Shown here: positions 1 to 49,661 of the stretch, one piece after another | Layout of the letters: each line of letters starts with the position of its first letter | Numbering within the stretch: position 1 is the first letter of the stretch | Assembly: GCA_021787205.1 (NCBI GenBank) | Contig: JAJYME010000005.1 | Coordinates: 1-49,661 of the forward strand | From: a bacterium | GTDB lineage: Bacteria; Patescibacteriota; Minisyncoccia; UBA6257; Colwellbacteraceae | Length of the DNA stretch: 49,661 nucleotides | Direction: 5' to 3' | Notes under the pieces: generated by a model | Databases searched by the model: none | What the model saw: only the letters and a program-made list of their open reading frames with translations | Told to the model about the DNA's origin: nothing | Program-made: the position numbers and the translations under genes

Positions 1-1117
1 TTATATTATCGAAAGTGGAGTTATTGGCATTGCATAGAATAAGAGAGGAATACTCTTTGTTAGAAACAGCAACAGTGGAGTTAAAAAACGCTATTTCCTT
101 ATCGCCAGTTCCAGTCGTGTTGGATATCTGATTTGAACATGTAGAACCGTCATATACCCCTTCAACCTTGAAATCAATATCGGTATTATCCTTGGTTACG
201 TTATAGTCAAAATTATTTTCGGTCGAGCCAGAACTCATCTCGATTCCAGATCCTCCGTTAAGAACGGTTGTGTTTGCGGTGATTACATTACCACTATCAA
301 AAGTCAAAAAGATTCCGGAATAAGAATTATGATTAGAAGAGTTGGCAGTTATTTGATTTCCAGAGGAATGCTGCATCCATATCCCATAACTGGAGTCAGT
401 AACCGTATTGCTTGTCATAATTCCGTTGGTAATTCCATGAAACATCATGCCAAAACTGGCATTGGTTATTGTTGTATTTTTCACAATAATACCATTTTTA
501 TCCTCGGCATATATCCCAATATTACTTCTGGTGGGATTTATAGTGTGATAATTGCCATCAAGAGTTATATTATTTGAATCAATCTGGATAGTCTCATCGA
601 CGTCTTGGGTCAGGGTGCAAGTCAAAGTATTCTGATCCCAAGTTCCAAATTGAGAACAAGCTCCCCCATCGGTAGAATTAATATATTTGGTGGATTTATG
701 GGTTTTGATAAAGATAAGATGATTTTCTTTGATATCTTGCTTGAATTCTATCTCTCCATTACTGTTTGATATTATTTCCTCCAAATTGTGGAAATTATCA
801 GCATATTTATAATATTTTGTGTTAGGCTTTAGATTTTGGACTAAAAGCTTGGTATTCCCCGAATCTTTGTTTATATTAATCAGAATTACTTCCGGTATGG
901 AAATAATATCGAGATCGGTTGGTTTGCTGGAAATTACCTTGATGGGTAAGCCATCGACATCCATCGCTTCAAAAATAGTGTCGTTGGCGGTTTTCTTTGT
1001 CCAACCGGCAGGATTCATCATTAATTCCTTGTTCTGAGGATTTATTTTGGCTTGCGATAAGGATGGAATAAGGATGGCCGCTAGAGATAGTGTTAGTAGT
1101 AGTTTGTTTAGTTTCAT
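1..1117 (-). CDS. Secreted right-handed parallel beta-helix (NosD-like) repeat protein, C-terminus truncated by window edge
   Basis: Manual minus-strand translation from ATG at 1117 is open to base 1 (MKLNKLLLTLSLAAILIPSLSQAKINPQ... signal peptide; ...ITLDGNYHTINPTRSNIGIYAEDKNGIIVKNTTITNASFGMMFHG...NTVTDSSYGIWMQHSSGNQITANSSNHNSYSGIFL... repeats). Missing from the ORF track because no stop codon lies inside the window. Confidence 0.85.
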   Translation of the reverse strand, partial: MKLNKLLLTLSLAAILIPSLSQAKINPQNKELMMNPAGWTKKTANDTIFEAMDVDGLPIKVISSKPTDLDIISIPEVILININKDSGNTKLLVQNLKPNTKYYKYADNFHNLEEIISNSNGEIEFKQDIKENHLIFIKTHKSTKYINSTDGGACSQFGTWDQNTLTCTLTQDVDETIQIDSNNITLDGNYHTINPTRSNIGIYAEDKNGIIVKNTTITNASFGMMFHGITNGIMTSNTVTDSSYGIWMQHSSGNQITANSSNHNSYSGIFLTFDSGNVITANTTVLNGGSGIEMSSGSTENNFDYNVTKDNTDIDFKVEGVYDGSTCSNQISNTTGTGDKEIAFFNSTVAVSNKEYSSLILCNANNSTFDNI

Positions 1118-1162
1118 AAGAATTTATAATTCTTTATTTTTATTTATATTTGTTTTTCTGGA

Positions 1163-1222
1163 TTCCCGCCTACGCGGGAATGACGCGAGCACATAAAATT
1201 CCCGCATATGTTAGCGGGAAGA
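1163..1222. repeat. Two adjacent GC-rich hairpins (TTCCCGC-CTAC-GCGGGAA and a second ttcccgc...gcgggaa), REP-like
   Basis: Perfect inverted repeats read in the sequence; lie between the predicted promoter at ~1270 and the start codon at 1117. Confidence 0.6.
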
Positions 1223-1269
1223 TATTATTTTCTCATGGCGCTCGTGGCGATGTAAAATCCATTATATTT

Positions 1270-1323
1270 ATTTTACCAAATAAGATGTTAAGAAAAGGTA
1301 AAAAATTGTTAAGGAATTGTTAA
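1270..1323 (-). promoter_or_regulatory. Regulator-box promoter A: TTAACA-ATTCC-TTAACA-ATTT-TTTACC-TTTTC-TTAACA-N10-TAAAAT
   Basis: Direct repeats at 1318, 1307, 1297 (degenerate), 1286; -10-like TAAAAT 1275..1270 exactly 10 nt downstream. Confidence 0.7.
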
Positions 1324-1451
1324 AGTTTTACAAAATACCAGATAAAATGCGGTTTTAAAAAGTGATTTTCCTGATAAAAATCTTATCTACAGGACAATGT
1401 AATAAATTAGGCAAAACAAAAACAAGGCGATTGCCTTGTTTTTTTGAAACC

Positions 1452-2777
1452 TTATATCTTTTTAAGGACGAGGGCCATGAACATTGGAATCTCCTTTCGA
1501 GCCCTGTTCTCGGCATCAGCTCTCGCGCCGACGCTGTTTTTCTCGGAAACCCATTCTTCAAGACGGGTAACGGCGAGACCAGCCTTATCAAACGCCTTGA
1601 AATAATGCTGAAGCGGATGATGAAAAGAAACAGTCGTCTCGGAAGTCTTATCACCGGGATGCATCTCTATAGTCTCCCTCGAATCGGAAATATAGCGCTC
1701 TATCTTTCTGTATTGGACGCTATGATCTTCAGCAAAGCCCCAAGAGGATTGCTTCGGAATTCGGAAGCAAGGATGATTCAAGACAATAACAATCCTGCCA
1801 TCATCTTTGATGACGCGGCTCATCTCCGCCACGACCTCCCTATCTTTCTCGATGTTCTGCAATGCCAGAACGATAGCCGCCTTATCGTATGATTTATCAG
1901 CAATAGCTGACATGTCGTCCGCGGGCGAGACCATATATTCTATTTCCGCAGGAGAATTTTTCTTAGCAAGCTCGATAAGCTCAGGAGAAATATCAGCTCC
2001 TGTAACCTTGGCGCCAGCCTCGTGAAAAGCGCGGCTCATATTGCCTTCTCCGCAAGCGAATTCGATAACGCTATCACCTGGTTTGATATCCATCAAGCGA
2101 ACAAGATTGGGAATAATCAGACTCTTCTGATAGCTATCCTCTTTCGCAACCGTACCTTGGTACCAAGCGGCTACCTTACCCCAAGAAGTTTCCTTCTTAT
2201 CGGCAACGGTTTCGCTGGCAGCGAACTTGTCTTCAAACTTTCTGTCAAAGCTTCTCGGACGATCTCCGAAGCTCCTCCTGGCACCGAAACCACCCCGATC
2301 ACCAAAGCTCTTTCTTTCACCGAAGGGCTTTCTGTCGCCGAAGCTTCTGGGACGATCACCAAAGCTCCTTCTTTCACCAAAAGGTTTTCTATCGCCAAAG
2401 CTCTTTCTTTCACCAAAAGGCTTTCTGTCGCCAAATTCTTTTCTGGCACCGAAACCGCCTCGATCACCAAGGCTCTTTCTTTCACCGAAGGGCTTTCTGT
2501 CGCCGAAGGGCTTTCTGTCACCGAAGCTTCTGGGACGATCACCAAAGCTCCTTCTTTCACCAAAAGGTTTTCTGTCGCCAAAACTCCTTCTTTCGCCGAA
2601 GCCCTCGCTCTTTGATCCAAATTCTCTTTTCTTAAAACCTCCTTGTCGGTCGCCGAACTTTTTATCGCCGAACCCGCCTCTATCGCCAAAGCTCTTTCTA
2701 GCCCCGAATCCTCTTCGGTCGCCAAAGCTTTTTCCATCTCTTCTGCCGCCTTTATTTTCTCTTTTAAAATTATTCAT
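1452..2777 (-). CDS. Class I SAM-dependent methyltransferase with long N-terminal FGDRKPFGERRSFGDR repeat region
   Basis: ORF 441 aa; motif I VIEFACGEGNMSRAFHEAGAKVTGADISPELI; N-terminal ~180 aa low-complexity G/F/R/D repeats. Confidence 0.85.
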   Translation of the reverse strand: MNNFKRENKGGRRDGKSFGDRRGFGARKSFGDRGGFGDKKFGDRQGGFKKREFGSKSEGFGERRSFGDRKPFGERRSFGDRPRSFGDRKPFGDRKPFGERKSLGDRGGFGARKEFGDRKPFGERKSFGDRKPFGERRSFGDRPRSFGDRKPFGERKSFGDRGGFGARRSFGDRPRSFDRKFEDKFAASETVADKKETSWGKVAAWYQGTVAKEDSYQKSLIIPNLVRLMDIKPGDSVIEFACGEGNMSRAFHEAGAKVTGADISPELIELAKKNSPAEIEYMVSPADDMSAIADKSYDKAAIVLALQNIEKDREVVAEMSRVIKDDGRIVIVLNHPCFRIPKQSSWGFAEDHSVQYRKIERYISDSRETIEMHPGDKTSETTVSFHHPLQHYFKAFDKAGLAVTRLEEWVSEKNSVGARADAENRARKEIPMFMALVLKKI

Positions 2778-3794
2778 TTATTTTTTGAACCAAACATTAC
2801 CATCAACTTTGATTTCATATGCCGTAACGGTCGGGAATTGTTTCAGAATAGTCGCCAACTGACTCTTCATTCCCCTTGCAGCGCAGTCATCTTTCAAAGA
2901 CGGAAGCAGTTCTTTTGAGAAATCAATTATGACATCTTTTCCGTCATTGTCAAATTGAAAGCGATTGATTTTGATAGTCCCAGGGAAAGCAGTTTTCAGC
3001 CCCGCTTTGGTTTCAGTCGCCACCGGACCAGACATCGCCTCCTCGATCGAAGCCCTGATTGACGAACGCGAAGCGTTGATTAGACGGGATTTCAAAACGA
3101 CGGCACCGCATTTGGAACCTTGAAGATAAGGGATATTAACCTTAGCCATCATCCCTCCTTTATAAGTGAAGGAGAAGTTCCTGATATCATTTCCCTGAAT
3201 AACCGATATCTTTACATTATCGCCATCCATGATGTCGTTGGCGGTCTTGAGATCAGCAACGAAGGCGAACTTCTTATAGTATTCCAAACCGGAGGGAAGG
3301 GAGATGTCGTCCTCCAGATATTTTTCCCCAGTCCTCGTATTCTGGACCGAGACCTTAATGCCATCGCCAGTCGGATGTATATAACCCTCGACATTAAAAC
3401 TTATATTGACGGGGGTCAGCGATTGGGGCGCCGAGATGATCACAGGAGGCAATTCGGAAATGACAATCGAATCGGCCAGGTTATCCTTGTTGGTAACACC
3501 AACCGAAATACCGGGAGCCAAATAGGTGAGGTTTGCGGGATTGCCCTTATCATCAACAATCTGGGTCTTTTCATCAAGATTGAATTTCTCAACTCCGACA
3601 TCGGTCGAGACAGCAATCTCGGTCGACGAAACGGAGATTACCTTGCCGGAAACAATTGTCCTTTTAAGCCCGGGGAGATTTTGAATGATCCCCGGCTCAT
3701 TGGTCGGCTTGTTCATTATTTTAAAAACAAAATAACCGCCGAGTGCTAATATGACCACGATTAAGATTATTGTTAAAGCTCTTTTAACATTCAT
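2778..3794 (-). CDS. Membrane-anchored Gmad2/GerMN-like lipoprotein-type protein
   Basis: N-terminal TM, Ig-like region (NISFNVEGYIHPTGDGIKVSVQNTRTGEKYLED) and C-terminal GerMN-like region. Confidence 0.55.
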   Translation of the reverse strand: MNVKRALTIILIVVILALGGYFVFKIMNKPTNEPGIIQNLPGLKRTIVSGKVISVSSTEIAVSTDVGVEKFNLDEKTQIVDDKGNPANLTYLAPGISVGVTNKDNLADSIVISELPPVIISAPQSLTPVNISFNVEGYIHPTGDGIKVSVQNTRTGEKYLEDDISLPSGLEYYKKFAFVADLKTANDIMDGDNVKISVIQGNDIRNFSFTYKGGMMAKVNIPYLQGSKCGAVVLKSRLINASRSSIRASIEEAMSGPVATETKAGLKTAFPGTIKINRFQFDNDGKDVIIDFSKELLPSLKDDCAARGMKSQLATILKQFPTVTAYEIKVDGNVWFKK

Positions 3795-3840
3795 GATATT
3801 TTTATTATAGCTTTTCTCCCGCTTCCCTGAAAGTGAAAAA

Positions 3841-3862
3841 CACTCCTAACGGGAGTGTTTTT
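3841..3862 (-). terminator. Rho-independent terminator after metal ABC operon
   Basis: CACTCC-TAAC-GGGAGTG stem followed by T-run on minus strand. Confidence 0.75.
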
Positions 3863-3868
3863 TGATTC

Positions 3869-4687
3869 TTATTTATTTTCAGTCTTGATAAGCGATAAGA
3901 CGCCGAACAAGAAAAGAACCGCTGAGCCGATGATGACAATGGTGGCGCCGGTCGGAAGATTAAGGATATAGGAAATAAGAAGACCGGAGACGACGATCAT
4001 TTCCGAAGAGATGACCGAGGCCCAGACGACACCCCGGAAAGACTTGGCGATAAATCTGGAGATGGAAACCGGGATAATCATCATCGAGGAAACAAGCATG
4101 ATTCCCAAAACCTTGATGCCAAGGACGACAGTCACCGCGGTGATAATGTAAAACAAGGGTTTCAAGACATCTACCCTCATGCCGCTAGTCTTAGCCAGGT
4201 CCTCGTCCAAAGACATCACTGTGAGCTCCCTCTTAAAAAGAAGCAAGAAGACCAGGAGAACTAGAGCGATACCGCTGATCAGATAAACTTCGCTCTGCCT
4301 GACAGAAAGAATGTTGCCAAATAAGAAACTCATCAACTCCGGCTTATAGCCCTTCGAGAAGCCGATAAAAAGAGCGCCTAGCGCCATACCGAAGGAGAAG
4401 ATAATCCCGATAGCCGAATCTCCCGAAATCCCCTTCTTTTCCAAGACATAAATGACGAGGGAAAAGATGATGGCGGAGACGATGGCGGTAAGCAAAGGAC
4501 TGGTGCCCAAAAGCAATCCGAGGGCGATACCCGAGAGGCTGGCGTGAGCGATTCCCTCACCGAAGAAAGACATCCTCTTAAGGGTGATAAAGACGCCTAG
4601 ATAGCTTATCAAGCCGCCCAAGATCAGGCCGATGACAAGAGCCCGGCTCATAAAGGCATATTGAAAGATGTTCAAAAAATTATCCAT
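3869..4687 (-). CDS. znuB: Metal (zinc/manganese) ABC transporter permease, ZnuB family
   Basis: ABC-3 family polytopic protein (GEGIAHASLSGIALGLLLG, GTSPLLTAIVSAIIFSL); operon with ATPase and SBP. Confidence 0.85.
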   Translation of the reverse strand: MDNFLNIFQYAFMSRALVIGLILGGLISYLGVFITLKRMSFFGEGIAHASLSGIALGLLLGTSPLLTAIVSAIIFSLVIYVLEKKGISGDSAIGIIFSFGMALGALFIGFSKGYKPELMSFLFGNILSVRQSEVYLISGIALVLLVFLLLFKRELTVMSLDEDLAKTSGMRVDVLKPLFYIITAVTVVLGIKVLGIMLVSSMMIIPVSISRFIAKSFRGVVWASVISSEMIVVSGLLISYILNLPTGATIVIIGSAVLFLFGVLSLIKTENK

Positions 4688-5414
4688 GGTTGTGATGTAT
4701 TGAATGCGCGTGACCGTGGCGATTGGTTTCTTTCAGATGACTTGAGGTATAGATGTCTTCCATTTTTTCAGAATTCAGCAATTCCTCGGGACTGCCGATG
4801 GAGATTATCTCCTTATTGATAGCGACGACCTTATCGGCAAAGCGATAGACCAGATCTATCTCGTGAGAGACGAAGACGATGCTTGTCGCATATTCGTCCC
4901 TGACCTTATTCACAAGCTCGGCAAATTCCTTGACCCCTTTAGGATCGATTCCGGTAGTAGCCTCGTCAAGCAGGATGAGGCAAGGATGCAAAATGACCGC
5001 CTTGGCGAGCATTACCTTCTGCAATTCGCCACCAGAGAGATCGCCGATCCTTTTGTCCAACAATCCGGAGATATCGATAACTGACAAAACACCTTCGATT
5101 TCCTTATCGCTGACGGCAGTCGTCATCTTTATAAATTCACGGACCAGAAGCGGAAAATTCTTGTCGAAGACAAACCGCTGGGGAACGTAGCCGATGTGCT
5201 TAACCCGAGAATGATTCTTATTCCCGCAGACGGAAATGTCTCCTTCATAAGGGATGAGGTCCAGGACGGCTTTCAAAGTCGTCGTCTTCCCGGCGCCGTT
5301 CGGCCCGATAAGAGCTACGATCTCCTTCGGCATGACATCGAAAGAAACGTCCTTCACGAGCTCGACGCCCTTGACCGCGATATTCAGATTTTTTACTGAT
5401 AAAATAGGATTCAT
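4680..5414 (-). CDS. znuC: Metal ABC transporter ATP-binding protein, ZnuC family
   Basis: Walker A GPNGAGKTTT, signature LSGGELQK, Walker B CLILLDEA; His-rich C-terminus. Confidence 0.88.
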   Translation of the reverse strand: MNPILSVKNLNIAVKGVELVKDVSFDVMPKEIVALIGPNGAGKTTTLKAVLDLIPYEGDISVCGNKNHSRVKHIGYVPQRFVFDKNFPLLVREFIKMTTAVSDKEIEGVLSVIDISGLLDKRIGDLSGGELQKVMLAKAVILHPCLILLDEATTGIDPKGVKEFAELVNKVRDEYATSIVFVSHEIDLVYRFADKVVAINKEIISIGSPEELLNSEKMEDIYTSSHLKETNRHGHAHSIHHNHG

Positions 5415-5415
5415 A

Positions 5416-6327
5416 TTATCTTAAAGCATCTTTGATACTGATGACGTTTCGACGCATAAGGCTGATGTAGGTATCCCCCGGCATTCCACCTTCGGCATCC
5501 AAGATGCCGGTTTTCAAGTAGTAATCTTTGGCAAAAGAGTCGACTACATCCCGGGAAAACTCCGGTTCGTAAAAGACCGCCTTGGCGTGAGCATAGTTTG
5601 CCGCATCGCCGACAGCTTTGATATTTCCAGGGGTTATTTCCTTGCCCGGAGAAGAGAGAAGGACAGCAGCGATCTTAAGATCATAACGGCTGGCAAAATA
5701 TCCCCAAGCGTCATGGAAGGTGATAAGGCCCTCCCCGGCAAACGGCTGAAGCTCCTGCTTGATCTCATTGTCCAGGCTCGCAAGGTCTCCATCCAACTTC
5801 TTATAGTTAGCGGTATAGGTATTCCTGCCTTCAGGATCGGTTTCTACCATCCGATCATAAATATTCCTTGCCATAATCTGGGCATTGGACGGGATCGTCC
5901 AATAATGCGGATCATAACCAGTCCCCTCGCTGCCCGCCTCTTCGCCAAATGCCTTTATTTCAAATTTTTGGAAAGGAATATCCTTGTCTACCTTGTAAAG
6001 TTTGTTTCCGGAAACGGAATCGATCCAATCATCGACAATCCCGATCTTAAAGACAACTCTCGAAGTGGCTACGCGCGACGCCACCTGAGGGGTAATCTCA
6101 AAGGTGTGGGGAGAGGCTCCCTGAGGCAGGATCAAACGGACTTCGGCCCTGTCTCCAGCGATTTCCCGAGCCAGATCATAAACCGGGAAAATAGTGGCGG
6201 CATAAGTTATCTTATCCGATTTTGGGGACTTATTCCCCGATAAGGCAAAAAGGACGACGCCCCCGACGATAACAACTAGAAAGGCGGCCATTGCCAACAT
6301 TTTTTTCATAATTGTAAGTATAGCCAA
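5416..6327 (-). CDS. znuA: Metal ABC transporter substrate-binding protein, ZnuA family (start may be the internal ATG giving MKKMLAMAAFL)
   Basis: Signal peptide, TFPVYDLAREIAGDRAEVRLILPQGASPHTFEITP, DPHYWTIP, FHDAWGYFASRYDL. Confidence 0.88.
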   Translation of the reverse strand: MAILTIMKKMLAMAAFLVVIVGGVVLFALSGNKSPKSDKITYAATIFPVYDLAREIAGDRAEVRLILPQGASPHTFEITPQVASRVATSRVVFKIGIVDDWIDSVSGNKLYKVDKDIPFQKFEIKAFGEEAGSEGTGYDPHYWTIPSNAQIMARNIYDRMVETDPEGRNTYTANYKKLDGDLASLDNEIKQELQPFAGEGLITFHDAWGYFASRYDLKIAAVLLSSPGKEITPGNIKAVGDAANYAHAKAVFYEPEFSRDVVDSFAKDYYLKTGILDAEGGMPGDTYISLMRRNVISIKDALR

Positions 6328-6414
6328 AGACAGGCAGGAAATCCAAATGAGGAGAAAGCAGGAGCCAAGGGTTCCTATTTTTGACGAACGCAGGAATTTT
6401 ATGAGCGAAACAAA

Positions 6415-6442
6415 TAAAATCCCGCCAGGGGGCGGGATTTTA
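6415..6442 (-). terminator. Terminator after nrdDG
   Basis: AATCCCGCC-AGG-GGCGGGATT hairpin with T/A runs. Confidence 0.75.
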
Positions 6443-6443
6443 T

Positions 6444-7133
6444 TTATCTTGAAAAAATGCTTTCCGAAAGATGAGGGAGGGCGGCTTTGAGGATTCCGGC
6501 CACTTCTTCTGAGGAGTGGACCTTATCCGGTTTGGTTATCCCTCCGAGAGTCTTCTCATATCTGATGTCCTGGAGATAATATTTTTCCTTCGGCAAAAGA
6601 TCCTTGGCAATCTCGAAATAATCCTCTATCTCAAAAAGATTAGGGTAGATGGTCGTCCTGAATTCATAAGATATGTCAGAAGAGCGCAAGATCTCCATAC
6701 TCTCCAGGAAGTGCTCATATTTGAAGTTCTCTCCGGAAATAAAAATATATTTATTTTTTGGAGCCTTGATATCCATTGCCACATAATCAACCAGATTATT
6801 TTTCAAAAGATCGGAAACCATCTTGGGATTCGAACCGTTGGTATCAAGCTTTATTTTAAAACGGATAGCTCTTAAGGCGGTCAAGAACTCCGGGAGGTCG
6901 CTCTGGAGAGTCGGTTCCCCGCCGGTGATTACCACACCGTCAATCATCTTTTTGGAATTCTTAAGGATCTCCAAGATATCAGGCTCGCTCAGCAACTTTC
7001 CGGAATAATTATTGATGAGATCGGGATTGTGGCAATAAGGACAACGAAAATTGCAGCCAGCGGTAAAAACGATCGAAGAGATCGTCTCCGGGAAATCAAT
7101 CAAACTTAATTTTTGGAAGCCGCCGATAAGCAT
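6444..7133 (-). CDS. nrdG: Anaerobic RNR activating radical SAM protein
   Basis: Radical SAM CxxxCxxC: TAGCNFRCPYCHNPDLI; adjacent to nrdD. Confidence 0.9.
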   Translation of the reverse strand: MLIGGFQKLSLIDFPETISSIVFTAGCNFRCPYCHNPDLINNYSGKLLSEPDILEILKNSKKMIDGVVITGGEPTLQSDLPEFLTALRAIRFKIKLDTNGSNPKMVSDLLKNNLVDYVAMDIKAPKNKYIFISGENFKYEHFLESMEILRSSDISYEFRTTIYPNLFEIEDYFEIAKDLLPKEKYYLQDIRYEKTLGGITKPDKVHSSEEVAGILKAALPHLSESIFSR

Positions 7134-7149
7134 TCTTCTTTTACCTTTA

Positions 7150-9207
7150 TTATTCTTTTACGATATATTCGGTTCTCTCCGCGAACTCCGATTGCTTTCC
7201 CTTATTCCATTCCCCGACCGGTCGGTAGAAACCGACAACGCGGGACCAGATCTCGGTCTTCTTATCGCATTTCGGGCAAGCCTTGACCTCTCCGGACAAA
7301 TAACCATGGTCAGGACAGATGCTGAAGGTGGGAGTGATGGTGATGTAGGGAAGATGATAATTGTCGGTGACTTTTTTGACGAAATCCCGGCAAGTCTTCC
7401 AATCGTTAATCCTCTCTCCCAAGAACAGATGGAGAACGGTGCCGCCGGTATATTTGGTCTGGAGCTCATCCTGATGATCGAGGGCCATAAGCGGATCTTC
7501 AGTGTAATCAACCGGGAGATGGGTAGAGTTGGTATAGTAGGGCGCATCGGGAGTGCCGGCAGTATGGATATCCGGATAGAGCTTTACATCCTCCTTAGCA
7601 AACCTATAGGTAGCGCCCTCTCCAGGGGTGGCTTCCAAGTTATAGAGATTGCCAGTCTCTTCCTGATACTCCTTGAGCTTCTGCCTGATGAAGTCCATCA
7701 CTTTCAGAGCGAATTCCCTGCCTTCTTTATCGGCAATGTCCTTGCCCAAATAATTGAGCAACGACTCGTTCATACCGTTGATGCCGATGGTGGAGAAGTG
7801 GTTATGCCAAGTTCCCAAATATCTTTTGGTGTAAGGCAAAAGCCCTCTTTCCAAATTATCGGTAATCGCCTTCCTCTTCATCTCAAGGGAAATCTTTGCC
7901 AAATCCATCAGCCTCTCAAGCCTGTCAAAATATTCTCCTTCAGTCTTGGCAAGATAGCCGATTCTCGAAAGATTGATAGTGACGACGCCGATAGAACCAG
8001 TCATCTCGGCCGAGCCGAAGAGACCGCCGCCACGGGAACGAAGCTCCTTGAGATCTAACTGAAGCCTGCAGCACATAGAACGGACGTCTGACGGATTAAG
8101 GTTCGAATTGACGAAGTTTTGGAAATACGGAGTGCCGAATTTCGCTGTCATTTCAAAAAGCAAAGGAACGTTCTCGTTCTCCCAATCGAAATCCTTGGTG
8201 ATGTTGTAGGTCGGGATCGGGAAAGTGAAGGCTCGGCCGCTCCTGTCTCCGGCGGTCATAACCTCGATAAAAGCCTTATTGACCAAATCCATCTCCTTCT
8301 GGCAGTCGGCATAAGTGAAATCAACCGCCTTGCCGCCAATGACAGGGTGCCTGGTTCTCATATCCTCGGGGCAAACCCAATCAAGAGTGATGTTGGTGAA
8401 GGGAGTCTGCATTCCCCAACGCGAAGGAACGTTCAGATTGAAAACGAATTGTTGGATACCCTGCTTGATATCCTTGTAGTCCAAATTGTCGGATTTAACA
8501 AACGGAGCAAGATAAGTATCAAATGAAGAGAAAGCTTGGGCGCCGGCGAACTCATTCTGCATGGTTCCCAAGAAGTTGATCATCTGACCGATAGCGGTAT
8601 CAAAATGTTTTGGAGGCAAAGAGCCGACTTTGTTGTCCACCCCGTTAAAACCTTCTTCCAAGAGCTGTCTCAGAGACCAGCCGGCGCAATATCCGGCAAA
8701 AAAATCGAGGTCGTGGATGTGGAGGTCTCCCGAACGATGAGCTTTGCGAATCTCTTCGGTATAAATGTAGTCCAGCCAGTAATTGGCAACGATCTTGCCG
8801 GAGATTCTCATAATCATGCCTCCGATCGAATAACCCATATTGGCATTTTCCTTGACGCGCCAGTCGGCTTGGTTGACGTACTCGTCGATGGCGTCTTGGA
8901 CGGCGATGACCGTTCCCCTGCTCGAACGAGCCTCAGTTCTCTTCTCCCGGTAAATGATGTAGGCCCGGGCCGTCTTGAAATAACCGTCGGACATCAAGGA
9001 ATTTTCTACCAGGTCCTGGATTGTCTCAACGGAGACCTCATCCTGGTATTCCTTGGAACTTTTAAGGAAGTTCTCCACCGTATCGGTGATTTGCTGGGCT
9101 TCCGCCTCGCCAAATTCCGCCGTTGCCTCCGCTGCCTTGACGATGGCGTTAAATATTCTTTTGGGATCAAATTCCACTTTTGATCCGTCTCTTTTGATGA
9201 CTAGCAT
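7150..9207 (-). CDS. nrdD: Anaerobic (class III) ribonucleoside-triphosphate reductase
   Basis: N-terminal ATP-cone, CPDHGYLSGEVKACPKC zinc site, SRVVGFYRPVGEWNKGKQ glycyl-radical-type C-terminus. Confidence 0.93.
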   Translation of the reverse strand: MLVIKRDGSKVEFDPKRIFNAIVKAAEATAEFGEAEAQQITDTVENFLKSSKEYQDEVSVETIQDLVENSLMSDGYFKTARAYIIYREKRTEARSSRGTVIAVQDAIDEYVNQADWRVKENANMGYSIGGMIMRISGKIVANYWLDYIYTEEIRKAHRSGDLHIHDLDFFAGYCAGWSLRQLLEEGFNGVDNKVGSLPPKHFDTAIGQMINFLGTMQNEFAGAQAFSSFDTYLAPFVKSDNLDYKDIKQGIQQFVFNLNVPSRWGMQTPFTNITLDWVCPEDMRTRHPVIGGKAVDFTYADCQKEMDLVNKAFIEVMTAGDRSGRAFTFPIPTYNITKDFDWENENVPLLFEMTAKFGTPYFQNFVNSNLNPSDVRSMCCRLQLDLKELRSRGGGLFGSAEMTGSIGVVTINLSRIGYLAKTEGEYFDRLERLMDLAKISLEMKRKAITDNLERGLLPYTKRYLGTWHNHFSTIGINGMNESLLNYLGKDIADKEGREFALKVMDFIRQKLKEYQEETGNLYNLEATPGEGATYRFAKEDVKLYPDIHTAGTPDAPYYTNSTHLPVDYTEDPLMALDHQDELQTKYTGGTVLHLFLGERINDWKTCRDFVKKVTDNYHLPYITITPTFSICPDHGYLSGEVKACPKCDKKTEIWSRVVGFYRPVGEWNKGKQSEFAERTEYIVKE

Positions 9208-9341
9208 CGTTCTAATGTTCTTATTTTATTCTTATTATCCGACGTTTGTTTTATCTTAACTTCATTGTACCCCTTCGGGGCCGATATTGAACGAAACCCA
9301 AAAACAAGGCGGAATCCACCGGTTGGACAAAAAAATAAAAA

Positions 9342-9376
9342 AGTCGGCAAGTTCTCCACAGGAGATCGCCGACCAT
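9342..9376 (-). terminator. Terminator after the 9409..9837 gene
   Basis: GTCGGC...GCCGAC stem plus T-run on minus strand. Confidence 0.6.
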
Positions 9377-9408
9377 TTTTCTAGCTGTCAATGAAGTTAT
9401 ACACCGAA

Positions 9409-9837
9409 TTAAACGGAATGCGTCAAGATTTCCAGGATTTCAAAGGGATTGGCCTTGGTGTAGTTGCCAAATCTATCAGAGACGATAACTTTCTTCGCTT
9501 GAGGCGGAATCGCTTCTAAAATCGTGGTTTTATCCTGCTTGGTCGTCAGGATGAAGACCTCCTCATACTCGCTTTTCCAGTTAGTCTCAAGATATTTCTC
9601 CAGCTCTACAGCAAAATCCCTCTTTTCCATTTCCTCCAACTTTGATAGGGGTGCCCCTCCCAACTCGTGCCCGAAACGCCCCTCCTTGTCGGAATAATGG
9701 ACTTCCGGGGCTTTAATTTCAGAAATAAGATTAATCTCCCCGCTCAAGACAGCGTAAATATTGGCCGCTTTCTCAGCGGAGACGATAATTAAAGCCGACT
9801 TATCGATAAATTGCTTATAATTTTCTGATATTTTCAT
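9409..9837 (-). CDS. Host-attachment / baeRF-like small protein
   Basis: LIIVSAEKAANIYAVLSGEI...GRFGHELGGAPLSKLEEMEKRDFAVELEKYLE resembles the Host_attach family. Confidence 0.5.
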   Translation of the reverse strand: MKISENYKQFIDKSALIIVSAEKAANIYAVLSGEINLISEIKAPEVHYSDKEGRFGHELGGAPLSKLEEMEKRDFAVELEKYLETNWKSEYEEVFILTTKQDKTTILEAIPPQAKKVIVSDRFGNYTKANPFEILEILTHSV

Positions 9838-9840
9838 ATT

Positions 9841-9990
9841 TTATTTGTTTGTATCCTTGTCATCGCCCTTTTTCTTATTGAGAAAGATAACCCAAGCCGC
9901 AGTCATAATAAGGAATGGAACTGAGAAAACGACGAGGAGGGTAAGGCAGATCAGCATCAACCGCGCCATTCCTCCGAAGATGGCTATCAT
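9841..9990 (-). CDS. 49-aa single-TM small membrane protein downstream of pspC
   Basis: MIAIFGGMARLMLICLTLLVVFSVPFLIMTAAWVIFLNKKKGDDKDTNK; begins 2 nt after the pspC stop; below the ORF-track size cutoff. Confidence 0.65.
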   Translation of the reverse strand: MIAIFGGMARLMLICLTLLVVFSVPFLIMTAAWVIFLNKKKGDDKDTNK

Positions 9991-9992
9991 CG

Positions 9993-10235
9993 TTATTCCT
10001 TGCGCCTTCCGGCTTCAGCCTCTTCATCGGCCTTTCGATCCAAGTGATATGGCTCTTCAGGCACTACTGCGGAAGCGACAATATAAGCAAGCGCAGGTAA
10101 AAAGAACATTCCTATAAAAAGGAAAAAGATGTAAAAAACCCTGAGGATGGTGGGGTCGATATCAAGATATTCCCCGATACCTCCGATCAGACCGGTGATG
10201 ACTTTGTTATTTCGGCTTCGATAAAGCTTTTTCAT
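9993..10235 (-). CDS. PspC domain protein
   Basis: MKKLYRSRNNKVITGLIGGIGEYLDIDPTILRVFYIFFLFIG...AYIVASAVVPEEP. Confidence 0.88.
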   Translation of the reverse strand: MKKLYRSRNNKVITGLIGGIGEYLDIDPTILRVFYIFFLFIGMFFLPALAYIVASAVVPEEPYHLDRKADEEAEAGRRKE

Positions 10236-10241
10236 ATGATG

Positions 10242-10296
10242 ATTATATCACAAAAGATGTTAAGAAAAGGTAAAAAAATTGTTAAGGAATTGTTAA
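10242..10296 (-). promoter_or_regulatory. Regulator-box promoter B: TTAACA-N5-TTAACA-N5-TTTACC-N5-TTAACA-N10-TATAAT
   Basis: Repeats at 10291, 10280, 10269 (degenerate), 10258, exact 11-bp period; TATAAT 10247..10242, 6 nt before the pspC ATG. Confidence 0.75.
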
Positions 10297-10346
10297 AGAA
10301 TAATCAAGAAAAAGAAAAAACCGCCCAAGATGAGCGGTCGAGATAA

Positions 10347-10895
10347 TTAAAGAGATGATTGCGTCTTCTCCGGCTTGTTCCGGGTTGAATAGATCAGGTG
10401 CGAGCAGAAGAAGAGAAGGATGGGGATTCCGATCAGGGAACAGTAAGTTTCCCAAGCGGCCCAGAACATGTAAGTGGTCCACTCCCAATCGGAACCGTTG
10501 AGAAGATAGAGAGTTTTCAAAAAGATGTAGACAAAAATCGTGGCGATAAAGAAAATAGCGACAATCCTTCTCTTGTTCAATTCCCTTTTCTTATCATTGC
10601 CGGTGATAGCTCCAACCAAGAAAATCAGGAAAATGACCGGAGTAAGCAGAGCCGAGAGACCGGTCCAAGAAGACCACATTGCTCCAAGAACGCTTTCTCC
10701 ATCGCCGAACGGAATCCAGAGCCCATAAGAGCCAGAAGTCTTAACTGAGCCTAAGATCAGCGCCGGAATGGCAAAAAAGACGACAAGGGACAGGACGGAA
10801 GAGATGAAAGATCTTAAAAATGTCACCCCAGAAAACTTAGCGACAACCCTAGATCTCCGACCGGTAAAGAAGTTAAAACCCTTTCCTTTTAGCAT
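10347..10895 (-). CDS. Hypothetical polytopic membrane protein
   Basis: Several TM segments; ATG at 10895 preceded by AAGGAGG (10911..10905) with 9-nt spacing, so preferred over the upstream TTG start. Confidence 0.75.
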   Translation of the reverse strand: MLKGKGFNFFTGRRSRVVAKFSGVTFLRSFISSVLSLVVFFAIPALILGSVKTSGSYGLWIPFGDGESVLGAMWSSWTGLSALLTPVIFLIFLVGAITGNDKKRELNKRRIVAIFFIATIFVYIFLKTLYLLNGSDWEWTTYMFWAAWETYCSLIGIPILLFFCSHLIYSTRNKPEKTQSSL

Positions 10896-11071
10896 AAAAA
10901 ACAACCTCCTTAAATATATGTTTAATAAAAGTTTCTAAAGGGAATATGACACATCATTATTATTTTGTCAATAGCTTATCCCCCTTTTTTAAGGTATAAT
11001 TGACTAATCAGCGTTCTTGTATCCGACGAAAGAGCAAAATTGCTCGTCCGGACAAGATCGCCAAACCAAAA

Positions 11072-12043
11072 ATGATAGTTGATGAAATAAAAATTAAAGT
11101 GGTAGCCGGAAAAGGAGGCCAAGGAGCAGTCGCCTTCGATAAGAATTTGATGGCTAAGGGGGCGGCCGGAGGTTCCGGCGGCCATGGCGGCAGCGTCTGG
11201 TTTGAGGGAGTTTCCGATCTCACCAAGCTTAACCAATTCCGTTTTAAGAAAGAGCTCGAGGCAGAAAACGGCGAGCCTGGTCGCGGTCAGTGGAGGGACG
11301 GCAAGAATGGAGCCGACTTGATCGTCTACATACCCGTTGGCACCGTAGTCACCAACCTTCAAAACAATGAGAAACAAGAAGTGACCCAGGTGGGCGAAAA
11401 AATCCTGGCCGCCAAAGGCGGAAACGGAGGCAAGGGCAATTTCTTATTCCGCGGTCCGAAGAATACCTCCCCCACCCAATTCCAACCGGGATTGCCAGGA
11501 GAAGAATTCGAATTGAAACTGGAACTGAAAATGATTGCCGATGTCGGATTCATCGGACTGCCTAACGGCGGCAAATCAAGCTTGTTAAACACCCTGACAG
11601 CCGCGAAGGCAAAGGTGGGCAATTACGCCTTCACCACTCTCGAGCCGAACTTGGGAGCTTATTACGAATTGATCCTGGCGGATATTCCCGGATTGATCGA
11701 GGGCGCTTCCGAAGGCAGAGGTCTCGGGGCTAAATTCTTAAGACATGTCGAGAGAACAAAATATTTGTTCCATCTGATTTCGTCGGAAACCCAGGATCCC
11801 GTCCATGATTACAAGATCATCCGGGGCGAGCTTAAGAAATACAACAAGGAGTTGGCTAAGAAAAAAGAGACTGTCTTCATTTCCAAATCAGACCTGGTAG
11901 ACGAGGAAAGGATGAAGGAAATAATCGAAGCCCTGGCCGGAGAGAAAGTCAAAGCGACACCGATAACGATTGCTGACGACGAGGGAATAAAACCAGTCCG
12001 CAAAGCCTTGGAAAAGATCCAAAAGGAAAAAATAAAGAGTTAA
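11072..12043 (+). CDS. obgE: GTPase ObgE/CgtA
   Basis: MIVDEIKIKVVAGKGGQGAVAFDKN..., GLPNGGKSSLLNTLT, ADIPGLIEGASEGRGLG. Confidence 0.95.
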   Translation: MIVDEIKIKVVAGKGGQGAVAFDKNLMAKGAAGGSGGHGGSVWFEGVSDLTKLNQFRFKKELEAENGEPGRGQWRDGKNGADLIVYIPVGTVVTNLQNNEKQEVTQVGEKILAAKGGNGGKGNFLFRGPKNTSPTQFQPGLPGEEFELKLELKMIADVGFIGLPNGGKSSLLNTLTAAKAKVGNYAFTTLEPNLGAYYELILADIPGLIEGASEGRGLGAKFLRHVERTKYLFHLISSETQDPVHDYKIIRGELKKYNKELAKKKETVFISKSDLVDEERMKEIIEALAGEKVKATPITIADDEGIKPVRKALEKIQKEKIKS

Positions 12044-12045
12044 GA

Positions 12046-12073
12046 AAAACCCGCCATTTTTTGTGGCGGGTTT
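12046..12073 (+). terminator. Bidirectional terminator
   Basis: AAACCCGCCA...TGGCGGGTTT between convergent genes. Confidence 0.75.
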
Positions 12074-12084
12074 GGTTTAAGGTT

Positions 12085-12540
12085 CTAAGAGATTTGGGAT
12101 AGGGATTCGATCCGTTGGATCCGGGCGTTAGTCGCGGCTTCGCGCTTTTCCTGGACCAGGTCAGCGAAGAGCTGAGCCTGAGTCACGGGAGAGTTGTTCT
12201 TCATCCAGACTCCGCAGTCATTGGAGTGGGGTACCCAGAAGCCCAGGTGCTCATAACCGGAAGCCTCGAGGATATCGAAGATGAACTGGCCCTTGTGGTA
12301 CCTTTCCGTCCAGTCAGAGACGATGTCGATAGGAATGGTGTTGCCGTCGATCGGACGATCGGAGAAAACGGAGAGCCGGATAAGCCAGACATCAGCATTG
12401 GTGTCGACAATGGCCAGAGTGCCGTTGTTAACACAGTAGCCACCACGAAGGTTCAGAACATCGGCCGGAAACTCGCTGTCATCGCGAAGAAGACGAACGG
12501 CAAACCGCTTCAGGATCTCAACCAACGTCGTCGTAAACAT
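12085..12540 (-). CDS. Hypothetical protein
   Basis: 151-aa ORF with GGGAGG (12554..12549) 8 nt upstream of ATG. Confidence 0.65.
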   Translation of the reverse strand: MFTTTLVEILKRFAVRLLRDDSEFPADVLNLRGGYCVNNGTLAIVDTNADVWLIRLSVFSDRPIDGNTIPIDIVSDWTERYHKGQFIFDILEASGYEHLGFWVPHSNDCGVWMKNNSPVTQAQLFADLVQEKREAATNARIQRIESLSQIS

Positions 12541-12694
12541 AATGTCAGCCTCCCAACCTCAATTTAGAGAGCTATCAATTGGAATCTTTAATTCCTTATT
12601 GATTGTCTAAATTATACCATTTATCCCCTTTTTTGTCAAGAGAAAACAATCAAAACTGGCAAAAAACAAAGGTTTTATGCTATTAATTAAGACT

Positions 12695-13234
12695 ATGGAG
12701 AAGGAAGAAATATTGCTTCATATCTGCTGTGCCGTTTGCGGCAGGCTGTTTACCCAGCTCCTTTCAGAAAACTACTCACCCGTGATCTATTATGACAACT
12801 CCAATATCTACCCTGAGGCGGAATATATGAAAAGACGGGATGAAACGAGAAAGCTAGCAGAAAAATTCGGTCTCAGATTCATTGATGGCCGATATGACCA
12901 CGAAGAGTGGAAGAGTTTCGTTGCCGGACTGGAAGAAGAGCCGGAAGGCGGCAAACGTTGCGACAAATGCTTCCTCTACAGGCTTCAGAAGGCCGCTGGG
13001 ATGGCAAAGCAGGAGGGAATCGCAAGATTCACCACCACCCTTTCCCTATCCCCCTTCAAGAACGAGATCAGGGTCGAGGAGGCGGGCGAGGCGGCAAAGG
13101 AGATGCTCGAATTTCTCACCCCATGGAAAGAGTTCGAGAAAAAGGATTTCTGGAGAGATAATATGAAGATCGTGAGAGCTGAAGAAATCTACCGCCAGAA
13201 TTACTGCGGTTGCGAGTTCTCGATGAGAAAATAA
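12695..13234 (+). CDS. queH: Epoxyqueuosine reductase QueH (DUF208)
   Basis: LLHICCAVCGRL, DNSNIYPEAEYMKRRDE, KRCDKCFLYRL, YCGCEFSMRK. Confidence 0.88.
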   Translation: MEKEEILLHICCAVCGRLFTQLLSENYSPVIYYDNSNIYPEAEYMKRRDETRKLAEKFGLRFIDGRYDHEEWKSFVAGLEEEPEGGKRCDKCFLYRLQKAAGMAKQEGIARFTTTLSLSPFKNEIRVEEAGEAAKEMLEFLTPWKEFEKKDFWRDNMKIVRAEEIYRQNYCGCEFSMRK

Positions 13235-13261
13235 AAAACACAGCGAAAGCTGTGTTTTTTA

Positions 13262-14494
13262 TTACTCATAACGCAGAGCCTCAATCGGATGTTTCTTGGC
13301 GGCGCTTCTAGCCGGATAGAGGCCAAAGACAATCCCGACAAAGGCGGAAACCCCGAAGCCGATCAGAATGGCGTTGGGCGGAACGACAAATGACGCCTCA
13401 CTCGCCGTCGAGAGTTTATTGATGATCAGCATCGCGACATAAGACAAGCCCACACCAAACAAGATTCCGATGATTCCTCCTAGGATCGTGAGAATGATGG
13501 ATTCAAAAAGAAACTGGTTGGAGATATCGCCAGGCGTAGCTCCAAGGGCCTTTCTCAAACCGATTTCGCGGGTGCGTTCGGAAACAGAAACCAACATGAT
13601 GTTCATAATTCCGATACCCCCGACAACCAGGGAGATGGCGGCAACCGAAGTCAAAAGGATAGTGACAATCGCCATAACCGAACCGATTTGTTTCATGAAA
13701 TCGTCAGGAGTGGCGACGGAAAAATCATCCTTCGACGGATCGTCAATATCGTGGGTTTCGCGCAAGGTATACCTGATATCCTCAGCAGTCGCCCCTACCG
13801 TACTGTCTGATTCTGATTTTACCGCCAATTGCTCAAAAGTGTCGGTGCCTTTGAGATACCGGTTGACGGCGGTGTAGGGAATGACAACCGTCTTATTAAG
13901 GTCAAGCATACCCTTCTGGGCGCGATCGTTATAATAGCCGATAACCTTGAAGTTCGTGTCCTTGATCTTTATTTTTTCGCCGATCGGATCCCCCATGCCA
14001 AAGAGATATTCTTTGACATTCGAACCCAGGAGGGCGACCTGGGTACCGGACTTCACATCATCGTCAGTAAACATTCGGCCGTAATCGACATTATAATCGA
14101 ACATATCCATGGCATCGCCCGAAGTGCCAAGAATGGTATAGGTCTTATTGCTGCCTCCATAGGTCACCTTCCCGGAATAAATGGAGACGGGAGCGATATA
14201 CTTAACGAAGTGGACCTTCTCGGGGTTCTTCAAAGCTTCAAGATCCTTCTCGTTAATTCTTCTTGCGAACATACTCGAAGCGTCAAAGCTATGAGAACCA
14301 GGTTCGACAAAGATAATTCCCGAGCCTAAGGATTGGATCTGGTTATAAATCATGCTCTCAGTAATCTTGCCGATGGACATGACGGCAATAATGGCGGCAA
14401 TACCGATGACGATGCCAAGGATAGTGAGGGTGGAGCGGGAACGATTGATGCCGATGGCTTTGAAAGCCATGCTGAAAAGTTGTTTTATTCTCAT
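13262..14494 (-). CDS. macB: MacB-type ABC transporter permease
   Basis: MacB_PCD + FtsX: RSTLTILGIVIGIAAIIAVMSIG, VSERTREIGLRKALGAT. Confidence 0.88.
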   Translation of the reverse strand: MRIKQLFSMAFKAIGINRSRSTLTILGIVIGIAAIIAVMSIGKITESMIYNQIQSLGSGIIFVEPGSHSFDASSMFARRINEKDLEALKNPEKVHFVKYIAPVSIYSGKVTYGGSNKTYTILGTSGDAMDMFDYNVDYGRMFTDDDVKSGTQVALLGSNVKEYLFGMGDPIGEKIKIKDTNFKVIGYYNDRAQKGMLDLNKTVVIPYTAVNRYLKGTDTFEQLAVKSESDSTVGATAEDIRYTLRETHDIDDPSKDDFSVATPDDFMKQIGSVMAIVTILLTSVAAISLVVGGIGIMNIMLVSVSERTREIGLRKALGATPGDISNQFLFESIILTILGGIIGILFGVGLSYVAMLIINKLSTASEASFVVPPNAILIGFGVSAFVGIVFGLYPARSAAKKHPIEALRYE

Positions 14495-15214
14495 TTATTT
14501 ATGATAACCATCCCCAATCTTTCTTCTGTTTTCGACTATGCGATCACTATCCACTTCCCCATCCTTGATCTTGATGATGCGCTCGGCATATTCCGCCGTC
14601 TCAGATTCGTGGGTAATGAGAACGATGGTGATTTTATCTTCATCATTCAATTTTTCAAGGATATCCATAACCACGCCGCCCGATTTGGAATCCAAGTTTC
14701 CCGTCGGCTCATCGGCAAAGATGACCTTGGGCTTATTGACCAGGGCGCGGGCGATGGCAACCCTCTGTTTCTCTCCGCCAGAAAGCTTGGAGGCATCGTG
14801 GTACATCCTGTGTTCGAGGCCGACCGCCTTGACGGCCTCCTCCGCCAACTTCTGCCAGTTTTTTTCAGGAACTTCAGAATATAACAAAGGAAGTTTCACG
14901 TTTTCCAAGACGGTAGTCCTGGGAAGGAGGAAGAACATTTGGAAAACGAAACCGATTTCCTTATTTCTGATCCTGGCAAGGTCGACATCAGACATCTCAT
15001 CCATAGTCTTCCCATTAAAACGGTAAAGACCGTCGGTCGGTCGGTCCAAAAAGCCCATGATATGGAGAATGGTTGATTTCCCCGATCCTGAAGGACCCAT
15101 AATCGAGACGAATTCGCCCTTCTCAATTTTGAAAGAAACTCCCTTTAAAACGGGAGTTTCTATGCCGTCTGAGGCGTAAATTTTAGTTATGTTTTCTAAT
15201 TCTATTAAGCTCAT
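14495..15214 (-). CDS. LolD/MacB-type ABC ATPase
   Basis: GPSGSGKST, LSGGEKQRVAIARAL, VIFADEPTGNLDS. Confidence 0.93.
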   Translation of the reverse strand: MSLIELENITKIYASDGIETPVLKGVSFKIEKGEFVSIMGPSGSGKSTILHIMGFLDRPTDGLYRFNGKTMDEMSDVDLARIRNKEIGFVFQMFFLLPRTTVLENVKLPLLYSEVPEKNWQKLAEEAVKAVGLEHRMYHDASKLSGGEKQRVAIARALVNKPKVIFADEPTGNLDSKSGGVVMDILEKLNDEDKITIVLITHESETAEYAERIIKIKDGEVDSDRIVENRRKIGDGYHK

Positions 15215-15216
15215 GA

Positions 15217-16824
15217 TTATTTAGCGCTCTTTATGGAAGACAGGGTGACGATTTCATCGCCAGGCTCCAATCCGGAGACGACTTCAGTATAACCTTCGCT
15301 GCCCTTGAAGCCGGTTTGGATTTCTTTCTCCTCATTAGCAAGAGTTTTCTTTCCGTCAACGTATTTGGCAACCATGACGTACTTCTTTCCTTCTCTTGTG
15401 ATAATCGATCGCTGAGGAACAGACAAGGCTCCCATTTTTTCACCCGTCGCAATGTCGATGTTGGCGGTCATACCAGACTTGATCCGGTCGTCCTTGTTAA
15501 CAAATTCGAAGGTCGTCTTATAGGTGGCGACATTATCCTTAATAACTTCACCGGGGTTGATCATGGTGACCTTAGCTTGGAATTTAACATCCGAACCATA
15601 AGCGTCCAAATCAACGGTGGCGATATCACCGACCTTAATCTTGGCGATATCAGATTCCACAATGTCGGCTTCAATCAAATAATTGCCCGAAGAAATCAAA
15701 GAGACGACGCTCTTCCCTCCAGTTGCCATCTCGCCTACCGAGACATCAGTCCTGGCAACGGTGCCGGAAAAAGGAGCGCGAATCCTGTTCTTTTCCATAG
15801 AAGTGTAAATCTGGTCAATCTGACCCTGGGCGGAAGCGATGGCCGCCAGCTTGGCCGATTTCTCGTATTCGGTGGCCGGAGACTTCTTGAGAGCCAATTG
15901 CTTTTGGTACAAGTTATAGGAGTTTCTTGAGGAAACGTACTTGTCTTTGGAAGCTCTTAACTGGTCAGTCAGAGTGACGGCCGAAGCCCTGGAAGCGGCA
16001 ACGGTAGCCTTCCAATAATCGACGGAAGAAATGCCGACGACTTGACCACTAAGAGCCGTATTAAGGTTATCGCAAAGATCCCTGATCTTTTCCGTTCCGG
16101 AAATAATCGAATCAGCAAAAGAAACGAGTTCATCGCCGCTCATCGTGTTATAAGAACCGGAAGACAGGAGGGCGTCGATAGCATCGGCATTATTTTTCAG
16201 AGTTTCAATCTTCGGTTGGGAAGTAAAATCATTGATGACCGAAAAGTTAAGCTTATTCTCAGTCCCGTACTTAGTAAAAAGACCGGCAAGCTTAGTATCG
16301 ACGATGTTGTCGATGGTGCTGTAACTGTTGCCGAGGTTATTGATCAAATCCTTCTCAGCGGAAACATAAGTGATCCGGCTTGATTCGACTTGAGCCTCGG
16401 AAATGCTGATATCTTCGGCCTTGGCGCCCGCAACCAAGCTATCATACTCGGCTTGCCTGGCAGCCAGGTTGCTCTCAGCGATCTTTAACTGGGCTTCATA
16501 ATCGCTGGTGTTCAAGGAAGCAATGGTGTCCCCAGCCGAAACCTTGGTACCGGCAGCGACGATTCTCGTCACTTTGCCAGAGCCCTCAAAGGCAAGCTCG
16601 ACATTATTCGAAGCCTTGACCTTGCCGGTCGTAGAGACGACCTGATACAAATCCCTGACCTCAGCCTTGACGAATTCCCTAGTATCAGTTTTCGGCCTTA
16701 AAATAACGTAAGCGGCAATCAGAACGATCGTTAAGCCAATGATGACGAACCACTTATTTTTTCCTGAAAAGAGCCAGACAACCGGCTTTTTGGTTTTATC
16801 GATAGCGTGTTTTATTTTACTCAT
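15217..16824 (-). CDS. macA: MacA/HlyD-type efflux adaptor
   Basis: VEALAFEGSGKVTRI-type lipoyl/barrel-sandwich region, coiled coil, IRAPFSGTVARTDVSVGEMATGG. Confidence 0.85.
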   Translation of the reverse strand: MSKIKHAIDKTKKPVVWLFSGKNKWFVIIGLTIVLIAAYVILRPKTDTREFVKAEVRDLYQVVSTTGKVKASNNVELAFEGSGKVTRIVAAGTKVSAGDTIASLNTSDYEAQLKIAESNLAARQAEYDSLVAGAKAEDISISEAQVESSRITYVSAEKDLINNLGNSYSTIDNIVDTKLAGLFTKYGTENKLNFSVINDFTSQPKIETLKNNADAIDALLSSGSYNTMSGDELVSFADSIISGTEKIRDLCDNLNTALSGQVVGISSVDYWKATVAASRASAVTLTDQLRASKDKYVSSRNSYNLYQKQLALKKSPATEYEKSAKLAAIASAQGQIDQIYTSMEKNRIRAPFSGTVARTDVSVGEMATGGKSVVSLISSGNYLIEADIVESDIAKIKVGDIATVDLDAYGSDVKFQAKVTMINPGEVIKDNVATYKTTFEFVNKDDRIKSGMTANIDIATGEKMGALSVPQRSIITREGKKYVMVAKYVDGKKTLANEEKEIQTGFKGSEGYTEVVSGLEPGDEIVTLSSIKSAK

Positions 16825-17260
16825 TTTCTTTTTTTGCGTTTCTAGATTCTCTTCTGGCGGCTCTCCAATGGATAATAAAAATCGGGGTAGCGATCAAGAT
16901 CATGGCGAGAGAGGTGGCTGAAGTCCTGGCTCGCTCGGAAGCGATATAATCAATATTCTTCTCTTTTTCAGACCAAGTCTTATAATCCTCAAGCCACTGG
17001 TGCGCCAGTCGCTTCTCTTCATCAGTAAACTCGGCTGAGCCGTCGATCGCCTCCACCTTCTTGGCAGCTTCAACCTTGGTGTAGGGATCAACCGGTCTAT
17101 TGTTGTACGCGTATCTGTCCTGATCGGCAGCTTTGAAGACATAAGTCTTAAGCATAGTATCGGAAAAATTAATGCTCCCGATAATCATAATGACGAGACA
17201 AATTAGCGAGACCAGATAAAAATAAATCAATTTGATGGCGTTGTTGATTCTAATGGACAT
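16817..17260 (-). CDS. Hypothetical two-TM membrane protein
   Basis: TM segments at both ends; overlaps the adaptor gene by 8 nt. Confidence 0.6.
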   Translation of the reverse strand: MSIRINNAIKLIYFYLVSLICLVIMIIGSINFSDTMLKTYVFKAADQDRYAYNNRPVDPYTKVEAAKKVEAIDGSAEFTDEEKRLAHQWLEDYKTWSEKEKNIDYIASERARTSATSLAMILIATPIFIIHWRAARRESRNAKKENE

Positions 17261-17315
17261 AACTTTATTATTATATGTTTATTTTAGGATTAGGTAAACT
17301 ACTTTGCTATGCATA

Positions 17316-17747
17316 TTACCCCTTGTTTACCAAGGTGATCCTTTTCACCTTTATCAATTCCCCGTCGAGGATTCCGGTGACCTTCGCCCGAATCCCAGCG
17401 GTCAGCAAATCAGCCGAGCAGGCGGACGCTTCCCCGCCGAAATCGCAAATGCTTGACCGATCGAGGACTAGGGCCTTGCGGATGGCTGGGATTCCCGGCA
17501 ATTCATAGAGAAAAGCCTTGCCGGTATTGGTCTCCACGATATATCCTTCACTCTCAAAGAGATTGCCAACATTGCCAGCCTTCTTGCTTGCCTGGTAAGA
17601 ACCGGCGGCGTAGAACTTATCTTCCTTGCTCTTTTCGGAAGCCTTTTGAAGAGCTGGAGGGAGGATGGCGCCGATAACGACAAACATGATCATGATGAGG
17701 ATCAGAGCAATGTGTTTTAGGGGACGAATATCGGGATGCATATCCAT
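17316..17747 (-). CDS. Hypothetical membrane-anchored protein
   Basis: 143-aa ORF with N-terminal TM. Confidence 0.6.
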   Translation of the reverse strand: MDMHPDIRPLKHIALILIMIMFVVIGAILPPALQKASEKSKEDKFYAAGSYQASKKAGNVGNLFESEGYIVETNTGKAFLYELPGIPAIRKALVLDRSSICDFGGEASACSADLLTAGIRAKVTGILDGELIKVKRITLVNKG

Positions 17748-17962
17748 ATAATTCTATTAAAATATATCCAAAAGGTAAAATGACGAAATCAAAATCGACG
17801 CTGCCACCCCCCCCCGGCAAGTCGCGATGTTTCACACCGACCAATCAATATCGCAGCGCCCGCCAGTGTTTGAAACATAAACTTTCCTTCAATCATCGAA
17901 GCCCTAAGCAATGAAGAGCAAAGCGGTTGTTATTTTGACCCAAAAAGGCTAGACTTTGAAAA

Positions 17963-18406
17963 ATGCTTTATTCAGACATCGTTTGGGAGCACTACAAGAA
18001 TCCCAACAATTTCGGAAAACTGAAAAAATACGATTTTGAATTCGAAGATGTGAATGCCAAATGCGGAGACTCCGTCAAATGGTTCTTCAAAATAGACGGA
18101 GACAAATTAACGGACGTCAGTTTTGAAGGTCAGGGGTGCGCCTTATCAGTCGCCGGGTGCTCGATAATATCAGAGTTCTTCAAAGGAAGGGCGCTAAAGA
18201 AGATTATCGCCGCCAAAGACGAAGAGATATGGGATATTTTAGGATTCGAGCCCTACCCGGGTAGAATCCTGTGTTCGACCTTAGGGTTCTCCTCAATAAG
18301 AAAGGCCCTGATCGCCTATATCGAGAGCGCCAAACCGACCAATAAGAAAGTCAAAGACAAAAAAACCGCCAAACCGGCGAAAGTGGACAATAAGGCTAAA
18401 AAGTAG
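17963..18406 (+). CDS. sufU: SufU/IscU-like Fe-S scaffold protein
   Basis: MLYSDIVWEHYKNPNNFGKL...NAKCGDSVKWFFKI...GCALSVAGCSIISE...C. Confidence 0.82.
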   Translation: MLYSDIVWEHYKNPNNFGKLKKYDFEFEDVNAKCGDSVKWFFKIDGDKLTDVSFEGQGCALSVAGCSIISEFFKGRALKKIIAAKDEEIWDILGFEPYPGRILCSTLGFSSIRKALIAYIESAKPTNKKVKDKKTAKPAKVDNKAKK

Positions 18407-18451
18407 CATAATTCAGCCAGAAACTAACGAACTCTGAAAGGAGGGATTTCC

Positions 18452-18856
18452 GTGGGAGAGCACGAGGTCTATTATTTGCAAGAGGAAAAGTGGTGGCAAA
18501 AGATGCTGCCGGTAATCGAAAGATACGCAAAAGCAAAACCGGGACAAATCCAAAAGATCCTTTCCGCCCTGGATTTTATCTTGCTCTACAACACATTCGT
18601 TTCAGCACGTTCCCCGAGACTCAAGGCTGCCTGCTTTTATCTCCTTTGTCTTCTGATAAAGAAAGATTTCTCGGGCAACCTCCCGTTTTACCCGTTAAAG
18701 GACTTGTACCTGAAGTGCCCGCTGAATTACGAACCAAAGTGGAGCATCTCCGCCGCGATGCACATCGCCAAGTTCATTCCTGAGAGAGAACAAGCCTGGA
18801 TCTTATCCCTTCCCTGCCCGCATGCCGACTTTCCAGAAGGCTATGCGCCAGAATGA
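18452..18856 (+). CDS. Hypothetical protein (GTG start)
   Basis: 134-aa ORF preceded by AAAGGAGGG (18437..18445), 7-nt spacing. Confidence 0.65.
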   Translation: MGEHEVYYLQEEKWWQKMLPVIERYAKAKPGQIQKILSALDFILLYNTFVSARSPRLKAACFYLLCLLIKKDFSGNLPFYPLKDLYLKCPLNYEPKWSISAAMHIAKFIPEREQAWILSLPCPHADFPEGYAPE

Positions 18857-18857
18857 A

Positions 18858-18893
18858 AAAACGCCCTTTTACAAAGGGCGTTCTTTTTTTTAT
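18858..18893 (-). terminator. Bidirectional terminator
   Basis: ACGCCCTTTtacAAAGGGCGTTC between convergent genes. Confidence 0.75.
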
Positions 18894-18896
18894 TGC

Positions 18897-20672
18897 TTAG
18901 GCAGAAAAGCCTTCGGATTGGATCTCATAGAGGCTCTTATACAAGCCGCCAAACTCCATCAATTCTTTATGAGTCCCCTGCTCGACGATACCGCCATCCT
19001 TGATAGCAATGATGCGATCCATCTTTTTGATGGTCGAAAGCCTATGGGCGATGATGATAACCGTCTTCCTTTTCATCAGATTCTCCAAGGCTTCCTGGAT
19101 AAGGACCTCGGACTCGGAATCCAGGGCGGAAGTCGCCTCATCCAAAATAAGAATCGGCGCATCTTTCAAGATAGCGCGGGCGATCGCAACCCTTTGCCTT
19201 TCGCCACCAGAGAGCTTGACTCCCCTTTCACCCACCTTTGTATCATAGCCTTCGGTAAAGTTAGCGATGAACTCATGGCAACGAGCCAACTTGGACGCTT
19301 CGATGACCTGCTCGTCAGTCGCCTCCGGCATCCCGTAGCGGATATTGTCCATCAAGCTTCTATGAAAGAGCGATGGATCTTGAGGCACATAAGCGACATT
19401 CTTCCATAAGCTCTCCTGGGTCACCTGGCTGATGTCCTGATTATCAATATCAATCTCGCCGCTTGTGACATCAAACGATCTTAAGAGAAGTTTGACGATG
19501 GTCGACTTCCCGGCGCCAGAGGGGCCGATAAAAGCGACTCTTTCTTTGGGTCTTATTTCAAAGGATAGATTGCTGATGACATCGGCGCCATTCTTGTATT
19601 TGAAACCGACATTCTTAAAAGTGATAGTTCCGTGATCGACGACAAGGTCTTTGGCTTCCTCGGCATCTTTGATTTCATGAGGAGTCAAAAGAATCTCAGT
19701 CATCTCGTTGGCTTCGGCAATGTTCTCATAATAACTCCTGATGACGCGATAAAAGCTCCAAATCCGATGAAAGATCAAGCTGATATAAGATTGAAGCAAG
19801 ACGAAACTGCCGATTGAGAAATTGCCAGCAGCATAAAGCCTGACCGCATAGACCAAAAGCCCGACCTCGAGAACGGTAAACAAGAGAGCTTGGATGCCGT
19901 TAAAAGCGGTACCCAATCCCCAGGAGGTTTTCCTCAATCTTCTGACAGCCTCATTCATTTTGGCGAAGAGACCTGTCTCCCTTTTATAACCGTTGAAGAG
20001 TTTTATGGTCGCATAGTTCGATACCGTATCAGCCAAGACGCCGCTTGTCTCTGACTCCGTCTCAGATAACTCGAGATCGTACTTCAGCTTGAATCTCGAA
20101 AAGGCGATACTGATGAACATATAAAAAACGATCCAGACAAGGATGACGACCGAGATGACGTAGCTCACATCCCAAAGGACGATAACGGCGGAGATGATAG
20201 TGACGATCATCGGGACAACCTCATAAATCAGATTATCCATAATCGCCTCAAACGCCCTCGAGAAACTCCTGACCCTCTTCACTAAAGCGCCGGAAAAATT
20301 GTCAGCAAAGAAACCGGAAGAGTGCTTGTGCAAATAAGCGAAGCACTTGTCCATCAGCTTCGACATTGAAAAAGATTCGAAATGGACGATGGAGAAATCA
20401 GACACTCTCCAGAGCAGCCAGCTTATCCCCTTCAGGACGGCGATGACGACAATGATTCCTAAAGCCGCAGAAACCGAAAAACCGCCCGAGAGCGAATCCA
20501 GGAACTTTTTCATATAAATAGGGGTAATGATATCCAGAATCGAGATAGTCACGATCGAGGCGATCATTAAGAAAAACAAACCCTTAAGCTCCATTGCCTG
20601 TTTCCAAAAAATCGCCAGGGTCTGCTTTGAGTAAGCCTTCCTATTCTTTTTTTCTGCTTTTTTATTCGACAT
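18897..20672 (-). CDS. MsbA-like ABC exporter (fused TMD-NBD)
   Basis: Walker A GPSGAGKST, LSGGERQRVAIARAI, ILILDEATSALDSESE; start set at MSNKKAEKKNRK. Confidence 0.9.
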   Translation of the reverse strand: MSNKKAEKKNRKAYSKQTLAIFWKQAMELKGLFFLMIASIVTISILDIITPIYMKKFLDSLSGGFSVSAALGIIVVIAVLKGISWLLWRVSDFSIVHFESFSMSKLMDKCFAYLHKHSSGFFADNFSGALVKRVRSFSRAFEAIMDNLIYEVVPMIVTIISAVIVLWDVSYVISVVILVWIVFYMFISIAFSRFKLKYDLELSETESETSGVLADTVSNYATIKLFNGYKRETGLFAKMNEAVRRLRKTSWGLGTAFNGIQALLFTVLEVGLLVYAVRLYAAGNFSIGSFVLLQSYISLIFHRIWSFYRVIRSYYENIAEANEMTEILLTPHEIKDAEEAKDLVVDHGTITFKNVGFKYKNGADVISNLSFEIRPKERVAFIGPSGAGKSTIVKLLLRSFDVTSGEIDIDNQDISQVTQESLWKNVAYVPQDPSLFHRSLMDNIRYGMPEATDEQVIEASKLARCHEFIANFTEGYDTKVGERGVKLSGGERQRVAIARAILKDAPILILDEATSALDSESEVLIQEALENLMKRKTVIIIAHRLSTIKKMDRIIAIKDGGIVEQGTHKELMEFGGLYKSLYEIQSEGFSA

Positions 20673-20745
20673 ATCAAAGAATATGAGTTTATCACACGGG
20701 AGAATAAAAACAACCCCGCAGAAGCGGGATTGCGTATAAAAACAG

Positions 20746-21537
20746 TTATTTAATGCTAAAGACAGCACGGACCGTAAGCATTATTTCCTTATCCTCAGTC
20801 GAGGTATCGTAAGTGCCGTAATCTGAAATATCGACGGAATTAGGAGCCAAAACCTGAGTGACGCCGATTGATGAGCTTCTCAGCGATCCGACTTTGCTAT
20901 TGTCGGAGCCGGCAATCATCTCAGCTCTCTTCCTGGCATCCTTGACCGCCTCTCCGATAAGTTCGATTCTCTTTTCAGAAAGAGGGGTGTAATAATATTC
21001 CGGCGAACCGGGGTTAACAAGGATTCCGGATTCGAATAAGGGCTTGGTGTTATTGGCAACCGCCTTTATCTTGGCTATATCGTTCGATTTGACCTCGACG
21101 CTCTGATTAAAGGTATATCTGTCGGGCCCCTTCGAGCCGGATTTCTCATATTCATAGATCTTACCGGAATTCATAGTTGAGACCGAATATTCGCTCTCAG
21201 AGATTCCGTTATCCTTAAGGAAATCCTTAATGGTATTGAGGTCGGACTCCATCTCCCGAACTCCGGACTTCATATCGTCCTCGGTGACAGTCCTTGAGAA
21301 ATTGATCCTCCATTTAGCCAGATCAGACTTGACCTCGACTTTGGCTGAACCAGTAGTGGTCAGAGTGTTATCAAGAGCTTTTATCTTATAGGCGGTAACG
21401 GAAACGATGGTGAAAGCGATGACAATAAAGACCCCCAGAGCTCCTGCGGCGGCCGCATAAGGATTCTCGCGAATCCCCTTGTTTTCATCAATTATTTTTT
21501 TAACATTTGCCATCATCATGGTATTAATTATACTCAC
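20746..21537 (-). CDS. SIMPL (DUF541) domain protein
   Basis: TTTGSAKVEVKSDLAKWRINFSRTV...ARKRAEMIAG; start may be an internal ATG near 21519. Confidence 0.85.
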   Translation of the reverse strand: MSIINTMMMANVKKIIDENKGIRENPYAAAAGALGVFIVIAFTIVSVTAYKIKALDNTLTTTGSAKVEVKSDLAKWRINFSRTVTEDDMKSGVREMESDLNTIKDFLKDNGISESEYSVSTMNSGKIYEYEKSGSKGPDRYTFNQSVEVKSNDIAKIKAVANNTKPLFESGILVNPGSPEYYYTPLSEKRIELIGEAVKDARKRAEMIAGSDNSKVGSLRSSSIGVTQVLAPNSVDISDYGTYDTSTEDKEIMLTVRAVFSIK

Positions 21538-21555
21538 TCAAAAAAAATTAACAAA

Positions 21556-21726
21556 TTATTTTGTGTCAAAATGCTCTTTGGTAATGACACCATCAGCACC
21601 GTTAACCATCATGAGCTTATGACACTTGCGACATTTCACCTCTACCTTTCCGGTTATTAACTCACCCTTGAAGAGAAGCTTTCCGCATTCGCAGCGAAAC
21701 TCTTGAAGATTAGATTGGGTTTCCAT
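21556..21726 (-). CDS. 56-aa Com-like zinc-ribbon protein
   Basis: METQSNLQEFRCECGKLLFKGELITGKVEVKCRKCHKLMMVNGADGVITKEHFDTK; CxC...CxxC knuckles as in Mu Com-like proteins; below the ORF-track cutoff. Confidence 0.8.
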   Translation of the reverse strand: METQSNLQEFRCECGKLLFKGELITGKVEVKCRKCHKLMMVNGADGVITKEHFDTK

Positions 21727-21762
21727 ATTTAGTATAATTTATAACCTTTGTCTTGTTATTTA

Positions 21763-21828
21763 ATTATAGAAAATAAGATGTTAAGCCACGGTAAAAAAAA
21801 TGTTAAGGAATTGTTAAGGAATTGTTAA
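21763..21828 (-). promoter_or_regulatory. Regulator-box promoter C: five 11-bp-spaced repeats then N10-TATAAT
   Basis: Repeats at 21823, 21812, 21801, 21790 (TTTACC), 21779; TATAAT 21768..21763. Confidence 0.78.
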
Positions 21829-21831
21829 AAA

Positions 21832-21855
21832 ACCCCGCAAAAGCGGGTTTTTTTT
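21832..21855 (-). terminator. Terminator after the cyclase-like gene
   Basis: ACCCCGC-AAAA-GCGGGTTTTTTTT. Confidence 0.7.
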
Positions 21856-21878
21856 ATTTTCATTTTTGGCGAGAAAAA

Positions 21879-23771
21879 TTATCCACAGGTTTTTGTGAAT
21901 TGGAGATAAGTTTTTCGATCAGCTAAAGTTCTTTCAGTTGCTAACCTTACCGGGGCAATTATTCTCGAAAGAATGACGCTCACATCCCCAAGGTGAGAGA
22001 GGTTTCCAGCCGCGGCCACCGCAGACGCCGAGTACTCCAGGGCCAACTTGCAGACAAGAGGAAGAACATCATTCCAAAAAATCTTATTGATTTCTACTTC
22101 ATCCTTAAGATCGATACCTCTCTTGGCGATAGCGTCCGTCAGAAGAGCGACGACGGGAGAAATCCTCCCCTTGGCTAAATCCTCGAAACAGTCTCTCAAG
22201 TCATCATTCAACTGCCTCGCAATGATATAATTTTTAAAGAAGCCGAGCACCGACGCGATCTCGACCGAGCCGACGGCATATCCAAGTTTCGAGAGGAGAA
22301 TAGTCGGCCCTAGGCTGTGACCCATCGACTTATCAGCGATGATGTCGAGCCGGCTGTATATTTTTCCATACCTCTCCTCCAAGGGACTGTTTTCAATACG
22401 GGCAGCTTCGATCTCCCAAAGGTTTCCGGCGTCCATTTTGTTAAGAATCGAAAGCGACAACCCGAAAAAATCGTCAGAAGATGAAGACTTCAATTCCGAG
22501 ACGACCTTTCTCAAACAATAATTAGCCAGGGGAAGATCGGCCGGATTCCCCTCACCATCCAAGAAACCGTCATAAATCGAATAAGCAATCCAACCACAAA
22601 GACTGACTACTCCTAAAGAAACAAGAAATTCGTCAGAGATCCCCTTCCGACTGTCAGAAGGCAAGCCGGAGGCGAGGAGAGAAGCGACCAGAATGATCTC
22701 CTGTTTTTCCTTCCCGGATGACACCGCTTCAAACCATCTGCTAAACGATTTCCTTAACCCGCCGCAATCGTCAAGATCAGCCTCGATATCCGATTTTACC
22801 TTCGAGAGAATACCGACTAGATAAGAATCATCCCGGGAAACCTCAGCCCCCGAACTTCCAGCGCGATTAATGACCTCGAGCGCCAAGGCTAGCTCAAGGT
22901 CGTAGGAACCGGAATAACTTTTGACACCATTCCTATTGGTCTCGACTACGAAAGGATAAATATTTCCGGACTCGGAATCTAACCAGTTGGCGATCTTTTC
23001 CACGTAGAGCGAGAGGTTGGAGGAATCGACACCACAATTCATCAACCCAAGGACGGAGAATGAGAGATCAAGCGGATTAGCCGCTTTGTCGATATTTTTT
23101 TCAAACCAGATTTTCAAATCCCCGATCTTCTCACCCCGATAGGCCCGGGAAACGAAATAAGCCACAGAAAATTCGGTTTCGTAGTAACGGGAAGAGAAGC
23201 TTCCCATCTCAATTGCCGACTCCATAAAACCGACAAGATTTGGCAGCTCAGCTCCAACTTTTGAAAGGGCGTAGGCGATATTGGCGTTAACCGCCAAGTC
23301 TACATCTTTCCACTTCTCAGCATCCGGGAGGGTGATCCAAGTATAATAAGGACCACCCTCAAAAGCCTCCTCAGAACTAAGGATCATGATGAGATAAGCC
23401 AGAGCCTCACCATCATTTTCGCCATTCAACAAATCCAACGAAGCAAAAGCCATCGAAGTCGAATCCAGGTCGTCCGGATAAGGGACGCTTGCCGCCGCCT
23501 CGGAGTTTCGACGCCAGTAATTGAAACATAAGCGGTCATTTCCCTGGGAGACCAAAAAAGATGTAAGCCGTTCGATAACCGGTTTGATTTCGGGATAAGA
23601 CTTAAGAGATTTGAAGGAATCAAGAATAAAAAAATTGGGAAAGACGGCGGAACTCGGTTTCTTATCGGCAAAATCCGGGTCGAAGGAGGTGAAAACTCGG
23701 AAGCCCTCCCTGATGTCGATCTTGGAAAGACGTGACAATTTAGTTTTTATTATCCGAGAATAATCAATCAT
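21879..23771 (-). CDS. Two-domain terpene-cyclase/polyprenyl-synthase-like protein
   Basis: N-terminal alpha/alpha-barrel-like region with VPYPDDLDSTSMAFASL and EGGPYYTWI...DVDLAVNANIAYALSKVG; C-terminal class I-like Asp motifs AYSIYDGFLDGEG and QLNDDLRDCFEDLAKGRISP. ATG at 23771 overlaps the kinase stop. Confidence 0.7.
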   Translation of the reverse strand: MIDYSRIIKTKLSRLSKIDIREGFRVFTSFDPDFADKKPSSAVFPNFFILDSFKSLKSYPEIKPVIERLTSFLVSQGNDRLCFNYWRRNSEAAASVPYPDDLDSTSMAFASLDLLNGENDGEALAYLIMILSSEEAFEGGPYYTWITLPDAEKWKDVDLAVNANIAYALSKVGAELPNLVGFMESAIEMGSFSSRYYETEFSVAYFVSRAYRGEKIGDLKIWFEKNIDKAANPLDLSFSVLGLMNCGVDSSNLSLYVEKIANWLDSESGNIYPFVVETNRNGVKSYSGSYDLELALALEVINRAGSSGAEVSRDDSYLVGILSKVKSDIEADLDDCGGLRKSFSRWFEAVSSGKEKQEIILVASLLASGLPSDSRKGISDEFLVSLGVVSLCGWIAYSIYDGFLDGEGNPADLPLANYCLRKVVSELKSSSSDDFFGLSLSILNKMDAGNLWEIEAARIENSPLEERYGKIYSRLDIIADKSMGHSLGPTILLSKLGYAVGSVEIASVLGFFKNYIIARQLNDDLRDCFEDLAKGRISPVVALLTDAIAKRGIDLKDEVEINKIFWNDVLPLVCKLALEYSASAVAAAGNLSHLGDVSVILSRIIAPVRLATERTLADRKTYLQFTKTCG

Positions 23772-25170
23772 CTTTTTTTTCAAATAAAGGAATCTGGACA
23801 AGAAAGACCGTCCCTATCTCTTGATCGCTGTCGAAAGCCACGATCCCATTGAAGTCCTCGTAGACCGAACTGCGGACGATGCCTAAGCCGAGACCGACCC
23901 CCTCCTTGCCGGTGGAAAAGAAGTTTTTGAAAATCCTTCTTTTGTTTTCCTCTTTGATGCCGCAACCAAAATCAAAGATTTCAAGGATATAATAACCCCC
24001 CTTCGAAAAGCTCTTGATAACAATTCTCCTATTGTCCTCCCTCTCAACCGTTTCATAAGCGTTGATACCGTTCGAGACAAGATTAGAGACGATATGAGAG
24101 AACTTAACGACTGACCCGCAGATCCTTTTCTCATCCCCGTCCGAGAGAAATTCAAAAACGATATTCCCCTTCTTAGCCTTGTAAGTCATAAAACCGAGAA
24201 CATCCCGTATCTCGTCGTCCGGGTTGAAGACAACCTTTTCCGCCCCCTTCAGTCTTCTCTTGTTTGAGTCCAGAAACTTTTCAAAATCACTCTTGGCTTC
24301 GTGAAACTCCTCCAAATACTCCTTGGCTCTGGTCACCTCTTCGCTTCCGCTCATCTTCTCGTCCATCGTCAACATCAAGACGCCGAGATGATTAGCGAGA
24401 TCGTGGAAGATTCCCGAAGAAAGCTTTCCGAACTCAATAAATCGGGAAGCTTGATTCATCTGATCCCGGTGTTGTTTCTCCAGCTCCTCAGTCCTTTCTT
24501 TAACCTTTATTTCCAAACTGTCCTTTTCGACTCTCAGATCGGACTCGGATTTTTTCAGGCGGCCGAAAGCCTTTTTTATCTCATGGTTGTAAAGATAAGA
24601 GATGATAAAAACAAAGATAATCGAAAAGGAGTAGACAAAGACGTCGACTAACTCGGTCGGCAACATCTTCCAAGATGTCGACGGCACGACGAGCCCTATC
24701 TCCTCGAGATAGAATACGCCGCTGATTGAAAAAAGAGATGAGACCAGCATAAAGACAGTAAACAGGTTATCGGTGAGAATAGAAGCGATGAGGATGGCAA
24801 TGATGTGAAGCAATAAAGCTTGGGGTACCGCGACTCCCCACGAAAGCATCGAGACAACGGCAAAGAACAAATAGAACAAGGACAGGAACTTTGAGGCGAC
24901 AAGTTGGTTTCCAGACATCGCTAAGACCCCCAGGAGGATTAGAAACAGCAAGACATTGACCGCTGTCTGAAGATCAGTGACTTCATTCGACCTGAAAGCA
25001 ACCAGACACATGGCGATCACGGCGACGAGAACCAGCCCGGTAGATAGTCCGAGCAAGATCTTAAGGATCGAGTATTTATGAATATCGTAAGACTCCTCCC
25101 TGTCGAAGTCGAGGATTCGCTTCAAAAGAGAAACAATCCTGTCTTTGAAAAAATCAGCTGTCAATCTCAT
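23764..25170 (-). CDS. Multi-TM sensor histidine kinase
   Basis: ~6 N-terminal TM segments, coiled coil, H-box FGKLSSGIFHDLANHLGVL, HATPase N-box NLVSNGINAYE, DFGCGI, GVGLGLGIV. Start reassigned to MRLTADFFKDR (25170). Confidence 0.9.
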   Translation of the reverse strand: MRLTADFFKDRIVSLLKRILDFDREESYDIHKYSILKILLGLSTGLVLVAVIAMCLVAFRSNEVTDLQTAVNVLLFLILLGVLAMSGNQLVASKFLSLFYLFFAVVSMLSWGVAVPQALLLHIIAILIASILTDNLFTVFMLVSSLFSISGVFYLEEIGLVVPSTSWKMLPTELVDVFVYSFSIIFVFIISYLYNHEIKKAFGRLKKSESDLRVEKDSLEIKVKERTEELEKQHRDQMNQASRFIEFGKLSSGIFHDLANHLGVLMLTMDEKMSGSEEVTRAKEYLEEFHEAKSDFEKFLDSNKRRLKGAEKVVFNPDDEIRDVLGFMTYKAKKGNIVFEFLSDGDEKRICGSVVKFSHIVSNLVSNGINAYETVEREDNRRIVIKSFSKGGYYILEIFDFGCGIKEENKRRIFKNFFSTGKEGVGLGLGIVRSSVYEDFNGIVAFDSDQEIGTVFLVQIPLFEKKDD

Positions 25171-25200
25171 GGATATTATTACGTAATTTAGAAGAAAAAG

Positions 25201-25220
25201 ACCCGCTCCAAGGAGCGGGT
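25201..25220 (-). terminator. Perfect hairpin between peptide gene and kinase gene (terminator or attenuator)
   Basis: ACCCGCTCC-AA-GGAGCGGGT followed by CTTTTTCTTC on the minus strand. Confidence 0.65.
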
Positions 25221-25228
25221 GAAAAAAC

Positions 25229-25342
25229 TTACAGCCAAGGATCACCCAAGACTCCGACAGTCGTCAGGACAAAAGCGCTTGAAAGCAGAGAATTGCGGAG
25301 ATTCTTGTCGGTCAGCATCTTCTGGAGAAGTTCTTTTTTCAT
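25229..25342 (-). CDS. 37-aa candidate signalling peptide precursor (ComX-like)
   Basis: MKKELLQKMLTDKNLRNSLLSSAFVLTTVGVLGDPWL; 41 nt downstream of a -10 box with four upstream TTAACA repeats; below the ORF-track cutoff. Confidence 0.65.
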   Translation of the reverse strand: MKKELLQKMLTDKNLRNSLLSSAFVLTTVGVLGDPWL

Positions 25343-25382
25343 TATTTTATTTTTTGATTCCTTCGACCTTTGTTGTAATTCT

Positions 25383-25448
25383 ATTGTATCACGCCGACCC
25401 CCTTAAAAAAGTTAAGGAATTGTTAAGGAATTGTTAAGGAATTGTTAA
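25383..25448 (-). promoter_or_regulatory. Regulator-box promoter D: TTAACA x3 + TTAACT, exact 11-bp period, N21, TACAAT
   Basis: Repeats at 25443, 25432, 25421, 25410; TACAAT 25388..25383. Confidence 0.72.
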
Positions 25449-25473
25449 GACCAAGGATGGGAATAAAAATGAA

Positions 25474-26154
25474 TTAAGCCAACTCCTCCCAGTCGCCATC
25501 AAAACGATACCCCGTCCCCGGAATAGCTTTGATAGCGCCTTCGCAGAACCTTATTTTTTTCCTGAGCAGGGAGATGTAGGTTTCAACCACCCTTGAAAAA
25601 GGATCCATATCGCCATCCCAGAGATGATCCATTATGTCGGCCCGGGACAGGACTTCGCCCTCCTTTTGGGCAAATAGCTTAAGAAGCATATATTCCTTTC
25701 TTGAAAGGTTGACCTCCTTGCCAGCCTCCAGGACCCGGCGGCGGACAAGATCGATTTCCAAAACGCCATATTTAAGCACCGTACTCAGATCATGATTAGA
25801 GCGGCGAAGGACCGCCTTGACTCTCGCCACGACCTCACTCATCGAAAATGGCTTCATGATATAGTCATCGGCGCCCATATCAAGGAAGAAAGTCCTCTCA
25901 GCCGGATCGCCCAAGGCGGAAACGATAATGATTCTCGTCTGGGTATTCTTTTTTCTTATGTTTGAACACACGACGGACCCTTCTTTTTTAGGCAGGACCC
26001 GGTCAAGGAGAATGACGTCATAATTATTGGCTAGGGCAAGGCGCTCTCCGCACTCCCCATCGGCAGCGACATCTACAACGAAGTTCTCAGATTCAAGACC
26101 TGTCTTGAGAAGTCTGGCGATTTTCGCGTCGTCTTCTACAACTAAAACTCTCAT
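25474..26154 (-). CDS. OmpR/PhoB-family response regulator
   Basis: Receiver MRVLVVEDD...YDVILLDRVLP...KPF; winged-helix C-terminus NLSRKEYMLLKLFAQKEGEVLSRADIMDHLWDGD...VVETYISLLRKKI...IPGTGYRF. Confidence 0.95.
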   Translation of the reverse strand: MRVLVVEDDAKIARLLKTGLESENFVVDVAADGECGERLALANNYDVILLDRVLPKKEGSVVCSNIRKKNTQTRIIIVSALGDPAERTFFLDMGADDYIMKPFSMSEVVARVKAVLRRSNHDLSTVLKYGVLEIDLVRRRVLEAGKEVNLSRKEYMLLKLFAQKEGEVLSRADIMDHLWDGDMDPFSRVVETYISLLRKKIRFCEGAIKAIPGTGYRFDGDWEELA

Positions 26155-26217
26155 TTTGTTTTTGGTCTTATTGTTATATCCCCATTATAGCAGATGCGGA
26201 TGATTATAAAAAGAATT

Positions 26218-27423
26218 TTAACCAACAAGGGTTGATAAAGCCCGAACCAGCTTATCGATTTCTTCTTTGGAGTTATATAAAGAAAGAGAAACACGGACAG
26301 AGGAAGGAATGCAAAGATATTCATGAGCCAATCCGACGCAGTGCTCACCCACCCTCACGGCGATCTTCTTTTGGTTCAAGAAATAACCGACATCGTGAGC
26401 ATGAAGCCCCTTGATATTGAAAGAGACCAGAGGAATCTTGTCTTTGATCGCCTTCGAACCGTAGATATCGACACCCTTTACCTTTTTGAGAGACGAGAGA
26501 AGATAGGCGAGCAGCTCCTTCTCATACTTCATTATCCCCTTCACGCCTTTTGATTTCAGATATTTCAAGGCGGCGGCGAGAGCGATGGCGCCAGAGACAT
26601 TGGGAGTTCCCCCTTCAAGAATATAGGGAAAGTCCTCGTAGATGACATCTTTCATCCTGACCCTCTTAACCATCTCGCCGCCAAACTTCACGGGAGAGAT
26701 TTGCGAATGCTTCTCCTGTTTGATAGCCAAGACTCCCGTACCCATCGGGGCGTACAGCTTGTGACCGGAGAAAGAAAGAAAATCGACGTTCATTTTTCTG
26801 AAGTTGACCACCTCGTGTTGGACATACTGGGAAGCATCAAAGACGGTAAAGATGTTTTTCTCTTCCGCCAGATCGGTGATTTTCTTAATTTCCGAGGTCG
26901 CAACCTTATTGCCGGTAAAATTGGAAGCTCCGGCAAAGACGATCACTCTGGTCTTACCCGTGACTTCTGACAGAAAATCAGTCGCCATAAAAACCAGATC
27001 CGGATCTTTCGGGAAAACGTACTTTACCTTGATATTTTTTGACTTAGCCAATTCGAGCCACGGTAAAAGGTTGCTGTGGTGCTCCATTCCGGAGACGATA
27101 ATCTCATCGCCAGACTTAAGAAGCGGTCTTAAAATGCCGGCGACGGTATTCAACCCTTCGGTCGAACCGGAGTTGAAAACGACCTCGCTTGGCTTGGCGC
27201 CGATGAAATCAGCAACCGCTTCCCTAGCCGACTCGAACATATCCGTCGCCGCTTCCGCCAAGTCATAAGAACCTCTTTTGATATTGCTGTTATGCTTGAG
27301 ATAAAAACCGCACTCAGCGTCAATGACGGAAAGCGGTTTTTGCGAGGTGGCGGCGGAGTCGAAATAAATCAGGCTTTTATTGTTTTTAAAAAAGGGGAAA
27401 TCTTTTTTATAAATTGAAGGCAT
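26218..27423 (-). CDS. sufS: Cysteine desulfurase SufS
   Basis: FFKNNKSLIYFDSAATSQKP, SGMEHHSNLLPW, SFSGHKLYAPMGTG, VRVGEHC. Confidence 0.93.
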   Translation of the reverse strand: MPSIYKKDFPFFKNNKSLIYFDSAATSQKPLSVIDAECGFYLKHNSNIKRGSYDLAEAATDMFESAREAVADFIGAKPSEVVFNSGSTEGLNTVAGILRPLLKSGDEIIVSGMEHHSNLLPWLELAKSKNIKVKYVFPKDPDLVFMATDFLSEVTGKTRVIVFAGASNFTGNKVATSEIKKITDLAEEKNIFTVFDASQYVQHEVVNFRKMNVDFLSFSGHKLYAPMGTGVLAIKQEKHSQISPVKFGGEMVKRVRMKDVIYEDFPYILEGGTPNVSGAIALAAALKYLKSKGVKGIMKYEKELLAYLLSSLKKVKGVDIYGSKAIKDKIPLVSFNIKGLHAHDVGYFLNQKKIAVRVGEHCVGLAHEYLCIPSSVRVSLSLYNSKEEIDKLVRALSTLVG

Positions 27424-28008
27424 CTAATTTTTTATGTTTATGTATTTTCGGATTGTCCGACTCAATTCCTCATCTGAGAGCAGAGGAGAAAGGAAATTCT
27501 CTATAAAAACCCTTACCGCCTCCTCTTTGTCCATCCCGCGAGAGGACAAGTAAAAGATCTTTTCCTTGTCGAAAATCTCGGTGTTGGCGCCATGAGAGAT
27601 GACGACATCGTTGTTCTCGGTAGAGATCGAGGGGATGAAAGAAACCGACGATTCGTCGCCGAGAAGGATAGCTTCGGAAAAAAGACTGACTTCCGAACCC
27701 TTGGCGTTCTTCCTAACATCAGTAACAGCAGAAACATCAGTCCGCCCTTTTCCGAAAATAACGGACCTTATCTTAACCGCGCTTTTAGTCCCCTTTGACA
27801 AGTGATTGACGCGAAGATTGATTGATGCCTTCCCATCTTTCGAAAGATGGGCAACAAAGACGTGAGCTTCCGCTTCCGGGGCCCCAAGGTTTATTTCCAG
27901 ATCTAACGATTCCTCCTCCTTCAAAAAAACCAAGATGTCATTTCTACCTTTCTTGCCAATGTCGATCTTTTTTCTCTTGTTTGTTATATTTTCTCCTTTT
28001 ATGATCAT
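27424..28008 (-). CDS. sufD: Short SufD-like protein (SufBD core)
   Basis: In operon with SufB/C/S; VISHGANTEIFDKEKIFYLSSRGMDKEEAVRVFIENFLSPL. Confidence 0.75.
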   Translation of the reverse strand: MIIKGENITNKRKKIDIGKKGRNDILVFLKEEESLDLEINLGAPEAEAHVFVAHLSKDGKASINLRVNHLSKGTKSAVKIRSVIFGKGRTDVSAVTDVRKNAKGSEVSLFSEAILLGDESSVSFIPSISTENNDVVISHGANTEIFDKEKIFYLSSRGMDKEEAVRVFIENFLSPLLSDEELSRTIRKYINIKN

Positions 28009-28041
28009 TAGTTCATAATATTTTCAACGCTCCAAAAGATA

Positions 28042-29370
28042 TCAGCCGATCGAGTTCTCAATTTCCATTTCCATAAGCCTGTTAAGTTCGACGGCGTACT
28101 CAAGAGGCAAGGCCTTCGTCACCGGATCGATAAAACCAGCGACAACCAAGGACATGGCTTCGGCTTGTTTGATACCTCGGCTCGCAAGATAGAAGAGTTC
28201 TTCATCACCTATCTTCCCAACCTTGGCTTCATGCCCGACCTTCGCCGAGGGATCACCGACTTGGATGACGGGATAAGAAGACGAAATAGAACGAGAATCG
28301 AGCATAAGGGTGTCGCATTGGGTGTGGGAAACGACATTCTTAGCGCCTTTGATTACCTTGACCAGACCGCGATAATTGGCGCGGCCGCCGTCCTTGATGA
28401 TGTTTTTGGAGATTATCTGGGAACGGGTATCGGAAGCGAAGTGGATCACTTTGGCGCCGGCGTCCTTCCATTGACCGCGACCAGCCATGGTGATATTGAT
28501 ATGTTTTGACCGGGCTCCTTCCCCCATAAGGAAAGACCCGGGATAAAGCATCGTTTTCTTGCTGCCAAGCGAGCCGCCGACCCACTCGATGGATCCATTC
28601 TTATAAACGACGGCTCTCTTGGTGTTCAGGTTAAAGACCTCGTTGCTCCAATTCTGGATCGTCGAATATTTTACCGAGGCGTTATCGTGGACAAAGATTT
28701 CCACCACTGCCGAGTGAAGGGAGCTTGCCAACCTGATCGGAGCAGTGCACCCTTCGATGTAATGAACTTCCGACCCTTCTTCGGCGATAATCAAAGTGTG
28801 TTCGAACTGGCCAGTCGAGCCGTCATTCATCCTGAAATAGGTGTGCAGTGGCAGGTCAACTTTGACCCCCTTCGGAACATAGAGAAAGCTGCCTCCGGAC
28901 CAGACTGCCCCATGCAAGGCGGAGAACTTGTTGTCCCCGACCGGGACACACTTGGTCATGAAATATTTTTTAAATAGCTCCGGATATTCCTTCAGGGCGG
29001 AGTCGGTGTCGGTGAAGATAACTCCACGAGACTTCAGATCGTCCTTGATCTTCGCGTAAAAGACTTCCGATTCGAATTGTCCGGAAACCCCGGCCAAGAC
29101 CTTCTTTTCCGCCTCCGGAATGCCCAACTTATCATAAACCTTCCTGATATCAGAAGGGACCTCTTCCCAAGAAGAGACCTTTTCCGTTTGCGGAGGGATA
29201 TAGTAAGTAAGGCCAGAGAGATCCAGGTCAGAGAGATCTGGCCCCCATTTGGGCATCGGTTTTGATTTGAAAACGTCGTAAGCATTTAGCCGAAAATCAG
29301 TCATCCACTGCGGTTCGTCCTTAGTCCGGGAAATCTCCTTGATTATGTTTTTATTGAGTCCTTTTTTCAT
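28042..29370 (-). CDS. sufB: Fe-S assembly protein SufB
   Basis: VPKGVKVDLPLHTYFRMN, VHYIEGCTAP, KVGHEAKVGKIGDEELFYLASRG. Confidence 0.93.
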   Translation of the reverse strand: MKKGLNKNIIKEISRTKDEPQWMTDFRLNAYDVFKSKPMPKWGPDLSDLDLSGLTYYIPPQTEKVSSWEEVPSDIRKVYDKLGIPEAEKKVLAGVSGQFESEVFYAKIKDDLKSRGVIFTDTDSALKEYPELFKKYFMTKCVPVGDNKFSALHGAVWSGGSFLYVPKGVKVDLPLHTYFRMNDGSTGQFEHTLIIAEEGSEVHYIEGCTAPIRLASSLHSAVVEIFVHDNASVKYSTIQNWSNEVFNLNTKRAVVYKNGSIEWVGGSLGSKKTMLYPGSFLMGEGARSKHINITMAGRGQWKDAGAKVIHFASDTRSQIISKNIIKDGGRANYRGLVKVIKGAKNVVSHTQCDTLMLDSRSISSSYPVIQVGDPSAKVGHEAKVGKIGDEELFYLASRGIKQAEAMSLVVAGFIDPVTKALPLEYAVELNRLMEMEIENSIG

Positions 29371-30127
29371 TGAAAGAGTCGAAGCCTTCTTTTTCTATTC
29401 TTTTTAAAATCCCAGCTTGCGATTTAACATCGCCGGAAAAGACTATCTTGCCGCCATTCAAAATATGAATGTAGTCGGGAGCGAGATATTTGATCAGTTT
29501 TTCGTAATGAGTGATGATGATAAAGGATGTTCCTCTTTTTTTAAGAAGATTCAAGACCTTGCCGAACTGCTTGATGGTCGGGATATCGGCGCCGGAATCA
29601 ATCTCATCCAAAATGGCAATCTTCGGATCGGCGGCGACAAGCTGCAAGATTTCGCTTTTCTTCTTCTCACCTCCGGACATGTCCTTGTTGACCTGTTTTT
29701 CCAAGAAAGATTCGTCTATTTTAAGGATGGGAAGGAAGGGAGCGAGCCTCTTCTTAGTCTCGGCGATGGGAGACAGGATTCCCAAGGAAGAAACCGATCT
29801 TCTGATCAGGGCGCTGACCGTAAGCCCTTCTATCATCGGCGGATTCTGGAAGGCCAAAAAGATTCCCGACTTGAAGCGGTCAACCGGACTCATCTCGTTG
29901 ATGTTTTTCCCATTAAAAAAAATCTTGCCTGATTTTATCTCAACACCCGGATAGCCAGCGACAGACAGGGCAGCCGTGCTTTTCCCGGAACCGTTCTTGC
30001 CCATCAATATATGGATTTCACCCTTACCTATTTCAAGATTCAATCCTTTGATGACGTTTTTTTTATCCCTCTCGAGACTAAGGTTCGAGATTTTAAGAAC
30101 CGGTTTTACTGCTTTTGTTTCCGACAT
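29351..30127 (-). CDS. sufC: Fe-S assembly ATPase SufC
   Basis: GKNGSGKST, MSGGEKKKSEILQ, IAILDEIDSGAD. Confidence 0.93.
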   Translation of the reverse strand: MSETKAVKPVLKISNLSLERDKKNVIKGLNLEIGKGEIHILMGKNGSGKSTAALSVAGYPGVEIKSGKIFFNGKNINEMSPVDRFKSGIFLAFQNPPMIEGLTVSALIRRSVSSLGILSPIAETKKRLAPFLPILKIDESFLEKQVNKDMSGGEKKKSEILQLVAADPKIAILDEIDSGADIPTIKQFGKVLNLLKKRGTSFIIITHYEKLIKYLAPDYIHILNGGKIVFSGDVKSQAGILKRIEKEGFDSFNEKRTQ

Positions 30128-30217
30128 GGTAATAAAAGTATATCTTTATTTGCCGGTTTTAGAAACTTGAAAAAAGCAAAAAATGTGTTATACTTTTTAA
30201 GTAAAAAACATTCAGTT

Positions 30218-30293
30218 GGCCCCATCGTCTAGTGGCCCAGGACATCAGGTTTTCATCCTGAAAACAGGAGTTCGATTCTCCTTGGGGCTGCCA
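30218..30293 (+). tRNA. tRNA-Glu (anticodon TTC), CCA encoded
   Basis: GGCCCCA acceptor pairs TGGGGCT; anticodon loop TTTTCAT; T-arm AGGAG-TTCGATT-CTCCT. Confidence 0.95.
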
Positions 30294-30299
30294 ACATAA

Positions 30300-30325
30300 A
30301 AAACCGCCGAAAGGCGGTTTTTTAT
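30300..30325 (+). terminator. tRNA terminator
   Basis: AAACCGCC-GAAA-GGCGGTTTTTT. Confidence 0.75.
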
Positions 30326-30336
30326 TAGAACCAAGG

Positions 30337-30520
30337 AGAATAGAACGTTGAAAGGGGTCGGGAAAACATTATAAATGTTTTCCTGTGTCGGAAGGTCGCG
30401 AAACCGAGGGTTTCGCGGGAGTAGACGACGTGAGATAGCGAAGCGGCTCCTTGGGGCTGCCAAATAAGAATTCCACCTAAAAGGGTGGATTTTTTATTAG
30501 AATCAAGAGAATCGAACGTT
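30337..30520. repeat. Partial direct and inverted copies of the tRNA-Glu 3' portion
   Basis: ccaaggagaatagaac (inverted T-arm, 1 mismatch), ctccttggggctgcca (direct 3' end), tcaagagaatcgaacg (inverted). Confidence 0.6.
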
Positions 30521-30557
30521 GAAAACAAAAAACCGCCTGGGGGCGGTTTTTATGTCC

Positions 30558-31790
30558 TTAAACAGCACTGACAAGCTGATAGATAGGAATGATGACGGCG
30601 ATAGCGATACCACCAACCATAACTCCTAAGAAAAGCAGCAGGGCCGGTTCCAAGATGGCAATAAAGATTTTTACGGAAGCGTCAACTTCAGAGGCATAAA
30701 AATTGGAAAGGGTTTCTAAAATATCCTCCATATGTCCGGCCTTCTCGGAGATGGCAATAAGGTTGGTGACAACCTTCGGAAAATAAGTCTCTCTCCTGAA
30801 GGCGTCTCCGATGGTCATACCCTTTGCGATACCCTCTTTGGAGATGCGGATCAAAATATCGTGGAGTTCATCCGAACCGACGGCGCTGGCAGTGATATCA
30901 AGCGCCTCAAGGATCGGAATACCGGCTCGCAAGAGAGAGGCCAGAGTGGCCGAAAAACGCTGGATAGCCAAATGATGGATGATATTTTTCAAGACCGGGG
31001 CGCGGTTAGTCCATCGAGAAAGCATCGCCTTCCCGACCGGATTCTTGGTAAAGAAGTAAATGGCAAAACCGATTCCGCCGAAGAACACCGGGAAGATGAT
31101 GAACTTATAATCGTTGGCGAAGCCTCCGATGGCAAAGACGATTCTAGAAAAAAGAGGTGGTTTCTGGGTAGACTGGGAAAAGACGCCGGAGATCTTCGGA
31201 ATAACCAAGACGATCATCACAAGCATAACGATGCTCGCGATGCTAATGAGGACAATCGGGTAGATCAAGGCGCTCTTTACCTTGTTTTGCAGTTCCTGAT
31301 TCTTCTCAAGCGAATTGCTCAAGTCTTCAAAGACTTTCTCCAGATTTCCTGAGCGCTCGCCCGCCTTGATCAAGTTTATCTCGACTTGGGAAAAATATTG
31401 GGGATACTGGGAAAAAGCCAGATAAAACGGCCGGCCTTGGCTGAGATTATCCCTGATTTCACTCAAGAAAAGTTTGACGGCCGGCTTCTCGAAGTCGGCG
31501 ATCAAGATATCAATCGCGCGGAAAAGATCAGTTCCCACCTTAAGCATCAAGGAAAGGTACTTAGTGACGAAGACCTTGTCAGTCAAGGTTATCCCCTGGC
31601 TAAACAATCCCTTTGAGAGAGAGATGATCTTCCCTCCAACAATGGAGGTTCCCTCGGCGACTACTTTGATCGAGATCGGCTTATAGCCTTGCGAGGTCAT
31701 CCACTCGAGAACCTGGTCCGGACTGGCGGCATCGATATTTCCTTCTGTTATTTTTCCGCTAGCCAGAGCGGCAATGTAGTGATATCTCAT
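30558..31790 (-). CDS. pilC: Type IV pilus inner membrane platform protein PilC
   Basis: GspF domains; LSLMLKVGTDLFRAIDIL, IKAGERSGNLEKVFEDLS, ISEKAGHMEDILETLSNFY. Confidence 0.93.
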   Translation of the reverse strand: MRYHYIAALASGKITEGNIDAASPDQVLEWMTSQGYKPISIKVVAEGTSIVGGKIISLSKGLFSQGITLTDKVFVTKYLSLMLKVGTDLFRAIDILIADFEKPAVKLFLSEIRDNLSQGRPFYLAFSQYPQYFSQVEINLIKAGERSGNLEKVFEDLSNSLEKNQELQNKVKSALIYPIVLISIASIVMLVMIVLVIPKISGVFSQSTQKPPLFSRIVFAIGGFANDYKFIIFPVFFGGIGFAIYFFTKNPVGKAMLSRWTNRAPVLKNIIHHLAIQRFSATLASLLRAGIPILEALDITASAVGSDELHDILIRISKEGIAKGMTIGDAFRRETYFPKVVTNLIAISEKAGHMEDILETLSNFYASEVDASVKIFIAILEPALLLFLGVMVGGIAIAVIIPIYQLVSAV

Positions 31791-31793
31791 ATT

Positions 31794-33500
31794 CTAATCT
31801 CCGACGACGCGAAGAACCTCTTCAATCGTCGTCATACCTTTCTCGACTTTGCGGAGCCCATCTTCAAACATGGTAATCATCCCCTGCCCGCGAGCAACCG
31901 CCTTCATCTTATCAACGGAGAAAGACGGAGAGATGATGACGCCTCTGATTTCCTCAGTGACGTTTAAGACTTCAAAGATGGCAATACGACCGGAATAACC
32001 AGTGAAATTGCAGGAGGGGCAGCCCTTCCCCGAATAAACCATGGAGGGCGGATTATATTCCTTCTCAATGCCAAGGGTTTTTAACTGGACCCTGACCGTC
32101 TCGATCAATTCCTTGTCGAGCGGGACGGTATGGATACAATCCATACAAATCTTTCTGACAAGACGCTGGGCAATAACCGCATTCAAGGTAGCAGAGACTA
32201 AGAACGGAGGAACGTTCATATCCATAAATCTCGGAACAGCCGTCGGCGCATCGTTCGTGTGAAGCGAAGACAAAACCAAGTGACCGGTCAGGGCCGCCTG
32301 AGTGGCGATATCAGCCGTCTCATCATCGCGGATTTCACCGACGAAGATGATATTCGGATCCTGACGCAAGAAAGCGCGAAGACCGGAAGCAAAAGTGATT
32401 CCGGCGGCCGGATTGATTTGGGTCTGGTTGACGTATTTGATATTGTACTCGATCGGATCCTCAATAGTAGCAATATTGACTTCCGGACGGTTCAAGAGAT
32501 TGAGGATGGAGTAGAGAGTAGTGGTCTTTCCTGATCCGGTAGGACCGCAAACGAGAATCATACCGAAGCTCTTCTTGATATTCTCCATCACGATCCTCTC
32601 GGTTTCATCCAACATTCCGACTTCCTGCAAGGACAAGGGTCTGGTAGAGGAGGTCAAAAGACGCATAACGATCTTCTCGCCGGAGAAGGTCGGCATGATA
32701 GCGACACGAATATCGATCTCATCGGAACCGATCCTGTAGCGGAAGCGGCCGTCTTGAGGCTTATAATGCTCGTCGATCTTAAGAGCGGAAAGGATCTTGA
32801 TGCGAGCAACGATGGCGGAGTGGACGGCGCGAGGGATCTTCATCATCTCGTGCAAAACGCCGTCTATGCGGTATCTTACCAAAACCATATCCTCAAAGAT
32901 CTCCATATGGATATCGGAGGCGTGGAGCGACAAAGCATAAGCGATGATGTTGTCAACGATGGCGACGATCGGGACTTCACTGGCCGCGTCCTCACCCTTC
33001 TTCCCCGACCTGATCGAAAGACCGATGTTGTCATCAATAATCTTTTTGAAGTCCTCGACCAACTTGCGGCTATAGATAGCGAAACCCTTATTCAAGTCGA
33101 TTTCGTTTGCCAGATAGATCCTGACTTTGACTTTCAGATACTGCTCAAGGAACTCGATGGTCTCAAGATCCATCGGATTCTCGAAAGCGACCGAAATGGA
33201 GCCGTCCGTCTCCCTCTTAAAAGCAATGACTCTCTTCTGGCGGGAGACCGTTTCCGGCAGGAGACGCAAAACCGATTCGTCGATCGTCTTGTTCTGCAGA
33301 TCAGCAAGCGGAATATTGAGATATTTGGAAAGAATCTGATAGAGATAACCCTCGGTAAGGATGTTTTTTGAGACGAGGGTAAAAGCGATATTCTGTTTGA
33401 GACGGGCAGCTTCCTCAACAATGACATCGAAGGCCGCAGCATCGAGCAATCCTTCTTTCAGAACGATTTCTTTAAGTTGTTGATTTGGGATCGAGATCAT
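31794..33500 (-). CDS. pilB: Type IV pilus assembly ATPase PilB
   Basis: GPTGSGKTTTLYSIL, IATIEDPIEYNI, GEIRDDETADIATQAALTGHLVLSSLHTNDA, CxxC. Confidence 0.95.
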   Translation of the reverse strand: MISIPNQQLKEIVLKEGLLDAAAFDVIVEEAARLKQNIAFTLVSKNILTEGYLYQILSKYLNIPLADLQNKTIDESVLRLLPETVSRQKRVIAFKRETDGSISVAFENPMDLETIEFLEQYLKVKVRIYLANEIDLNKGFAIYSRKLVEDFKKIIDDNIGLSIRSGKKGEDAASEVPIVAIVDNIIAYALSLHASDIHMEIFEDMVLVRYRIDGVLHEMMKIPRAVHSAIVARIKILSALKIDEHYKPQDGRFRYRIGSDEIDIRVAIMPTFSGEKIVMRLLTSSTRPLSLQEVGMLDETERIVMENIKKSFGMILVCGPTGSGKTTTLYSILNLLNRPEVNIATIEDPIEYNIKYVNQTQINPAAGITFASGLRAFLRQDPNIIFVGEIRDDETADIATQAALTGHLVLSSLHTNDAPTAVPRFMDMNVPPFLVSATLNAVIAQRLVRKICMDCIHTVPLDKELIETVRVQLKTLGIEKEYNPPSMVYSGKGCPSCNFTGYSGRIAIFEVLNVTEEIRGVIISPSFSVDKMKAVARGQGMITMFEDGLRKVEKGMTTIEEVLRVVGD

Positions 33501-33576
33501 AAATGTTCATCTTATTATACAATATGTCTGAAAATATAAAAACAAAAACAAGCTCCTAAGAGCCTGTCTTGAAAAG

Positions 33577-34215
33577 TTATAATGACATATCGCTGCCGTT
33601 CTCATAAAAACAAGTCGCATCGACATAGCTGCCGGAGCAAGTATTCTTAGTACCTCCGTCATTGACCATCTTATCCCTATACTTCAAAGACTCCAACCTG
33701 GCGGCAAGCTTGAAGGTATTAGAAGCGCTCGATTTGTAGGCGTAGAAGTAATTCGTGTTATTCACCGGATCAAGCGGCAGAGCGGGAATCGGAGAACCGC
33801 CGGAGGCATCGGTAAACTTGACGTCTACCCAACCATTGCCATCGATAGCGGTAGAGGCAACAACGTTGGTGGCGGCACCGAAGGTGTTCGTAGAGAGGTT
33901 GGTAAACGGAGTGATAGTGGCGGTCGTGGCGCCAGAGGAGGCGCAGCCGACACCGGTAGTGGACGTTCCCACACAATAAGTCCTGAAGTCTAGGTTCACG
34001 CTGGCGGCGCTTACCGCATAAGTATGGATAGCCCTTTCCAAATTGTCCATATCATTGATCCTGGTGCCGTCCCTTCCCTGCTTCATGAGCTCGACGGGAT
34101 TCAAGACAAGAACCGTCGCCGATCCCAAGATCGCAATGATAGCGATGACGATCAAGAGCTCGATAAGGGTGAATCCCTTTTTCTCTTGAATATTAACTGA
34201 TTTCATTTTATTCAT
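33577..34215 (-). CDS. Type IV pilin-like protein
   Basis: KKGFTLIELLIVIAIIAILGSATVLVLNPVELMKQ prepilin motif. Confidence 0.88.
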   Translation of the reverse strand: MNKMKSVNIQEKKGFTLIELLIVIAIIAILGSATVLVLNPVELMKQGRDGTRINDMDNLERAIHTYAVSAASVNLDFRTYCVGTSTTGVGCASSGATTATITPFTNLSTNTFGAATNVVASTAIDGNGWVDVKFTDASGGSPIPALPLDPVNNTNYFYAYKSSASNTFKLAARLESLKYRDKMVNDGGTKNTCSGSYVDATCFYENGSDMSL

Positions 34216-34250
34216 ATTTATTATATTACTTTCGCTCATAGCTGCAAACC

Positions 34251-34865
34251 TTACAGGTTTGGATTGCTGCCAACCTCGTACCAACAATCAGTCGTGGCAT
34301 AATTCCCAGCGGTGGCGCAATTATAGATTCCGCCGTCGATTTTCATATTGTCCCTGAACTTCAAGGATTCCAGACGGGAGACGAACTTATAAGTGTAATT
34401 AACATTCTCGCACTTGTAAGCATAAAGATAGGTGTTGTTATTCACGGGATCCTTCGGCAAGACAGAGAGCGGCGGAAAGCCGTTCATATTATTGAAATTA
34501 ACATCAACCCAACCGGTGCCGGTAATGGTGACATCGGATACAATATCCCCGGATGTCACCAGCGGGTGCGCTCCGAAGGGAGACGGGGTGACACCCGCCG
34601 TCCCGGCAGTCAGACGGCCATTAGTCGTGCAAGAACCCAAGGTGAGAGTGACATTTGTATTAGCGATGAAGGTATTGATATCGCTTTTCAAGGCATTCAT
34701 ATCTGACATCCTGACCCGGTCACGTGACTGAGCCATGATCTCCGTCGGATTCAAGACGAGAACCGCCGAAGCGCTTATAATCATAATAATCCCAATGACC
34801 AAGAGAAGCTCAATCAGGGTAAAACCTTTTTTCTTTTGAAAGTTGTTCTTCATTTTTTTAAACAA
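34251..34865 (-). CDS. Type IV pilin-like protein
   Basis: KKGFTLIELLLVIGIIMIISASAVLVLNPTEIMAQ. Confidence 0.88.
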   Translation of the reverse strand: MFKKMKNNFQKKKGFTLIELLLVIGIIMIISASAVLVLNPTEIMAQSRDRVRMSDMNALKSDINTFIANTNVTLTLGSCTTNGRLTAGTAGVTPSPFGAHPLVTSGDIVSDVTITGTGWVDVNFNNMNGFPPLSVLPKDPVNNNTYLYAYKCENVNYTYKFVSRLESLKFRDNMKIDGGIYNCATAGNYATTDCWYEVGSNPNL

Positions 34866-35514
34866 GCCTCATTGATTGCCAGATATTGGTCTGATTAAAC
34901 CAGATTGAAATAAGAACAATCGCGAGGATGGCAGACGGGAACCAGAGATAATAAAGCGGCACCACCTCGATCTTTTTTCTGATAAAAAGATTGGCAAGAT
35001 GAACCAAGAGATAAGCGAGAATGATAAATATAAAGACAAAGAGAACGCCAGGGAAGCCGGAAAGGAAGAGAGCGATAAAAGCAAAATTAAGCTCCTCCCT
35101 CTCAAAGAATCTCTCATCTTTTCTCTTGTTTAAGAATTTGGCGAGGAAATAAAAAACCGTCGCGAAAAGAAGGGAGATAAGATAGGACAAGAAGAAGTGG
35201 TAAAGCGAATAGCGCAAAAAATAAGCGATGGGGGCCACCGGAGGGAGGAGATTCCTGGCTAAGGGAATAGTTTGCCAAAGGCGGTATTGGGAAAAAGCGT
35301 AATAACCGGCGATGGAAAAAATGATGACAATCGGAATCAGGGTGAAAATTTTCACATTCTTTGCCAGGAAATTTTTAGCAAAAATCTGAAGGGCGATAAG
35401 CAACAACAAATATCCGACGATGAAAATTAGCATGATCAAATTATAAAACAAAACAAATAAAAATCCTAAATAAGAAGAAGATATAATACGAAGATTTATC
35501 TTTTTGACGAACAT
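34858..35514 (-). CDS. Hypothetical polytopic membrane protein
   Basis: Start reassigned to MFVKKINLRI (35514); the longer ORF runs through a terminator into the upstream pilin gene. Confidence 0.65.
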   Translation of the reverse strand: MFVKKINLRIISSSYLGFLFVLFYNLIMLIFIVGYLLLLIALQIFAKNFLAKNVKIFTLIPIVIIFSIAGYYAFSQYRLWQTIPLARNLLPPVAPIAYFLRYSLYHFFLSYLISLLFATVFYFLAKFLNKRKDERFFEREELNFAFIALFLSGFPGVLFVFIFIILAYLLVHLANLFIRKKIEVVPLYYLWFPSAILAIVLISIWFNQTNIWQSMRLV

Positions 35515-35539
35515 AGAAATCCTAAAAGTAAAAAACAAA

Positions 35540-35562
35540 AATCCCGCGAAGGCGGGATTTTT
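35540..35562 (-). terminator. Terminator after pilin
   Basis: AAATCCCGC-GAAG-GCGGGATTTTT. Confidence 0.75.
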
Positions 35563-35569
35563 AAGTTCA

Positions 35570-36145
35570 TTAGAATGAAGCCATATTGGTTCCAATCTCG
35601 TAGTAGGCAGTGTTGGTGCCACCATCATTGGTCGCTTTAGTGGAATACTTTGAAGATTCCAACCTGGTCGAGAGTTTGAAGGTGTTGTTGGTGCCCTCGT
35701 ATCTGAAACCATATAAGCAACCGCTGTTGCCGTTATTGGGATCAAGAGGAAGGGCGGCGATCGGAGAACCTCCGGTAAGAGCGCCGAAGTTAATCGGAAC
35801 CCAACCAGCTCCAGCCACGGTGGTGACGGTGCTTACAGTAAAGTTGGTCGTGGTGGCAGTAGCGAGGCCTAAGAAGTTAGCATTATAGGTAGTGCCGGGC
35901 TGAGCGGTCGTACAAGCGACTGAGGCGCATGAACCCATGCTGACGGTGGTAGTATTTACAAGATAATTGTTGATCGCGTTTCTCAAGGAATCGAGATCGT
36001 TCAATCTTGTGCCGTCGCGGGATTGAGCCATGAGTTCAACAGGGTTCAAAACAAGGACGGTTGCCGAGCCCAAGATTGCAATGATCGCGATAACGATCAA
36101 AAGCTCGATGAGGGTAAACCCCTTTTTCTTTTGGATATTATTCAT
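35570..36145 (-). CDS. Type IV pilin-like protein
   Basis: MNNIQKKKGFTLIELLIVIAIIAILGSATVLVLNPVELMAQ. Confidence 0.9.
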   Translation of the reverse strand: MNNIQKKKGFTLIELLIVIAIIAILGSATVLVLNPVELMAQSRDGTRLNDLDSLRNAINNYLVNTTTVSMGSCASVACTTAQPGTTYNANFLGLATATTTNFTVSTVTTVAGAGWVPINFGALTGGSPIAALPLDPNNGNSGCLYGFRYEGTNNTFKLSTRLESSKYSTKATNDGGTNTAYYEIGTNMASF

Positions 36146-36275
36146 ATAATTTGGTTTATTTGTTCAACCTATTTGTTTATGTCTCTTATTATATCATAAC
36201 CGCTTGAAATACCATACAAGAATCGGCTGTGGATAAGTGCTAATAAAAAAATCCCCGCTTTCGCGGGGATATTCT

Positions 36276-36653
36276 TTAGACTTGCAGGAGGTAACCCCTG
36301 ATGTGGTTTATAAGGTCATCAATCGAGGTATGGGCCTTGATGTAGTAATCGACAGCTCCCAAATCCTTTCCCCGCTCGATGTCCGAATCCTGGCCGAGGT
36401 TCGAGGCGATAATGACTTGGATCCCGGACAAAGAAGGATCTTTCTGGATCTCTTCCAAGACCTCGAAACCGTTTTTCTTGGGCAAAATGATATCCAAAAG
36501 CACCAACCCGACCTCGGCGGTGTTGGAACGCAAAAGATCGAGCGCCATCTCCCCGTCCATCGCATACAAGACGCTGAATCCCTCCTTTTCCAAACGATTT
36601 TTTATGAGCGACGACAAGAACTTGTCATCTTCAACCAAAAGAATTGATTTCAT
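36276..36653 (-). CDS. Stand-alone receiver (CheY-like) protein
   Basis: MKSILLVEDDKFLSSLIKNRLEKEGF...VLLDIILPKKNGFEVLEEI...A; no output domain. Confidence 0.9.
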   Translation of the reverse strand: MKSILLVEDDKFLSSLIKNRLEKEGFSVLYAMDGEMALDLLRSNTAEVGLVLLDIILPKKNGFEVLEEIQKDPSLSGIQVIIASNLGQDSDIERGKDLGAVDYYIKAHTSIDDLINHIRGYLLQV

Positions 36654-36731
36654 ATATTTATGTGAATTAGGCGCTTTTACACGCTCGTTTTTCTGATACT
36701 AACACAAAATCCCAAAAAAATAAAGCAATAA

Positions 36732-36757
36732 AAAATCCCGGTTTTACCCGGAATTTT
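36732..36757 (-). terminator. Terminator after 16S rRNA transcript
   Basis: ATCCCGG-TTTTA-CCCGGAATTTT hairpin. Confidence 0.65.
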
Positions 36758-36928
36758 CCATATCATACCTTAACGATTTATTCTATAAAGCTTTTCCAGC
36801 TGACCAATCTCTAACCGATTCCCCGGTTAGCGAGCATCGTGACTTCACTATAGAGCTCCACGATTAACACTCTTTTGGTTCAACCAATTTCCTTTATCTA
36901 AAAGATAAAGTCGATCTTAATTTAATTG

Positions 36929-38415
<1,487 letters not shown>

Positions 38416-38669
38416 AATAAAAATCAAGGTTTAACTTGATATGGACAATGCCGAAATAAATTTCGAAAGAGTCCATATAAAGCATTCCCTGATCCTGAAT
38501 TAGATCGGACAACTGGAAAAACTCTATAAAATAAAAAGAAATCTTTTGATGGATTTCAAGATTCAACAAACCGTTAAGCAATACTCTTGCAAAACGTGTT
38601 AAATGCTGGTCGTTAAAAAGTATGATTTAATTGTTTAGTTCTCTGTCGCTTTTTCAAGTGACAAGAGTT

Positions 38670-38698
38670 ATATTAAACTATGAAAAAAACAATGTCAA
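38670..38698 (-). promoter_or_regulatory. Sigma70-type promoter for 16S rRNA
   Basis: TTGACA (38698..38693), 17 nt, TAATAT (38675..38670). Confidence 0.75.
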
Positions 38699-38731
38699 GA
38701 GCATCCTCAGCAAAAATAAAATCGCCTTGGC

Positions 38732-39010
38732 TTAGGCGATTTTTTTAGTCTTGGTTTCCTTCTTGACGCGAGGCTTCTTATCGGCCTTAGGGGCGGTAGC
38801 CGCCTTTCTGGCTTTGAACTTCTCGACGCGTCCAGCGGTGTCCAAAATCTTTCCTTCCTGTCCGGTAAAGAACGGGTGGCACTTGGAGCAGATTTCAACT
38901 TCCATCTTCTCTTTAGTAGATCCGGTTTTGATCACATTGCCGCAAGCGCAGGTAATGGTCGCATCGGAATGATAAACGGGATGAATGTTCTCTTTCATAA
39001 CACTGGACAT
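38732..39010 (-). CDS. rpmE: 50S ribosomal protein bL31
   Basis: [47 protein letters not shown]. Confidence 0.93.
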
Positions 39011-39073
39011 ATTACCAAGATTTTTTCAATTTGGCAAATGACCAATTTTAATGTATTTTTATATACATATATT

Positions 39074-39826
39074 ATGAACAAAGTTATTTTGGAACTCAGG
39101 GCCGGAACGGGCGGTGACGAAGCGGCGATCTTTGCCGGAGACCTGGCGAGAATGTACCAAGGCTTCGCTCAATCCCGCGGTTGGAAATTCATAGAGCTCG
39201 ACTCCACTCCCGGAACTTTGGGAGGATACAAGACCTTAGTCGCGGAAATCGCGAGTTGGGATCCGGAAGAAAACATCTATGATTTGTTAAAGCAGGAATC
39301 CGGAGTGCATAGGGTCCAGAGAGTGCCGGAAACGGAACGCTCAGGAAGGGTGCATACCTCCACCGCCTCCGTCGCGATCATGCCTCAGGTTGAAGAAAAG
39401 GAAATTCAAATCAACCCTTCAGACTTGGAAATATCGACTTTCAGATCGTCGGGACCCGGCGGTCAGAACGTCAACAAGGTTGAGACAGCCGTCAGAATCC
39501 TTCATAAACCCTCGGGAATCGTCGTCGCCTCCCAAGTCGAACGCTCCCAGATGGGAAACAAAGAAAGAGCTTTGGCGACCATAAGAGCCAAACTCTACGA
39601 ACATCAACAACTTGAAGAGCAAGTCCGCTTAGGAAAGCTCCGCCGCGACCAGATCGGATCGGGCGACAGATCGGAGAAGATTCGCACTTACAACTTCCCC
39701 GATGATCGCATCACCGACCACAGGATCGGAAAGAAGTGGCATAACATCGAAAAGATCTTGGATGGCGATATGGAACCGATTGTCAAAGCCTGGCAAAAAG
39801 CCGAGGAAGAGAAATCAGAGCAATAA
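39074..39826 (+). CDS. prfA: Short peptide chain release factor 1 lacking domain 1
   Basis: ELRAGTGGDEAAIFAGDLARMY, HRVQRVPETERSGRVHTS (PxT), RSSGPGGQNVNK (GGQ), SGDRSEKIRTYNFPDDRITDHRI; 250 aa. Confidence 0.88.
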   Translation: MNKVILELRAGTGGDEAAIFAGDLARMYQGFAQSRGWKFIELDSTPGTLGGYKTLVAEIASWDPEENIYDLLKQESGVHRVQRVPETERSGRVHTSTASVAIMPQVEEKEIQINPSDLEISTFRSSGPGGQNVNKVETAVRILHKPSGIVVASQVERSQMGNKERALATIRAKLYEHQQLEEQVRLGKLRRDQIGSGDRSEKIRTYNFPDDRITDHRIGKKWHNIEKILDGDMEPIVKAWQKAEEEKSEQ

Positions 39827-39829
39827 TAA

Positions 39830-39857
39830 AAGACACCGCGAATGCGGTGTCTTTTAT
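39830..39857 (+). terminator. Terminator after prfA
   Basis: AAGACACCGC-GAAT-GCGGTGTCTTTT. Confidence 0.75.
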
Positions 39858-39860
39858 TTA

Positions 39861-40950
39861 TTATTGCCTATCCGAGAATGTCGGCGGACAGCTTGCGCCG
39901 GCAGTCTTTGTCACAGAAAGATCGGTGACATAGCGATATCCGACAGTATTTCCCGTGGGATAGCCGACATACCAATTGAATCCCCCGTTAACCGTTGCCG
40001 GCGTGGTGAATGTAGCATATCTTTTTTCCCAGCTGATACCTTCCACGGTTTTCGTTTCAAACAAGGATCCGGCGCCGCTTGTCGTAAACCCGGTTCCGGC
40101 GCCATCATACCATCGGGAATGAAGCACTTGATTGCTGCCGTTATACCCCGACGAATATCCGACCCACAGACTTAGACAATATGAGGTGTTCGCTTCTATC
40201 TGGTCCTGGTTTGAAATGAACCTCATATTCGGTAGTAGGACCGTTCTGTTGGACCACGCAATTGGAACTTCCAGGATTGGGCATCTGGATAACCAGATTT
40301 GTAGGATTGGAATCAGATTCGTTCACAGCTCCCTGACAAGAGGTAAAATTTCCATTGCCGATATAATTTTCCACCCTCGGAGTTATCCCGAGTTTCGTTC
40401 CCCTTTCAAAGACATCGACGCTTTCTCCGCCGTCAACTGCGCCAACAACCCTTTGTTTTTGAGATTCAAGAACAGATGTGATTTCCCATCCTGAAACGTT
40501 GGCAAAAAACGTATAATATTTTCCGCCGGAAGCTTCGTTGGCAGGGTCTGTGGGAAGAGAAGGAATCTTCGAGTCAGACGAAACAAAGTCAACCGGAATC
40601 CACCCATTGCCATCAACCTTGTTCAGGTTTGCCTGCGTTGCGCAATGATAACTCCATCCTGCCAATAACGGCGGTAACGAATAAGAAGAGCAAGCCGGCG
40701 ACGAATCCGGAAGAGAGAGATAAACCGTATTTGCCGCAACAAGAGGAAAACTGGAATTCTTCAAGGAATAGAGATTAAGAGACTTATGCAGGTTTTCAAA
40801 GTCAGACACCCTCGCGGAATCTCTGGCGCTTCTTGTTATCTCAGTGGGATTCAAGACTAAGACTGTCGCAGAGCCCAGGATAGCGATGATGGCAATGACT
40901 ATTAAGAGCTCAATGAGAGTGAAGGCTTTTATACTTTTTCCTGACATCAT
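39861..40950 (-). pseudogene. Pilin-like protein with C-terminal extracellular domain, split by an apparent frameshift near 40220-40265
   Basis: Frame 1 (40141..40950) has the pilin motif and ends VGRIFVGV*; the next frame (39861..40226 and upstream) continues IEANTSYCLSLWVGYSSGYNG...RYVTDLSVTKT. Confidence 0.65.
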
Positions 40951-42131
40951 TTTTGTGAATTATAGATTGTTAAGATTTCTCCGGCCGATAACGCCCTGTT
41001 GTAAATACGCACCTCATCCAGCAATCCGTTATAAAAACTCCACGTTCCGCCGCCTCGTGCGCCAATCGTAACAACGGACGCATTTGATGCGATATCTCCT
41101 CCCGACGCCGTATTATAAGTTTCTACGCCATTTATATAAATTTTTTGATTTCCGTTGCCCTGATGCACGGCAACCACATGATACCATTGACCGGCAGTGA
41201 CAGGACTGGCTCCACCCCTCCAGGCCCAAGGGTTAGTGGCATAGTTTATGCTTCCAGACGAAACCCTATACTCATAAGAATTCTCTTTTGTGACCATATT
41301 TTGTTCTCCGACGCCGCCGTTCCAATACATCCATAAAGAAACCGAGATATCTTTTGGATTTAAACTGGAGCTGTTCGGTATATTTACATAATTATTTGTC
41401 CCATTAAACAGAATACAAGAACCTGATTCGCAAGAAGATCCCGATTGCCATGACGGAGAATTATAAAGGATTCCGTTATTTCCATTTCCGCTGCTATCAT
41501 AAACAGTTGTCCCGCCCCCCTCGTCAAATGTCCAATAACCGACAAGTCCCTTATCTCTCAGAGGAGGAGTAAGATCGATATGAGTTCCGACCTGAAGGAC
41601 GCCAGGAAGAGATCCTCCGTCTGATATGGCAGCTTTGTTTTCCTTGCTCGATTCCATAACGGCGGTAAGCTCATAAGAACCTCCGGTGACATAAGTGTAA
41701 TATTTGCCCGAAGAGACAGAGTTAACGGGATCAACCGGCAACGATGTGATATTAGGATTACTGATCGAAGTAAAATTGACAGGCAACCAGCCCGACCCGT
41801 CTATCTTGGAAAGATTAGCGGCGGAAGAACAGACATATTGCCAGCCTGAGGGCAAATTCGGAAGACCCGCAGCGTCACAGTTGGGCGCGGTAGCCGAAGG
41901 AAGGGACAGATAGACTCTTTGGGCAGTTCCGGTTGAGATGGACGGATTACTGAAGATCGCCAGGTCCACGGCTTTTTTTATGACTCCAAGATCGTTGACT
42001 CTTTGGGAATCGCGAGCTTGGGACATCATCTCGACGGGATTCAAAACCAGAACTGTGGCGGAACCTAAGATAGCGATGATAGCAATGACAATAAGGAGCT
42101 CGATTAATGTAAACGCCTGGATGCGAGACAT
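40947..42131 (-). CDS. Pilin-like N-terminus fused to LamG/concanavalin-like lectin domain
   Basis: AFTLIELLIVIAIIAILGSATVLVLNPVEMM ... GLVGYWTFDEGGGTTVYDSSGNGNNGILYN...GLLDEVRIYNRALSAGEI. Confidence 0.88.
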   Translation of the reverse strand: MSRIQAFTLIELLIVIAIIAILGSATVLVLNPVEMMSQARDSQRVNDLGVIKKAVDLAIFSNPSISTGTAQRVYLSLPSATAPNCDAAGLPNLPSGWQYVCSSAANLSKIDGSGWLPVNFTSISNPNITSLPVDPVNSVSSGKYYTYVTGGSYELTAVMESSKENKAAISDGGSLPGVLQVGTHIDLTPPLRDKGLVGYWTFDEGGGTTVYDSSGNGNNGILYNSPSWQSGSSCESGSCILFNGTNNYVNIPNSSSLNPKDISVSLWMYWNGGVGEQNMVTKENSYEYRVSSGSINYATNPWAWRGGASPVTAGQWYHVVAVHQGNGNQKIYINGVETYNTASGGDIASNASVVTIGARGGGTWSFYNGLLDEVRIYNRALSAGEILTIYNSQK

Positions 42132-42152
42132 ATTGTTTTAATTCTAACAAAA

Positions 42153-42178
42153 AACAGCGGTTATAAAAACCGCTGTTT
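42153..42178 (-). terminator. Terminator between pilin-fusion genes
   Basis: AACAGCGGTT-ATAA-AACCGCTGTT. Confidence 0.7.
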
Positions 42179-43341
42179 CATCTGGCGAGATAATTAATCA
42201 TGTTTTTAAAGAAAATGTCGGAAGGATTAACATGAGGCTGATAATGGAACCATTTCCCTTTGCCGGGTTCTTGGAGATAAACCGACTCGATATAATTGTC
42301 GCTTGCGATAACTACCGCGCCTTGTTTAACAGTCAATATCCCATTGCCGTTATCGGCAAGATTGGACTGATTTGTCCAACCTTCTTGAGTGGGATGATAG
42401 CCGACCTGATTGATGTTCCCGGAAACAAAGATTGTTCCCACGACAGTTGCTATCGGACTAATATTGTTAGTAGTATCGTTTCCTTCGGAGTAAATCGAAT
42501 ATCCAAGATCATAAAGCGAATTTAACAAAGCCGGCTTTGAAACGCCCCAACAACCTTGGGAAGCGATGATTATCTTGGGATTGTAAGCTATCACGTCGGC
42601 GACGGTATTGGCGGTCGAAGTAATGTCGACATAGTTGGTAAAACCAAGCCTAGTGAGCTGAGCAGGAACATCGTTGCTGCCGCAGTTACGATAATCAACA
42701 AGAGCAATCCTGACCGATGCCGGATCGGAAAATGGCGTTTTCATGGATATCCTTCGATTAAGATAGGGCATCGCGGCAAGGGCCGTCCCTCTCTCAAACA
42801 GAGAACCATCGTCACCCCCATCACGGGAAGCGACAGGATATTGTTTTTGGGATTCGTTAACAGCATCAAACTCGAAATTACCGAAGGAAGAAACGGCAAA
42901 AGTATAGAAGACATCGACGCTGTTTACGGGATCAACCGGGAGCGCCGGTATCGGAGAGCCCTTACTCATTGAATTGAAGCTTATCGGGATCCAACCGGTG
43001 CCGTCCGTCTTTTGGAGATTGGCCGCATTGACACAATTATAAGTCCAGCCGGAGGGCAGGGCGGGGAGAGAATAAGACGAACAGGCCGAGGAAGTGTCCG
43101 GCAATGAAGTGTAGACAACGTTCGGCAAAACGGAAGAGTACGAGGAAAATTCAAAATCGTAAAGATCAGTCGCCTTCTTAACAGAATCAAGATCGGATGT
43201 CCTGGTCGAATCCCTGGAATTTTTCATGATCTCGACGGGGTTCAACACCACGACTGTGGCGGAACCCAAAACAGCGATGATAGCCACGACGATCAACAGC
43301 TCTATTAATGTGAAAGCTCTTATATTCTTTTCCGCCATCAA
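42178..43341 (-). CDS. Pilin-like N-terminus fused to a ThuA/GATase1-like C-terminal domain
   Basis: AFTLIELLIVVAIIAVLGSATVVVLNPVEIM ... VRIALVDYRNCGSNDVPAQLTRLGFTNYVDIT...YNPKIIIASQGCWG...FHYQPHVNPSDIFFKNMINYLAR. Confidence 0.75.
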   Translation of the reverse strand: MMAEKNIRAFTLIELLIVVAIIAVLGSATVVVLNPVEIMKNSRDSTRTSDLDSVKKATDLYDFEFSSYSSVLPNVVYTSLPDTSSACSSYSLPALPSGWTYNCVNAANLQKTDGTGWIPISFNSMSKGSPIPALPVDPVNSVDVFYTFAVSSFGNFEFDAVNESQKQYPVASRDGGDDGSLFERGTALAAMPYLNRRISMKTPFSDPASVRIALVDYRNCGSNDVPAQLTRLGFTNYVDITSTANTVADVIAYNPKIIIASQGCWGVSKPALLNSLYDLGYSIYSEGNDTTNNISPIATVVGTIFVSGNINQVGYHPTQEGWTNQSNLADNGNGILTVKQGAVVIASDNYIESVYLQEPGKGKWFHYQPHVNPSDIFFKNMINYLAR

Positions 43342-43356
43342 TCTTTATATTAATAC

Positions 43357-43386
43357 AAAAACAGCGATTATTTAAATCGCTGTTTT
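43357..43386 (-). terminator. Terminator after lytic transglycosylase gene
   Basis: AAACAGCGATT-ATTTA-AATCGCTGTTTTT. Confidence 0.7.
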
Positions 43387-43395
43387 TAAATTCAC

Positions 43396-44880
43396 TTATT
43401 GTCCCTTGATGATAGCAATATCGGATTCGAATCTTTCCGCCCTATCAAGAACCGAGTCGCCATAGGCAAAACGGTATTTATACCAGCTGCTTCCGGCATA
43501 ATATTTTGCCGCCGCGCATCGCTCCAAAAGAGTCTGCGCCTGGGCTGGAATTTGCGCCGAATAATCGGTGCAAGCCTTTGAGCTCATCGAATCTTTTATA
43601 TAAAGAGCGGTCGCGACGAAGGCGTCCCGGTTGCTCCAAGGATTGGCGGTCGGGCTGCCGGTGACTGATGTGATCCTTTCGGCATAGAGTTTCCAAGTCG
43701 AAGGGATAAATTGGGAAGGACCCATGGCGCCGCCATAAGAACCATCGGAAACGATCGGACAAGAAACCTTGAGCTTTCCGCTCGAGAGGTCATCTTGCAA
43801 TCCCAACGAGGCAACGATTTCCAAGAAAATGGGGATGTCTCTGGTCGGGTGCATTGCTGTCTTGTAATCGCACCTTCCGACATTCTTTCCTAAGGCTGAC
43901 TCTTGATCCAAAATAGCCAGAAGGATTTCCGGGCGGACGCCGGTAGCGCTAGAAGCGTATTTCGCCAGGTTGTAAGCCTGCTCGAAAGTCATCTCCCCTC
44001 CTCCCATAAGGTGGAATAATCTATTTCTGATCTGAGCGGCCTGCTTCTCCTTATCCTTCAGGAGTTTTTGATAAGCGCTTTCCTTTCCTTTGGTAGCTTT
44101 AAGAAGACTGTCTTTCTCTCTTCTGATATCTTCCGCCGCCTGCTTTTGGGCAAGCTGGAGGTTCTTCAGCTGCTGGGCATTGGTCTTCTGATCAGAAAGA
44201 TTACTCTTTTCCGTCACATAATCTTCTCTCAAAGCTTCCAGGTCCCTCAAATTGTCCTGGAGACTGCTTTGGATGACGGTCAGGTTGCTGATATTCGTAA
44301 AGAAATCGTTTATCGAAGGGTTCAACATCAACATCTCGACGATGTTCTGCCCCTCGGAACTGTTCATGCTTCGCAGGGCTCCAGAGATAGCCTCCTTCTT
44401 CTTATCCATCTCACTCTCGGTCGTCGTAATCTTATTGGATGTCGAAGCTATGTCTTTATCCAGCCTTGTAAGATTAAGATTGACCGCTTTGATCTGAAGG
44501 TTGATCTTATCAACTTGAGCCATCAAGCGTTTGATTTCTCCGGACAAGGTGTTCCCCTGTTTTTTGTAAGTATCGATCGTCTTCTGATATTCCGCCATTT
44601 CAGCTTCAAGCTTTTCGAGCTCGGCTTCAAGGGCTTGCTTCTCATCGCTCATGCTGCCGGTCGTCGTCTGAGCCATGGTATCAACCGTAGGCGCAAAAAC
44701 GGAGGAGAAGCCGAGCAATAATGCAAACACCATAAAAGAAGCGACATATCTCTGAATGGAATGGCTAAAATTACGACGTCTTTTTACAGAAAGATTAATC
44801 CTGTTCTTTACGTCGCTGGAATAGATAGATGGACCGTATTTTTGTTTTATATCAACTAGAACGTTAGACTTCCGCTTCAT
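43396..44880 (-). CDS. Coiled-coil plus lytic transglycosylase peptidoglycan hydrolase
   Basis: PcsB/CwlO-like coiled coil; ILLAILDQESALGKNVG...GGAMGPSQFIPSTW...NPWSNRDAFVATALYI. Confidence 0.85.
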   Translation of the reverse strand: MKRKSNVLVDIKQKYGPSIYSSDVKNRINLSVKRRRNFSHSIQRYVASFMVFALLLGFSSVFAPTVDTMAQTTTGSMSDEKQALEAELEKLEAEMAEYQKTIDTYKKQGNTLSGEIKRLMAQVDKINLQIKAVNLNLTRLDKDIASTSNKITTTESEMDKKKEAISGALRSMNSSEGQNIVEMLMLNPSINDFFTNISNLTVIQSSLQDNLRDLEALREDYVTEKSNLSDQKTNAQQLKNLQLAQKQAAEDIRREKDSLLKATKGKESAYQKLLKDKEKQAAQIRNRLFHLMGGGEMTFEQAYNLAKYASSATGVRPEILLAILDQESALGKNVGRCDYKTAMHPTRDIPIFLEIVASLGLQDDLSSGKLKVSCPIVSDGSYGGAMGPSQFIPSTWKLYAERITSVTGSPTANPWSNRDAFVATALYIKDSMSSKACTDYSAQIPAQAQTLLERCAAAKYYAGSSWYKYRFAYGDSVLDRAERFESDIAIIKGQ

Positions 44881-45040
44881 TCTTTTTCATTATACCAAAA
44901 ATAGAAAAGGTCGCCAACCAAATCCCGATAAAGACGACCAAAGAAACAATTCCTAACCCCTTCAAAAATTATCGATCTTATGAGAAAGATGCAAACAAAA
45001 ATCCCGCATTGGATGCGGGATGATGTTTTTAGAAAATAGA

Positions 45041-45685
45041 TTACTCTTCAGAAGCGGCTTTCTTAGCTTCTTTCTCAGCTCTCTTAACCTCGCCCTCAGT
45101 TTTAACATCAGCGACAGAGACCGGAGCAACCTCGACTTCCTCTTCCGGTTCGGAAACGGTAGCGATAACGGTTTCTTCGTTCTCGGTGATTTCAAACTTT
45201 CCTTCGACGACGATGTCCTTAACATAAAGGCTCTTGCCCATTTCATCGAGAGAAGAGATATCAACCTTGATCTCATGAGGAAGATCGGTAGGCAAAGCCT
45301 CGACTTCAACTTCATCCATAGAGCGGACAAAGATTCCTCCATTCTTAACAGCTTCGGATTCTCCGACGAAGACCAAAGGAACGACGGCGGTGACTTTCTC
45401 TTTCAAATTGACCTTATGGAAGTCAATGTTCAAGATTTCGCCAGTCAGATTGTTCTTATGGCAGTCGTGGATCAAGACCGGGTGAGCGGTGCCTTTGACG
45501 ACAAGGTTCACGACGGTGCTTTCTCCAGCCTCAGCCCAAACCTTGGTGAATTCCTTGGCGTTGACCGCCAAATGAAGATTTTCGGTGCCGGCGCCGTACA
45601 ACTCAGCAGGAACGAAACCGTCCTTGCGAAGAGCGGCGGCCTTTTTGCCGAAAACTTCTCTTATTTCTGCGTTTAAATTAATCAT
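45041..45685 (-). CDS. rplY: 50S ribosomal protein bL25 (CTC/TL5 type)
   Basis: REVFGKKAAALRKDGFVPAELYGAGTENLHLAV; ...VLIHDCHKNNLTGEILNIDFHKV. Confidence 0.92.
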   Translation of the reverse strand: MINLNAEIREVFGKKAAALRKDGFVPAELYGAGTENLHLAVNAKEFTKVWAEAGESTVVNLVVKGTAHPVLIHDCHKNNLTGEILNIDFHKVNLKEKVTAVVPLVFVGESEAVKNGGIFVRSMDEVEVEALPTDLPHEIKVDISSLDEMGKSLYVKDIVVEGKFEITENEETVIATVSEPEEEVEVAPVSVADVKTEGEVKRAEKEAKKAASEE

Positions 45686-45751
45686 TTTGTTGTTTTTTCT
45701 TATATTTTTCCGGCACGAGTACTTGACACAAGCGCCAACTATATTACGGAA

Positions 45752-46639
45752 TTATACCAATTTATTAAATAATTTCAATCTCTCGAAGACTACCTGGGCA
45801 ACCGCCTTCTCGGCGCCGGCAAACAGCTTATAGGGAGCGACCTCGTCCGGCATGGTCTCAAAAGAGTATTCCATCCCCCTTCTCCAAGCCAATCTAAGCT
45901 CGGTATTGATGTGAATTACCGAGATACCGGCATGGATGGCATGCAAGAACTCCTCATCCCGAATACCGGACCCCCCATGCAAGACGAGAGGGACGGGAGA
46001 GGCGCGACGGATGAGATTAATCCGCTCGATGTCGATAGCGGGGTTGGGGGCGTTCTTCAACATCCCGTGGATGTTGCCGACGGCCGGGGCAATGAGGTCG
46101 ACTTTGGTATCCAACCCAAACTGGTACGCCTCCTCCGGCTTGGAATAGAACTCAGGCGAAGGTCGGGCATCGGCTGGAAAGTCAGACAAGATTTTGGAAG
46201 CGCCGCCGATGTGCCCGATTTCCCCCTCAACCAAGAATAACGGATTGATGGCCTTGGCGGCTTTGACCGCGCTCGCGGTCGCCCTGATATTCTCATCAAG
46301 CGAGAGGTGGGAAAGATCAAAAACGGCAGAATCGAAACCGGCGCGCACGCATTCCAGCAAACGCTCGAGAGAATGGACGTGGTCACCATTTATAAAGACA
46401 TTGTATCCGTCCTCCCGCATATTCATAACCAAATCGGCGGCATTCTTTACTCCGACAAAGTCAGCTTCACCTTCAGAGACCCCGATCATGACCGGAACAT
46501 TGACCCGGCACTCCTTGACCACGCGATAGATGGCGTTGCCAATGGCATTCAAGGTAGCGATATCGGAAATGTTAAAGTGAGCGACAGCGGCGCGCTTCCC
46601 TTCGGCTTCCAGAATGAAACGATATAAATTTGAAATCAT
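45752..46639 (-). CDS. Class II fructose-bisphosphate aldolase family
   Basis: AHFNISDIATLNAI, FINGDHVHSLE, VEGEIGHIGG, LVLHGGSGI. Confidence 0.88.
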   Translation of the reverse strand: MISNLYRFILEAEGKRAAVAHFNISDIATLNAIGNAIYRVVKECRVNVPVMIGVSEGEADFVGVKNAADLVMNMREDGYNVFINGDHVHSLERLLECVRAGFDSAVFDLSHLSLDENIRATASAVKAAKAINPLFLVEGEIGHIGGASKILSDFPADARPSPEFYSKPEEAYQFGLDTKVDLIAPAVGNIHGMLKNAPNPAIDIERINLIRRASPVPLVLHGGSGIRDEEFLHAIHAGISVIHINTELRLAWRRGMEYSFETMPDEVAPYKLFAGAEKAVAQVVFERLKLFNKLV

Positions 46640-47679
46640 TTTTTATTTGTTTTTTTAATTTCTTTGACCGTTATTTTCAAATTGTCGAAACGGGAAGACT
46701 TGAGACCGTTCTTATGCAGGGCGGAGACGGAAGCGCCAATCCCCTCGACGACGGAGACGGCATTGGCCGAAGCGAGCCTCGCTGAATGCAAAATGTTCTC
46801 TGGCTTTATCTTTCCCCTGACGCACTTTTCTTTCTTATGGATAAGGCCGGAGACAAAACCGGAGGCAAAAGCATCACCGGCGCCGGTCCGATCGACAAAT
46901 TTCTTCGTCTTGAAAATCGGAACCTTGTAGATCCTCTCGCCATCAGAGATGATGCTGCCCTCAGAGCCGGCGGTGATTGCGATAATTCCTTTGCTGAGCT
47001 TGTTAAGCCTTTCAAAGGCGGCGTCGCGATCGGAAACCCGGGTGTCGGTCAGGACCGCTGCCTCCTCGGTGTTAACCACGAAAAAATCAATGTATTTGAG
47101 ATTTTTAAGTATAGCCTGCTTGCCTTCGTTTATGTGGTACAAAGTGGGATTGAAAGCGAGCTTGATCCCGTTTTTCCTAGCCATTTCAACGACTTTGGGA
47201 AAATATTTGTAAGATTTTCCCGGCAGGGAGACATACCACCAGGAAGCCCTGAGGGCGGAGGAGAAATCAGGAATCTCCAAGAACTCGCCAGCCCCTTTGT
47301 AATTCAGAAGGGTCCTTTCGCCAGCTTGGAGAATGACAGTGGAAAAAGAGGTCGAACGTTTGTCGGTGAAGCTGACGAGGCCGGAATCTATCCCCTCCTC
47401 GGCGATTCTTGAAAGGACCAGATCGGCAGCTTCGTCATCTCCCAAGACGATCATCGGAGCGACTTCGAGTCCCTGTCGGGAAAAAGTGACCGCGGCATTC
47501 ATCGCGTTGCCGCCAACGGAAAAGAAGGCGTCATCGCAATGGAGCTTTGAGCCAAAATCGAGATAAAAAGCTTTCTTGGTCGGAGAGCTTTCGGAAAAGA
47601 TGAGCGGCAAATTGGTTTTTAAGAAAGCGTCGAATGTCGCCGAGCCGATTGTTATTACATCCCTCGAATTAAAGATCAT
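46636..47679 (-). CDS. PfkB-family carbohydrate kinase
   Basis: VGGNAMNAAVTFSRQGLEV; DRTGAGDAFASGFVSGL. Confidence 0.9.
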   Translation of the reverse strand: MIFNSRDVITIGSATFDAFLKTNLPLIFSESSPTKKAFYLDFGSKLHCDDAFFSVGGNAMNAAVTFSRQGLEVAPMIVLGDDEAADLVLSRIAEEGIDSGLVSFTDKRSTSFSTVILQAGERTLLNYKGAGEFLEIPDFSSALRASWWYVSLPGKSYKYFPKVVEMARKNGIKLAFNPTLYHINEGKQAILKNLKYIDFFVVNTEEAAVLTDTRVSDRDAAFERLNKLSKGIIAITAGSEGSIISDGERIYKVPIFKTKKFVDRTGAGDAFASGFVSGLIHKKEKCVRGKIKPENILHSARLASANAVSVVEGIGASVSALHKNGLKSSRFDNLKITVKEIKKTNKK

Positions 47680-47766
47680 ATTATTTCACGGTTATTATAG
47701 CATTTTCACTTTCTTCTGTCATTGAGAGGCGTCGCTTAGGCAATCCAACTGATCAGATAAATAAAA

Positions 47767-47795
47767 TATCCGCGATGATCGCGGATATTTTTTAT
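47767..47795 (-). terminator. Terminator
   Basis: AAATATCCGCGATGATCGCGGATATTTTTT. Confidence 0.75.
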
Positions 47796-48073
47796 TATTC
47801 TTCGGTTTCGTCCTCAAGGATGTCGTCCTCTTCCACTTCTTCGGCGTAGTCGATCAGCTCATCGGCGTCCTTGTCGGCAATCAGAAGATCGCCCTCTATC
47901 TGCTCGTCCAAAGTTTTTTGTTCCTCATCTGACTCGGAGTCGATCTCATCAATGAGATTTTTAATCTTTTCAATCTCTTCGGGAGTCACAGTTTCCATGC
48001 TCTCGAGAGCGGAAAGCTCGGCTTCGATTTCATCAAGATATTGATTGGCTTCTTGTTCGTTTTGAAATTCCAT
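47795..48073 (-). CDS. Small acidic hypothetical protein
   Basis: 92 aa, Glu/Asp-rich. Confidence 0.6.
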   Translation of the reverse strand: MEFQNEQEANQYLDEIEAELSALESMETVTPEEIEKIKNLIDEIDSESDEEQKTLDEQIEGDLLIADKDADELIDYAEEVEEDDILEDETEE

Positions 48074-48080
48074 ATTTTTG

Positions 48081-49661
48081 TTATTCGATTGTTTTCAACT
48101 TCGCTTCGATGACTTCGACAATCTTCTCAGCAAGGCCGGAATCAAGTATGCCTCTGGTAACGCATTGGTTAGCCGCTTGGGCCAAACCGCCTAAGGCGTT
48201 GCGGTTCACGTCGGCGGCGTTGACTAAGCCGTCCGCGAGAATGGCAAACTGGTCGTCAATATTGCGACCCTCGGCCCAGGCGGAAGCGATAAGGGCATTC
48301 AACGCTTCTACGGCCTCAGCGCTGGCCATTGGCTTATTCTCCACGACCGCTTCCGACTCGCCGGAATCCGGACCCGGGTTTTCGACGACAGTTTCGGGGG
48401 CAGGAGCTTGTTCTCCGGACGCCTCAGCGCCAGAAGCAACCGTTTCCGGTTGTTGTTCCGGTTGGGCTGCGGGAGTCTCAGGTGCTGAAAGGCGATCTTT
48501 GGCTGCTTTGATAACATCCTTGAAGACAGCGAGAGAGGCAATCGGCTGGTTAGCCTTCTCGAACAAGGACAAAGCTTGTTCGCTTGAAAAGACAAGGTTC
48601 TGAAGCTCCTTTTCCGTCATGTCATAGGCAAGAGCATTATCCGCCGAAGCCTTGAAGTCGGCTGGGTTCATCAGAAGGGCTTTCTCTCGGAGGCAGAGAT
48701 TCAAAACAGAATTGATTTCCGATAATTCGTAGGCGACATTAGCCTTGCGATCGGCGGCGGCAAACCTTGATTTTTGGGGTTCCAACCTCTGCTCCCTCTC
48801 TTGGAACTTAAGAGCGTTATCGGTACGATACTGTTCTTCCGTAACTCCCAGAAGACCCAGTTGCTTTTCAAAGGAGATCTTGTCGGCGGCTTGATATTTT
48901 TCAATCTTGCGATTGGCCTTCTTTAAGTTTTTCTCAATCTTGCCGATTTCCTTTTTCTCCTTCTTTAGGGCCTTCTCGGTTCTCTTTACAAGCTCTGCCC
49001 GTCTCTTCTCAACGACTGGGCTGGATATTTCCGCGAGATTAAGCTTGGCCAAGACCTCTGTGAGAGACCTGATCTTGTCCTGTTTTTCAGCAAAGGCTTC
49101 CATTGAGGGAAGCAGGGCCTCCTGTCTCTGGCGATCTATCTTCGATTCATATTTATCACGTTTTTCTTGGATCCTGCCAGCGATCCTGCCTTTGGCTTCC
49201 TTAGTCCTGGTCTCATAACCGCTAATCTTCTCGTCGAGCTGGTCTTTCTCCGCCTTGGCGGCGTTTCTTTTCTTTTCCGACTTTTCCTTGTTTTTCTCAG
49301 CCTTGTCGATTTCCCTCTGGACCTTGTTTCTCATGCTCTCAGGCATATCAAGACCCTCGATATTGCCAAGGTTTTCAAGATCCTTCTTGGCGGCCATTTC
49401 CTTGCTTTCAAAAGCCTCTCTCTCGCTTTCAAACTTGGTTTCCCGATCGGCAAGTCTCTTGCGAGAAGGCTCGATCAATTCCCTGCCAATACCATTCTCA
49501 AGAATGGCAAACCTGTCGGTAATAGCCTCGATGGTTTTTATCGACTTCAGTTTCTCCCTAGCGCCGCTCAGGACTTCCCGCGCCTTTTGAGAGACCTTTT
49601 CCATTCTCCTCGAACCGAGTCCTTTCTCCGGTTTCGACTTGGACTCCCCAGACTCACGGCC
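48081..49661 (-). CDS. Coiled-coil hypothetical protein, probably N-terminally truncated by window edge
   Basis: Frame stays open from ATG 49604 to the last base (GRESGESKSKPEKGLGSRR-MEKV...); long Lys/Glu coiled coil and Pro/Glu linker. Confidence 0.65.
   Translation of the reverse strand, partial: GRESGESKSKPEKGLGSRRMEKVSQKAREVLSGAREKLKSIKTIEAITDRFAILENGIGRELIEPSRKRLADRETKFESEREAFESKEMAAKKDLENLGNIEGLDMPESMRNKVQREIDKAEKNKEKSEKKRNAAKAEKDQLDEKISGYETRTKEAKGRIAGRIQEKRDKYESKIDRQRQEALLPSMEAFAEKQDKIRSLTEVLAKLNLAEISSPVVEKRRAELVKRTEKALKKEKKEIGKIEKNLKKANRKIEKYQAADKISFEKQLGLLGVTEEQYRTDNALKFQEREQRLEPQKSRFAAADRKANVAYELSEINSVLNLCLREKALLMNPADFKASADNALAYDMTEKELQNLVFSSEQALSLFEKANQPIASLAVFKDVIKAAKDRLSAPETPAAQPEQQPETVASGAEASGEQAPAPETVVENPGPDSGESEAVVENKPMASAEAVEALNALIASAWAEGRNIDDQFAILADGLVNAADVNRNALGGLAQAANQCVTRGILDSGLAEKIVEVIEAKLKTIE

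Follow-up and report, generated by a model that had tools for sequence, protein, structure and literature searches.

Ultra-small CPR/Patescibacteria are widely viewed as stripped-down and mostly host-dependent, and whether their cells signal to each other or to their hosts remains open. A 49,661-nucleotide stretch of a Colwellbacteraceae genome (contig JAJYME010000005.1 of assembly GCA_021787205.1; hereafter the window) makes this question testable by carrying a cassette with its own putative peptide, maturase, receptor and regulator. The first-pass annotation of this DNA had read the locus as a prenyl-peptide quorum-sensing system that works like ComQXPA but is separate from it, and we asked how far that reading holds. 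In our assessment the cassette is probably a peptide-lipidation two-component signalling system, although prenylation, export and signalling are all inferred and no biochemistry is available. No published report of such signalling in CPR was found in a search limited to open-access literature.

Organization of the locus

The four ORFs previously assigned as response regulator, peptide, histidine kinase and enzyme were all found at the positions given for them (Table 1). The operon order in the window is peptide, kinase, enzyme, and the enzyme ORF overlaps the kinase stop by 8 nt. Given the intrinsic terminator that follows the peptide ORF, we infer that transcripts of the peptide probably outnumber read-through transcripts of kinase and enzyme.

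Table 1 Features of the cassette and of predicted regulator sites in the window.
Feature	Coordinates	Strand	Basis or remarks
OmpR-family response regulator	25474..26154	(-)	Response_reg 3.3e-25 and Trans_reg_C 3.5e-20
Four 11-bp direct repeats (TTAACA-N5), predicted response regulator box	25410..25449	(-)	Upstream of the peptide-kinase-enzyme operon
Candidate -10 hexamer TACAAT of the peptide promoter	25383..25388	(-)	Inferred from reading the sequence
AAAGGTCGA element in the predicted 5'UTR of the peptide	25363..25371	(-)	GGTCGA enrichment
37-aa precursor peptide	25229..25342	(-)	Leader LLQKMLTDKNLRN..., C-terminus ...GDPWL
Intrinsic terminator	25201..25220	(-)	Directly 3' of the peptide ORF
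Membrane histidine kinase	23764..25170	(-)	~5-6 TM segments; H-box GIFHDLANHL; HATPase_c 3.5e-16
Two-domain enzyme	21879..23771	(-)	Class II terpene-cyclase (TC-beta-like) N-terminal, trans-prenyltransferase-like C-terminal
Second predicted response regulator box	21801..21828	(-)	Precedes the Com-like Zn-finger ORF, SIMPL-like ORF and ABC exporter
Com-like Zn-finger ORF	21556-21726		Identity read from sequence, without domain search
SIMPL-like ORF	20746-21537		Identity read from sequence, without domain search
ABC exporter	18897-20768		Identity read from sequence, without domain search
Predicted response regulator box before PspC-like ORF (ATG ~10235)	10280..10296	(-)	PspC read from sequence
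Predicted response regulator box upstream of secreted beta-helix-like protein ORF (from ~1117)	1307..1323	(-)	Identity read from sequence

Conservation of the cassette across Patescibacteria

A single-sequence search of genome contigs with the window enzyme returned no homologue, and a three-sequence enzyme profile was needed for the homologue search. In 26 independent Patescibacteria loci a multi-TM histidine kinase lies directly upstream of an enzyme homologue, usually with overlapping ORFs, and an OmpR regulator is encoded near at least 21 of these pairs; the proposed association of the enzyme family with kinase and regulator genes is thereby borne out. The loci belong to MAGs labelled Colwell-, Morani-, Pacei-, Sacchari- and Falkowbacteria, among others. 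One further locus, L064, keeps the peptide and the enzyme without a kinase, which ties the peptide to the enzyme itself. The enzyme gene is sporadic, being present in 3 of 200 relatives and in 21 of 380 sampled species of the phylum (~5%); as it is also tied to the peptide and kinase, we rejected the idea that it encodes a housekeeping prenyl-diphosphate synthase. No conserved exporter, leader peptidase or immunity gene was found among the cassette loci, and an ABC transporter lies near the cassette in a few of them.

A conserved putative precursor peptide with a near-terminal tryptophan

A lack of conservation of the window peptide (MKKELLQKMLTDKNLRNSLLSSAFVLTTVGVLGDPWL) in related genomes had been named in advance as a result that would refute the proposal. 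A small ORF with a C-terminal-region Trp is present upstream of the kinase in 25 of the 26 kinase-enzyme loci, where dinucleotide shuffles give 4.2 on average; the strict form (ATG, 30-60 aa, PW) occurs in 19 loci compared to 0.05. Co-occurrence of the small ORF with the kinase-enzyme pair is thus well above chance. The 26th locus (L019) has a C-terminus of the same kind (PGTPWRD) behind a non-standard start. A leave-one-out HMM identified the window peptide with E=2.9e-9 as the sole match among 532 small ORFs; it recovered 23 of 25 family members, with E-values down to 2.5e-17, and missed the peptides of L066 and L067. We regard the 37-aa ORF as real.

Precursors range from 22 to 57 aa, mostly 34-39, and combine a conserved leader (L..LLTDK..R) with very short and variable core sequences. 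Each has a single Trp in its terminal region and no run of Trp residues. In all 25 peptides this Trp stands between second and seventh from the end, mostly as 'PW', and is never last; the annotated Trp of the window peptide is indeed near the end, and its place can be specified as second from the C-terminus. The leader matches no Pfam or NCBIfam family, and none of 24 peptides matched PF05952 (ComX family) at E<=10. Upstream, GGTCGA occurs 25-54 nt ahead of the start codon ATG of the peptide in 13 of 25 loci, where 0.7 would be expected. AAAGGTCGA has 7 copies in the genome, which is at chance level, and we therefore rejected it as a mark of the regulon despite this enrichment in front of the peptide ORFs.

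A two-domain enzyme of prenyltransferase and terpene-cyclase type

The window enzyme has no Pfam or NCBIfam match of its own, and PF00348 matched none of 13 enzymes at E<=1, though the fold is of that type. The two domains proposed earlier were both recovered by fold and profile. The C-terminal half has a trans-prenyltransferase fold, with Foldseek matches that include Ord1 (structure entries Q216A and D219A). For the N-terminal domain, the family profile matched drimenol synthase at E=2.8e-11 with D103 aligned on AsDMS D333, and Foldseek matched AsDMS at 1.2e-6; a PDB sequence search with the window enzyme alone gave only noise. The structure models are of moderate quality (pTM 0.52, 9 sequences). 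In most family members the trans-IDS-like and terpene-cyclase domains share one protein beside the precursor peptide, while the class II motif is absent or degenerate in L019, L020, L023, L024, L061, L062, L064, L066 and L067.

The annotated Asp motifs are present, but their form in the window needed refinement: the first motif is DGFLD and the cyclase motif DLDST, where most relatives have DDxxD as first Asp-rich motif and DLDDT. We do not take DLDST as cyclase decay, because the motif reads DLDTT in drimenol synthase itself and the window enzyme retains the catalytic Asp. The FARM of the window enzyme is D401-G-F-L-D405, and its SARM-side residues are Q520, D523, D524, D527 and D531; D401 is found in 26 of 27 enzymes, and D405 and all five SARM-side residues in 27 of 27. 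The second motif reads QL(N)DDxxD, with Asp at its first position in the PalQ register and Asn preceding it in most enzymes (no ComQ sequence was aligned). A Gln placed three positions ahead of the first SARM Asp can also occur in canonical synthases, so Q520 is permissive of peptide prenylation and not proof of it. Its spacing, Q520-xx-D523-xxx-D527, equals that of Q197-D200-D204 in PalQ (PMC10853753); this Gln has been implicated in how PalQ/Ord1 recognise Trp.

A source for the prenyl donor is not evident. PF00348, UppS, IspH and HMG-CoA reductase were not detected in the 96%-complete genome, and with no isoprenoid pathway detectable the donor would be imported or come from an unrecognised route; it is probably scavenged.

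Kinase, regulator and predicted regulon

The window kinase lacks PF07730 (HisKA_3), and the regulator has no PF00196 match; its Trans_reg_C domain agrees with the earlier assignment to the OmpR rather than the NarL type. No other protein with Trans_reg_C (PF00486) was found in the genome. The 11-bp TTAACA repeats precede the operon presumed to be under its control and about five other sites; the exact repeat pair occurs 8 times in this genome, compared to 1 in 26 other genomes of the same family, and lag-11 periodicity upstream of peptides remains when the window is left out (z=5.1). We predict that these repeats form the regulator's binding box, binding itself being inferred. The boxes ahead of the ORFs for a PspC-like protein, an ABC exporter and a secreted protein give the predicted regulon an envelope flavour, and the trigger could therefore be stress and not a peptide.

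Proposed mechanism and alternatives

In the scheme that we favour, a short precursor would be made and its leader, whose conservation is observed, would probably be recognised by the enzyme. By analogy with ComQ, PalQ and ChrPC, the class I C-terminal domain would then use a prenyl diphosphate as donor and attach its C10-C20 prenyl group to the Trp near the C-terminus; the fold, metal ligands and Trp-recognition Gln/Asp are seen, and the reaction is deduced from them. Where intact, the class II domain may cyclise the prenyl chain by protonation, as its homology and catalytic Asp suggest. The modified C-terminal fragment would presumably be released and exported. From gene linkage we infer that the co-encoded kinase senses the product and phosphorylates the OmpR regulator, which is predicted to bind the TTAACA repeats both in front of its own operon, as feedback whose sign is unknown, and at about five envelope-type sites. 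A more specific version, which we offer only tentatively and consider doubtful as a whole, is a patescibacterial family of cyclised-terpenoid peptide pheromones: the class II domain would make the Trp-bound prenyl group polycyclic and, since the cell makes no isoprenoids itself, donor supplied by the host or community would gate maturation of the signal, which would control the only OmpR-type regulon.

Other explanations of the same genes must be considered. The product may be a lipopeptide antimicrobial or a RiPP of host interaction, with kinase and regulator serving only autoregulation or self-protection by sensing the product or its damage. Prenylated RiPPs can be membrane active (PMC13290415), and the predicted boxes before PspC-like, exporter and secreted protein ORFs, the ABC transporters near a few loci and the kinase-less L064 are in keeping with this. 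We nevertheless think it unlikely, as no immunity or export gene is conserved, the kinase with rare exceptions adjoins the enzyme, usually with overlapping ORFs, and the cores are very short and variable. That the signal reports the state of the cell itself or of its host, the peptide being lipidated only with scavenged donor and acting on the kinase in cis at the membrane, seems to us quite unlikely. An enzyme that needs a prenyl donor in a genome without detected isoprenoid synthesis genes, the lack of a conserved exporter or protease, the envelope-type predicted regulon and the commonly host-attached life of Patescibacteria would all suit such a signal; donor dependence, however, is deduced from genes missing in a single genome that is 96% complete, and scavenged donor could serve a canonical pheromone as well. 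Density sensing, or 'quorum' function, remains inference only, because the locus would look no different if the signal were cell-autonomous or host-dependent.

The two remaining explanations deny that the peptide is a substrate. The kinase could sense a free terpenoid or prenyl diphosphate made by the enzyme, with the small ORF acting as an attenuator leader; both domains are related to enzymes of free terpenoids (GGPP synthase, drimenol synthase) and a terminator follows the ORF. We rejected the attenuator reading because leader and C-terminus are conserved at the amino-acid level and only one Trp is present. The peptide is moreover kept with the enzyme in L064 without a kinase, and characterised trans-IDS-like peptide enzymes with this Gln/Asp motif act on Trp (PMC13290415), leaving a free product very unlikely. 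Finally, the peptide could be a chance ORF and the cluster an ordinary two-component system beside an unrelated isoprenoid enzyme. Its short length and the two peptides missed by the HMM are compatible with this, but the shuffle comparisons (25 of 26 loci and 19 in the strict form) and the HMM E-values leave it hardly any credibility.

If the favoured scheme of a lipidated signal peptide is correct, the cassette would add dozens of enzymes to the candidate peptide prenyltransferases, many of them fused to a cyclase, and would raise the question of how an organism lacking isoprenoid synthesis comes by its prenyl donor.

Comparison with known systems

The nearest kinds of system are PalX/PalQ/PalP and ChrPC, neither of which the first-pass annotation had named; ChrPC is placed here on its reported domain composition alone. 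PalX/PalQ/PalP of Paenibacillus alvei has in common with the cassette a Trp prenyltransferase of trans-IDS-like type in which Q-xx-D-xxx-D occurs, a precursor that bears a leader, and a histidine kinase encoded alongside (PMC10853753). PalX, however, has an NHLP leader and a strictly C-terminal Trp, and PalQ acts on the terminal Trp only (PMC10853753), whereas the CPR precursors have a short novel leader and a Trp second to seventh from the end, and the cassette adds an OmpR regulator and usually a fused cyclase. ChrPC (Hubrich et al. 2024) is reported to join, within a RiPP pathway, a trans-IDS-like prenyltransferase to a terpene cyclase in a fusion that prenylates Trp and then cyclises the prenyl group, so that both domains act in one protein on a precursor-peptide Trp, which may be internal (PMC13290415). 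The CPR family differs in that its cyclase is N-terminal and missing in some members and that a kinase and OmpR regulator belong to the cassette. A pheromone role for the PalX/PalQ or ChrPC products is not shown in the cited literature.

Single domains have further counterparts. AsDMS, a class II sesquiterpene cyclase of HAD-TC-beta type, shares the TC-beta domain and catalytic Asp with the CPR N-terminal domain, which is fused to a class I prenyltransferase-like domain and not to a HAD phosphatase. Ord1, a farnesyltransferase of free Trp (PMC13290415), shares the C-terminal fold and Gln/Asp spacing but has no peptide, cyclase or kinase.

The cassette resembles ComQXPA in its working and is not a member of it, as had been proposed: no match to PF00348, PF05952, PF07730 or PF00196 was obtained. 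Four equivalent roles, a short precursor with a near-terminal Trp, a multi-TM kinase and a class I prenyl-synthase-type enzyme are common to both, and the enzyme keeps FARM Asp 1 and 5, which are essential in ComQ (PMC5331326). ComQ RO-E-2 accepts Trp second to fourth from the end, a range that includes the window Trp (PMC5331326, PMC4008528). ComQ needs an NDxxx/GDxxx pseudo-SARM (PMC5331326), whereas the second motif of the CPR enzyme, read in the PalQ register, is of DDxxD type, although Asn stands just before it in most members; at this spacing PalQ likewise carries Asp. ComX precursors are 52-73 aa compared to 22-57 aa, mostly 34-39, here, with unrelated leaders; the CPR regulator is of OmpR and not NarL type, the gene order is peptide-kinase-enzyme, and most CPR members carry a class II cyclase domain that ComQXPA lacks. 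A 2014 census placed no ComQXPA outside Firmicutes (PMC4008528), and Trp-prenyl peptide signalling would, if our interpretation is true, extend far beyond that phylum.

Conservation of the cassette

The first-pass annotation had proposed four minus-strand ORFs in the window, and all were found at the positions it assigned to them. Domain searches identified the response regulator as a complete OmpR-type protein and gave a clear ATPase domain in the kinase; as single sequences, neither the enzyme nor the peptide matched any Pfam or NCBIfam family. The suggested coupling of enzyme and kinase genes also stood, with an 8-nt overlap between enzyme start and kinase stop, and an intrinsic terminator lies 3′ of the peptide ORF. 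SUF-type iron-sulfur cluster assembly genes (SufC, SufB, SufD, SufS-like) are directly upstream of the response regulator, and the window also contains a run of type IV prepilin-like ORFs downstream of GspE/PilC-like genes.

A protein search recovered two same-family enzyme homologues among 200 relatives, both in MAGs labelled Colwellbacteria; at both loci the gene order is small ORF, kinase, enzyme, with the OmpR regulator convergent to the enzyme. Profile searches, which count the window's genome, placed the enzyme family in 6 of the 384 class genomes and 21 of the 380 phylum genomes searched, and at 8 loci of a contig set (genome_contigs). Removal of duplicates left 26 kinase and enzyme loci, and the expectation that enzyme homologues adjoin histidine kinases held at all 26, the kinase being directly upstream each time. 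The OmpR regulator is clustered at 21 loci, and contig ends cut some of the remainder. A neighbourhood survey found no common neighbour family around the enzyme loci beyond the cassette genes. In one relative (L025) a cyclase-like half of the enzyme stands alone, preceded by a hydrophobic segment at its N-terminus; its surroundings contain neither a kinase or regulator nor a Trp peptide of the cassette family.

The proposed Trp-containing peptide proved to be conserved: a small ORF lies just upstream of the kinase in 25 of 26 loci, with Trp second to seventh from the C-terminus and Pro as the commonest preceding residue. Small ORFs with a C-terminal Trp occurred in 25/26 loci compared with a mean of 4.2 in dinucleotide shuffles, and the strict form in 19 compared with 0.05. 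In leave-one-out HMM searches the omitted peptide was the top match in 23/25 loci, and an HMM of the other peptides matched that of the window at 2.9e-9. The 26th locus (L019) encodes a peptide ending NPGTPWRD without an ATG, GTG or TTG start; an ATT start is possible. As another locus (L064) lacks the kinase and keeps its peptide directly before the enzyme, the peptide belongs with the enzyme. This pair is a natural minimal unit for tests of enzyme-substrate pairing.

Coordinates of cassette genes, upstream elements and related features (G000 C1 and C2, contigs 1 and 2 of the window's genome; L-numbers, loci in other genomes).
Feature	Location	Strand	Sequence
Response regulator	window 25474-26154	minus
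37-aa peptide	window 25229-25342	minus
Histidine kinase	window 23764-25170	minus
Enzyme	window 21879-23771	minus
SUF-type genes	window 26218-30127	minus
Prepilin-like ORF run	window 33577-43341	minus	GFTLIELLIVIAIIAILGSATVLVLNP
Promoter block copies (~50 bp)	G000 C1:1307, 10280, 21801-21828, 25410-25449; C2:44084, 63679	minus
GGTCGA element, upstream of peptides	window 25363-25371; L005, L006, L013, L014, L016, L020, L021, L024, L052, L054, L061, L062
Small ORF	L005 (=L015)		MKKLIKKILESKKVRNAAALSAFALTTVSVGSPWS
Small ORF	L006 (=L018)		MNKLIKKVLTNKASRDAKAMDVFARTTSSVGIIWN
Peptide without ATG/GTG/TTG start	L019:5400-5500
Peptide-enzyme pair	L064:5486-7031		MIDTLQKVLTDSNLRSSQAVEAKLAEKSDVETPWFD (peptide)
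Stand-alone cyclase-like half	L025:7154-8176

Enzyme structure and isoprenoid supply

Structure models of the enzyme were built from nine sequences. The window model (mf41b5ec60e68; pLDDT 78, pTM 0.52) matched trans-prenyltransferases (GGPP synthase, 3.5e-5; Ord1, 4.2e-4), as did that of L015 (m630aacc19128), whose N-terminal half matched the class II cyclases AsDMS (1.2e-6) and squalene-hopene cyclase (1.4e-6). Pfam and NCBIfam scans found squalene-cyclase domains in relatives' enzymes, and the family profile matched drimenol synthase at 2.8e-11, window D103 aligning with the Asp replaced by Asn in a D333N mutant entry. D103 is kept in all 18 enzymes with an aligned class II motif; D405, Q520, D523, D524, D527 and D531 are invariant in 27/27, and D401 differs in one of the 27. 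Because the cyclase domain is missing from several members, which at 272-301 aa are comparable to ComQ in size, it is optional in the family. Which half-reactions the enzyme carries out is inferred, without wet-laboratory data.

PF00348, PF01255, PF02401 and PF00368 had no match in the window's genome, and control genomes were positive; the cell therefore probably obtains its prenyl donor externally or synthesises it by a pathway not yet recognised. Donor supply is the point at which the mechanism is weakest and also most interesting.

Upstream elements

Four 11-bp TTAACA-N5 repeats precede the window peptide, a spacing typical of OmpR/PhoB-family sites. The exact repeat pair has 8 copies in this genome compared with 1 in 26 other same-family genomes, and 11-bp periodicity recurs in upstream regions across the cassette family with the window left out (z=5.1). 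Boxes also stand in front of an ORF resembling PspC, a cluster of Zn-finger, SIMPL and ABC-exporter ORFs, and an ORF for a secreted beta-helix protein; two further box sites are on contig 2. No second Trans_reg_C protein is present in this 96%-complete genome, which makes the response regulator the natural candidate to read the boxes, its DNA binding being inferred. The promoter block is nearly identical between copies, with four or five 11-bp TTAACA/TTTACC repeats; the similarity of the two contig 2 copies extends into their flanks, suggesting that they arose by duplication.

In 13 of 25 loci a GGTCGA element lies 25-54 nt upstream of the peptide start codon (ATG); its function is unknown, and it is perhaps a 5′UTR or translation element. 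Where it is absent, several loci carry a strong AGGAGG Shine-Dalgarno sequence instead.

Relationship to known systems

ComQXPA has been defined by PF00348, PF05952, PF07730/PF02518 and PF00072/PF00196 in a 2014 census (PMC4008528). The ComQ and ComX families (PF00348, PF05952) have no match here, and the ComP and ComA pairs are each represented by their generic domain alone (HATPase_c, receiver); judged on these domain matches, the cassette is not classed as ComQXPA. The earlier proposal of a ComQXPA-like yet separate system thus fits, the likeness being one of working.

Parallels to Trp-prenylation chemistry exist at the gene level. ComQ requires the first and fifth Asp of the first Asp-rich motif (FARM) and tolerates Trp as the second to fourth residue from the C-terminus (PMC5331326). 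PalQ, whose gene accompanies those of a kinase and of a precursor bearing a leader, is a Trp prenyltransferase that employs Q197 beside D200/D204 of the second such motif (SARM) (PMC10853753); Q520/D523/D527 of the CPR enzyme are spaced likewise (full sequences not aligned). ChrPC is a trans-IDS-like prenyltransferase fused to a terpene cyclase, the latter cyclising the Trp-bound prenyl group (PMC13290415). Trp prenylation by the CPR enzyme remains inferred, without wet-laboratory data, and the ChrPC, ComQ and PalQ sequences were not aligned to it. The enzyme unites features of all three. Pending such data, the cassette is a new form within the wider class of kinase-coupled peptide-Trp prenylation by trans-IDS-like enzymes.

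Follow-up and report, generated by a model that had tools for sequence, protein, structure and literature searches.

The window analysed here (49,661 nucleotides of a Colwellbacteraceae genome) carries, in order along its minus strand, genes for an OmpR-type response regulator (RR, 25474..26154; Response_reg plus Trans_reg_C, PF00486), a 37-amino acid peptide that we call X (25229..25342), a histidine kinase with six predicted membrane helices (HK, 23764..25170), and a 640-amino acid protein that we call Q (21879..23801). We propose that X, MKKELLQKMLTDKNLRNSLLSSAFVLTTVGVLGDPWL, is a precursor peptide and that Q is its maturase. The X gene has 37 codons, with its ATG at 25342-25340 and its stop codon at 25231-25229; it had been reported as an unannotated open reading frame (ORF) in a first-pass annotation made from sequence alone, and both its position and its translation held. 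The enzyme candidate Q was missed by that annotation.

Several short elements surround X on the same strand. Upstream are tandem 11-bp direct repeats, CTTAACAATTC, containing four TTAA half-sites with OmpR/PhoB-type spacing (25412..25450), a probable −10 element, TACAAT, which is inferred by reading the sequence (25383..25388), and a leader element, AAAGGTCGA (25363..25371), GGTCGA being common upstream of X. Between X and HK is a perfect hairpin followed by a T-run, which resembles an intrinsic terminator (25200..25221). The first-pass annotation had credited X with its own promoter, and a promoter region with direct repeats is indeed present.

To place X in context, we searched for Q in the order and the class and used an alignment of Q to scan 84,980 species genomes, which yielded 42 loci. 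These belong to Patescibacteria wherever the record names a lineage, with a few named only ‘bacterium’, and the RR-X-HK-Q linkage spans the Saccharibacteria, Paceibacteria/Parcubacteria, Microgenomates, and others. An RR-HK-Q or HK-Q(-RR) arrangement is kept in nearly all of them, and a short ORF that encodes a Trp close to its end lies between RR and HK or just 5′ of HK. One candidate (G359/L037) matches only the toroid half and was rejected, as there is no such system at that locus. Q is rare: a profile search across the phylum found it in 19 of the 379 genomes sampled (about 5%). A homologue search with the X peptide itself in genomes of the same family recovered one other copy, 55% identical and located beside an HK, in genome G012; there a Q homologue adjoins the HK and the OmpR-type RR is on the opposite strand.

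The X family comprises 40 members: the window X, 37 from the scan (all loci with sequence upstream of HK), and two that the class search added. X is present beside HK in every one of the 40 Q loci that have upstream sequence, and computation shows three columns to be invariant across all 40 members, L10, R16, and W36, the last being the only invariant residue in the C-terminal half. The Trp had been described as the only one in the peptide and as penultimate. This is partly correct for the family; the Trp is kept in all 40 members, yet it lies 2-8 residues from the C-terminus in a tail that is otherwise variable. It is the single Trp in 37 of the 40 peptides, with two Trp codons in the other three, and is directly preceded by Pro in 29. 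In a crude form, the N-terminal motif is present in 26 of 40. Loss of the C-terminal Trp among homologues had been set beforehand as the outcome that would refute a signal peptide; it was examined, and no homologue has lost it.

The possibility that X is a chance ORF was rejected on background rates. Among 4,214 small ORFs from the same loci, 15% carry a Trp among their last ten residues, and only 8 combine this with the N-terminal motif. The codon-level check points the same way: dN is well below dS (0.25 and 1.67 in the closest pair), and across 66 pairs the first, second, and third codon positions differ by 0.43, 0.33, and 0.66, such that the third position diverges twice as fast as the second. 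In a prospective test, 14 loci were fetched (3 already known, 11 new) and an X profile was run blind against all 3,051 of their short open frames. It returned exactly one match in each of 13 of the 14 loci, at the expected place and with a Trp in each; among the new loci alone, X was recovered in 10 of 11. Homologues at the same place in 40/40 Q loci with upstream sequence, together with this blind HMM search, show that X is a genuine gene, far beyond chance.

The exception in the prospective test, locus L128 (G907), has a 22-amino acid ORF at the expected place, MSKQETETTPAEDNSPGTPWRS (ending GTPWRS; 3884-3952, minus strand), which is leaderless, and its Q is very diverged and short (279 amino acids). 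The leader element AAAGGTCG is still present at L128.

The hairpin downstream of X brings in a first rival explanation, that X is a Trp-sensing leader peptide, or attenuator, governing expression of HK and Q. In its favour, the window X has one Trp codon near its stop codon, followed by the terminator-like hairpin. The hairpin reported by the first-pass annotation is real in the window, T-run included, but it is not conserved: none of the other 39 X loci has a hairpin with a T-run. Furthermore, 37 of 40 members offer only one Trp codon, and the N-terminal half is constrained at the level of the protein, its L and R being invariant. Together, these observations all but exclude attenuation.

A second rival casts X as a membrane microprotein that, like small HK-modulating proteins, would regulate HK directly and independently of Q. 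This draws on the hydrophobic stretch noted by the first-pass annotation, which does occur in the window X and its closest relatives, but these are only a subset of the family; in a hydropathy scan, the best 15-residue mean is below 1 in most members. In addition, no C-terminal feature is as conserved as the Trp, and X occurs in linkage with Q, a rare protein. We consider this explanation very unlikely, and identification of X as a membrane microprotein or toxin was rejected because the hydrophobic stretch is not family-wide. Instead, the comparative evidence supports the reading first suggested for the window, in which X is a signal peptide that undergoes processing and modification and the C-terminal Trp is special, because the Trp is the sole invariant residue of the C-terminal half and the X gene is locked to HK, RR, and Q; there is no experimental proof.

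The elements upstream of X also recur. Perfect lag-11 repeats precede X in 7 of the 40 loci, versus 0.2 expected from shuffles; the repeats themselves are thus shown computationally, and the array at 25412..25450 is probably an RR binding site, although this is inferred from the sequence without binding data. A second 11-bp array (21803..21830, minus strand) precedes a small zinc-ribbon gene and is a candidate regulon promoter. With this array included, copies of the repeat lie elsewhere in the window at positions 1309, 10282, and 21803 and twice on contig 2 (the genome was only sampled), which suggests a small regulon controlled by this RR or by another regulator of the same class. GGTCGA precedes X in 15 of the 40 loci versus 0.8 expected, mostly 24-48 nucleotides 5′ of the start codon, and is not general across the window. 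When folded singly, these elements form hairpins in some loci, where the element at times occupies the loop of a small one, and none in others; because the folding differs between loci, we claim no structure. In the Saccharibacteria and some Microgenomates loci, X follows closely behind the RR stop codon, and a single operon is likely there.

Some additional features of these regions were observed. An extended form of the repeat promoter, CTTAACAATTCCTTAACAATTTTTT-ACCTTTTCTTAAC (window 1309, 10282, and 21803; L009; L010), precedes several unrelated genes, including one for a PspC-like protein at 9993-10235; L009 and L010 have duplicated flanks in common. The small zinc-ribbon protein (EFRCECGKLLFKG..VEVKCRKC) resembles phage Mu Com and is encoded near Q in at least three loci (window 21556-21726, minus strand; L033 6633-7055, minus strand; L035 9479-9691, plus strand), the window copy having its own 11-bp repeat promoter.

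HK, the candidate receptor of mature X, has six predicted membrane helices, a long coiled coil, and a kinase core with HATPase_c. Its structure model has a mean pLDDT of 84.7, and the Foldseek matches listed for it are to kinase cores only.

Neither Pfam nor NCBIfam has a family for the window Q, but its predicted structure, built from 43 homologues, is of high confidence (mean pLDDT 91.8) and shows, by computation, two enzyme folds: an N-terminal class II terpene cyclase domain and a C-terminal trans-isoprenyl-diphosphate-synthase fold. The cyclase domain (residues 9-318, with a DLDST acid motif at 111-115) superimposes on drimenol synthase with Z 30.4 and an rmsd of 2.5 over 285 residues, and also matches other class II cyclases, including MstE (Z about 23.6). 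The synthase fold (323-623, or 319-623 in the structure match) superimposes on polyprenyl diphosphate synthases with Z 23.8 and an rmsd of 3.3 over 282 residues and contains DGFLD at 411-415 and QLNDDLRD at 530-537. Foldseek matches of Q include Ord1 (9v4g), a Trp farnesyltransferase (PMC13290415). Against PDB sequences, the only confident matches of the Q profile are drimenol synthases (E 6.5e-21).

The catalytic motifs of both domains are conserved. The residues of the second Asp-rich motif (SARM), QLxDDxxDxxxDxxxG, and the Asp D415 of the first (FARM) are invariant or nearly so in the 43 Q sequences; Q530, D533, D534, D537, D541, G545, and D415 are kept in 43/43. The Gln upstream of the SARM, although invariant in Q, is not discriminating, as canonical synthases found here carry a Gln at equal spacing. 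The Q consensus DLDDT aligns with DLDTT of drimenol synthase and with DLNTT in the AsDMS D333N mutant; because the acid column of Q falls on the D333 position of AsDMS, D113 of the window Q is likely to be the catalytic acid. This Asp is present in 38 of 43 Qs, the remainder lacking the domain or having it incomplete. The window Q itself is a variant in both motifs, with DGFLD instead of DDFLD and DLDST instead of DLDDT. Four Qs without a complete cyclase domain (L035, L036, L076, and L128) keep the prenyltransferase domain and an X with a PW-type ending. This points to the prenyltransferase as the core function of Q, and cyclisation cannot be universal.

These same features bear on a third rival, in which the signal for HK is a free (cyclic) terpenoid produced by Q, with X as a small accessory protein assisting Q or HK. 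Class II cyclases of the drimenol synthase type normally use free FPP, and they are the closest match of the Q N-terminal domain in both sequence and structure. However, the invariant Trp sits in a variable X tail, which is the ComX pattern; the loci with an incomplete cyclase retain X with its PW ending; and fusions of a peptide Trp prenyltransferase with a cyclase exist (PMC13290415). We therefore regard a free terpenoid as unlikely.

Gene context favours an isoprenoid as the substrate of Q. A polyprenyl-diphosphate synthase gene is present at the Q locus in six Saccharibacteria, where it overlaps or abuts Q (L050, L053, L059, L074, and L079) or lies just upstream of RR (L057), and 11 of 23 Q-bearing genomes contain PF00348. 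In the window genome, which is 96% complete, profile-type searches recognised no FPP synthase (PF00348), UPP synthase (UppS), or IspH, which implies that the prenyl donor comes from outside or from an unrecognised enzyme and raises the question of its origin. Three genes beyond Q is an ABC transporter with membrane and ATPase domains (18897..20768, minus strand); by inference, it may export X. ABC transporters are also near Q in several other loci. Several Nomurabacteria loci (L060, L061, L066, L067, and L069) have ABC transporter genes 3′ of Q, often as tandem pairs, along with a conserved membrane protein; these are possible exporters.

Two observations concern how the cassette is distributed. 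The Q of G012 (Candidatus Colwellbacteria) is ~63% identical to that of G264, which belongs to another order, versus ~30% to that of the window genome in the same family (L011/L038 versus L033/L039); identities that are higher across orders than within a family suggest horizontal transfer of the cassette. At L126 (G912), Q comes directly after X and the fetched stretch contains neither HK nor RR; this may be a signal producer that has no local receptor.

We favour a reading in which X, made on the ribosome, is the precursor of a Trp-lipidated peptide pheromone, matured by Q and sensed by HK and RR; we place its probability at roughly 0.78, and its chemistry, export, and sensing are inferred. 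In this model, Q would recognise the conserved leader half of X (MxxLxxxxLTxxxxR), and its prenyltransferase domain would attach an isoprenoid to the invariant C-terminal Trp, after which the class II cyclase domain of full-length Qs would probably cyclise the chain. The modified C-terminal fragment would then be released and exported, and the adjacent six-helix HK would sense it and phosphorylate the adjacent OmpR-type RR. RR is predicted to bind the 11-bp repeats and turn on the X promoter, giving positive feedback, along with a small regulon. Trp prenylation, cyclisation, cleavage, export, ligand sensing, and feedback are all inferences, without expression, mass-spectrometry, or binding data. 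Points against the pheromone reading are the absence of a nearby HK or RR at L126, the lack of recognisable donor synthesis in the window genome, the motif variants of the window Q, and the absence of detectable homology between Q and ComQ or between X and ComX.

A bolder version, which we raise only as a possibility, is that the pheromone carries a polycyclic isoprenoid on its Trp and that the donor is not made by the cell itself. If so, the signal output would report not only cell density but also whether isoprenoids from a host or neighbour are accessible, making it a host-contact-gated quorum signal in episymbionts. Even without this extension, the pheromone reading, if true, puts Trp-linked and possibly polycyclic isoprenoid chemistry to signalling use. 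With its signal gene, maturase, receptor, and regulator all defined, and with Q present in roughly 5% of the genomes sampled, the cassette makes communication directly testable in a large phylum whose members are mostly uncultured.

The known system that the cassette most resembles in gene content is ComQXPA of Bacillus and other Firmicutes, with its short Trp-bearing precursor, isoprenyl-synthase-fold enzyme, polytopic HK, and RR. Two shared features are met here: a Trp near the C-terminus within a variable tail (40/40 X), and a polytopic HK and RR adjoining the precursor gene. However, direct profile and hhalign comparisons reject membership of Q and X in the ComQ and ComX families. Ten X members had no Pfam match to ComX (PF05952) at E≤10, and in the ComQ homologue test (PF00348 / IPR033965) 11 Qs had no PF00348 match at E≤1. 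By hhalign, the probability was 3.9 for X against ComX and 0.3 for the Q C-terminal domain against two ComQs, with 98.9 for a synthase-ComQ control, although the fold is common to both. The ComQ and ComX comparison sequences were from two Bacillaceae plasmids; a third, unreferenced ComX sequence was included as well and also served as a search query. The other components differ as well. In ComQXPA the RR has a PF00196-type DNA-binding domain and ComP has a HisKA_3-type core (PMC4008528), whereas here the RR is OmpR-type (Trans_reg_C) and the HK core matches HisKA-type kinases; full-length Q also has a class II terpene cyclase domain that ComQ does not. A 2014 census found ComQXPA in Firmicutes only and none outside (PMC4008528). 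We infer that the cassette functions like ComQXPA yet is not a member of it; the resemblance would be a case of convergence from unrelated parts.

The enzymes with the most similar parts differ in other ways. Drimenol synthase (9mhs, 9m7d) resembles the N-terminal half of Q, with the acid motif aligned, but is preceded by a HAD-type domain and yields a terpene alcohol in free form, where Q is instead fused to a prenyltransferase fold. PalQ, a Paenibacillus Trp prenyltransferase (PMC10853753), and Ord1 share with Q the isoprenoid-synthase fold and have Trp as acceptor, but neither has a fused cyclase domain; PalQ belongs to a RiPP cluster, and Ord1 acts on free tryptophan. The characterised trans-IDS-like peptide prenyltransferases all target Trp, and one of them, ChrPC, adds a cyclase domain (PMC13290415). 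ChrPC and NctPC are bifunctional RiPP maturases, fusions of a prenyltransferase with a class II terpene cyclase that place a cyclised isoprenoid on a peptide Trp (Hubrich et al. 2024, summarised in PMC13290415). Although no sequence relationship to ChrPC has been established, these two are, by analogy, the nearest chemical precedents for Q: a prenyltransferase (trans-IDS-like fold in ChrPC) is fused to a cyclase (MstE-like in NctPC) and acts on the Trp of a ribosomal peptide, and Q meets the ChrPC-type criteria of an isoprenoid-synthase fold with FARM and SARM and a class II cyclase domain with a DxDD-type acid motif. In Q, the cyclase is N-terminal and the prenyltransferase C-terminal, and the gene lies within a two-component signalling operon, whereas the descriptions of ChrPC and NctPC are of enzymes that modify peptides and not of signalling systems. 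In the open-licence full-text literature, outside which most subscription papers fall, we found no peptide pheromone system described for Patescibacteria. Signalling by Trp-prenylated peptides is known, as are RiPP maturases that join a prenyltransferase to a cyclase; it is their combination, and its occurrence in Patescibacteria, that appears to be new.
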